The position numbers and the translations under genes are program-made. Positions 1 to 32,877 of a stretch of 32,877 nt of DNA are shown here, in pieces. The DNA is from Rhodococcus sp. (in: high G+C Gram-positive bacteria) (GTDB lineage Bacteria; Actinomycetota; Actinomycetes; Mycobacteriales; Mycobacteriaceae): NCBI GenBank assembly GCA_004211695.1, contig SEEV01000044.1:1-32877 (forward strand), in the 5' to 3' direction. The number at the start of each line of letters is the position of its first letter. Positions within the stretch are counted from its first letter, which is position 1. The notes under the pieces are model-generated. The model saw only the letters and a program-made list of their open reading frames with translations, was not told where the DNA came from and made no database searches.

Positions 1-119
1 GTCTGGCACTGAGCCGGCGGCGAACCGTCTGGCACTGAGCCGGCGGCGAACCGTCTGGCACTGAGCCGGCGGCGAACCGTCTGGCACTGAGCCGGCGGCG
101 AACCGTCTGGCACTGAGCC
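1..119. repeat. 26-bp tandem repeat, 4.6 copies
   Basis: Four identical 26-bp units starting GTCTGGCACTGAGCCGGCGG lie head to tail (1-26, 27-52, 53-78, 79-104), followed by a 15-bp partial copy (105-119). The window opens exactly at a unit boundary, so the array may extend to the left. Because 26 is not a multiple of 3, each unit shifts the reading frame and stops appear quickly, so it is probably not protein coding. It lies beyond the terminator of the minus-strand MFS gene. The units show no sequence divergence, which fits either a recently expanded minisatellite or an assembly feature. Confidence 0.95.
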
Positions 120-138
120 TCCCGACGTTCACGGCGGC

Positions 139-174
139 GGCGCCCAACTCCCCGATCATCGGGGGCTGGGCGCC
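139..174 (-). terminator. Strong hairpin downstream of the MFS gene
   Basis: The arms GGCGCCCA and TGGGCGCC enclose a second pairing segment (CCCCGA with TCGGGG) around a small ATCA-type loop. Together they make a long GC-rich stem. It starts 11 bp past the stop codon of the minus-strand MFS gene. There is no clear T tract, which is common for actinobacterial terminators. Confidence 0.75.
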
Positions 175-185
175 GTTGTCGTGTG

Positions 186-1843
186 TCAGGCCTCAGCTTC
201 GCCCCGCGCCGCGGCCTGGAGTCCGGACTCGCTGCGGAGCGGGACTTCCTTCCAGAGCACGGTGAGGACGAAGGCGACGACGGCGAGCATCGACACGGTG
301 AGGAAGACCGATCCGATCGCGTCGGCGAATCCTTCCTTGAACGGCAGGGCCAGCACGTCGTCGAGTGTGCCGATCACCGAACTGTCCTTGAGGACGCCGC
401 TGACCCCGGCGTGGTCGGGGCTGAGCATGCCCTGGCCCATTGCGGCCTCGGCGGGGTCGTTGCTCTGTGCTGCGGCCACCACGGCTCGACGGAATTCGGG
501 TGTGCCGGCCGCCTCCGTGACGCGTTCACCGATGGCCGGGGTGAGGCGGGAGAAGAGGATCGACAGGAAGATCGCGACGCCGGCGGTGCCTCCGATCTGC
601 CGGAAGAACGTGGCCGCTCCGGTCGACACTCCCATGTCCTGCGGGGGCAGCGCGTTCTGGATGGCAAGGGTCAGCGGCTGCATCAGATTTCCGAGTCCGA
701 GCCCGAGGACGAGCATGAACGCCATGACGACGGGCATGGGCGTGTCGGCGGCCACGGTGTGCAGCAGGAATGCGCCGATCACGATGAGGGCGGTCCCCAG
801 GATGGGGAAGTACCGGTAGTGCCCGGTGCGCGAGATCATCTGACCGCTGACCACCGATCCGGCCATCAGTCCGAGGACCATCGGCAGGATCTGGAACCCG
901 GCGAGGGTGGGACTCGAGCCCTTCACCACTTGCAGGTACTGGGGCAGGAGGGTGATGCCGCCGAACATGACGGCTCCGACGACGAGACTGATCACGACGC
1001 CGAGCGCGAACGTGCTGTTGCGGAAGAACCGCATCGGGATGAGTGCGGCGTCCTTCATCGCCAGTTCCACGAGGATGAAGGCGAGCACCCCGATCACGCC
1101 GATTATGTAGCACGCCAACGATTTCGGGCTGTCCCATCCCCAGCTGTGCCCCTGTTCGGCGACCACCAGCAACGGCACCACACCGATCGCGAGAGCCAGG
1201 GCCCCCACCAGTCGATCCGCTGATCTCCGCTCGGGCGTTTCGGTAGATGCAGCACCCGAGAGACGACCGTGAGCGCGACCAGCCCGACCGGCACGTTGAC
1301 GAGGAAAACCCAACGCCAGCCGTCGATTCCGAGGATCACGTCCTGCCCCGCGAACACGCCGCCGAGGACGGGACCGAGAACGCTGGACGTGCCGAACACC
1401 GCGAGGAAGTACCCCTGGTACTTGGCTCGCTCGCGGGGGGAGACGATGTCGCCGATGATGGTGAGCGCCAACGAGAACAGGCCGCCCGCGCCGAGCCCCT
1501 GGATGGCGCGGAACGCGGCGAGGACGTACATCGACGTCGAGAACGTGCACAGCACCGACCCGATCACGAACACCGAGATCGCGAACATGAAGAACGGCTT
1601 GCGGCCGTAGATGTCGGACAGCTTGCCGTAGAGCGGCGTGGCCAGCGTCGCGGTGACCAGGTAGGCGGTGGTGGCCCACGCCTGCAGCGAGTACCCGTCG
1701 AGGTCGTCGGCGATGGTGCGGATCGCCGTCGCCACGATCGTCTGGTCGAGGGCGGCGAGGAACATGCCGAGCATCAATCCGCTGAGTACAGCCAGGATCT
1801 GCCGGTGGGTGTATGCCACCGGCATTTCGACCGAATTCGCCAC
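186..1843 (-). pseudogene. DHA2/EmrB-type MFS drug efflux transporter, frameshifted
   Basis: The N-terminal half (14-TM DHA2 family signatures such as LAALDQTIVATA, the motif-A loop GKLSDIYGRK, and GWRWVFLVNVPVGL) and the C-terminal half (from ALALAIGVVPLLVV to the end) are in different frames. The break is at a run of five C (1202-1206, plus strand). One extra base there would restore one protein of about 552 aa, normal for the family. The GTG start at 1843 is chosen because GAGGA lies just upstream and the family N-terminus follows. An inverted repeat at 1868-1886 may be its operator. The role would be proton-driven export of drugs or hydrophobic compounds across the inner membrane. Both halves look well conserved, so this is either a very recent inactivation or a homopolymer sequencing error. 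Confidence 0.85.
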
Positions 1844-1867
1844 TGTGTCCTCGCTGCACTGTTCGTT

Positions 1868-1886
1868 TACTTGTAGTCGGCAAGTA
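1868..1886 (-). promoter_or_regulatory. Inverted repeat TACTTG-N7-CAAGTA, candidate operator
   Basis: Perfect 6-bp arms spaced by 7 bp lie 25 bp upstream of the MFS GTG start, in the 105-bp gap after the crotonase gene. The size and placement suit a TetR- or MarR-type repressor of an efflux pump. No regulator gene is adjacent, so the binder is unknown. Confidence 0.45.
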
Positions 1887-1948
1887 TGCGAGCGCAGCGA
1901 GGACTCGGGCAACTGTTGGACTGGGCTTTACCTGCGGATAAGCGTCGA

Positions 1949-2779
1949 CTACTCGCCCTTGAACTCGGGTGTGCGCTTCTCGAAGACGGCCGTGATCGCC
2001 TCGGTCAGGTCCTGCGACGGCAGGAACGCGGCATTCCACGCGGCGACGTAGCGCAGGCTGTCGTCGACGGCGGCCGCGCGGGAGTGGTCGAGAACGTCTT
2101 TGATGCCGTGCACGACGAGCGGCGGGTTCGCCGCGATCTCGGCCGCGGTCTCGTGCGCAGCGGCGAGGACCGCTTCGGCGTCCGCGAAGACGTCGTTGAC
2201 GAGACCGATCTTCTCGGCGCGCCCGGAGTCGATGTCCTTGCCGGTGAGGGCGAGTTCCCGCAGATGGCCGTCGCCGATGATGGCGGGCAGTCGCGCGAAG
2301 CTGCCCATGTCGGCCACGATCGCGACCTTGACCTCACGGATGCTGAACTTCGCGTCGGTGCTGGCGTAGCGGATGTCGCACGCGGAGATCAGGTCGACGC
2401 CGCCGCCGATGCACCAGCCCTGGATGGCCGCGATCACCGGCTTGCGGCAGTCGGCGACCGCGTTGATGCCCGACTGCATGCGCTTGATCATGTCGTGGAA
2501 CGCGGTACGCGGGCCGGCCTGCGCCTTGTCCGCGAGGACGGAGCCGAAGCTGCCGCTCATGGCGGGCAGGTCCAGACCGAAGGAGAAGTTCTTGCCCGAG
2601 CCGGCGATCACCACGGCCCGCACGTCCGGATCCGAGTCGAGTTCACCGAAGATCCCGGGGAGCTCGCTCCAGAAATCCGGGCCCATCGCGTTGCCCTTTC
2701 CGGGGCCGATGAGCGTCACCTGCGCGACGTGATCCTTGCGCTCGACGGTGAACGCATTCCAGGTCTTGAGTTCGGTCAT
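1949..2779 (-). CDS. Crotonase-family protein, probable delta3,5-delta2,4-dienoyl-CoA isomerase
   Basis: A 276-aa crotonase-fold protein of the enoyl-CoA hydratase/isomerase superfamily. The oxyanion-hole regions (SFGLDLPAM near 66-73 and IQGWCIGGGVDL near 119-130) are present. Three acidic residues line up with those described for the mammalian peroxisomal dienoyl-CoA isomerase ECH1 (D176, E196, D204): here D129, E149 and D157, with identical spacing, in GGGVDLISACD and REVKVAIVADMG. This supports isomerisation of 3,5-dienoyl-CoA to 2,4-dienoyl-CoA during beta-oxidation of unsaturated fatty acids with odd-position double bonds. A plain hydratase is less likely. The ATG at 2779 has no Shine-Dalgarno sequence but a TACTCT -10 box six bases upstream, so the mRNA is probably leaderless. 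The MFS gene follows on the same strand after 105 bp. Confidence 0.88.
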   Translation of the reverse strand: MTELKTWNAFTVERKDHVAQVTLIGPGKGNAMGPDFWSELPGIFGELDSDPDVRAVVIAGSGKNFSFGLDLPAMSGSFGSVLADKAQAGPRTAFHDMIKRMQSGINAVADCRKPVIAAIQGWCIGGGVDLISACDIRYASTDAKFSIREVKVAIVADMGSFARLPAIIGDGHLRELALTGKDIDSGRAEKIGLVNDVFADAEAVLAAAHETAAEIAANPPLVVHGIKDVLDHSRAAAVDDSLRYVAAWNAAFLPSQDLTEAITAVFEKRTPEFKGE

Positions 2780-2792
2780 TACTCAAGAGTAA
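2779..2792 (-). promoter_or_regulatory. Leaderless promoter and palindrome upstream of the crotonase gene
   Basis: TTACTCAAGAGTAA is a perfect 6-2-6 palindrome that touches the ATG. Read on the minus strand it contains TACTCT (2791-2786), which would be a -10 box with six bases before the ATG. That implies transcription starting at or next to the A of the start codon. The palindrome may also be a repressor site. Confidence 0.5.
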
Positions 2793-2858
2793 CCACCGCT
2801 CGCGGAGGTCAGGCGAATACCCTGGAGGTCTCTGCACGTCTTGTGAACGGACAGCTCG

Positions 2859-4205
2859 ATGACTCACCGGACGACCCCGGACGGCGAAGCCGTCGTCTCC
2901 GGCGCCGACGGCGAAGCCGTCGTCGTCGGTGCCGGAATGGGAGGACTCCTGGCAGCGGCCGCTCTGGCCGATGTCTACCGGACCGTCGTCGTCCTCGAGC
3001 GGGACGTCCTGCCCGAGACGGCCACCCCACGCCGGTGCGTGCCGCAGGCCCGGCACGTGCACGCCCTTCTCGCCGCCGGGCAGTCCGCGATGGAGGACCT
3101 CCTGCCGGGTCTCGTGGCCGAACTTCTCGCCCTCGGCGCCACCGGGGGCGACGCTCTCGGCGACATCCGGTGGATCGTCGACGGGCACCGAATGGCCCGC
3201 GAGACCAGCGGGGTGCCCGGGATTCTCGCGAGCCGGGCGCTCGTCGAGTGGCAGGTGCGCCGGCGGGTGCGGGCCCTGCCGAACGTGCGGATCCTGGACC
3301 GATCCGACGTCACCGGTCTCACCGCCGACAGCGCGAGGGTGACCGGCGTGACCGTGCAGCACCGGGGCGGCGTCCCGCCGGAGGTCGCCCCGGCCGATCT
3401 CGTAGTGGACTCGTCCGGCCGGAGTTCGCAGAGCGTCGCCCGGCTCGGGGAGTTGGGGTTCGCGCCCCCGTCCGAGTCGCAGGTGGCCGTCGACGTCACG
3501 TACGCGACGAGACACTTCCGGCTCGACCCACCGCACCTGGACGGGGATTCCGGCATCGGGATGGCGCCGGGACCGTCGCATCCACGCAGCGGATTCATGG
3601 GTGTACAGGAGGACGGCACCTGGATCGTCACCCTCGCCGGGTACGGGGACGACGTGCCGCCGCTGGACCCGGGCGGATTCCTCGACTTCGTGAAGTCGTT
3701 CCCCGCCCCGGACATGTACGACGCGTTGCGCACGGCCGAGCCGGTGGACGACGGCGTGCGCTACCGGATCCCGACGACCGTCCGCCGGCGCTATTCCGCG
3801 GACGATCTGCCGTCGAACTATCTGCCGTTCGCGGACGCGATCTGCTCGTTCAACCCCATCTACGGCCAGGGCATGAGCGTCGCCGCGGTGGAGGCGACGA
3901 TCCTGCGGGACTGCCTGCGGTCGGGAAGGACGCAGCTCGCTCGCCGGTTCCTCCGCGGGGCGAATCGATGTATCAATGCGGCGTGGAATCTCACCGTCGA
4001 CAACGATCTCCGGATTCCGGCGGTGCCCGGACGCCGGTCGCCGCGGGTCCGGATGGTGAACGCCTACGCGTCCCGGATCGACCGGGCGGCGTCCGTCGAC
4101 CCGGCGGTCGGGTCCGCGTTCCTCCGGGTGACGCACCTTCTCGACCGTCCGGGGACGCTCCTGCGACCGGCGACGGTCCTGCGTGTTCTGCTCGCCTCCC
4201 GCTGA
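2859..4205 (+). CDS. FAD-dependent oxidoreductase/monooxygenase-like protein
   Basis: A 448-aa flavoprotein. A Rossmann dinucleotide motif (VVVGAGMGGLLAAAALA, about residues 21-37) is followed by an acidic strand end (VVVLERD), the usual FAD-ADP binding arrangement. Near the C-terminus, a second FAD contact region reads FADAICSFNPIYGQGMSVAA, as in the p-hydroxybenzoate hydroxylase/geranylgeranyl reductase superfamily. It would use FAD, with NAD(P)H, to hydroxylate or reduce an unknown lipid-like or aromatic substrate. The ATG at 2859 has only a weak ribosome site. A 27-bp in-frame tandem duplication (2880-2933) repeats the residues leading into the nucleotide-binding strand. The gene is divergent from the crotonase gene and followed after 75 bp by the hydrolase gene. 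Confidence 0.82.
   Translation: MTHRTTPDGEAVVSGADGEAVVVGAGMGGLLAAAALADVYRTVVVLERDVLPETATPRRCVPQARHVHALLAAGQSAMEDLLPGLVAELLALGATGGDALGDIRWIVDGHRMARETSGVPGILASRALVEWQVRRRVRALPNVRILDRSDVTGLTADSARVTGVTVQHRGGVPPEVAPADLVVDSSGRSSQSVARLGELGFAPPSESQVAVDVTYATRHFRLDPPHLDGDSGIGMAPGPSHPRSGFMGVQEDGTWIVTLAGYGDDVPPLDPGGFLDFVKSFPAPDMYDALRTAEPVDDGVRYRIPTTVRRRYSADDLPSNYLPFADAICSFNPIYGQGMSVAAVEATILRDCLRSGRTQLARRFLRGANRCINAAWNLTVDNDLRIPAVPGRRSPRVRMVNAYASRIDRAASVDPAVGSAFLRVTHLLDRPGTLLRPATVLRVLLASR
2880..2933 (+). repeat. In-frame 27-bp tandem duplication inside the FAD enzyme
   Basis: GACGGCGAAGCCGTCGTC occurs at 2880-2897 and again at 2907-2924, exactly 27 bp apart, and the rest of each unit is nearly the same. 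It encodes DGEAVVSGA followed by DGEAVVVGA. Each copy also holds the dyad GACGGC-GAA-GCCGTC, which could fold in the mRNA near the start codon. Confidence 0.9.
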
Positions 4206-4225
4206 CGGGCGACCACGAGATTACC

Positions 4226-4248
4226 TGTATGTTGTCGTCACAGATACA
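4226..4248 (+). promoter_or_regulatory. Inverted repeat TGTAT-N13-ATACA upstream of the hydrolase gene
   Basis: Perfect 5-bp arms flank 13 bp in the 75-bp gap before the hydrolase gene. The right arm overlaps a possible -10 element (GATACA). It is a plausible operator, but short arms like these occur by chance. Confidence 0.3.
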
Positions 4249-4280
4249 TGACGGATCTGTGCCGCCACGAGAGGAAATCC

Positions 4281-5396
4281 GTGCTCGACATCGCCTGGAA
4301 CCCCACGCTGAACACGCTGACCCGCAACGCCTGGCGACTGTCGTTCGGCGGCGGGATCGCACCGGTCCAGCGGACGCCGTCGACGCGCATCCACGAGGCA
4401 CCCCATCAGGACCTGTACCGGTTCGACAGCGCCGAGACCGACGGTGGCCGGCCCGTCCTTCTCGTGCCACCGCTCGCGGCACCCGCGCAGTGCTTCGACC
4501 TCCGGCCGGGCCAGAGCCTGGCGGCGCATCTCGTCGGCGCCGGCAGGGCGACGTATCTCGTCGACTACGGAACGATGGGCTACTCCGACCGCGGCCTCGG
4601 GTTCGAGGACTGGATCGACGACATCATCCCGGCGGCGGTCGACCGTGTGTCCGGCCGCCACGACGGGACGGCCGTCGACCTGATCGGCTGGAGCCTCGGG
4701 GGAACGATGTCGCTACTGACGGCCGCCGGCCGGAGCGATCTGCCCATCGGTTCCGTGACGGCGATCGGCACGCCCATCGACTACGAGTCGGTGACCATGA
4801 TCGCGCCGTTGCGCGCGGTCGGCCGCTTCACCGGCGATCGGCCCCTGACCACCGCCACGCGGGCGATGGGCGGCCTGCCCGCTCCGCTGGTCCAGGCCAG
4901 TTACCGCTTCACTGCACTGCAGCGCGAACTCACCAAACCGTGGTTCATCGCGCGGAATCTCCACGACACGGAGACCCTCGCCCGCATGGAATCCATCGAC
5001 CGGTTCATGGCCGACATGCCCGGTTACCCGGCACGCTTCTTCCACCAGGTGTGCACCCAGTTGATCCTCGGGAACGCGCTCGCCACGGGCAGCTTCCAGA
5101 CCCGGAACGGTGCCGTCGCGCTCGCCGACCTCACGGTGCCGGTTCTCGCGATCGGCGGAACCGAGGACGTCATCGCCCCGATCGCGTCGGTGCGTGCGGC
5201 GACGGACGTGCTCACCGGCTCCCCCTCGGTGCGATTCGAGTCCGCACCGGGCAGCCACCTCGGTCTCGTCGCGGGCCCGAAGGCCAAGGACTCCACCTGG
5301 GCGCGCATCGACGAGTTCCTCGACGGCGTTCAGGCCCCGGCGCGGGCGACGGCCCCGGCGAACAGTGCGGTGACGGCGGCGCCCATCGTCGGCTGA
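4281..5396 (+). CDS. PhaC-like alpha/beta hydrolase
   Basis: A 371-aa alpha/beta hydrolase from a GTG at 4281, chosen for the GAGAGGA ribosome site five bases upstream; an in-frame ATG at 4248 lacks one. The fold resembles polyhydroxyalkanoate synthase: a PPLAAPAQCFDL segment, a YLVDYGTMGYSD segment, then the nucleophile elbow GWSLGG (Ser at about 138), an acid in GGTEDVIAP, and a His in GSHLGLVAG. True PHA synthases use Cys in the G-x-C-x-G box. Serine here points to an esterase, depolymerase or thioesterase rather than a polymerase. It probably acts in the cytoplasm on acyl or polyester substrates. The 3' end overlaps the convergent tetR gene by 67 bp. It may be co-transcribed with the preceding FAD gene. 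Confidence 0.82.
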   Translation: MLDIAWNPTLNTLTRNAWRLSFGGGIAPVQRTPSTRIHEAPHQDLYRFDSAETDGGRPVLLVPPLAAPAQCFDLRPGQSLAAHLVGAGRATYLVDYGTMGYSDRGLGFEDWIDDIIPAAVDRVSGRHDGTAVDLIGWSLGGTMSLLTAAGRSDLPIGSVTAIGTPIDYESVTMIAPLRAVGRFTGDRPLTTATRAMGGLPAPLVQASYRFTALQRELTKPWFIARNLHDTETLARMESIDRFMADMPGYPARFFHQVCTQLILGNALATGSFQTRNGAVALADLTVPVLAIGGTEDVIAPIASVRAATDVLTGSPSVRFESAPGSHLGLVAGPKAKDSTWARIDEFLDGVQAPARATAPANSAVTAAPIVG

Positions 5397-5977
5397 TCCA
5401 CTTCCTCCGGATCGACGGAGTGCTCGAGGACGAGTCCCGAGATGAGCGCCATCAGCGAGATGGCGGTGGTGCGGACGTCGAAGGCGTCGTCCACACCCCA
5501 CTCCCGCGCCCGCTCGCCGATCAATTCGACGAGCTTGCCCCGCAACTGCCGCCGCTCCCTCAGGTAGGCCTGCGCGATCTGCGGGTCCCGGGCGGCGAGC
5601 ACGCCGAACTCGAGTACCAGCAGCGACCATCCCGGCTCGCGCACCATCCACGACGCGATGGCCTCGCCGCCTCTGCCCGCGGCGTCCGACGGGTTCATTC
5701 CGGCGATCTCGGAGAGCACCCGTCCCGCGAGTTCGAGTGAGCGCGCCGCGAAGAGTTCGGCGAACAGGTCCTGCTTCGATTCGAAGTTCGAGTAGACCGC
5801 GCCCTTGGTGAACCCGGCCCGGCGCGCGACTTCGGCGAGCCTGGCCGCGCTGAAACCTCGTTCCGCGAATTCCTCCGCCGCGGCGTCGAGGAGGCGTTGA
5901 CGCACGACGTCACGACCGGGACGCGTCGCCGGCGTCCATTCGGTGTGACGACTGTCCGGTTGACGATCGTCAGTCAC
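5330..5977 (-). CDS. TetR-family transcriptional regulator
   Basis: A 215-aa regulator from a GTG at 5977. The N-terminal helix-turn-helix is typical: RLLDAAAEEFAERGFSAA, then RLAEVARRAGFTKGAVYSNF with the recognition helix, and KQDLFAEL. The C-terminal ligand domain is divergent and Ala-rich, and the ligand cannot be read. The longer in-frame ORF upstream is not used, since it would run through the operator. The gene is divergent from the DUF3533-like membrane gene, with two adjacent palindromic sites between them, one touching the GTG. That geometry implies autorepression and control of the membrane gene. The tail overlaps the hydrolase gene. Confidence 0.92.
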   Translation of the reverse strand: MTDDRQPDSRHTEWTPATRPGRDVVRQRLLDAAAEEFAERGFSAARLAEVARRAGFTKGAVYSNFESKQDLFAELFAARSLELAGRVLSEIAGMNPSDAAGRGGEAIASWMVREPGWSLLVLEFGVLAARDPQIAQAYLRERRQLRGKLVELIGERAREWGVDDAFDVRTTAISLMALISGLVLEHSVDPEEVDQPTMGAAVTALFAGAVARAGA

Positions 5978-6009
5978 GATACCTATGGTATTCAATACCC
6001 GCGGTATCG
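5977..6009. promoter_or_regulatory. Double TetR operator, nested 33-bp palindrome
   Basis: Two 13-bp inverted repeats ATACC-N3-GGTAT (5979-5991 and 5995-6007) are separated by TCA. The whole 33 bp is itself symmetric about 5993: CGATACC at 5977-5983 mirrors GGTATCG at 6003-6009, and GGTAT at 5987-5991 mirrors ATACC at 5995-5999. Site centres are 16 bp apart. It sits between tetR (start at 5977) and the membrane gene (start at 6030), the expected place for a shared operator. Confidence 0.85.
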
Positions 6010-6029
6010 ACAAGGATCGAGGACGTCCG

Positions 6030-7121
6030 ATGACCATGACCGACAGCGACACCACCAGCCGCACCCCCGCGCACCACGACAGTCCGGTGTCCAGGTACGG
6101 GGCGCCCAAGGTGATGGTTGCGCTGGTCTTCGGGGTACTTCTGCTCCAGCTCGGCTTCATCCTCAGCTACGTGGCGGCATTCCATCAGCCCACCCCGCGC
6201 GACATCGAGATCGCCGTCGTCGCGTCGGAGGGAGTGCCTGCCGGCACGGACCAGCAGGTCGCCGACCGGCTCGATGCGATCGACGGCGGCCCGCTCCGGG
6301 CACGTGTCGTCTCGGACACCGCGGAAGCCCGGCGACTCCTCCACGACCGCGAGATCCAGGGCGCGTTCGTCGTGAATCCGGCCGGGCCCGACACCCTGAT
6401 CACGGCGAGCGCCGGTGGCAGCTCCATCTCCAGCGCGCTCGAATCGGTGTTCGCCCAGGTGGAGAACAGTCAGGGTCGCCAGTTCACCGTGCGCGACGAG
6501 ATTCCCGTCGGCGTGCACGACAACCGCGGACTGTCCGGTTTCTATCTGGCGGTCGGGTGGGTGGTCGGCGGCTACCTCCTCGCGGCGGCGATCGGCCTCT
6601 TCATCGGCGCACCGCGGACCCTGCGTCAGGCCGCCGCGCACACCGCGGTCCTCTTCGGCTACGCCGTGATCTCGGGTGCACTCGGTGCCCTGATCACCAC
6701 TCATGTGCTCGGCACGTTCGCCGGCCACTGGTTCCCGCTGTGGCTTCTCGGCACCGGTGTCGTCTTCGGCACCGCCCTGTTCACCCTCGGACTGCGCGCC
6801 GCGGTCGGCGTCCTCGCGGTGCCCCTCGCGATCGCCGTCTTCGTGATTCTGGGCAATCCCAGCGCCGGCGGGGCGTTCGGTTCCAACGTCATCCCCGCCT
6901 TCTACTCGGCCATCGGACGCTGGATCACCCCCGGCGCCGGTACCGAGGGAATCCGCAGCATCGTGTACTTCGACGGCGTGGGGCTGGGGCAGCCGGCTCT
7001 CGCGCTCGCGCTGTACTCCGTGATCGGTCTCGGACTGCTCTTCGGGTTCACGGCGCGACGTCTCCGGAAGGCGGAATCGACTACGCCCCGTTCCGATGTC
7101 GTGTCGGACGACGCTTCTTGA
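6030..7121 (+). CDS. DUF3533/YhgE-Pip-like membrane protein
   Basis: A 363-aa membrane protein. After a short cytoplasmic N-terminus comes one TM helix (VMVALVFGVLLLQLGFILSY), an extracytoplasmic domain of about 135 residues (beginning PRDIEIAVVASEGVP), then about five further TM helices. This layout is shared by the DUF3533 and YhgE/Pip families, which relate to ABC-2 type permeases and often accompany TetR repressors and efflux functions. No ATPase lies nearby. The ATG at 6030 is chosen for GAGGA six bases upstream. The gene starts 21 bp after the double TetR operator, so it is probably the regulator's main target. A role in export or envelope stress is inferred. Confidence 0.75.
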   Translation: MTMTDSDTTSRTPAHHDSPVSRYGAPKVMVALVFGVLLLQLGFILSYVAAFHQPTPRDIEIAVVASEGVPAGTDQQVADRLDAIDGGPLRARVVSDTAEARRLLHDREIQGAFVVNPAGPDTLITASAGGSSISSALESVFAQVENSQGRQFTVRDEIPVGVHDNRGLSGFYLAVGWVVGGYLLAAAIGLFIGAPRTLRQAAAHTAVLFGYAVISGALGALITTHVLGTFAGHWFPLWLLGTGVVFGTALFTLGLRAAVGVLAVPLAIAVFVILGNPSAGGAFGSNVIPAFYSAIGRWITPGAGTEGIRSIVYFDGVGLGQPALALALYSVIGLGLLFGFTARRLRKAESTTPRSDVVSDDAS

Positions 7122-7143
7122 TGTCGTTCCGGGGGAATGGACC

Positions 7144-7155
7144 TACTCTTGGTTC
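7144..7155 (+). promoter_or_regulatory. -10 box of a probable leaderless promoter for the YbaK gene
   Basis: TACTCT at 7144-7149 lies six bases before the ATG at 7156, the same spacing and hexamer as at the crotonase gene. No Shine-Dalgarno sequence is present. A TTGATG at 7118-7123 could be a -35 with a long 20-bp spacer. Confidence 0.5.
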
Positions 7156-7629
7156 ATGCCGACGCCCCTGCACCCCCACGCCGCGCATGTCGCCGAGACT
7201 CTGATCGCGCGAGGGCACCATGGGGTGATCGTGACCCAGCCGGACTCCACCCACTCCGCGGCCGAGGCAGCGGAATCGCTGGGGGTCGATATCGGGGCCA
7301 TCACCAAGTCGCTGGTGTTCCTTCTCGACGACGACCCGATCCTGCTCCTCGTGTCGGGGGCGCACGAGGTGGATCTGGCGAACACCGGCAAACGTCTGCA
7401 GGGAAATCTGACCCAGGCGCCTCTCGACATGGTGCGGATCGCAACCGGCCAGCCGATCGGCGGTATCGCCCCGCTCGGGCATCCCACGAATCTCCCGACC
7501 TACGTCGACAACGCCCTGTCGGAGTACCCGGAACTGTGGGCGGCCGCCGGGCACCCCGACACCGTCTTCCGCACGTCGTTCTCGGAGTTGGTGCGGATCA
7601 CCGCCGGCCTGGCGATCGACGTCGACTGA
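7156..7629 (+). CDS. YbaK/EbsC-family aminoacyl-tRNA deacylase
   Basis: A 157-aa single-domain protein of the YbaK/ProRS-INS superfamily, which hydrolyses mischarged aminoacyl-tRNAs in trans (for example Cys-tRNA-Pro). Visible features are the conserved lysine in GAITKSLVFLL (K51; equivalent to the E. coli YbaK catalytic-site lysine), LVSGAHEVDL, and the glycine-rich IGGIAPLGHP loop. The ATG at 7156 fits the family length, and a leaderless promoter precedes it. Exact tRNA specificity cannot be told from sequence. It sits between the DUF3533-like gene and the flavin reductase gene and has no obvious functional tie to either. Confidence 0.9.
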   Translation: MPTPLHPHAAHVAETLIARGHHGVIVTQPDSTHSAAEAAESLGVDIGAITKSLVFLLDDDPILLLVSGAHEVDLANTGKRLQGNLTQAPLDMVRIATGQPIGGIAPLGHPTNLPTYVDNALSEYPELWAAAGHPDTVFRTSFSELVRITAGLAIDVD

Positions 7630-7650
7630 ATCCCCGGCCGGCCGCGCCCC

Positions 7651-7656
7651 TATAGT
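7651..7656 (+). promoter_or_regulatory. -10 box TATAGT for the flavin reductase gene
   Basis: TATAGT lies 22 bp after the YbaK stop and predicts a leader of about 57 nt that contains several short GC stems (for example CGGG-CCGA-CCCG). No good -35 is visible. The leader matches no riboswitch I recognise. Confidence 0.45.
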
Positions 7657-7719
7657 TGACGGCACATCTCGTGAACGCGAGTGGCACAGTGACCCACACG
7701 GGCCGACCCGGAGAATGAT

Positions 7720-8310
7720 GTGTCCGACAGAGCCGAGAACGCCGAGACCGTCGATGGTTCGCGTCTCCCCCGCGACCCCGCGCCCGCGCCCGGAATCAGC
7801 GCGGACGACTACCGCGCAGCCCTGCGCCGTCACCCGGCGGGCGTCACCATCGTGACCCTCGACGCGGGATCCGGCCCCGTCGGCTTCACCGCATCCTCGT
7901 TTTCGTCCGTGTCCCTGGACCCGCCGCTGGTGTCGTTCAACATCGCGAACAACTCGTCGAGCATCGAGGCGCTGCACTCAGCGGATTCGCTGGTGATCCA
8001 CCTTCTCGGGGAGCACCAGCAGCACCTGGCCCAGCGGTTCTCGCGCAGCGCCGACCAGCGGTTCTCCGACGAGTCGCTCTGGGCGCGGCTCGACACCAAC
8101 GAACCGGTCCTCCACGGAACTCCCAGCTGGTTGCGAGTCGTCGTGGACCAGTTGATTCCCGTCGGCGATCACACTCTCGTGATCGGACTCGTCACTCGCG
8201 TCCATGCCGACGCGGAAGACGATTCCGCGTCCGCGCCCCTGCTCTACCACGAGGGCCGGTACTACCGGCCCACTCCGCTGGGTTCGGCGAAGAACGGTCT
8301 GACCGGCTAG
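7720..8310 (+). CDS. Flavin reductase-like domain protein
   Basis: A 196-aa protein of the flavin reductase/HpaC-like split-barrel family. Characteristic segments are [33 protein letters not shown] (FMN/FAD contact), [15 protein letters not shown], and a C-terminal [11 protein letters not shown]. Such enzymes use NAD(P)H to reduce free FMN or FAD for a partner monooxygenase. The GTG at 7720 has GGAGA upstream. The gene is convergent with the shortened luciferase-like gene, and both end in TAG inside a shared CTAG at 8307-8310. The pairing with a luciferase-like protein beside a SAM-riboswitch gene suggests a flavin-dependent sulfur or thioether oxidation context, which is inference. Confidence 0.88.
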
Positions 8311-8933
8311 GAGGCGAGCACCCGCTCGCGGCTGGGCAGGTCGAAGCGGCGCAGCGCTTCGTCGACGGCGTCGGCCGAGGTGACGAGGCCTCGCTCCTCC
8401 AGCCACGGAAGGGTGCCGTCGACGAGCTGTTCCAGAACCCTGGGCAGCGACAGCGGCAGGAGCGTCACTCCGTCGGCGACACCAGCCGCCTGGATGTCGG
8501 CGATGAGCCCAGCGAGCCCGGCCGGAGTTCCGATGTACTGCAAGGACACTGGCACACGCGGGGTCTCCAGCGCACTGTCGAGGAGCGCCAACTCCTTGCG
8601 CGCGGCACGGGCCTCGGCGGCGATGAGCACCTCGAGGTCCACCAGCACGGTGACGCTGTCCGGGTCACGGCCGTCCGCGACGATTTCGGCGCGGATCCGT
8701 GCGCGTTCCTGCTGCGCCTCACGCAGATCGGAGGCCCGGATCCGGACGACGTTCGGCGGGAAGGACGTGAGGTCGAGCTGATCCGTCGAGTCGGCGGTCA
8801 GGTCCACCCAGTAGTCGGCACCGTTGATCGGACGCGTACCCGCGGCGCCCTCGGCCGCCGGGTGGTGGCCCGATCCGGTCAGCTCGACGGCGACGCGAAG
8901 GGGACGGGAAACGAAGGCATTGTCTCGAGACAT
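8307..8933 (-). CDS. Shortened luciferase-like monooxygenase (LLM) homologue
   Basis: A 208-aa protein that looks like an LLM-class flavin enzyme with its middle removed. The N-terminus ([19 protein letters not shown]) resembles the first strand of the family. The C-terminus ([18 protein letters not shown], then [20 protein letters not shown]) resembles the closing section of NtaA/SnaA/DszA-type enzymes, which are usually 350-450 aa. Half the TIM barrel is missing, so catalysis is doubtful and a regulatory or binding role is possible. The ATG at 8933 has GAGGA upstream. It lies 146 bp downstream of the riboswitch-controlled aminotransferase gene on the same strand and may share its transcript. 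Confidence 0.7.
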
Positions 8934-9079
8934 TGGGGTTCCTCGGGAATGACGTGTGAATGAAACGGAGCTGGAAGAACGGTCAGCTCGAACACATACC
9001 CGAGGCGGTTCGGCACAGATCGACATGCCGACGGCACCAGTGAGCAATCATTGTGCTCCCAGCCTGCGATGCCATGCGC

Positions 9080-10378
9080 TCATACTAGCGCGTCCCGCGA
9101 AAAACGCGTCTCCGGCACCGGATTCCACTGGCCGCTCTCCTTGGCGTAGGCCCAGTTCCGGCGTCCCGCCACCAGGGTGTGCACGGCCTCGACCAGCCGG
9201 TCCACGTCTTCGGAGCAGCTGCCGAGCCCGACACTCACCCGGACGGCACCGTCGGGCCGGCCGAGGCGCGCGAGCAGCGGATGGGCGCAGAAGCGTCCGT
9301 CGCGAACCCCGATGCCGTGTTCGGCGGACAGATAGGCGGCGATCTCCCCCGGCTCGAAGCCGTCGATCGTGAACGTCACGATCCCGACCGTGTCGGGGGC
9401 GTCCGACCACAGCCGCAGGAAGTCCAGGCCGTCGACGGAGCCGAGTCCGTCCAGGAGCCGGGCGGTGAGGGCCGACTCGTGTTCGGCCACGGCTCCGAAG
9501 TCCAGCTCGGACAGCGCGTCGCACGCGGCGGCGAGGGCCGCCGCACCGAGCACGTTGGGGCTGCCTGCCTCGTGCCGGGCAGGGGCGGGCGCCCACTGGG
9601 TGGATTCGACGGTCACGTTTCGCACCGCTCCGCCACCCGCGAGGTAGGGATCGGCGGCGTCGAGCCAGTCCCGGCGGCCCACCAGCACTCCGGCGCCGAA
9701 GGGGGCGTACAGCTTGTGCCCGGAGAACGCGAGGTAGTCGACACCGCACTCCGCGAGGTCGATGCGGCGATGCGGTGCGAGTTGCGCGGCATCGACGAGA
9801 ATCCGTGCGCCGCAACGATGCGCCACGTCGGCGAGGGCCGCGATCGGCAGCACCTCACCGGTGACGTTGGACGCACCCGTCACCGCGAGCAGTGCGGTGG
9901 GCTTGGAGCACAGTTCGGCGACGAGGAGCCGCACGGCCTCGGCCAGCGTGTCCGCAGCCCTCACGACGCGAGAGTTCTTCCAGGGCAGCAGATTCGCGTG
10001 GTGCTCGATGTCGAGGACGACGGTGCTGCCGGGGACGCAGCCGGCGAGCAGATTCAGCGAGTCGGTCGTGTTCCGGGTGAACACCACCACCTGGTCGTCG
10101 TCCGCACCGACGAACCGGGCAACCGAGTCGCGGGCCTTCTCGTAGCAGTCGGTCGAGATCCGCGACGCGTAGCCGGCGCCGCGGTGCACGCTCGAATAGG
10201 TGGGCAGCAGGGCCCCGATGCGGTCGGTCACCTGCGCCAACGCCGGGGCGCTGGCCGCGTAGTCGAAGTTGACGTAGGTGCAATCGCCACCCTGAACCAG
10301 CGGAACCCGCAGGTCGGAGCCCGAAACCTGGGCCAGCGGGGCAACACACGCGTCAGCGGTCAATACAGCAGTCATCAC
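9080..10378 (-). CDS. Class-V aminotransferase/cysteine desulfurase-like PLP enzyme
   Basis: A 432-aa fold-type I PLP enzyme of the NifS/SufS/CsdA group. The N-terminus has VNFDYAASAPAL. The pocket has EHHANLLPW (His), ILVDAAQLAPH (Asp196) and FSGHKLYAPFG with the PLP lysine at about K222. A cysteine is kept in the loop VRDGRFCAHPLL, as in SufS-type desulfurases. It would remove sulfur from cysteine or a related thiol, or cleave a C-S bond. The GTG at 10378 is followed at once by ATG; GAGGG lies upstream, and either codon may be used. The leader is a SAM-IV riboswitch, so expression should fall when S-adenosylmethionine is plentiful. This ties the enzyme to methionine/SAM sulfur supply rather than general Fe-S assembly. 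Confidence 0.88.
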   Translation of the reverse strand: MMTAVLTADACVAPLAQVSGSDLRVPLVQGGDCTYVNFDYAASAPALAQVTDRIGALLPTYSSVHRGAGYASRISTDCYEKARDSVARFVGADDDQVVVFTRNTTDSLNLLAGCVPGSTVVLDIEHHANLLPWKNSRVVRAADTLAEAVRLLVAELCSKPTALLAVTGASNVTGEVLPIAALADVAHRCGARILVDAAQLAPHRRIDLAECGVDYLAFSGHKLYAPFGAGVLVGRRDWLDAADPYLAGGGAVRNVTVESTQWAPAPARHEAGSPNVLGAAALAAACDALSELDFGAVAEHESALTARLLDGLGSVDGLDFLRLWSDAPDTVGIVTFTIDGFEPGEIAAYLSAEHGIGVRDGRFCAHPLLARLGRPDGAVRVSVGLGSCSEDVDRLVEAVHTLVAGRRNWAYAKESGQWNPVPETRFSRDALV

Positions 10379-10424
10379 GACATCCCTCGTAGTCAGGGAC
10401 TCGTCGCAGGGTCGATGCCCTCTC

Positions 10425-10542
10425 GGAGTCCGCGCTTGCCGGGTTCGGTGTGAACCTCAGCCTGGTCGTCACCCGGAGCACCCCGCCGCGGTGGAGGGTT
10501 GCCGACCAGCTAGCCGGGGCTTGACGCTGGTACTCGTGACCT
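10425..10542 (-). promoter_or_regulatory. SAM-IV riboswitch
   Basis: Read on the minus strand from 10542, the leader begins GTCACGAGTACCAGCGTCAA, continues with GCCCCGGCTAGCTGGTCGGC and AACCCTCCACCGCGGCGGGG, then TGCTCCGGGTGACGACCAGG. This order of conserved blocks (CAGCGUCAAGCCCCGGC, CUGG-CGGCAACCCUCC, CGCGGxGGGGUGC, GGGUGA-GACCAGG) is the SAM-IV aptamer pattern known from Actinomycetales. The 3' boundary is approximate. It lies between a good promoter and the desulfurase gene, about 50-60 nt before the start, so it probably hides the ribosome site or terminates transcription when SAM binds. The switching mechanism is not resolved here. Confidence 0.9.
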
Positions 10543-10549
10543 GTTTCGA

Positions 10550-10578
10550 AGATTGCAGGATCGGCGCGCAGTTGTCAA
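10550..10578 (-). promoter_or_regulatory. Promoter of the SAM-IV transcript
   Basis: On the minus strand a perfect -35 TTGACA (10578-10573) is followed by a 17-bp spacer and the -10 CAATCT (10555-10550). Transcription should begin about seven bases later, at the 5' edge of the aptamer. Confidence 0.75.
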
Positions 10579-10633
10579 CCCGAAAGCTGTCGACCCGAAA
10601 CCCGGGAGGGCGGGATCGGGTCGAGATCTCGCG

Positions 10634-11320
10634 TCAGTGGGGTGTCACCCCGAGGAGGGGGGCGAGCTGATTCGCAATGGGGTTGAGGTCCAGCCTGTTC
10701 GGGTCCTTCTTGGGTTCGGAGTTCCACGGCTGAACGGTGGCGGGTCTCCGAACGCGATCCGGTTCGCACTGCGCCTGCCCTCGTAGCCGACGGTGCACGA
10801 GGGGGGTTCGTCTCGGCCACCAGGCCCAGGTGAACGGTTCCGTCGTCGGGTGCGATGATCGACGACGCCGCCGCCACCCCCGGCAGATACACGAACAGCG
10901 TCTGCAGGGCTGTGGCCCGCAGACGAGATCGCCTTCGCGGCGGCGGACAGGTGGGCGAAGTTCGCGGTGGTTCCCGGCCCGATCTCCGAGACGAGCTGTC
11001 CCAGTTGCCCACTCGCCGAGTTCCCGTTGTCGATCAGCTGCCGTACGTCCGGGTCACTGCTGCGCAGCCGACCCGCGAGCGAGTCCAGGTCGGCACTGAA
11101 ATCCTCCATTGCCGAGGGATGTTCGGACTGCGCGTCCAGCATGGTGCGACTGTCGCGCACCAAAGCCAATGTCCGGTCGAGTGATTCGGTACCCGACGCC
11201 GACAGCCCGGACAACGAGTCGGCCAGCGACCAGCACGTACCGGCCGGGGCCTCCGCGACCAGGTCGGCGACGTACGAGTCGGCGCCGCCGTCGAAGCGCC
11301 CACCGAGATCGTGGCCGTCG
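10634..11320 (-). pseudogene. Decayed Mce-family protein gene, 5'-truncated with three frameshifts
   Basis: Pieces of one Mce (mammalian cell entry) lipid-transfer protein are spread over three frames in the right order. First comes the alpha-helical region with VRQLIDNGNSASGQLGQL. Then, after a shift near 10920, LFVYLPGVAAASSI and DDGTVHLGLVAETNPP. After another shift in the G6 run at 10801-10806 comes PPSCTVGYEGRRSANRI. After a third shift near 10740 comes the tail KKDPNRLDLNPIANQLAPLL, with its stop at 10634-10636. The N-terminal membrane anchor and Mce domain are missing. Intact relatives are envelope-anchored subunits of lipid or sterol importers encoded in operons of six mce genes. None of those neighbours is here, so this is a solitary relic. 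Confidence 0.85.
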
Positions 11321-11356
11321 CACTGTTCGGTCACGGCACGGTGGTCGCGCCACGGC

Positions 11357-11602
11357 ATGCTCACCCCGACGGTCCTGCGCGACGACGACGGCTGGGTCGA
11401 CTACAGCTACATCAACCATCTCGTCGTCAACGGCGGCGTCATCGCGTGGGGCTTCGACGCCCCCCACGATTCCCTCGCCCGCGACATCCTGTCGAGTGTC
11501 TACCCCGGCCGCCGCGTCGTCACGGTGGATGCGCGGCAGATCTTCGCCGGGGGCGGCGGCATCCACTGCATCACCCAGCACCAGCCGCGCGGGCGGATCT
11601 AG
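11357..11602 (+). pseudogene. Agmatine deiminase/peptidylarginine deiminase family, C-terminal remnant
   Basis: About 80 codons match the end of bacterial agmatine deiminase-type enzymes. YSYINHLVVNGGVIAWGF corresponds to the N-(F/Y)-(L/Y)-(V/I)-VNGGVI segment. FPGR-type and VDARQIFAGGGGIHCITQ correspond to the final block with the catalytic cysteine. The stop at 11600-11602 is in the usual place. Roughly the first 250-270 codons, with the other catalytic residues, are absent, so no activity is expected. The cut end faces the cut end of the mce relic about 36 bp away. The tail overlaps the 3' end of the sigma factor gene by 32 bp. Confidence 0.85.
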
Positions 11603-12833
11603 GGCACTTGTTCTCCGGGTCCACTTCCGCAAGCCTCCTCGCGAGGAAACGGCGGGTCGGTTCGTTCGCCGCCAGCCCGATCGCGGCGCGGTACTCCACC
11701 GTCGACTCGGCGGTCCGGCCTGCCCTGCGCAACAGATCGGCACGGGTGGCGTGCAGGGTGTGCGTCCGCGCCAGTCTCGGGTTGCCGGCGAGCGCGTCCA
11801 ACTCCGCGAGACCGGCGTCGGGGCCGTCTCGGAATCCTACCGCGACAGCGCGGTTGAGGCGGACCGCGGGCGAGTCACCGTACAGACCGAGTTCGTCGTA
11901 TCCGGCGACGACGGCGTCCCAATCGGTGGCCGCCCACCTCGGTGCGGTCGCGTGGGCGGACGCGATCGCGGCCTGCGCGCCGTAGGGCCCGCCGCCCCTG
12001 CGCCGCGCGGCCCGGATGCAGACGACCCCCTCGGCGATCTTCGTCCGGTCCCACCGCCGACGGTCCTGGTGCTCGAGGGAGACGAGATCGCCGACGTCGT
12101 CGGTGCGCTGGGCGCGCCTGCTGTCGTGGAACAGCATGAGCGCCATCAGCCCCCACGCCTCCCCCTCGTCCGGCATCAGCTCGCACAGCAGCCGGCCGAG
12201 CCGCAGCGCCTCGTCGCAGAGTTCGTCCCGGATCGCGGTGTCGCCGGCCGTGGCCGAGTAACCCTCGGTGAACACCAGGTAGATGCAGGCGAGCACCTGC
12301 GGGGTGCGCTCGGGCAGCAGATGGTCGGGCGGAACCCGGAACGGGATACCGGCTGTCCGGATCTTCGACTTGGCGCGGGTCAGTCGCTGGGACACGGTCG
12401 GTTCCGGGGCGAGCAGCAACCGGGCGATCTCCGCGGGCCGCAGTCCGGCCACCAGCCGGAGAGTCAACGCGACCTGCGACTCCGGGGACAGCGCGGGGTG
12501 GCAGCACGTGAACATGAGCCGCAACTGGTCGTCACGCACCGGCCACACCTCTTCCACGTCCGGAGGCGGAACGAGCCGCGCCGCATCGTGCTCCTTGTCG
12601 CCTCGCAACGACTCCCGGCGCAACCGGTCCAGCGCCCGGTTGCGGGCAACGGTCGTGATCCAGGCCCCCGGGTTCCTCGGCAGACCTGAATCCGGCCAGC
12701 TGCGGATCGCCTCGGCGAACGCGTCCTGCACCGCATCTTCCGCGAGGGACAGGTCGCCGACCATCCGTGCCACGGTGGCCAGCGCCCTGCCGGATTCCTC
12801 CCGGAAGATGCGGCTCAGAGTGTCGCCGTCCAT
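11571..12833 (-). CDS. ECF42-type RNA polymerase sigma factor with C-terminal TPR-like extension
   Basis: A 420-aa extracytoplasmic-function sigma factor. Sigma2 has LAEDAVQDAFAEAIRSWP and WITTVARNRALDRLRRES. Sigma4 has LRPAEIARLLLAPEPTVSQR then LTRAKSKIR. Beyond these lies an extension of about 230 residues (from RVPPDHLLPERTPQVLACIY) that carries TPR-like helices. This extension and the adjacent YCII (DGPF) gene are the hallmarks of the ECF42 group, which lacks a classical anti-sigma factor. ATG 12833 overlaps the TGA of the YCII gene (TGATG), implying translational coupling. The signal is unknown; ECF42 members have been linked to antibiotic and oxidative stress. The last codons run into the deiminase remnant, so the original 3' end may have been altered. 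Confidence 0.93.
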   Translation of the reverse strand: MDGDTLSRIFREESGRALATVARMVGDLSLAEDAVQDAFAEAIRSWPDSGLPRNPGAWITTVARNRALDRLRRESLRGDKEHDAARLVPPPDVEEVWPVRDDQLRLMFTCCHPALSPESQVALTLRLVAGLRPAEIARLLLAPEPTVSQRLTRAKSKIRTAGIPFRVPPDHLLPERTPQVLACIYLVFTEGYSATAGDTAIRDELCDEALRLGRLLCELMPDEGEAWGLMALMLFHDSRRAQRTDDVGDLVSLEHQDRRRWDRTKIAEGVVCIRAARRRGGGPYGAQAAIASAHATAPRWAATDWDAVVAGYDELGLYGDSPAVRLNRAVAVGFRDGPDAGLAELDALAGNPRLARTHTLHATRADLLRRAGRTAESTVEYRAAIGLAANEPTRRFLARRLAEVDPENKCPRSARAAGAG

Positions 12834-13543
12834 CACTCGGCGTCGGCGACGATCTGCCGGAGTTCGATGCAGCCTTTCGGCGACACCGGGATCTTCGCCG
12901 CCAACGCGATCGCACTCTCGCGGTCGCCGGCGGCCAGCACGTACAGACCGTTCGCGACCTCCGCGGTCTCGGCGAAGGGCCCGTCGGTGAGCAGAAGTTC
13001 CCCGTCCCGGACGCGGATCGTCGTCGCGGAGTCCGGCGTGTACAGGGCTCCGCCGCCGCGGACCGCAGTCCCGGCGAGGCGACCGAACTTCTCGTGCTCG
13101 GCCATTCCCTCGTCCCACTCGGGTGTGCCCGGCGACACCGCCGCCGCCACCGGTTCGCGGAGCAGCGCCATCCAGCAGCCCCTCTGATCGGTCACGGGCA
13201 TCCACTCGAACATCGGCCACAGTTCGACGGACCCCTCGGAGGCCTCGGGGATGTGCCGCGCGATCTCCAGCACCTCGTCGAGGTCCGTTCCCTGGAGGAC
13301 GTAGAAACCGCCGATCACCTCCGCCGTCTCCGCGAACGGGCCGTCCGTGATCAGCGCACGCCCGTCCTCGTTCCTGATGGTCGCCGCCTCGGTGCTGGGA
13401 TACAGGGCCCCGCCGCCGACGAGCGCGGCGCCGGCGCCCTCCCAGAACGCCTGGTGGCGCCCCAGTGCAGCGGCGAACTCTGGGCTGTCCGGACCCCATT
13501 CGGTGGCGTTCTTCTCGCCCGCCAGCAATGCCAGGTAGTACAT
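12833..13543 (-). CDS. YCII-related (DGPF) double-domain protein, ECF42 partner
   Basis: A 236-aa protein made of two tandem YCII domains. The signature TDGPFAETAEV occurs twice, at about 66-76 and 186-196, exactly 120 residues apart, each followed by G-(F/L)-YVL. The two halves also share GGGALY at 43-48 and 163-168, so the gene arose by internal duplication. DGPF proteins are the conserved partners of ECF42 sigma factors; whether they act as targets, sensors or enzymes is not settled. ATG 13543 has GGAAGGA upstream. It is the first gene of a two-gene unit with the sigma factor and has an ECF42-like promoter 50 bp upstream. Confidence 0.92.
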   Translation of the reverse strand: MYYLALLAGEKNATEWGPDSPEFAAALGRHQAFWEGAGAALVGGGALYPSTEAATIRNEDGRALITDGPFAETAEVIGGFYVLQGTDLDEVLEIARHIPEASEGSVELWPMFEWMPVTDQRGCWMALLREPVAAAVSPGTPEWDEGMAEHEKFGRLAGTAVRGGGALYTPDSATTIRVRDGELLLTDGPFAETAEVANGLYVLAAGDRESAIALAAKIPVSPKGCIELRQIVADAE

Positions 13544-13593
13544 GACGTCATCCTTCCGCGATTCGAAGGAACTCGGGTGCTCCTTCTGACCAG

Positions 13594-13622
13594 ACGACGA
13601 AGAAGTCGGCGGAACTTCGACA
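13594..13622 (-). promoter_or_regulatory. Candidate ECF42 self-recognised promoter
   Basis: On the minus strand TGTCGA (13622-13617), a 17-bp spacer, then CGTCGT (13599-13594). This fits the TGTCGA -35 and CG(A/T)C-type -10 that I recall for ECF42 promoters upstream of DGPF genes. It ends about 50 bp before the YCII ATG. Confidence 0.6.
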
Positions 13623-13760
13623 TGCGCTGAGAAACCTGCGAACTACGGGTGAAGAATGGTCGAAGAAGCCCTCCGCACACCCAACTGTTCACCATCTGGT
13701 CACTTGATCGTGAGATAACGAGCCGTACGCACCACCACCGCTCAGAGAAGGAATCCTGGA

Positions 13761-16700
13761 TTGTCTCTCCAGTCGCCGACGGATTCGGACCTGTCGCTCC
13801 GTATCCCCCGGGAATTCCTCCGCCGCGAATTCGCGCCGGCGCCGCGCACCCTCGTCGACATCCTGGTCGCCACCGCCGAGGCGAACCCCGAAGCCCCGGC
13901 GATCGACGACGGCACGACGTCGCTGACGTACCGCGAACTGCTCGAGGAGATCTGGCAGACCGCCGAGGTCCTCGCCGAATCGGGCGTCGGGGCAGGCGAT
14001 CGTGTCGGTATCCGCATGCCGTCGGGGTCCTGCTCGTTGTATGTCGCGATCCTGGCGACGCTCGCCGTCGGCGCCGCGTACGTGCCGGTCGACGCGGACG
14101 ATCCCGAGGAACGCGCCGAACTCGTGTTCGGTGAGGCGCAGGTGCGGTGCGTGGTCACCGGCACCGGCATCTCCGTGGGCACCGCACCGGACAGGGAAGA
14201 GTCGCCGAGGGCCCGTCCGCCGACCGTCGACGACGACGCCTGGATCATCTTCACCTCCGGGTCCACCGGCACCCCCAAGGGCGTGGCCGTGAACCATCGC
14301 AACGCAGCGGCATTCGTCGACGCCGAAGCCCGGATGTTCCTGCAGGAAGACCCGATCCGGCCCGGAGACCGAGTGCTGGCCGGACTGTCGGTGGCGTTCG
14401 ACGCGTCCTGCGAGGAGATGTGGCTCGCGTGGCGTCACGGTGCCTGCCTCGTTCCCGCGCCCCGGTCCCTGGTGCGCAGCGGTATGGACCTCGGACCGTG
14501 GCTCGTCGCACGCGACGTCAGCATCGTCTCGACGGTGCCGACCCTGGCATCGCTGTGGCCTGCCGAGGCCCTCGAGGCCGTGCGCCTGCTGATCTTCGGC
14601 GGCGAGGCCTGCCCACCCGAACTGGCGGAGCGGCTCGCCGTCGACGGTCGCGAGGTGTGGAACACGTACGGGCCCACCGAAGCGACGGTCGTGGCCTGCG
14701 GCGCGCTGATGGACGCCAAAAGTCCGGTCAGCATCGGCCTCCCGCTGGACGGCTGGGATCTCGCCGTGGTCGACGCGGCCGGGGAACCCGTCCCCGAGGG
14801 CGAGGTGGGCGAACTGGTGATCGGCGGTGTCGGCCTGGCCCGGTACCTCGACCCGGCGAAGGACGCCGAGAAGTACGCCCCGATGCCGACGCTCGGCTGG
14901 GATCGCGCCTACCGCAGCGGCGACCTCGTCCGCCTCGACCGCAGCGGACTCCTATTCCAGGGACGCGCGGACGATCAGGTGAAACTCGGCGGCAGGCGGA
15001 TCGAACTGGGCGAGGTCGACAACGCCCTGCAGAACCTTCCCGGCGTCGGCGGCGCAGCCGCGGCCGTACGCAGGACGGGTGCCGGTCACCAGGTCCTCGT
15101 CGGCTACCTGGCCAGTACCAACCCCGACTTCGACCTCAAGGCGGCGCACGCCGCGCTCACCGAGCAACTCCCGGCGGCGCTGGTTCCCCGGCTGGTGCTG
15201 GTAGACGAACTCCCCACCCGAACGTCGGGGAAGGTCGACCGCAACGCCCTCCCCTGGCCTCCGCCGGGTGTCGACGACGCCGCGGAGAAATTGGGTCTCG
15301 AGGGCACGCAGGCGTGGGTCGCCGGGTTGTGGGCGTCGATTCTCGGCGCCGAGATCACGGGGTCCGACGACGACTTCTTCGAACTCGGCGGCGGATCCCT
15401 GTCCGCCGCCCAGCTGGTCACGGCGCTGCGCGAACGGTTCCCCGAAGTCACGGTCGCGCAACTCTACGACCATCCGCGGCTCGGTTCACTCGCCGAATAT
15501 CTCGACGAGCTGGCGCCGATCGACGCCGCCGAACCCCGCGACGTCACCCCGACTCCGCGTCGAAGCCAGCTCGCCCAAATTGCGGCGACCGTTCCGCTCA
15601 CCACCCTCACCGGTCTGCAGTGGGTTACGTGGCTGGCGATCGCGAACAACGTCTTCTCGTGGTTCACGGTCGTGCCGTGGGCGCCGACGGTGTCGTGGTG
15701 GTGGATTCTGCTCGCCTTCTTCGCGTTCATCAGCCCGGTCGGCCGGATGGCGATCTCCGTGATCGGCTCGCGGATCCTGCTGCGCGGACTCGAGCCGGGA
15801 ACGTATCCCCGAGGGGGCAGCGAACACGTGCGACTGTGGGTGGCACTGCGCCTCACCGAGGCCAGCGGCGCCGCGAACCTGTCCGGCGCGCCGTGGATGC
15901 TCTACTACGCGCGGGCGCTCGGCGCCACGGTCGGCAAGGGCGTAGACCTGCACACGCTGCCGCCGGTCACCGGCATGCTCGAACTCGGCGACGGCTGCTC
16001 GGTCGAACCCGAGGTCGACCTGTCCGGGCACTGGGTCGACGGCGACGTCGTCCACATCGGCGGGATCAAGATCGGTCCCGGCGCCTCGGTGGGTGCGCGA
16101 TCGACACTGCTGCCCGGCGCCACCATCGGGCGTAACGCCGAAGTCGAGGCCGGTTCTGCCGTGTTCGGACGCGTCAAGGCCAATCAGCACTGGGCCGGTT
16201 CACCCGCGGTCAAGGTGGGAAAGGCCGTCCACCCGTGGCCGGAGGAGACGCCGCGGCGCGCGTCGTACTGGGTTCCCGTGTTCGGTGCGACGTCGATGCT
16301 CATCGCCGGGCTGCCGATCTTCGCGCTCGTCGCCGGAATCGTGGTGATCGGGTGGTGGATCCGCGAAGCAGGCACGCTCGGGTCCGCAGTACTGCAGTCC
16401 GTGGTGATCCTGCCCGTCGCGACGCTCGTCAGCCTCGCCGTGTTCGCCGTCCTCACGGTCGTGTCCGTCCGACTGCTGTCCATCGGACTGCACGAGGGGT
16501 ATCACCCGGTGCGCAGTCGCATCGGCTGGCAGGTGTGGGCCATCGAACGACTGATGGACTCCGCCCGCACCTTCCTGTTCCCGCTGTACGCGAGCCTGCT
16601 GACCCCGGGATGGCTGCGGTTGCTTGGCGCCCGGATCGGCAAGAACGTGGAAGCGTCGACCGTCCTCATGCTCCCGAAGTTCACCACCGTGGCCGACGGC

Positions 16701-17651
16701 GCGTTTCTCGCCGACGACACGATGATCGCGAGCTACGGACTCGGCGGCGGCTGGATGCACATCGAACACGCAAAGGTCGGCAAGCGCGCCTTCCTCGGCA
16801 ACTCCGGGATGACCGGTCCCGGTCGGCGGGTTCCCAAGAACGGGCTCGTCGCGGTGCTCTCGGCCACTCCGTCGAAGGCGAAATCGGGTTCCTCCTGGCT
16901 GGGCAGTCCTCCCGTCCGCCTCCGCCGGGCGCCCGGCGACTCCGACGCCAGCCGCACGTTCCGTCCGCCGTTCCGGCTCAAGGTCGCTCGCGCCGTCGTC
17001 GAAACGTGCCGCCTCATTCCGGTGATGGTGACGTTCGGGATCGGCCTCGGCGTGTTGTTCGCGCTGGAGGTGATGACCGACGTCGTCGGTTTCTGGCTCG
17101 CGGCGCTGGCCAGCGGGGTCGTCCTCCTCGTCGCGGGTGCGGTCGCTGGGCTGATCTCCGTGATCGCGAAATGGCTGGTGGTCGGTCGGATCGGGAAGAT
17201 CGAGCATCCGCTGTGGAGTTCGTTCGTGTGGCGGAACGAGGTGTCGGACGCTTTCGTGGAGACGGTCGCCGCGCCCTGGTTCGCCCGCGCCGCCACCGGC
17301 ACCGCCGTTCTCAACGTGTGGTTGCGGGGCCTCGGCGCCACCATCGGCAAGGGTGTGTGGTGTGAAACCTACTGGCTCCCCGAGGCCGATCTCGTGACGT
17401 TGGGCGACGGTGCGACCGTGGAACGGGGGTGCGTCGTGCAGACTCACCTGTTCCATGATCGGATCATGTCCATGGACACCGTCATCCTCGGAGCCGGCGC
17501 CACCCTCGGCCCGCACTGTGTCGCGCTGCCCGCCGCCCGGATCGGCGAAGGCGCCACGGTCGGTCCGGCCTCCCTCGTCATGCGCGGCGACACGGTGCCG
17601 CCGTCCACGCGGTGGCAGGGCAACCCGATCGCCCCGTGGCCGGGCACGTGA
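13761..17651 (+). CDS. Pls/PosA-family single-module NRPS, predicted to activate lysine
   Basis: A 1296-aa membrane NRPS. The adenylation domain (about 26-500) has FTSGSTGTPKG, NTYGPTEATV, YRSGDLVRLD, GRADDQVKLGGRRIELGEVD and TSGKVDRNALP with K491. The carrier domain has DDFFELGGGSLS with the phosphopantetheine Ser546. From about 600 to the end are alternating TM helices and left-handed beta-helix (hexapeptide) segments, as in Pls, the epsilon-poly-lysine synthetase. It has no classical condensation or thioesterase domain. Reading the pocket against GrsA gives D-A-E-S-I-G-T-V-V-K, close to the lysine code DAESIGSVCK of bacitracin synthetase. The likely product is an isopeptide homopolymer or lysyl conjugate, made at the inner membrane. 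The TTG start at 13761 is chosen for AGAAGGA upstream. The stop overlaps the next start. Confidence 0.9.
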   Translation: MSLQSPTDSDLSLRIPREFLRREFAPAPRTLVDILVATAEANPEAPAIDDGTTSLTYRELLEEIWQTAEVLAESGVGAGDRVGIRMPSGSCSLYVAILATLAVGAAYVPVDADDPEERAELVFGEAQVRCVVTGTGISVGTAPDREESPRARPPTVDDDAWIIFTSGSTGTPKGVAVNHRNAAAFVDAEARMFLQEDPIRPGDRVLAGLSVAFDASCEEMWLAWRHGACLVPAPRSLVRSGMDLGPWLVARDVSIVSTVPTLASLWPAEALEAVRLLIFGGEACPPELAERLAVDGREVWNTYGPTEATVVACGALMDAKSPVSIGLPLDGWDLAVVDAAGEPVPEGEVGELVIGGVGLARYLDPAKDAEKYAPMPTLGWDRAYRSGDLVRLDRSGLLFQGRADDQVKLGGRRIELGEVDNALQNLPGVGGAAAAVRRTGAGHQVLVGYLASTNPDFDLKAAHAALTEQLPAALVPRLVLVDELPTRTSGKVDRNALPWPPPGVDDAAEKLGLEGTQAWVAGLWASILGAEITGSDDDFFELGGGSLSAAQLVTALRERFPEVTVAQLYDHPRLGSLAEYLDELAPIDAAEPRDVTPTPRRSQLAQIAATVPLTTLTGLQWVTWLAIANNVFSWFTVVPWAPTVSWWWILLAFFAFISPVGRMAISVIGSRILLRGLEPGTYPRGGSEHVRLWVALRLTEASGAANLSGAPWMLYYARALGATVGKGVDLHTLPPVTGMLELGDGCSVEPEVDLSGHWVDGDVVHIGGIKIGPGASVGARSTLLPGATIGRNAEVEAGSAVFGRVKANQHWAGSPAVKVGKAVHPWPEETPRRASYWVPVFGATSMLIAGLPIFALVAGIVVIGWWIREAGTLGSAVLQSVVILPVATLVSLAVFAVLTVVSVRLLSIGLHEGYHPVRSRIGWQVWAIERLMDSARTFLFPLYASLLTPGWLRLLGARIGKNVEASTVLMLPKFTTVADGAFLADDTMIASYGLGGGWMHIEHAKVGKRAFLGNSGMTGPGRRVPKNGLVAVLSATPSKAKSGSSWLGSPPVRLRRAPGDSDASRTFRPPFRLKVARAVVETCRLIPVMVTFGIGLGVLFALEVMTDVVGFWLAALASGVVLLVAGAVAGLISVIAKWLVVGRIGKIEHPLWSSFVWRNEVSDAFVETVAAPWFARAATGTAVLNVWLRGLGATIGKGVWCETYWLPEADLVTLGDGATVERGCVVQTHLFHDRIMSMDTVILGAGATLGPHCVALPAARIGEGATVGPASLVMRGDTVPPSTRWQGNPIAPWPGT

Positions 17652-18964
17652 AGCCCGGCAAGGGGATCGACGAGCCGGTCGACCCGTACCTCCCCCAGAA
17701 CGGCAACCGCGGATACCGGGTGTCGCGGTACGACCTCGAACTCTCGTACAAGGTCCACAGCAACCGGTTGGCCGGCAAGGCCACCATCACCGCGGTGACC
17801 ACCGAGGTACGGTCCCGGTTCGCCCTGGACCTGGCATCCAACCTGCACGTGACGAAGGTCGCGGCCAACGGTTCCCGCAACACGAAGTGGCTGCACCGGA
17901 ACGGCAAGCTGATCATCACGCCCGCCCAGAAGATCCCGGCGGGTGGCGCCCTGGTGCTCACCGTTCAATACGGGGGTTCCCCGAAACCGATCCGGAGTAT
18001 GTGGGGCGAGGTCGGCTGGGAGGAACTGTCGGAGGGAGCGCTCGTCGCGAACCAGCCCAACGGGGCGGCGTCCTGGTTTCCCTGCGACGACCATCCGAGT
18101 TCGAAGGCCAGTTACCGCATCGCGATCACCACCGATTCGCCGTATTTCACCGTCGCCAACGGGGCGCTGGTCGGCAAGCAGACCCGGGCCAGCCAGACGA
18201 CGTGGGTCTACGAGCAGACCGAGCCGATGCCGAGTTACCTGGCCACCATCCAGATCGGACCGTACGAACGCCGCAGCTTCGCATCGGGGAGTGTTCCGAT
18301 GTTCGCCGTCCACCCGCCGCGACTGCGTGCGTCGTTCGACGTGGACTTCGGCCGGCAGCCTCAGATGATGGACGTGTTCGGCCGGTTGTTCGGCCCCTAC
18401 CCGTTCGCCGACTACACGGTGGTCGTGACCGACGACGAGTTGGAGATCCCGCTCGAGGCGCAGGGACTGTCGATCTTCGGCGCCAACCATTGCACCGGGC
18501 GGCGCTGGTCCGAACGACTGGTGGCGCACGAACTCGCCCACCAGTGGTTCGGCAACAGCCTGACGCTCGGCCAGTGGCGGGACATCTGGCTGCATGAGGG
18601 ATTCGCCTGTTACGCGGAGTGGATCTGGTCGGAGAACTCCGGTGGGCCGTCGGCTCACCGGCTCGCGGTCCAGGCGCATCAGGGGCTGTCCCGGAAACCG
18701 CAGGATCTGGTGATCGCCGATCCGGGACCGCAGTTGATGTTCGACGACCGCGTCTACAAGCGGGGCGCTCTCACACTCCACGCATTACGACGCCGGCTCG
18801 GCGACGACAAGTTCTTCGCGTTGCTGCGGCAGTGGACTCTGGCCCATCGCCACTCCACGGTCACGACTGAGCAGTTCACCGACCTGGCAACCCATTACAC
18901 CGACGAGTCACTGCGCAGGCTGTGGGATTCCTGGCTCGGGGAGAAGACGCTGCCACCGATGTGA
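17648..18964 (+). CDS. M1-family zinc metallopeptidase coupled to the NRPS
   Basis: A 438-aa M1-type aminopeptidase. The zinc site is HELAHQWFGN (H294, E295, H298) with the third ligand E317 in WLHEGFACY, giving HEXXH-x18-E. A probable transition-state Tyr is in FDDRVYKRGA. The usual substrate-anchoring GAMEN is replaced by EAQG (about 270-273). It is compact: it has the N-terminal beta domain and catalytic domain but not the long C-terminal helical domain of PepN. No signal peptide is visible. The GTG at 17648 overlaps the NRPS stop in GTGA, so the two are made together. In Streptomyces poly-lysine producers, zinc aminopeptidases degrade the polymer, so a trimming or self-protection role is inferred. 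The tail overlaps the MFS gene by 70 bp. Confidence 0.92.
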   Translation: MKPGKGIDEPVDPYLPQNGNRGYRVSRYDLELSYKVHSNRLAGKATITAVTTEVRSRFALDLASNLHVTKVAANGSRNTKWLHRNGKLIITPAQKIPAGGALVLTVQYGGSPKPIRSMWGEVGWEELSEGALVANQPNGAASWFPCDDHPSSKASYRIAITTDSPYFTVANGALVGKQTRASQTTWVYEQTEPMPSYLATIQIGPYERRSFASGSVPMFAVHPPRLRASFDVDFGRQPQMMDVFGRLFGPYPFADYTVVVTDDELEIPLEAQGLSIFGANHCTGRRWSERLVAHELAHQWFGNSLTLGQWRDIWLHEGFACYAEWIWSENSGGPSAHRLAVQAHQGLSRKPQDLVIADPGPQLMFDDRVYKRGALTLHALRRRLGDDKFFALLRQWTLAHRHSTVTTEQFTDLATHYTDESLRRLWDSWLGEKTLPPM

Positions 18965-20226
18965 TCTGCCGTCACCTCCGAGGTCGGGAGGTGCGACCGC
19001 CACTTGGTGAGTGCGAGCGCGAGGCATCCCGCGACCGCGACCGCGCCGAAGACGAACATCCTCGGGTACGTCACCGCCGGAAACGTCTCGGACAGGTATG
19101 CCATCACGACGGGCGTCCCGAATCCCAGATACGTCAGCGAGTAGAAGACCGCGGTGAGTCCGGCGAGGTCTTCCGGTCCCGCGATCCGCTGGATCTCCTG
19201 CAGTCCCGACACCATGGCCATGCCGTATCCGCAGCCGAGCACGACGGCGGCGACGAGTGCGAGCGGAACGGTCAGCGCGGACGCGGCGACGACGGCCGCG
19301 ACCATTCCTGCGAGGACGAAGACGAGCGACACCACGACGGCGCGCGCGTTGCGGGGCGTGTCGATCTTGCGACCGAGCGCCTGGATGGCGAAGCCCGCCC
19401 CGAGGCCGACCATGCACATGAGCGCGGAGAACGCGAGCGGCAGCCCACCGGTGTTCCGGGACATCAGCGACGGGAGCACCGCGTAGGCGGCGGCCGCCGT
19501 ACCGAACACCCATGGCGCGAGCGGAGCGATCACGAAGAGAAACCGCTTGTGGGAGGCGGACGGGATCGCGAGGTCGCGGACGAGGGAGACTCGTTCGGAC
19601 ACTGGCTGGGCCGCGCGGGTCTCGGGGGCCCGCCACAGCGCGACGGCGGCACCGACGGCGATCGCGCTGTGCACGGCGTAAGACAGGACGCTCGGCAGCG
19701 GCGCCCACTGGGCGAGGACACCGGCGACGCCCGCGCCGAGACCGAATCCGCCGGTCAGGCTCATCGCGGCCCGACGTGCGCCGGCGCCGGCGGCGGGATC
19801 CCACGGCGCGGTCGACAGTTCCTTCACCCAGCTGCCGCCCACTGCCATGCCGAGCCCGAGCGCGACGCCGCACAGGATGCGTCCCACGATCAGCAGGGCC
19901 GCCGAGTCGGAGCCGAACGCGAGCAGCATCGACCCGACGATCGTCAGAACGGGGGCGGGCAGCAGGATCGGACGCCGCCCGAGCCGGTCGGACAGCGGGC
20001 CGCCGAGCAGCAGTGCGGGGACGATCCCCAGCACGTACGCGAAGAGGAACAGGTCGACGGTCACCGCTGAGAAGCCGTGATCCGTGCGGTACATCCCGAG
20101 CAGCGGAGTGAATTCGTTGCCGCCCCACGCCACCGCGAACATCGTCGCGGCCACCAGCATCCAGTGCCGTGGCGACGACACCGGCTCGACGGCAGTGTCC
20201 GCGGGGTTGTCCCGGACGACGGTCAT
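18895..20226 (-). CDS. MFS transporter, 12-TM type, coupled to a GntR regulator
   Basis: A 443-aa major facilitator with about 12 TM helices. The motif-A loop GGPLSDRLGRRPILLP follows TM2, and a motif-A-like loop (ALGRKIDTPRNAR) follows TM8. It begins with WMLVAATMFAVAWGGNEFTPLLGMYR. The ATG at 20226 overlaps the GntR stop (ATGA), so it is translationally coupled. Being last in the minus-strand set downstream of the GGT-like, RidA and oxidase genes, it most likely imports that pathway's substrate, though export cannot be excluded. The substrate is unknown. Its 3' end overlaps the M1 peptidase gene on the other strand. Confidence 0.9.
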   Translation of the reverse strand: MTVVRDNPADTAVEPVSSPRHWMLVAATMFAVAWGGNEFTPLLGMYRTDHGFSAVTVDLFLFAYVLGIVPALLLGGPLSDRLGRRPILLPAPVLTIVGSMLLAFGSDSAALLIVGRILCGVALGLGMAVGGSWVKELSTAPWDPAAGAGARRAAMSLTGGFGLGAGVAGVLAQWAPLPSVLSYAVHSAIAVGAAVALWRAPETRAAQPVSERVSLVRDLAIPSASHKRFLFVIAPLAPWVFGTAAAAYAVLPSLMSRNTGGLPLAFSALMCMVGLGAGFAIQALGRKIDTPRNARAVVVSLVFVLAGMVAAVVAASALTVPLALVAAVVLGCGYGMAMVSGLQEIQRIAGPEDLAGLTAVFYSLTYLGFGTPVVMAYLSETFPAVTYPRMFVFGAVAVAGCLALALTKWRSHLPTSEVTADHIGGSVFSPSQESHSLRSDSSV

Positions 20227-20876
20227 CGCGCGACTCCTCTCGGATTGAGTGCGTGGACCTGGCGCATGTGGACGAGCACCGCGGCGTCGAACCCGGCGGC
20301 GTCACCCGCTTCGACGAGTTCGGTCAAGTTCTCGTGGTCGGCGATGATCCGGGGCAATTGGCCCGGATCGCGGGTGATCGAGTGGGCCGTCATCCGGCGC
20401 TGCCGTTCACGGATGCTGGAGTAGAACGTCGCGAGCAGCGGGTTCTCCCCGGCCTCGACGATCATCCGATGGAAGTCGGCATCCGCGGCGCTGAACGCGG
20501 CGACGTCGCCTCGCTCGGCGATCTCCCGTTGTTCCACGAGGTTCTCGCGGAGGCGCGCGACGAGCAGTTCCCGGGTGCGGGGCTGGTCAGCGAGCAGCCG
20601 GACGCTGTGCGTCTCGACGAGTTGCCGGGCGTCGACCACGTGTTCCGCCTCGCCGTCCGCGACGGGCACGATCAGGGCGCCGCGCTTCGGGTACAGCCGC
20701 ATCCAGCCCTCGGCCTCGAGGCGGAGGAAGGCTTCGCGCACGGGGGTGCGGCTCAGGCCCATCCGTCCGGCGATCTCGCCCTCGCTGATCAGTTCACCGC
20801 CGGGCAGACCGCCCGACAGGATGAGCTCCTTGACCTCGCGATAGGCCTGCTCCGCGGCGGAATACAACATAGACAC
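20223..20876 (-). CDS. GntR-family regulator, FadR subfamily (FCD domain)
   Basis: A 217-aa regulator. The winged helix covers about residues 10-75: AYREVKELILSGGLPGG, then ISEGEIAGRMGLSRTPVREA, FLRLEAEGW and the wing. The C-terminal all-helical FCD domain contains DADFHRMIVEAGENPLL and a final DHENLTELVEAGDAAGFDAA. FCD ligands are usually small organic acids bound through a metal held by Asp and His residues, several of which are visible. The start is GTG 20876 or ATG 20870; both sit inside an inverted repeat. It shares a transcript with the MFS gene and probably represses itself and the neighbouring operon until a pathway acid accumulates. Confidence 0.92.
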   Translation of the reverse strand: MSMLYSAAEQAYREVKELILSGGLPGGELISEGEIAGRMGLSRTPVREAFLRLEAEGWMRLYPKRGALIVPVADGEAEHVVDARQLVETHSVRLLADQPRTRELLVARLRENLVEQREIAERGDVAAFSAADADFHRMIVEAGENPLLATFYSSIRERQRRMTAHSITRDPGQLPRIIADHENLTELVEAGDAAGFDAAVLVHMRQVHALNPRGVAR

Positions 20877-20890
20877 AAGATGTATTTATA
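20862..20890 (-). promoter_or_regulatory. Promoter and inverted repeat at the GntR start
   Basis: On the minus strand TATAAA (20890-20885) lies eight bases before the GTG, with no ribosome site, suggesting a leaderless transcript. ATACA (20885-20881) and TGTAT (20866-20862) form a 24-bp inverted repeat over the start codon, a likely autoregulatory operator. It gives the gntR-MFS pair a promoter of its own within the larger set. Confidence 0.5.
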
Positions 20891-20911
20891 CCCGCGTGCC
20901 CGGTGCCGGGT

Positions 20912-21352
20912 CTACGGAGATACCGCCACTGTGAGCTCTATCTCCACGGGCGCACCGGACGGCAGGGCGTACACGCCGATCGCACTGCGCACCGGCAGAG
21001 CCTCGGGTCCCAGGCTCTCGACCAGCGCGTCGGACGCGCCGTCGGCCACCGCGGACAGCTCGTGGAAGTCCCGGGTACACGCGATGAAGACGCTCATGCG
21101 CAGGCACCGGGAGATGGCCGCCGTGCCGCCGACGGCCGCGGCGATGGCGGCGATCGCATTTCTCGCCGCCAACCCTGCGGCCTCCCGGACCTCTGGGACG
21201 TCCAGGTCCCTTCCGACGATGCCGGTGACGGTCAGTTCACCGTCGCGGCGTGGTGTCATCCCGGCGCTGTAGGCGATTCCGCCGTGCACGACGGCGGGAA
21301 TGTAGCGGCCCTGGGGTCGCGGGCCAGCGGCGACGGATTCCTGTTCAGACAC
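20912..21352 (-). CDS. RidA/YjgF-family protein (enamine/imine deaminase)
   Basis: A 146-aa RidA-fold protein. The signature region includes HGGIAYSAGMTPRRDGEL, the helix VREAAGLAARNAIAAI, the arginine in LPVRSAIGVYALP that holds a substrate carboxylate in RidA, and the final EIELTVAV. RidA proteins trim in the cytosol and hydrolyse reactive 2-aminoacrylate and other enamines or imines to carbonyl and ammonia; pathway-specific versions also exist. The GTG at 21352 overlaps the end of the GGT-like gene by 8 bp and has AGGAAGGA upstream. In this operon it probably hydrolyses an imine made by the oxidase. Confidence 0.92.
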   Translation of the reverse strand: MSEQESVAAGPRPQGRYIPAVVHGGIAYSAGMTPRRDGELTVTGIVGRDLDVPEVREAAGLAARNAIAAIAAAVGGTAAISRCLRMSVFIACTRDFHELSAVADGASDALVESLGPEALPVRSAIGVYALPSGAPVEIELTVAVSP

Positions 21353-22937
21353 CGAGCGCGATTCCTTCCTGGCGAGGGTCCGCGGCGCCGGACAGCAGAC
21401 CGCGCCCGGGGTCGACGGAGATGATCTGAGCGCTTCCGCCCGCGGCCCACGGCCCCTGCAGTGTGACGTCGTGTCCGAGGGCCCGGAGTTCACTGCGCAC
21501 TTCTTCGGGCACTCGCGACTCGCACCGCAGTTCCGCCGGGCGACCGACCACATCGGCGTCGCTTCCGGGAAAGACCGTGAAACGTGGCGCCGCGACGGCC
21601 TCCGCCGGGTCGAGTCCGTGGTCGAGCAGGTGCGAGATCAGCTGCATGTTCCACTGCACCTGGCCGTCGCCGCCCGGGGTGTTGCCGACATGCAGGAGGT
21701 TCCCGGACGTATCGGTGATCACCCACGCGTTGAGGGTGTGCAGCGGTTTGCGGCGGGGCGCCGCCGAGTTGGGATGTCCCGGGATCAGGTAGGCCCCGCG
21801 GCCGTATCGGTTGTTCAGCACCACTCCGGTGCCGGGGACGGTCGTCTTCGCGCCGAACGTGAAGGCGAGCGAGTGGATGAAACTGACGGCACGGCCTTCG
21901 GAGTCCACCGCGACCGTCGAGGTGGTGTCGCCGGCGGTCACGCTGAAGGCCCCTGACGACGCCCGGTGGCCGTCCAGCCGGGCTCTCGCCGCCCCGACCG
22001 CTGCGGGCTCCAGCACCGCCTTCCACCCGTCGTCGCCGGCGCCGCAGGTCGCGAGCCGGTCCTCGAAGGCGAGTCGCGCGGCCCGCGCCATGCGATCGAC
22101 GGCCGGGGCGGTGAGCCACGGCGAGAAGCCCACCACGCCGTCGCACAGCGCCGCCTGTTGGAGCACCATCCATCCGGGTGTGGGCAGCGGAGTCTGGTGG
22201 ATGACCGCGCCGGCGTAGTGCCCGCTGATCGCAGCCTCCGCCCGCACGCCGGCGCCGGCCGCCCACTCCTCCCCGCTGAACGGTGCCCCGCCGGCGCGCA
22301 GCGCTTCGACGGACTGCTGCGCGAAGGAGCCGGTGTAGAAGCCGTGGATATCGCGCGCGAGCGCACGGATCGATCGGGCCAGGTCGCGCTGCGGCAGCAG
22401 CTCACCGACCTGCGGCAACCGGCCGTCGGGGAGATACACCGCACGCAGGCCGGGGTCGTCTGCGATCGCGGTCTGCGCTTCTCGCACGTCCTCGCGGGTT
22501 TTCGCCGAGCAGGGCAGCCCCTTCTCCGCCGCGCGCACCGCAGGCGCCCAGAGATCGTCCAGCGAGCGGGTCGCGCCACCGGCGTGCAGGGCGCCGAGGG
22601 CGGCCGGGGCTCCGGGAACGGCCACCGCCAATGCCCCGTCGAGAGGAATCGACCGCAACCCGCGTTCGGTGTAGAACTCCACGTCGCCGCCGTCGGGACC
22701 GAAGCCGCTGCCCCCGACCGTCCACACCGATCCGTCCGGTTCGCGGACGACGGCGAACGCGTCGCCGCCGATCCCGCACTGTCCCGGCAACGTCAACCAG
22801 GTCATCGCGGCCATGGCCAGCGACGCGTCGATCGCGTTGCCTCCGTCGGCCAGCACGCGCGCACCTACCGTGCTCGCCGCGGGATGACTGGACGAGACCA
22901 TGCCGTCGGCGGAGAGAGTGGACGGTCGCGGGTTCAC
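21345..22937 (-). CDS. Gamma-glutamyltransferase-family Ntn hydrolase
   Basis: A 530-aa GGT superfamily proenzyme. The large-subunit part has SSSHPAASTVGARVLADGGN, GIGGDAFAVV and GFYTGSFAQQ. The predicted self-cleavage site precedes GDTTSTVAVD, giving the nucleophile T338. The small-subunit part has LNNRYGRGAYLIPGHPN and the glycine pair in VGNTPGGDGQVQWN. Canonical GGTs have TTH-x-SV at the nucleophile; here it is TTSTVAV, and no signal peptide is seen, so this is a cytoplasmic relative that may cleave a gamma-glutamyl or other N-acyl bond. The GTG at 22937 overlaps the Rieske gene stop (GTGA). Amide cleavage fits the operon's apparent amine-degrading role. Confidence 0.9.
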   Translation of the reverse strand: MNPRPSTLSADGMVSSSHPAASTVGARVLADGGNAIDASLAMAAMTWLTLPGQCGIGGDAFAVVREPDGSVWTVGGSGFGPDGGDVEFYTERGLRSIPLDGALAVAVPGAPAALGALHAGGATRSLDDLWAPAVRAAEKGLPCSAKTREDVREAQTAIADDPGLRAVYLPDGRLPQVGELLPQRDLARSIRALARDIHGFYTGSFAQQSVEALRAGGAPFSGEEWAAGAGVRAEAAISGHYAGAVIHQTPLPTPGWMVLQQAALCDGVVGFSPWLTAPAVDRMARAARLAFEDRLATCGAGDDGWKAVLEPAAVGAARARLDGHRASSGAFSVTAGDTTSTVAVDSEGRAVSFIHSLAFTFGAKTTVPGTGVVLNNRYGRGAYLIPGHPNSAAPRRKPLHTLNAWVITDTSGNLLHVGNTPGGDGQVQWNMQLISHLLDHGLDPAEAVAAPRFTVFPGSDADVVGRPAELRCESRVPEEVRSELRALGHDVTLQGPWAAGGSAQIISVDPGRGLLSGAADPRQEGIALGV

Positions 22938-23296
22938 TTCATGCACCCCCGCGCGGCCCGCCGACGCGGGATGGAACTGGTGTCGTCGGGGTCGATACCG
23001 ACGTAGATCTCGCCGTCCCGTTCCTCCACCGGATACGTCTTGATCGCCACCGTCGCCGGCGGGCACACGGGTTCGCCGGTCTCCAGGTCGAATACGCTGC
23101 CGTGGCAGGAGCATCCGATGCCGTCGTCGACGAGTTTCCCCGAAGACAACAGGCAGTCCAGGTGCGTGCAGTAGTTCGACGTGGCGTAGGCCTTCCCGTT
23201 CAGACGCGCCACGGCGAACTCGTGTTCGCCGGCGAAGAAGCGGCGCACGATGCCTTCGGAAACCTGTCCGGAGCGCGCAACGCGAGTGAATTCCAT
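22934..23296 (-). CDS. Rieske [2Fe-2S] ferredoxin
   Basis: A 120-aa Rieske-type ferredoxin. The cluster ligands are visible in NYCTHLDC (Cys-x-His) and, 16 residues on, CSCH (Cys-x2-His), followed by GSVFDLETGEPVCPPA and a terminal strand TYPVEERDGEIYVGI. The C-terminal extension is Arg-rich (PRRRAARG). It passes electrons from the operon's ferredoxin reductase to an oxygenase, here most simply the di-metal oxidase. The ATG at 23296 has AGGGAGAA upstream. It lies 29 bp after the aldehyde dehydrogenase and overlaps the GGT-like gene by 4 bp. Confidence 0.95.
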   Translation of the reverse strand: MEFTRVARSGQVSEGIVRRFFAGEHEFAVARLNGKAYATSNYCTHLDCLLSSGKLVDDGIGCSCHGSVFDLETGEPVCPPATVAIKTYPVEERDGEIYVGIDPDDTSSIPRRRAARGCMK

Positions 23297-23325
23297 GGTC
23301 TTCTCCCTCTGTCGACAGGTACGTC

Positions 23326-24768
23326 TCAGGCCGAAGGGCTGAGGTAGACGGTCTTTTCGGATTGATAGAACTGCATCATCGAGTCCCCCGCCTGTTCCTT
23401 GTGGGTCTGTGTGCTCGATGACTTGTAACCGCCGAAGGGCGCGTTCATGCTCATGCCCGTGGTGGGCTGGTTGATCTTCACCAGACCCGATTCGGACCGG
23501 CCGGCGAACGCGAGGGCCCTTGTTACGTCGTTGGTGACGATTCCGGCACTGAGTCCGAATTCCGTGTCGTTCGCCAGCGCGACCGCCTCCTCGAAGCCGG
23601 ACGCCCGCAGGAAGACCAGCAGCGGGCCGAACACTTCTTCGGTGACCACGCGCATGTCCGGCCTGCCGCCGGCGAACACGGTCGGGACGGCGAAATAGCC
23701 GTTCCCCTCGTCGAGACTCACTCCACCACAGACCAGTTCGGCGCCTTCGTCGCGACCGATCTGCACGTACTCGAGGAACTTGGCGAGTTGCCCCGCACTC
23801 GCCAGCGCGCCCATGCCCACACCAGGGTCCGCGCCCGGGCCGACGCCGATCCCTTCGGCGAGCTCCACCACGCGGTCCAGCAACCGGTCGTGGATCTCGT
23901 CCACCGCGATCACCCGGCTGGTGCCCGTGCACGCCTGCCCGGACAACCCGAACGCGCCCTTGACGATCAGCGCCGCCGCCTTGTCCACGTCGGCGTCGTC
24001 GAGCACCACGACAGGGTTCTTCCCCCCCATCTCGAGCTGACTGCGGCGAGACGGTCCGACCGCCGCGTGGATAGCGCGACCCACCTCGGTGGAACCGGTG
24101 AACGTGACGGCATCGATGCGCTCGTCCGCCGCGACTGCCGCTCCGGCCCGCCCGGAACCCTGAACCAGGGCGATAACCCCGGCCGGAAGCCCACCTGCGA
24201 GCAACGCCTCGACGAGACGCTGACCCATCAGCGGTGTGAGTTCGGACGGCTTGAACACCACGACATTTCCCGCCGCGAGCGCAGGTCCGAGTTTGCGTGA
24301 GGGAATGTTGAGCGGAAAGTTCCACGGGGTGATCGCTCCGACGATGCCGACGGGTTCACGCAGGGTGATGACGAGTCCGTCACCCGGGGTGGGATAGGTG
24401 CTGCCGGTGGTGCGAAGCGCATCACCGGCGTAGAAGCGCAGGTTCATCGGGGTACGACCGACTTCCATGGTGGCCTCGGCGCGGGTCTTGCCCTCTTCTC
24501 GGACGAGTTCGTCGACGAGTTCGCCTGCCCGCGCCTCGAGGTGCGCGGCCGCGGCCTCGAGGATTGCGGCGCGGCGCTCGGGGGGTGTCGCTGCCCACTG
24601 CGGCGCCGCCTTGGCCAGCGCGCTCACGGCGGCATCCACGTCCGCTGCGGTCGAATCAGGGAACACACCGATCACGTCGTCGTGGTCGGCGGGGTTGCGT
24701 CGCTCGAACGTCGCCCCGGACGACGACGGGACCCACTGCCCGTCGACGAGATTGAGTCCTTCGATCAT
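23326..24768 (-). CDS. NAD(P)-dependent aldehyde dehydrogenase
   Basis: A 480-aa enzyme of the aldehyde dehydrogenase superfamily, full length. Catalytic residues are N150 (ITPWNFPLN), K173 (VFKPSELTP), E246 (LEMGGKNP) and the nucleophile C280 (GQACTGTSRV). Cofactor segment FTGSTEVGR is present. It would oxidise an aldehyde to an acid; the operon implies an aldehyde released from an imine or by oxidative cleavage. It resembles the semialdehyde and benzaldehyde-type branch, but substrate cannot be set by eye. The ATG at 24768 overlaps the ferredoxin reductase stop (ATGA). Confidence 0.95.
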   Translation of the reverse strand: MIEGLNLVDGQWVPSSSGATFERRNPADHDDVIGVFPDSTAADVDAAVSALAKAAPQWAATPPERRAAILEAAAAHLEARAGELVDELVREEGKTRAEATMEVGRTPMNLRFYAGDALRTTGSTYPTPGDGLVITLREPVGIVGAITPWNFPLNIPSRKLGPALAAGNVVVFKPSELTPLMGQRLVEALLAGGLPAGVIALVQGSGRAGAAVAADERIDAVTFTGSTEVGRAIHAAVGPSRRSQLEMGGKNPVVVLDDADVDKAAALIVKGAFGLSGQACTGTSRVIAVDEIHDRLLDRVVELAEGIGVGPGADPGVGMGALASAGQLAKFLEYVQIGRDEGAELVCGGVSLDEGNGYFAVPTVFAGGRPDMRVVTEEVFGPLLVFLRASGFEEAVALANDTEFGLSAGIVTNDVTRALAFAGRSESGLVKINQPTTGMSMNAPFGGYKSSSTQTHKEQAGDSMMQFYQSEKTVYLSPSA

Positions 24769-26006
24769 GACACCGTCACCAGTTCCTCGTCGTCTTCATC
24801 CATCAGGTCGAACAGGTCGACGTCCTCGTCCGCGAGCCGCGACGGCTCGATCGACCGTCCGATCAGTTCCCTTGCCGCACTGATCTCTTCACCGCGGTCG
24901 AGCGCGAAGGCGCCGCGCACCACCCCGCCGTCCAGGTAGAAGGCGGTGAACTCGCCGTTGTCGGCGCTGCCGCGGAACACCAGATCGGTGTAGCGGGCGG
25001 TGCCGGCGAACTGCAGGTTCTTACCGAACTGATCCGACCAGAACCAGTGGGCGGGGTCCACGACACCGACGCGTCCCAGCATCAGATTCGCGGTCGCCGC
25101 TCCCTGTTTGCTCGAGTTGTCGAAGTGTTCGACGCGCACGTGTCTTCCGGCCGCGTGGGAGAAACGTGCTGCCACGTCGCCGGCGGCGTACACGTGCGGA
25201 ACCGACGTCCGGCCCTGTGCGTCCACGAGAATTCCGCCGTCGACTGCCAGTCCGGAGGCCTGCGCGACCTCGACGTTGGGGACGATCCCGATTCCCACCA
25301 CCACGACGTCGGCCGGAACCACTTCTCCGCCTTCCAGTGTGATCAGTACGTCTTCTGGTCGCGTCGTCACGGTGTCGACTCGCACACCGCCGCGGACGCT
25401 GACTCCGTTGTCCCGCTGCAATCGAGTGCAGACCTCGCCCATCTCGGGTCCGAGGATACGAGCGAGCGGGACCGGGTCCGCTTCGAGAACCGTGACCTCC
25501 GCTCCCAGGGTTCGTGCGGTGGCGGCGATTTCGAGCCCGACGAATCCTCCGCCGATCAGCACCAGCCGCGCGCCGGGGCGGAGTTGGTCGGCCAGCCGCT
25601 CGGCGTCGTCGATCGTTCTCAGGTAGTGCACCCGTTCGGGCGCCGAACCGGTCACCGGCATCGTCCGCGGCCGCCCGCCCGTCGCGAAGAGCACGGCATC
25701 GGCCGAGATTCGCCGTCCGTCGGACAATTCCACCGCCCCGGTCTGCGAGTCGATCCGGGTCACTGCGGTTCCGGTGAGGAGTTCGACGTCCTGCTTCTCG
25801 CGCCATGCGTCGGGAAGGAGCATCAAGGATTCTAGGTCCTCCTGCCCGGCAAGGAATTCCTTGGACAGAGGTGGGCGCTGATACGGCGCATGCGGTTCGT
25901 CGCCGACGAGCAGAATCCTGCCGTCGAATCCTCGGCGCCGCAGGGTGCGTGCGGCAACGGCGGCGGTCTGGCCGGCACCGACGGTGACGATGGTGTTCAG
26001 CGTCAT
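24765..26006 (-). CDS. NAD(P)H-dependent ferredoxin reductase (FAD)
   Basis: A 413-aa class of reductase like BphA4/ThcD. The FAD site is at the start (TVGAGQTAAVAARTLRRRG). PYQRPPLSKEFL is the family signature. The NAD(P)H site is LVLIGGGFVGLEIAATARTL followed by an acidic EAD, which favours NADH. VYAAGDVAARF is the second FAD contact. The C-terminus has an unusually acidic tail (DEDVDLFDLMDEDDEE). It reduces the Rieske ferredoxin from NADH. The ATG at 26006 is 14 bp after the 48-aa gene. The in-frame ORF extending upstream is an overlap with other genes and is not used. Confidence 0.94.
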   Translation of the reverse strand: MTLNTIVTVGAGQTAAVAARTLRRRGFDGRILLVGDEPHAPYQRPPLSKEFLAGQEDLESLMLLPDAWREKQDVELLTGTAVTRIDSQTGAVELSDGRRISADAVLFATGGRPRTMPVTGSAPERVHYLRTIDDAERLADQLRPGARLVLIGGGFVGLEIAATARTLGAEVTVLEADPVPLARILGPEMGEVCTRLQRDNGVSVRGGVRVDTVTTRPEDVLITLEGGEVVPADVVVVGIGIVPNVEVAQASGLAVDGGILVDAQGRTSVPHVYAAGDVAARFSHAAGRHVRVEHFDNSSKQGAATANLMLGRVGVVDPAHWFWSDQFGKNLQFAGTARYTDLVFRGSADNGEFTAFYLDGGVVRGAFALDRGEEISAARELIGRSIEPSRLADEDVDLFDLMDEDDEELVTVS

Positions 26007-26020
26007 GGTGTCACTCGCTC

Positions 26021-26167
26021 TCAGTCGACTTCGGCGGGCGAGGCCGCGGTCTCGGCGTAATCGGGGCTGCGGGTGAGATCCACGTAGACGACGTCGTCCT
26101 CGACCTTCACCGCGTAGGTCGGCTGGCACAGGTCCTGGTCTTCCTCGTAGCCGGTGTCGAGGTCCAT
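26021..26167 (-). CDS. 48-aa acidic protein resembling the C-terminal end of a Rieske ferredoxin
   Basis: A 48-residue protein with ATG 26167 and a good AGGAGAG ribosome site. It is acidic and has one Cys. The core, PTYAVKVEDDVVYVDL, looks like the last beta strands of Rieske/NirD-type ferredoxins (compare TYPVEERDGEIYVGI in this operon's Rieske protein), and DLDTG matches the preceding DLETG. The cluster-binding half is absent. It may be a shrunken relic, or a small partner that adds a strand to the oxidase or ferredoxin. It sits directly between the oxidase gene and the ferredoxin reductase gene. Confidence 0.75.
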   Translation of the reverse strand: MDLDTGYEEDQDLCQPTYAVKVEDDVVYVDLTRSPDYAETAASPAEVD

Positions 26168-26200
26168 CGTTCTCTCCTGTCGGGCGAGATGCCTGCGCCT

Positions 26201-26228
26201 GGAGGGGCCCGATCGTCCGGGCCCCTCC
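26201..26228 (-). terminator. Perfect 11-bp hairpin between the oxidase and the 48-aa gene
   Basis: GGAGGGGCCCG (26201-26211) and CGGGCCCCTCC (26218-26228) pair perfectly across a 6-base loop, 10 bp after the oxidase stop. No T tract follows. As it lies inside an apparent operon, it may be a partial terminator or a stabilising 3' end that raises oxidase mRNA above the downstream genes. Confidence 0.7.
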
Positions 26229-26238
26229 ATTCGCACGG

Positions 26239-26958
26239 TCAGGCGGTCGCGAGCTCGAGGTCGGGTGCCACGTAGGTGTCGTAGAGCCCCTTCGTGTACG
26301 AGAAGCGCATCTCGGCTCCCCACTGCACGAGCTGCAGGCAGCGCTGCTGCAGCTGCGGCGTGTCCGCATGGTCGAGCACGATCTGGTATCCGCGCTCACC
26401 GTGCACGACGTCGGACGTGATGTGCAGGTCGAAGAACTCGATCTCGTCCTCGGTGAACCCGTACACCTCACGCAGCGGGATGATCTGCTTCTTGTAGATG
26501 CTCGGAACCTGCGATTCGAGTCCGACGACGAGCGCCGCGGTGGCGACGACGAAGTGCTCGCGCTGCGACACCGCGTAGCACCAGGACTGCAGACCGCGGG
26601 TGATCGCGCTCATGTTCGAGGGATCCTCGACGCGCTCCTTCGTGGTGCCGCACGCCTCGGCGAACTTGATGAGGAGGTCGGTGTGCCGGATGTCGGCCAG
26701 CTCCTCCTCGTACATGTTCTGGAGGGTGAAATCCTTTGCATTGGTGAAGGTGTCGGGAGTGTTCGAGTAGATGTTCGCCAGGTAGTCGGCGAAGGGGCCG
26801 ACGTAGTGGTAGTGGTTCTCCGCCCAGCGTGCGAAGTGGTGCTTCTCGAGCTTGCCCTCGGCCCACGCCTTGCTGAACGACGCGTTCTTCGCCTCGCGGC
26901 CCTTGATGGCGTTCTCCAGGGCTGTGCGGAATTCGTCCCGGCCTAGAAGTTCGGTCAT
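26239..26958 (-). CDS. CADD-like heme-oxygenase-fold di-metal oxidase (HDO family)
   Basis: A 239-aa all-helical protein of the TenA/PqqC/CADD superfamily. The metal ligands of Chlamydia CADD (E81, H88, E142, H174, D178, H181) are matched in order and spacing by E85, H92 (EEELADIRH), E148 (VGLESQ), H179, D183 and H186 (DLHITSDVVHGE). So a di-iron or Fe/Mn oxygen-activating centre is likely, unlike TenA or PqqC, which lack this set. Family members do N-oxygenation, oxidative C-C or C-N cleavage, desaturation or pABA formation. The nearby Rieske ferredoxin and reductase could supply its electrons. The ATG at 26958 has GAGG upstream. The gene is preceded by the GlcG-like gene (152 bp gap) and followed by a strong hairpin. 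Substrate unknown. Confidence 0.88.
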   Translation of the reverse strand: MTELLGRDEFRTALENAIKGREAKNASFSKAWAEGKLEKHHFARWAENHYHYVGPFADYLANIYSNTPDTFTNAKDFTLQNMYEEELADIRHTDLLIKFAEACGTTKERVEDPSNMSAITRGLQSWCYAVSQREHFVVATAALVVGLESQVPSIYKKQIIPLREVYGFTEDEIEFFDLHITSDVVHGERGYQIVLDHADTPQLQQRCLQLVQWGAEMRFSYTKGLYDTYVAPDLELATA

Positions 26959-27079
26959 GATGTGCCTCGTCTTCCTCGAGAATGGGAATGGATGGGGATG
27001 CTCCGACTGGAGTGAATTCGACGGTATCGACTCGCGGTCGACGCGACCACGTTCGAAATGACTGTGTTCCAACGGTTTC

Positions 27080-27102
27080 GATGTGCACAGTGTCGGCACA
27101 TC
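27080..27102 (-). other. Inverted repeat GATGTGC-N9-GCACATC after the GlcG-like gene
   Basis: Perfect 7-bp arms lie 8 bp beyond the GlcG-like stop in the 152-bp gap before the oxidase gene. It could be a weak terminator or processing hairpin, or an operator for a separate oxidase promoter. The remainder of the gap shows nothing else recognisable. Confidence 0.45.
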
Positions 27103-27110
27103 GCGGGCGA

Positions 27111-27557
27111 TCAGCTGCGCACTACGGTGAGTGCGTCGAACTCGGCCAGCATTGCCGCTCCGACCGCCTTGTCCTGCTTGCCGTTTCCGCCACTGATACC
27201 CATGCCCCCGACGATCTGGCCGTCGAAGACGAGGGGAAACCCGCCCACGAAGACCGCGAATTTGCCCGGCAGCATCTGGCTGATCCCGAAGGCTTCGTTC
27301 CCGGGCAGCGCGGGTCCGTCGGGCGCCTCGTTGAACAGGTGGGTGGCCCGCTCGTGGCCGGCCGCGGTGAACGCCTTGGCGATCGCGATGTCGACGCCGG
27401 TGAGGCGCGCTCCCGGCAGTCGGTGCAGGGCCAGCACGTTGCCGCCGTCGTCGCAGACACACAGGGTCTGCTTGACGCCGATTTCCTCGGCCTTCGCGCG
27501 TCCCGCGGCGAGCAGTGGGAGCGCGTCGTCGAGGGTGATTCGGTGAACCTGATGCAT
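27111..27557 (-). CDS. GlcG/HbpS-family protein
   Basis: A 148-aa protein of the GlcG/HbpS (DUF336) family. The family segments are CVCDDGGNVLALHRLPGA, IAIAKAFTAAGHERAT, PGKFAVFVGGFPLVFDGQIV and the terminal GGMGISGGNGKQD. HbpS in Streptomyces is an extracellular heme-binding sensor, but this copy has no signal peptide, like the many short GlcG proteins found in catabolic operons, whose role is unresolved. The ATG at 27557 has GGAGAAG upstream. It is the first gene of the minus-strand operon and is divergent from the PucR-type regulator. Confidence 0.93.
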   Translation of the reverse strand: MHQVHRITLDDALPLLAAGRAKAEEIGVKQTLCVCDDGGNVLALHRLPGARLTGVDIAIAKAFTAAGHERATHLFNEAPDGPALPGNEAFGISQMLPGKFAVFVGGFPLVFDGQIVGGMGISGGNGKQDKAVGAAMLAEFDALTVVRS

Positions 27558-27625
27558 TGTCTTCTCCGTTGCGTTGCGGGAGGAAGTGATGCACCGATTT
27601 CTATCACCGGCATCGCCGGCGGAAC

Positions 27626-27638
27626 ATAGTCACACTAT
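27626..27638. promoter_or_regulatory. Palindrome ATAGT-CAC-ACTAT in the divergent promoter region
   Basis: This perfect 5-3-5 inverted repeat lies in the 178-bp, relatively A/T-rich gap between the operon (start 27557) and the PucR-type gene (start 27736). CATAGTGCATA nearby (27665-27675) repeats part of it. It is a candidate binding site for the PucR- or GntR-type regulator. Precise -35/-10 elements are not clear to me. Confidence 0.45.
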
Positions 27639-27735
27639 CCGAAAAAATCTCCAAAACCAGGGCATAGTGCATAGGCAATGCAGCCGAGCGCTCCGCCATA
27701 CTGCACTTTCGACGTCACCCGAGGAGGGGCTCGTA

Positions 27736-29427
27736 GTGGAAGACACCACGACACCGAACGCGGAGGACGAACGATTGTCGTTACGCGGCCTGCTGGAAGA
27801 ACCCCTGCTCGCGTCGGCGCGCCTGCTGTCGGGCACGGATGCCCTGACCGGACCGGTGACGTGGTGCCTGCCGTGGGGCGAGGTGATGAGCCGCCCCGAC
27901 TCCCTCACCGAGGTCGCCGTGTACACCCGGCCCGAAACCCTGTCCGCGCACGGACGTGAACTCGAGTCGCTGGTGGCGCGGGGTGCCGGAGTTCTCCTCG
28001 TCGACGGGTCGGCTCCCGCGGGCACGGTCTGGCCGACCGGACTCACCGTGGTGGAACTGGGCTTTCCGGTCGGTTTCACCGCTCTCAACCGGCTCCTCGC
28101 CGAGCGCGCGCTCACCCAGGAAGCGCACGTGATGCGGTACGCACTCACCGTCCATCAGTCGCTCGCCGGGCTACTGCACCGGGGCGCGGGTCTGCCGATG
28201 CTGATTCGCGAGGTCGCGGCTCTGACCTCGGATGTCGCCGTCGCCCTGGACGTGCGGGGACGGCTTCTCGCCCACGCCGGTCTACCGGACGCCGAGGCGG
28301 CGGGAACGGTTGCGCTGCTGGACGCCCTCGCGGACGCCCTGCCGCGGCTCGAGGAATCACCACCGGCACGGATGCACAACGTTCACGTGATCCGCCTGGA
28401 ATCTCCGGACGGACTGTTCGCACCCACGACCGCGGTCGCCGGGGCCATGCAACTGGCGGGCCGGTACGAGGGCTGGGTGGTGGTCGTCGTGTCCGGGGCG
28501 AATCCACGCCGGCACGACATCGCGCAGCACCGGGTGGTCGTCGAGCAGGCGGGGACGATCATCGGAACCGAGATGCTCCGGCAGCGCAGCGTGGACGAGG
28601 CCGAGGAGCGGGCGCGCGGCGATTTCGTGCAGGCCCTGGTGCACGGCAACTTCGCCAACGACCACGATCTGCGCACACGGGCCGCTCTGCACGAGATCGA
28701 TCTGGACCTGCACTACATCGTCTTCGTCGCGCCCGGTCTCGTCGACCGGGCGGCGGGACGGCCCGGCGCGAGCATGGTGCGGCTCGCGCGGTACGCCGCC
28801 GGTGTGTTGCCCCGACCTGACGTCCGTTCGCACGTCACCGTCATCGGAGACGTGCTCGTGGTGATCCGCTCCCTGAGTTCCGCCGACGCCCCGGCGGTCG
28901 AATCGGAAATCAGCGAGTACGCGCACGCCATGTCGCTCGATCTGGAAACCCGGTTGGGTCAGCGGATTCCGGTGGCCCACGGCCGTCCCGCGGCAGGTGC
29001 GCGCGATATCGGGGAGAGTTACCGCGAGGCCCGCATCACCCTGGGCATCGCCCAGCGGCTCGGGTTGTCCGGTTCGGTGGCCTACAACGACCTGCGCGGA
29101 TTCAGTGTGCTCGCCCGCGCGACCGACACCGACGAGAGTCGACGGCTCATCCGCGACGTCCTCGGTCCCCTCCGGGCGTCGGGTTCGCACGCCGACACCG
29201 AGGAGTTGCTCTTCGCCTATCTCGAAGAGGGCGGCAACATCAATGCGGCCGCGCGGCGCCTGCGGATTCACCGGAACACCATGATCGCCAAGCTCGATCG
29301 CACGTCACGGCTCATCGGCATGGACATCCGGGAACCCGAGAACCAGTTCACCCTGTGGCTGGCACTGCGGCTCGATCTACTGTCGCAGGTGCAGGACACC
29401 GTCAACCACGAGATCGTGACCCGATAG
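27736..29427 (+). CDS. PucR-family transcriptional regulator (CdaR-like)
   Basis: A 563-aa regulator. The N-terminal PucR-type sensor region covers about 1-140 (LLEEPLLASARLLSGTDALT, then VAVYTRPETLSAHG). A middle GAF/GGDEF-like region follows. The C-terminal PucR helix-turn-helix reads TEELLFAYLEEGGNINAAAR then RLRIHRNTMIAKLDR, and ends FTLWLALRLDLL. The GTG at 27736 is preceded by GAGGAGG; the ORF extends further upstream, but that part lies in the promoter region. PucR/CdaR regulators usually activate adjacent catabolic operons (purine, allantoin, glycerate, amines) in response to substrate. Divergent position makes it the probable activator of the oxidase operon. Confidence 0.92.
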   Translation: MEDTTTPNAEDERLSLRGLLEEPLLASARLLSGTDALTGPVTWCLPWGEVMSRPDSLTEVAVYTRPETLSAHGRELESLVARGAGVLLVDGSAPAGTVWPTGLTVVELGFPVGFTALNRLLAERALTQEAHVMRYALTVHQSLAGLLHRGAGLPMLIREVAALTSDVAVALDVRGRLLAHAGLPDAEAAGTVALLDALADALPRLEESPPARMHNVHVIRLESPDGLFAPTTAVAGAMQLAGRYEGWVVVVVSGANPRRHDIAQHRVVVEQAGTIIGTEMLRQRSVDEAEERARGDFVQALVHGNFANDHDLRTRAALHEIDLDLHYIVFVAPGLVDRAAGRPGASMVRLARYAAGVLPRPDVRSHVTVIGDVLVVIRSLSSADAPAVESEISEYAHAMSLDLETRLGQRIPVAHGRPAAGARDIGESYREARITLGIAQRLGLSGSVAYNDLRGFSVLARATDTDESRRLIRDVLGPLRASGSHADTEELLFAYLEEGGNINAAARRLRIHRNTMIAKLDRTSRLIGMDIREPENQFTLWLALRLDLLSQVQDTVNHEIVTR

Positions 29428-29430
29428 CTC

Positions 29431-30813
29431 TCAGGCGGCCACCGGGTCTTCACCGACGAATGTCCCGGCCAATCCGGCCAGCGCGACGACGGCAGCCACC
29501 GCGAACAGCAGTCCGTACGGATCGGCCGCCAGGTGCGCCGCCACGCCCACCCAGGCGGCGCCGACGGCCGAGCCGCCGAACCGGATCAGGTTGAACAGTC
29601 CCAGACCCGTTCCCACCGCCCCCGCGGGCGATCGAGTCGAACCGGCCGCCGCGGGCGTCTGGACCATCCCGATTCCCACTCCGGCCACCACGAGCACCGC
29701 GCCGACGGCGAACGGATTCCGGGCGCCGTAGGACAGCGTGATCGCCAGTGCCACTTGACTACCGATCAGGACGGCAAGACCGGAACGCATCACCACACGG
29801 GCCCCGATCCTGTCGACGAGACGCCCGACGACGGGCGCCACGCAGGTCATGACGACCGGCAGCACGAACAGCATCAACCCGGCCTGCGTCGTCGAACTGC
29901 CTGAGCCGGTCAGGTAGAGCGGCAGCGCCAGCAGTACCGCTCCGAGAGCGAACATCTGGGTGAACGCGGCGAGCGCACTCCGCAGGAACCTCGACTCGAT
30001 CACGAGGTCGATGGGCACGAAGGGATTCGAAGTCCGCCGGCAATGGAGGACGAACCCGGCCGTGACGACGACACCGCCGCCGAGCGTGGCGACTCTGGCC
30101 CACACCGGAATCTGGTCCTGCGAGACGGTGGTGATGCCGAGAATCAGCAGCACCGCCCCGAGCGTGATGGCCGACGCCCCGATCACGTCGAGTCGCATCT
30201 TCTTGCCGGGGTACCGCGGGATGTAGCGGAGTGTCGCGGCAAATCCGATCAGGGCCACCGGGACGAGTGGCACGAACGCCCACCGCCAGCCCCACCAGTC
30301 GCTGACGATTCCGCCCATGGACGGCCCCACTGCCTGACCGATCCCGTTCACCGCCGCCCAGGCGCCGACGGCGCGCGCCCGTCGCGCAGGCCCGAACAGC
30401 CACGCGATCAGTCCCATGACGGCCGGCGCGAACGCGGCCGCGGCGATTCCCCCGAGCGACCGCCAGAGCACGAGCACCGGCAGCGACGGCGCGAGTGCCG
30501 CGCCGAGCGAACAGACCGCGGTGCCGAGCAACGCCGCGCAGTAGACGCGCCGGCGACCGAACCGATCACCGATCCAGCCGGCCAGCGGCATCGTCGCCGC
30601 GAAGGTCAGGAGAAATCCGACGACGACGAGGATCCCGCTCCCGAGGCCGGCGTCGAAGTCCGTGAGGATCGCGTTCAACGGGACGTTGACGATGTTGTTG
30701 CTCACGGTGCCGACGAAGGTTCCGGCCAGCAGCGCCGCCAGCGCGGGCGACGTGCCGGGTCCGCGTTCTTCACCGGTTGGTGCAATCCGAGCCTGACCGA
30801 TCGCCGTGTTCAT
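29431..30813 (-). CDS. MFS exporter (EmrB/DHA2-like), probably iron-regulated
   Basis: A 460-aa major facilitator with about 14 predicted TM helices. Motif A is GWIGDRFGRRRVYCAAL. Antiporter motif-C-like AAVNGIGQAVGPSMGG is in TM5, followed by GWRWAFVPLVPVAL. The C-terminal half has PVVGRLVDRIGARVVM. The ATG at 30813 has only a weak ribosome site. A DtxR/IdeR-type iron box lies about 80-100 bp upstream, so expression should rise when iron is scarce. Such control suits a siderophore exporter, although no siderophore synthesis gene is in the window. Its stop is 3 bp from the convergent PucR-type gene's stop. Confidence 0.9.
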   Translation of the reverse strand: MNTAIGQARIAPTGEERGPGTSPALAALLAGTFVGTVSNNIVNVPLNAILTDFDAGLGSGILVVVGFLLTFAATMPLAGWIGDRFGRRRVYCAALLGTAVCSLGAALAPSLPVLVLWRSLGGIAAAAFAPAVMGLIAWLFGPARRARAVGAWAAVNGIGQAVGPSMGGIVSDWWGWRWAFVPLVPVALIGFAATLRYIPRYPGKKMRLDVIGASAITLGAVLLILGITTVSQDQIPVWARVATLGGGVVVTAGFVLHCRRTSNPFVPIDLVIESRFLRSALAAFTQMFALGAVLLALPLYLTGSGSSTTQAGLMLFVLPVVMTCVAPVVGRLVDRIGARVVMRSGLAVLIGSQVALAITLSYGARNPFAVGAVLVVAGVGIGMVQTPAAAGSTRSPAGAVGTGLGLFNLIRFGGSAVGAAWVGVAAHLAADPYGLLFAVAAVVALAGLAGTFVGEDPVAA

Positions 30814-30893
30814 AGAGTCCGCTTTCGTCCGAGAATTCGTGTTCCGGCGATGCCAGTTCCCGCCGCGAACCTATGCCGCACCCGCCAAATTAC

Positions 30894-30912
30894 TTTGGTT
30901 AGGCAAACCTGA
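30894..30912 (-). promoter_or_regulatory. DtxR/IdeR iron box
   Basis: TTTGGTTAGGCAAACCTGA matches the consensus TTAGGTTAGGCTAACCTAA at 16 of 19 positions, with the core GGTTAGGC and AACCT intact. Iron-loaded DtxR/IdeR binds such boxes to repress iron-acquisition genes. It is 81 bp from the MFS start and 215 bp from the permease start, so the MFS gene is the more likely target. Confidence 0.8.
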
Positions 30913-31084
30913 TTATGAACGCAAGATTCCGAGAAATGACTTCCGTCGAGCATTCCTTTACTTGTGCGTGACAACAAGCAATCCTGGCGAAAAATGCCGG
31001 GCACAATGCACAAATACGCTGGTTATCGATGTGCACTCTGGACGTTGACCCTGGAAAATGCCCCGCGCACTATCACTGCACTGT

Positions 31085-31101
31085 GACTAGTGCCACTAGT
31101 C
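31085..31101 (+). promoter_or_regulatory. Palindrome GACTAGT-GCC-ACTAGTC, candidate operator
   Basis: A perfect 7-3-7 inverted repeat lies just upstream of a possible -10 element (TACCTAT, about 31104-31110) and 26 bp before the permease GTG. CTAG is rare in many bacterial genomes, so two copies in one dyad stand out. It probably binds a dimeric repressor encoded elsewhere. Confidence 0.6.
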
Positions 31102-31126
31102 TGTACCTATTTCGAAGGGGCGCACC

Positions 31127-32722
31127 GTGGATGTAAGTCTCACCGCCGCACACTGGGTGTATCTCGGGGGCATCATTGTCATCCTCGGGACGATGCTCAT
31201 GCGGAAGAACATCGTCGTCCCCGCCGTCATCGGCACGTTCCTGACCGCGTTCGTGTTCTCCGACAGCCTCGTCACCGGTCTCGCGTCGATCTTCAACGCG
31301 AGCCTCGTCGCTGCCCGCGAACTGTTCAACATTTTCCTCATCATCTCCTTGGTGACGGCGATGCTCGGCGCACTGCGGCAGATGGGGGCAGACCGGTTGA
31401 TGGTCGCCCCGTTCCGGCGCGTCATGCGCGGCGGCACGAGCAGCTTCATCGTGCTGGCCGTCGTCACCTACACGATCTCGCTGTTCTTCTGGCCCACCCC
31501 CGCCGTTCCGTTGATCGGGGCGGTCCTCATTCCCGTCGCCATTCGCGCCGGGCTTCCCCCGATGGCCGTCGGCATGGCGATCGCCATCTGCGGGCAGGGA
31601 ATGGCGCTGTCCTCGGACTACATCATCAAGGTGGCACCGGGCCTGTCGGCGAAGTCGGCGGGTGTCGACCCGGACGTCGTCGCGGACCGCGCCCTGGTGA
31701 TGTCCCTGATCGTCGGTCTCACCGCGCTCCTCATCGCCTACTTCACGCAACGCAGGCACATGCGCCGTCCCGCACCGGAACTGCTCACCGACTGGGAGTC
31801 CCGCGCGGAGAGCGACTTCGGCAAGCCCGGCGGCAGCGCACCCGAGGGCGACTCGATGCCCACCGGCGGGGGCACGAGCAACCGGCGACCGGCCGAGGCC
31901 GCGACGACCGTCACCACCGGCGCGGCCGCGACCACGTCCCCCACTACGACGACGGTTCTGGCGGAACCGGTCACGGCGTCCGCGCGGCAGGTCATCGACG
32001 AGACGTTCAAGAGCATCCGCGCGGCAAAGACTTTCGCAGTGCTCGTGCCCACCGCGTATCTCGCATTCATCGTCTACCTCATGGTCGGCAAGTTCACCGA
32101 TCTCGTGCCCGACCTCAAGGGCGGCGACGCGGCGGCGATGGTGGGCGGCATCGCAGCACTGATCCTGTTCGCCGCCGCCGCGACCAACGACAAGAAGGGC
32201 TTTCTCGAAACGACGTCCGAGCACCTCATCGACGGCCTGGTCTTCGCGTTCAAGGCGATGGGCATCGTGATCCCGATCGCCGGGTTCTTCTTCATCGGCA
32301 ACGGTGATTTCTCCGCCGCCATTCTCGGTCTCCCCGCGGACGCGACCGGTCCGACGTTGCTCTTCGACCTGGTGAACGCCGCACAGTCCCACCTGCCGCA
32401 GAACGCGTTCGTCACGTCGTTCGGCATTCTCGCGATCGGCATGATCGCCGGCCTCGAGGGCTCCGGATTCACCGGACTGCCGCTCACCGGTTCACTGGCC
32501 GGCGCGCTCGGGCCCGCGGTGGGAATGGACCCCGCCACGCTCGCTGCGATCGGTCAGATGGGGAACATCTGGTCCGGCGGCGGAACGCTCGTCGCCTGGT
32601 CGTCGTTGATCGCGGTGGCCGGATTTGCCCGTGTGCCCGTCCTCGAACTGGCCCGGAAATGCTTCGTGCCCGTCGTGTCGGGCCTGATCCTGTCCACCGC
32701 GCTGTCCGTGCTCATCTTCTGA
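31127..32722 (+). CDS. Polytopic permease, ion-transporter superfamily-like, substrate unknown
   Basis: A 531-aa membrane protein with about 11-12 TM helices in two halves. The first half includes VYLGGIIVILGTMLMRK, and FFWPTPAVPLIGAVLIPVAI with a probable pore loop. A cytoplasmic linker (about 220-285) rich in Thr, Ala and Pro (TTGAAATTSPTTTT) separates the halves. The second half has MGIVIPIAGFFFIGNG and GLEGSGFTGLPLTGSLA, whose small-residue turns resemble re-entrant loops of DcuC/CitMHS/GntP-type carriers. It is probably an organic-anion secondary transporter; I cannot name a family with certainty. The GTG at 31127 has GAAGGGG upstream. It is monocistronic, with a terminator 11 bp past the stop. 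Confidence 0.75.
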   Translation: MDVSLTAAHWVYLGGIIVILGTMLMRKNIVVPAVIGTFLTAFVFSDSLVTGLASIFNASLVAARELFNIFLIISLVTAMLGALRQMGADRLMVAPFRRVMRGGTSSFIVLAVVTYTISLFFWPTPAVPLIGAVLIPVAIRAGLPPMAVGMAIAICGQGMALSSDYIIKVAPGLSAKSAGVDPDVVADRALVMSLIVGLTALLIAYFTQRRHMRRPAPELLTDWESRAESDFGKPGGSAPEGDSMPTGGGTSNRRPAEAATTVTTGAAATTSPTTTTVLAEPVTASARQVIDETFKSIRAAKTFAVLVPTAYLAFIVYLMVGKFTDLVPDLKGGDAAAMVGGIAALILFAAAATNDKKGFLETTSEHLIDGLVFAFKAMGIVIPIAGFFFIGNGDFSAAILGLPADATGPTLLFDLVNAAQSHLPQNAFVTSFGILAIGMIAGLEGSGFTGLPLTGSLAGALGPAVGMDPATLAAIGQMGNIWSGGGTLVAWSSLIAVAGFARVPVLELARKCFVPVVSGLILSTALSVLIF

Positions 32723-32733
32723 CCTTGCGACGG

Positions 32734-32761
32734 CCTCGGTGGGGCGGATTCCCCGCCGAGG
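32734..32761 (+). terminator. Terminator hairpin after the permease gene
   Basis: CCTCGGTGGGG (32734-32744) pairs with CCCCGCCGAGG (32751-32761) through 11 bp, including one G-U pair, with a 6-base loop. It begins 11 bp after the stop codon. No T run follows. Confidence 0.8.
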
Positions 32762-32799
32762 TCCAGGACTCCTGACATGGTGCAGGAATTGATGTTCGG

Positions 32800-32877
32800 T
32801 CACCGGTGGGGTTTGGTGCTGTAGCGCAGGGCGAGGGCGGTGCCGGGGTAGACGGTGTTCGTGTCGTTGAGCAGCTG
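32800..32877 (-). CDS. C-terminal end of a gene cut by the window edge
   Basis: On the minus strand, 25 codons (QLLNDTNTVYPGTALALRYS followed by TKPHR) end in TGA at 32802-32800, and the frame is open to the window edge. The VYPGTALALRYS ending faintly resembles the last residues of some transposases, but this is not enough to name it. It is convergent with the permease gene across the terminator. Confidence 0.5.
   Translation of the reverse strand, partial: QLLNDTNTVYPGTALALRYSTKPHR

Follow-up and report, generated by a model that had tools for sequence, protein, structure and literature searches.

A conserved set of genes, which by its encoded families appears to serve breakdown, is found around a heme-oxygenase-like dimetal oxidase (HDO) in many soil bacteria. 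It was analysed in a Rhodococcus jostii-like stretch of DNA of 32,877 nucleotides (the window), whose source genome assembly is in 1043 contigs and 74% complete. We lean slightly towards reading the HDO as the terminal oxygenase in a multicomponent system with its own reductase and ferredoxins, which would act in the catabolism of a nitrogen-containing organic acid. Comparison of sequences establishes the components, their joint conservation, the metal ligands, the predicted fold of the HDO and a change of ferredoxin and reductase type. An earlier note on this DNA had listed genes for the HDO, a reductase, a Rieske protein, an aldehyde dehydrogenase (ALDH), a GGT-fold protein, RidA, a GlcG-like protein, a GntR/FCD regulator, an MFS carrier and a PucR-type regulator, and all are present in the window:

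18895..20226, minus strand: MFS transporter, neighbour (in 4/80 loci)
20223..20876, minus strand: GntR/FCD regulator, neighbour (in 4/80 loci)
20912..21352, minus strand: RidA-family protein, by family an imine/enamine hydrolase (PF01042, E 1e-12)
21345..22901, minus strand: GGT-fold amide hydrolase (PF01019, E 1e-86)
22934..23296, minus strand: Rieske2, intact [2Fe-2S] ferredoxin, 120 aa (PF00355, E 7e-18)
23326..24768, minus strand: ALDH (PF00171, E 2e-148)
24765..26006, minus strand: BphA4/HcaD-type ferredoxin reductase, 413 aa (PF07992 and PF14759)
26021..26167, minus strand: Rieske1 remnant, 48 aa, adjoining the HDO (DNA alignment)
26239..26958, minus strand: HDO, heme-oxygenase-like dimetal oxidase, 239 aa (PF14518, Haem_oxygenas_2, E 4e-34)
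27111..27557, minus strand: HbpS/GlcG-like protein (PF03928, E 2e-31)
27574..29427, plus strand: PucR-type regulator, divergent (PF13556, E 2e-17)
29431..30813, minus strand: MFS transporter, member of the conserved unit, beyond the range of the earlier note (PF07690, E 2e-50)
31127..32722, plus strand: transporter of predicted ion-transporter superfamily (IT) fold, 531 aa, member of the conserved unit (AF2 fold)

The conserved unit reaches past the range first described, into 29431-32722, where the second MFS carrier and the IT-fold transporter are encoded. With the start codons chosen here, genes overlap at three of nine junctions (by 4, 8 and 4 bp) and the remaining gaps are 14-152 bp, so that the description of most genes as overlapping by 1-8 bp did not hold. 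RidA belongs to its family by score (Pfam Ribonuc_L-PSP, 48.4 bits against a cut-off of 27.3), and the reductase scored 367 bits with the NCBIfam HcaD model, under the cut-off of 450.

By alignment, the product of 26239-26958 is an HDO in which no metal ligand is missing. Its residues E85, H92, E148, H179, D183 and H186 align with those that we take to be the metal ligands of CADD, as the earlier note had proposed, and all six are invariant in two ortholog alignments (11 and 23 sequences). The superfamily's signature of six core-helix ligands, three His and three carboxylates, is recognisable in the sequence, and heme-oxygenase-like helices are predicted in the AF2 model. The best model has a pLDDT of 87.1 (the five models span 38-87); its best PDB match is CADD (Z 25.2, rmsd 1.9 Å over 212 residues, 24% identity), followed by matches to UndA (Z 22.8) and HrmI (Z 22.2). 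Placement with TenA/PqqC and no metal site, which the earlier note had named as one case against its reading, is not what was found: the fold match is CADD, the ligands are complete and the score with the PqqC model TIGR02111 is 46 bits, under the cut-off of 240. CADD is the best fold match, and both the PqqC model and the CADD-type model TIGR04305 (95.6 bits, cut-off 200) match below their cut-offs, which could suggest that the HDO makes pABA or is a biosynthetic enzyme like PqqC, in a cluster for cofactor synthesis. We regard this as highly improbable. Tyr27, self-sacrificed in CADD, and Lys152, its amino donor, as described in the accessible part of one report (PMC11965152), face Ser29 and Gln158 in the HDO, both invariant in 11 orthologs; assignment as a CADD-type pABA synthase was rejected on these replacements and the missed TIGR04305 cut-off. 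Folate or PQQ genes were not recognised among the recurring families of the loci. Moreover, four distant HDO-fold matches, compared by eye, adjoin radical-SAM genes (4/4) and PqqB-like genes (2/4), and by BLAST their loci are without the set, save for a Rieske-like gene in one of them (L133).

Conservation was assessed in 80 retained related loci, 63 of them with full 10-kb flanks. Rieske1 lies directly after the HDO in 80/80, with its ligand motif intact in 80/80, and HDO, Rieske1 and reductase are contiguous in 79/80; in the remaining one, L070, the contig is 3.3 kb long and gave no reductase match. Across the 80 loci, the reductase was present in 79, ALDH and Rieske2 in 74 each, the PucR-type regulator in 73, the transporter at 31127-32722 in 72, the HbpS-like protein and the MFS transporter at 29431-30813 in 70 each, RidA in 68 and the GGT-fold protein in 67. 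Among the 63 full-flank loci, Rieske1, reductase and Rieske2 were found in 63, the transporter, PucR and ALDH in 62, HbpS-like and RidA in 61, and GGT and MFS in 58. Reductase and ferredoxin genes are kept with the oxygenase in all of the latter (63/63), as a multicomponent system demands, and the set stays together across 15 gene-order signatures (11 when those differing only by missing genes were merged by eye). Of the 62 full-flank loci with each gene, 24 have a PucR and 9 an ALDH below 45% identity, so some of these genes may not be strict orthologs. Co-occurrence in genomes was searched, as the earlier note had proposed: of 298 genomes from the order, counting that of the window, an HDO ortholog occurs in 10 and a GGT ortholog (at least 59% identity) in 9, the two together in 9, HDO without GGT in one and GGT without HDO in none (Fisher p 2e-16, kinship ignored). 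The oxidase is therefore conserved together with the Rieske, reductase, ALDH and GGT-like genes, and the separation that would have counted against that note was not seen. The GntR/FCD regulator (20223-20876) and the MFS transporter at 18895-20226, which it included, are present in the window but are not supported as members of the unit in most Actinomycetota loci, since both genes are limited to R. jostii/wratislaviensis/opacus/koreensis loci (4/80). A distant GntR regulator (26-33% identity) occurs in the Burkholderiales, L026 and L124 clusters, suggesting that a regulator of this type can belong to the cluster.

The redox partners change type in other lineages. In Cupriavidus and Caballeronia (Burkholderiales), whose HDO shows 66-71% identity, two plant-type [2Fe-2S] ferredoxins and a 2Fe-2S/FAD/NAD reductase replace the Rieske/BphA4 set, and HDO, ALDH, HbpS-like protein and transporter are retained. 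In L124 and L026 a plant-type ferredoxin and a Rieske protein, one of each, accompany the HDO; in L124 (19.9 kb) the search found homologs of neither reductase type, nor of the transporter or the PucR regulator. Close to the HDO of Cupriavidus and Caballeronia no GGT-like or RidA homolog was detected, indicating that the pathway differs in part between lineages. In Caballeronia, an alpha/beta hydrolase stands in place of the GGT-fold protein, and an ornithine-cyclodeaminase-family protein is present in other lineages of the cluster.

Two ferredoxins per cluster seem more than one oxygenase requires, and the HDO might instead use general cellular reductants, with the Rieske proteins and reductase serving an oxygenase elsewhere. 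This is unlikely in our judgement: ferredoxins of another type take the Rieske place in Burkholderiales, the contiguity of HDO, Rieske1 and reductase survives rearrangement, and no oxygenase was found among the scanned recurring neighbours. These were the gene families outside the set in at least 5 of the 80 loci, as delimited by a rough gene picker. The scan covered all but one family and comprised sulfatase, FGE, ribosomal proteins, amidase, DUF1275, SBF-like and DctM-like transporters, LysR, TerC and two more families without a Pfam match; a large Rieske oxygenase alpha subunit was likewise not among them.

In the window itself, Rieske1 is reduced to 48 codons by an in-frame loss of 210 bp relative to R. 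jostii NBRC 16295 (DNA alignment). The missing stretch includes the CxH...CxxH cluster ligands, and no intact copy was found elsewhere in the source genome (assembly 74% complete). Of the electron chain drawn in the earlier note, the reductase and Rieske2 are present; the broken Rieske1 after the HDO had been overlooked. There is a substantial chance, somewhat short of even, that the loss is an assembly or amplification artefact and not a real deletion, as would fit a 1043-contig, 74% complete genome and a gene intact in 80/80 retained relatives; however, start codon and frame are preserved at the junction and a flanking repeat was not noticed in the alignment. Because Rieske1 is truncated here, the window's HDO system may rely on Rieske2 or be impaired.

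The GGT-fold hydrolase keeps its catalytic residue: Thr326 aligns with the catalytic N-terminal Thr of the small subunit of E. coli GGT, which we take to be position 391, and is Thr in 70/70 aligned sequences. In contrast, the presumed gamma-glutamyl binders of the E. coli enzyme, R114, N411, Q430, D433 and S462/S463, are replaced by S65, A346, R365, R368 and H388/T389, of which R365 and R368 are invariant in the 70 sequences. The score with TIGR00066 (219 bits) is under the cut-off of 358. The protein therefore departs from a gamma-glutamyltransferase proper in its binding residues and model score, and the gamma-glutamyl amine proposed in the earlier note is disfavoured as substrate. Oxamate amidohydrolase HpxW, a GGT-family member that hydrolyses a small dicarboxylic monoamide, offers an analogy only. 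The transporter at 31127-32722 matched no Pfam or NCBIfam family. Its AF2 model (pLDDT 79) matches an MleN model (Z 25.4) and NaDC3 (Z 23.0), and the predicted fold is that of the IT superfamily, an organic-anion transporter fold; homologs also occur in Cupriavidus and Caballeronia.

From the gene neighbourhood, we infer an electron flow in which NAD(P)H would reduce the flavoprotein reductase, the reductase one or both of the two small [2Fe-2S] ferredoxins, and these the dimetal site of the HDO, enabling O2 activation. A nitrogen-containing organic acid would be taken up via the IT-fold and/or MFS carrier, and the HDO would oxidise it next to nitrogen or open an N-heterocycle, giving an aldehyde together with either an imine/enamine or an amide. 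The imine may be handled by RidA, or by the ornithine-cyclodeaminase-family protein in other lineages, and ALDH would oxidise the aldehyde. An amide, probably with a carboxylate on its acyl part, would be cleaved by the GGT-fold hydrolase, a role that in Caballeronia perhaps falls to the alpha/beta hydrolase, and PucR-type or GntR regulators would switch the cluster on. We infer this reaction order, and the substrate class from weak cues: the transporter fold, the two invariant arginines and family roles. One specific route, possible though rather doubtful, starts from an N-heterocyclic carboxylic acid whose ring is opened oxidatively to give a semialdehyde amide; ALDH action and hydrolysis of a small dicarboxylic monoamide by the GGT-fold protein would follow. 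It is consistent with R365/R368 at gamma-glutamyl binder positions, with the IT fold and with the nearest models of ALDH, 2,5-dioxovalerate and alpha-ketoglutaric semialdehyde dehydrogenase, although these match under cut-off (NF052305, 512 bits against 750). The route in the earlier note, in which an N-acyl or gamma-glutamyl amine is taken up, hydrolysed and oxidised next to N before imine hydrolysis by RidA and ALDH action, is in keeping with the retention of the GGT-fold, RidA and ALDH genes beside that of the HDO. The replaced gamma-glutamyl-binding residues and the alpha/beta hydrolase of Caballeronia make it a less probable one still.

The chances seem about even that this is the first catabolic HDO-based multicomponent oxygenase, with an NAD(P)H reductase and two interchangeable ferredoxins (Rieske or plant type) in Actinomycetota and Burkholderiales, an undescribed route for breaking down some nitrogen-containing acid that is common in soil, and an undescribed transporter family. 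In literature searches, no account of the cluster, of its substrate or of the transporter family was found. The cluster is of catabolic type and occurs in common soil genera; as an operon that carries its own regulator in hosts already in culture, it offers a genetic handle and makes it testable whether ferredoxins can drive an HDO in the way known for other multicomponent monooxygenases. The switch from Rieske to plant type around one HDO is a natural experiment in redox-partner specificity.

Among known systems, CADD and NePabS, both pABA synthases, are nearest in solved fold and align at the ligand residues, but differ in the sacrificial Tyr and Lys absent from the HDO, in sequence (24% identity) and in gene setting. 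The GGT family (gamma-glutamyltransferase, cephalosporin acylase) shares membership and the catalytic Thr with the hydrolase, whose gamma-glutamyl pocket residues are replaced. Three-component Rieske dioxygenases of the HcaD/HcaC type draw reductase and ferredoxins from the same families; they have a large Rieske oxygenase subunit, whereas the conserved HDO unit does not. According to the accessible parts of a review, the HDO superfamily exceeds 10,000 members, about a dozen of them functionally validated. Characterised members serve mainly biosynthesis; one HDO domain, DtpC, is linked to desiccation tolerance. HDOs studied so far are said in a 2026 review to need no protein effector, and most of them act without a protein partner. 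The earlier note knew of no dedicated Rieske/reductase partners for a catabolic HDO, and the literature agrees that dedicated redox partners of HDOs are nearly undescribed: MboAB of mangotoxin biosynthesis is called possibly the first, in the available text of one report (PMC13185094). MboA/MboB likewise unites an HDO with a co-encoded NADH-dependent partner; as described there, MboB is one flavin/Fe2S2 reductase in peptide biosynthesis, whereas the HDO cluster has a reductase and two separate ferredoxins and is of catabolic type. Another related system, from the excerpts available (PMC10401708, PMC10811679), is AibH1H2 of Rhodococcus wratislaviensis with AibG (Rieske) and AibF (flavoprotein), a catabolic, dinuclear non-Rieske monooxygenase to which a small Rieske protein and a flavoprotein are assigned as chain. 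AibH2 belongs to the amidohydrolase family PF04909 and the HDO has a heme-oxygenase-like fold, yet AibH1H2 is a precedent for a non-Rieske dimetal monooxygenase supplied by a Rieske protein and a flavoprotein.

In the sampled genomes, the window corresponds to G000:C435, a contig of an assembly of 8.47 Mb in 1043 contigs that is 74% complete. It carries a gene for a heme-oxygenase-like dimetal oxidase (HDO) whose product is 100% identical to the HDO of Rhodococcus jostii NBRC 16295 (locus L027). The genes surrounding it are arranged as follows.

Genes around the HDO in the window, with the ten genes from the HbpS/GlcG-like gene to the first MFS carrier in transcription order
27111-27557, minus strand: HbpS/GlcG-like protein, first of the minus-strand genes in transcription order
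26239-26958, minus strand: HDO, after the HbpS/GlcG-like gene
26021-26167, minus strand: remnant (48 codons) of the Rieske ferredoxin gene Rieske1, between HDO and reductase
24765-26006, minus strand: BphA4/HcaD-type reductase
23326-24768, minus strand: aldehyde dehydrogenase (ALDH)
22934-23296, minus strand: Rieske2 ferredoxin
21345-22901, minus strand: GGT-fold protein
20912-21352, minus strand: RidA
20223-20876, minus strand: GntR/FCD regulator
18895-20226, minus strand: first MFS carrier, last in transcription order
27574-29427, divergent from the minus-strand genes: PucR-type regulator
29431-30813, minus strand: second MFS carrier, beyond the PucR-type regulator
31127-32722, plus strand: 531-aa membrane protein (the transporter), without any Pfam or NCBIfam match

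The earlier note described most of these genes as overlapping, which was too strong because overlap was found at only 3 of 9 junctions. A large NRPS-like ORF with AMP-binding, phosphopantetheine-attachment and hexapeptide-repeat domains lies at 13761-17651 (plus strand). Genes for a class V aminotransferase (9080-10378, minus), a sigma factor with DUF6596 (11571-13499, minus), an M1 peptidase (17612-18964, plus) and a flavin reductase-like protein (7720-8310, plus) showed no tie to the cluster.

The best AF2 model of the HDO (pLDDT 87; the other four 38-80) was closest to CADD (Z 25.2, rmsd 1.9 A over 212 residues, 24% identity), followed by PqqC (Z 24.3), UndA (Z 22.8) and HrmI (Z 22.2). The six metal ligands previously proposed from the sequence align with those of CADD and show no variation in either of two ortholog alignments, one of 11 and one of 23 sequences. 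In CADD, Tyr27 is sacrificed and Lys152 is the amino donor, according to the available text of PMC11965152. These positions align with invariant Ser29 and Gln158 in the HDO orthologs, and the HDO scores 95.6 against TIGR04305, whose cut-off is 200. Because both residues are replaced and the score is below the cut-off, a CADD-type pABA synthase was ruled out. PqqC was rejected along with it, on family-model scores and on the neighbourhoods of distant loci. A second, distinct HDO-like gene (PF14518, E 2e-53) is present in the same genome at G000:C796:9984-10514.

To determine how far the neighbouring genes are conserved, we aligned ten orthologs and used them to search GTDB genomes. This returned 253 HDO relatives, of which the best 80 were kept; their HDOs are 80-100% identical to that of the window, and all are from Actinomycetota. 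These loci are kin and thus not independent, and counts over all 80 include misses due to short contigs. Four of them (L040, L093, L096 and L102) are from the same genomes as G222, G237, G188 and G128, respectively, of the sampled draws. Among the 63 of these best 80 loci with full 10-kb flanks, Rieske1, the reductase and Rieske2 were each present in 63, the transporter, PucR-type regulator and ALDH each in 62, the HbpS-like protein and RidA each in 61, and the GGT-fold protein and second MFS carrier each in 58. The retention of Rieske, reductase, ALDH and GGT-like genes with the HDO, whose absence the earlier note had named as refuting, was therefore observed in 58-63 of 63 loci. The same note had placed the GntR regulator and first MFS carrier (18895-20226) in the operon; they were present in only 4 of the 63 loci, and for most Actinomycetota loci their membership of the unit was rejected. 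The order HDO, Rieske1, reductase was contiguous in 79/80 loci, and the 63 full-flank loci displayed 15 gene-order signatures, or 11 when those differing only by missing genes were merged by eye. The lowest identities across loci were 47% for Rieske1 and the reductase, 60% for Rieske2, 56% for GGT and 49% for the transporter; ALDH fell below 45% in 9 loci and PucR in 24. Sequence comparison thus indicates that this is a real, widely conserved gene cluster of an HDO with a predicted dedicated electron chain.

Co-occurrence across genomes, a check suggested at the outset, was borne out for HDO and GGT. Strong HDO orthologs (64-100% identity) were found in 10 of 298 genomes of the order, the window's own included, and GGT orthologs (at least 59% identity) in 9, all among those 10 (Fisher p 2e-16, kinship ignored). 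The tenth genome, G143, has no counted GGT and carries its HDO on a 4.6-kb contig; in G128 the two genes are on different contigs, and a 34% GGT-like match in G275 was left out of the count. In wider draws, one genome (G328) among 395 others from the phylum had a close HDO ortholog, as did four among 393 from the class, two of these four already known. None of the set was found in the short flanks of seven distant matches of the phylum draw. Nine further genomes of the 298 had HDO-like matches of only 18-25% identity. At four such loci, with wider flanks read by eye, radical-SAM genes adjoin in 4/4 and PqqB-like genes in 2/4. None of the set was detected by BLAST at these four except in L133, which has a Rieske-like gene ~1.4 kb away (38% identity to Rieske2) and a short MFS match. 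At L127:7844-9228, a distant CADD-like gene (28% identity to the window HDO) is followed directly by a gene whose product resembles the iron-sulfur protein of succinate dehydrogenase, so here too an HDO-fold protein has an iron-sulfur neighbour.

DNA alignment against L027 revealed a 210 bp in-frame loss just past the start codon of the window's Rieske1 gene (window 26021-26239), which the earlier note had overlooked. In L027 the gene is intact, and its product is a Rieske ferredoxin of 118 aa (PF00355, E 1e-14). The CxH...CxxH motif is unbroken in 80/80 kept relatives (best 80 of 253), none of which has the loss. The loss may be genuine or may be an artefact caused by the fragmented assembly; apart from the remnant, the window's genome, 74% complete, yielded Rieske proteins that are more distant and no intact copy.

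Megablast of the cluster DNA against plasmids gave no match. tblastn with the HDO gave seven records: four Cupriavidus, two Caballeronia and one Azospirillum, the last 24% identical and annotated as PqqC. The HDOs encoded on Cupriavidus chromids and Caballeronia plasmids are 66-71% identical, and their clusters retain ALDH (46%), an HbpS-like protein (53-59%) and the transporter (46-49%). For the electron chain, these clusters have a 2Fe-2S/FAD/NAD reductase together with two ferredoxins of the plant-type [2Fe-2S] kind. They also contain a GntR regulator and a protein of the ornithine-cyclodeaminase family, and the Caballeronia cluster an alpha/beta hydrolase; no homolog of RidA or GGT was found in them. 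A 106-116-aa protein without Pfam or NCBIfam match adjoins the plant-type ferredoxins (L107:9403-9720, L109:12078-12428) and is possibly a coupling or effector protein. Two further loci, L124 (HDO 75%) and L026 (63%), have one plant-type ferredoxin and one Rieske ferredoxin, with HDO and RidA. L124 also has GGT-like, cyclodeaminase-like, HbpS-like, ALDH and GntR genes, and no reductase, transporter or PucR homolog by BLAST. In both, a nearby gene reads like a peptide-type ABC substrate-binding protein. Two ferredoxins per cluster is a recurring number. Because different, unrelated electron-supply proteins adjoin one conserved oxidase, the oxidase probably needs these partners, and their exchange is the strongest sign that it does.

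Families outside the set and present in at least 5/80 loci, as defined with a rough gene picker, were scanned, cluster 28 being left out. DUF1275, a sulfatase and its FGE, ribosomal proteins, an amidase, SBF-like and DctM-like transporters, LysR and TerC recurred, as did two families (clusters 17 and 27) without Pfam match. There was no oxygenase among these families, so no rival client for the ferredoxins was seen within the limits of the gene picker. DUF1275 membrane proteins lie beside the cluster in two locus groups of 24 and 12 loci (e.g. L038:11833-12618, L073:9070-9891). A second transporter copy is at the opposite cluster end in some loci, such as L040, L046 and L039. Beside such a copy is an amidase (PF01425; L046:17886-19277), whose family recurs in 10/80 loci and which likewise hints at amide chemistry.

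In the GGT-fold protein the catalytic Thr is retained, and R365 and R368 are invariant in 70 sequences. Every residue that we take to bind the gamma-glutamyl group in E. coli GGT is replaced, which argues against the gamma-glutamyl substrate initially proposed, and this specificity was rejected. The AF2 model of the transporter (pLDDT 79) has an ion-transporter-superfamily fold, with MleN as best match (Z 25.4, to a deposited integrative model partly made by deep learning), ahead of anion carriers such as NaDC3 and its relatives, for which Z is 23 or lower. Next to the cluster in L085 lies a fragment, probably homologous, that scores above the DctM cut-off. The nearest models for ALDH, below cut-off, are 2,5-dioxovalerate and alpha-ketoglutaric semialdehyde dehydrogenases. 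Together, these cues point to a nitrogen-containing organic anion as the putative substrate, with an imine or enamine and an aldehyde as putative intermediates. The proposed mechanism, in which the dedicated electron chain would feed the HDO, finds support in the comparison of clusters.

About a dozen HDOs have been validated, and those studied need no protein effector, as stated in the accessible portion of a 2026 HDO review (PMC13108848), which also names MboB as the protein that serves MboA as redox partner. According to PMC13185094 (available text), no HDO with a dedicated redox partner may have been characterised before MboAB. A Rieske dioxygenase features in the available text of a riboflavin catabolism paper (PMC12746152), whereas the term 'heme oxygenase' does not occur there. 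Among the matches listed in open-access literature, with subscription journals mostly outside scope, no description of the cluster or of a catabolic HDO with Rieske partners was found, in agreement with the initial view that such dedicated Rieske/reductase partners are not known to be described. The cluster would place an HDO in a catabolic setting, where no described HDO was found among those matches. The nearest precedent is AibH1H2 with AibG/AibF, in which a Rieske protein supplies a non-Rieske dimetal monooxygenase (PMC10401708 and PMC10811679, accessible portions).
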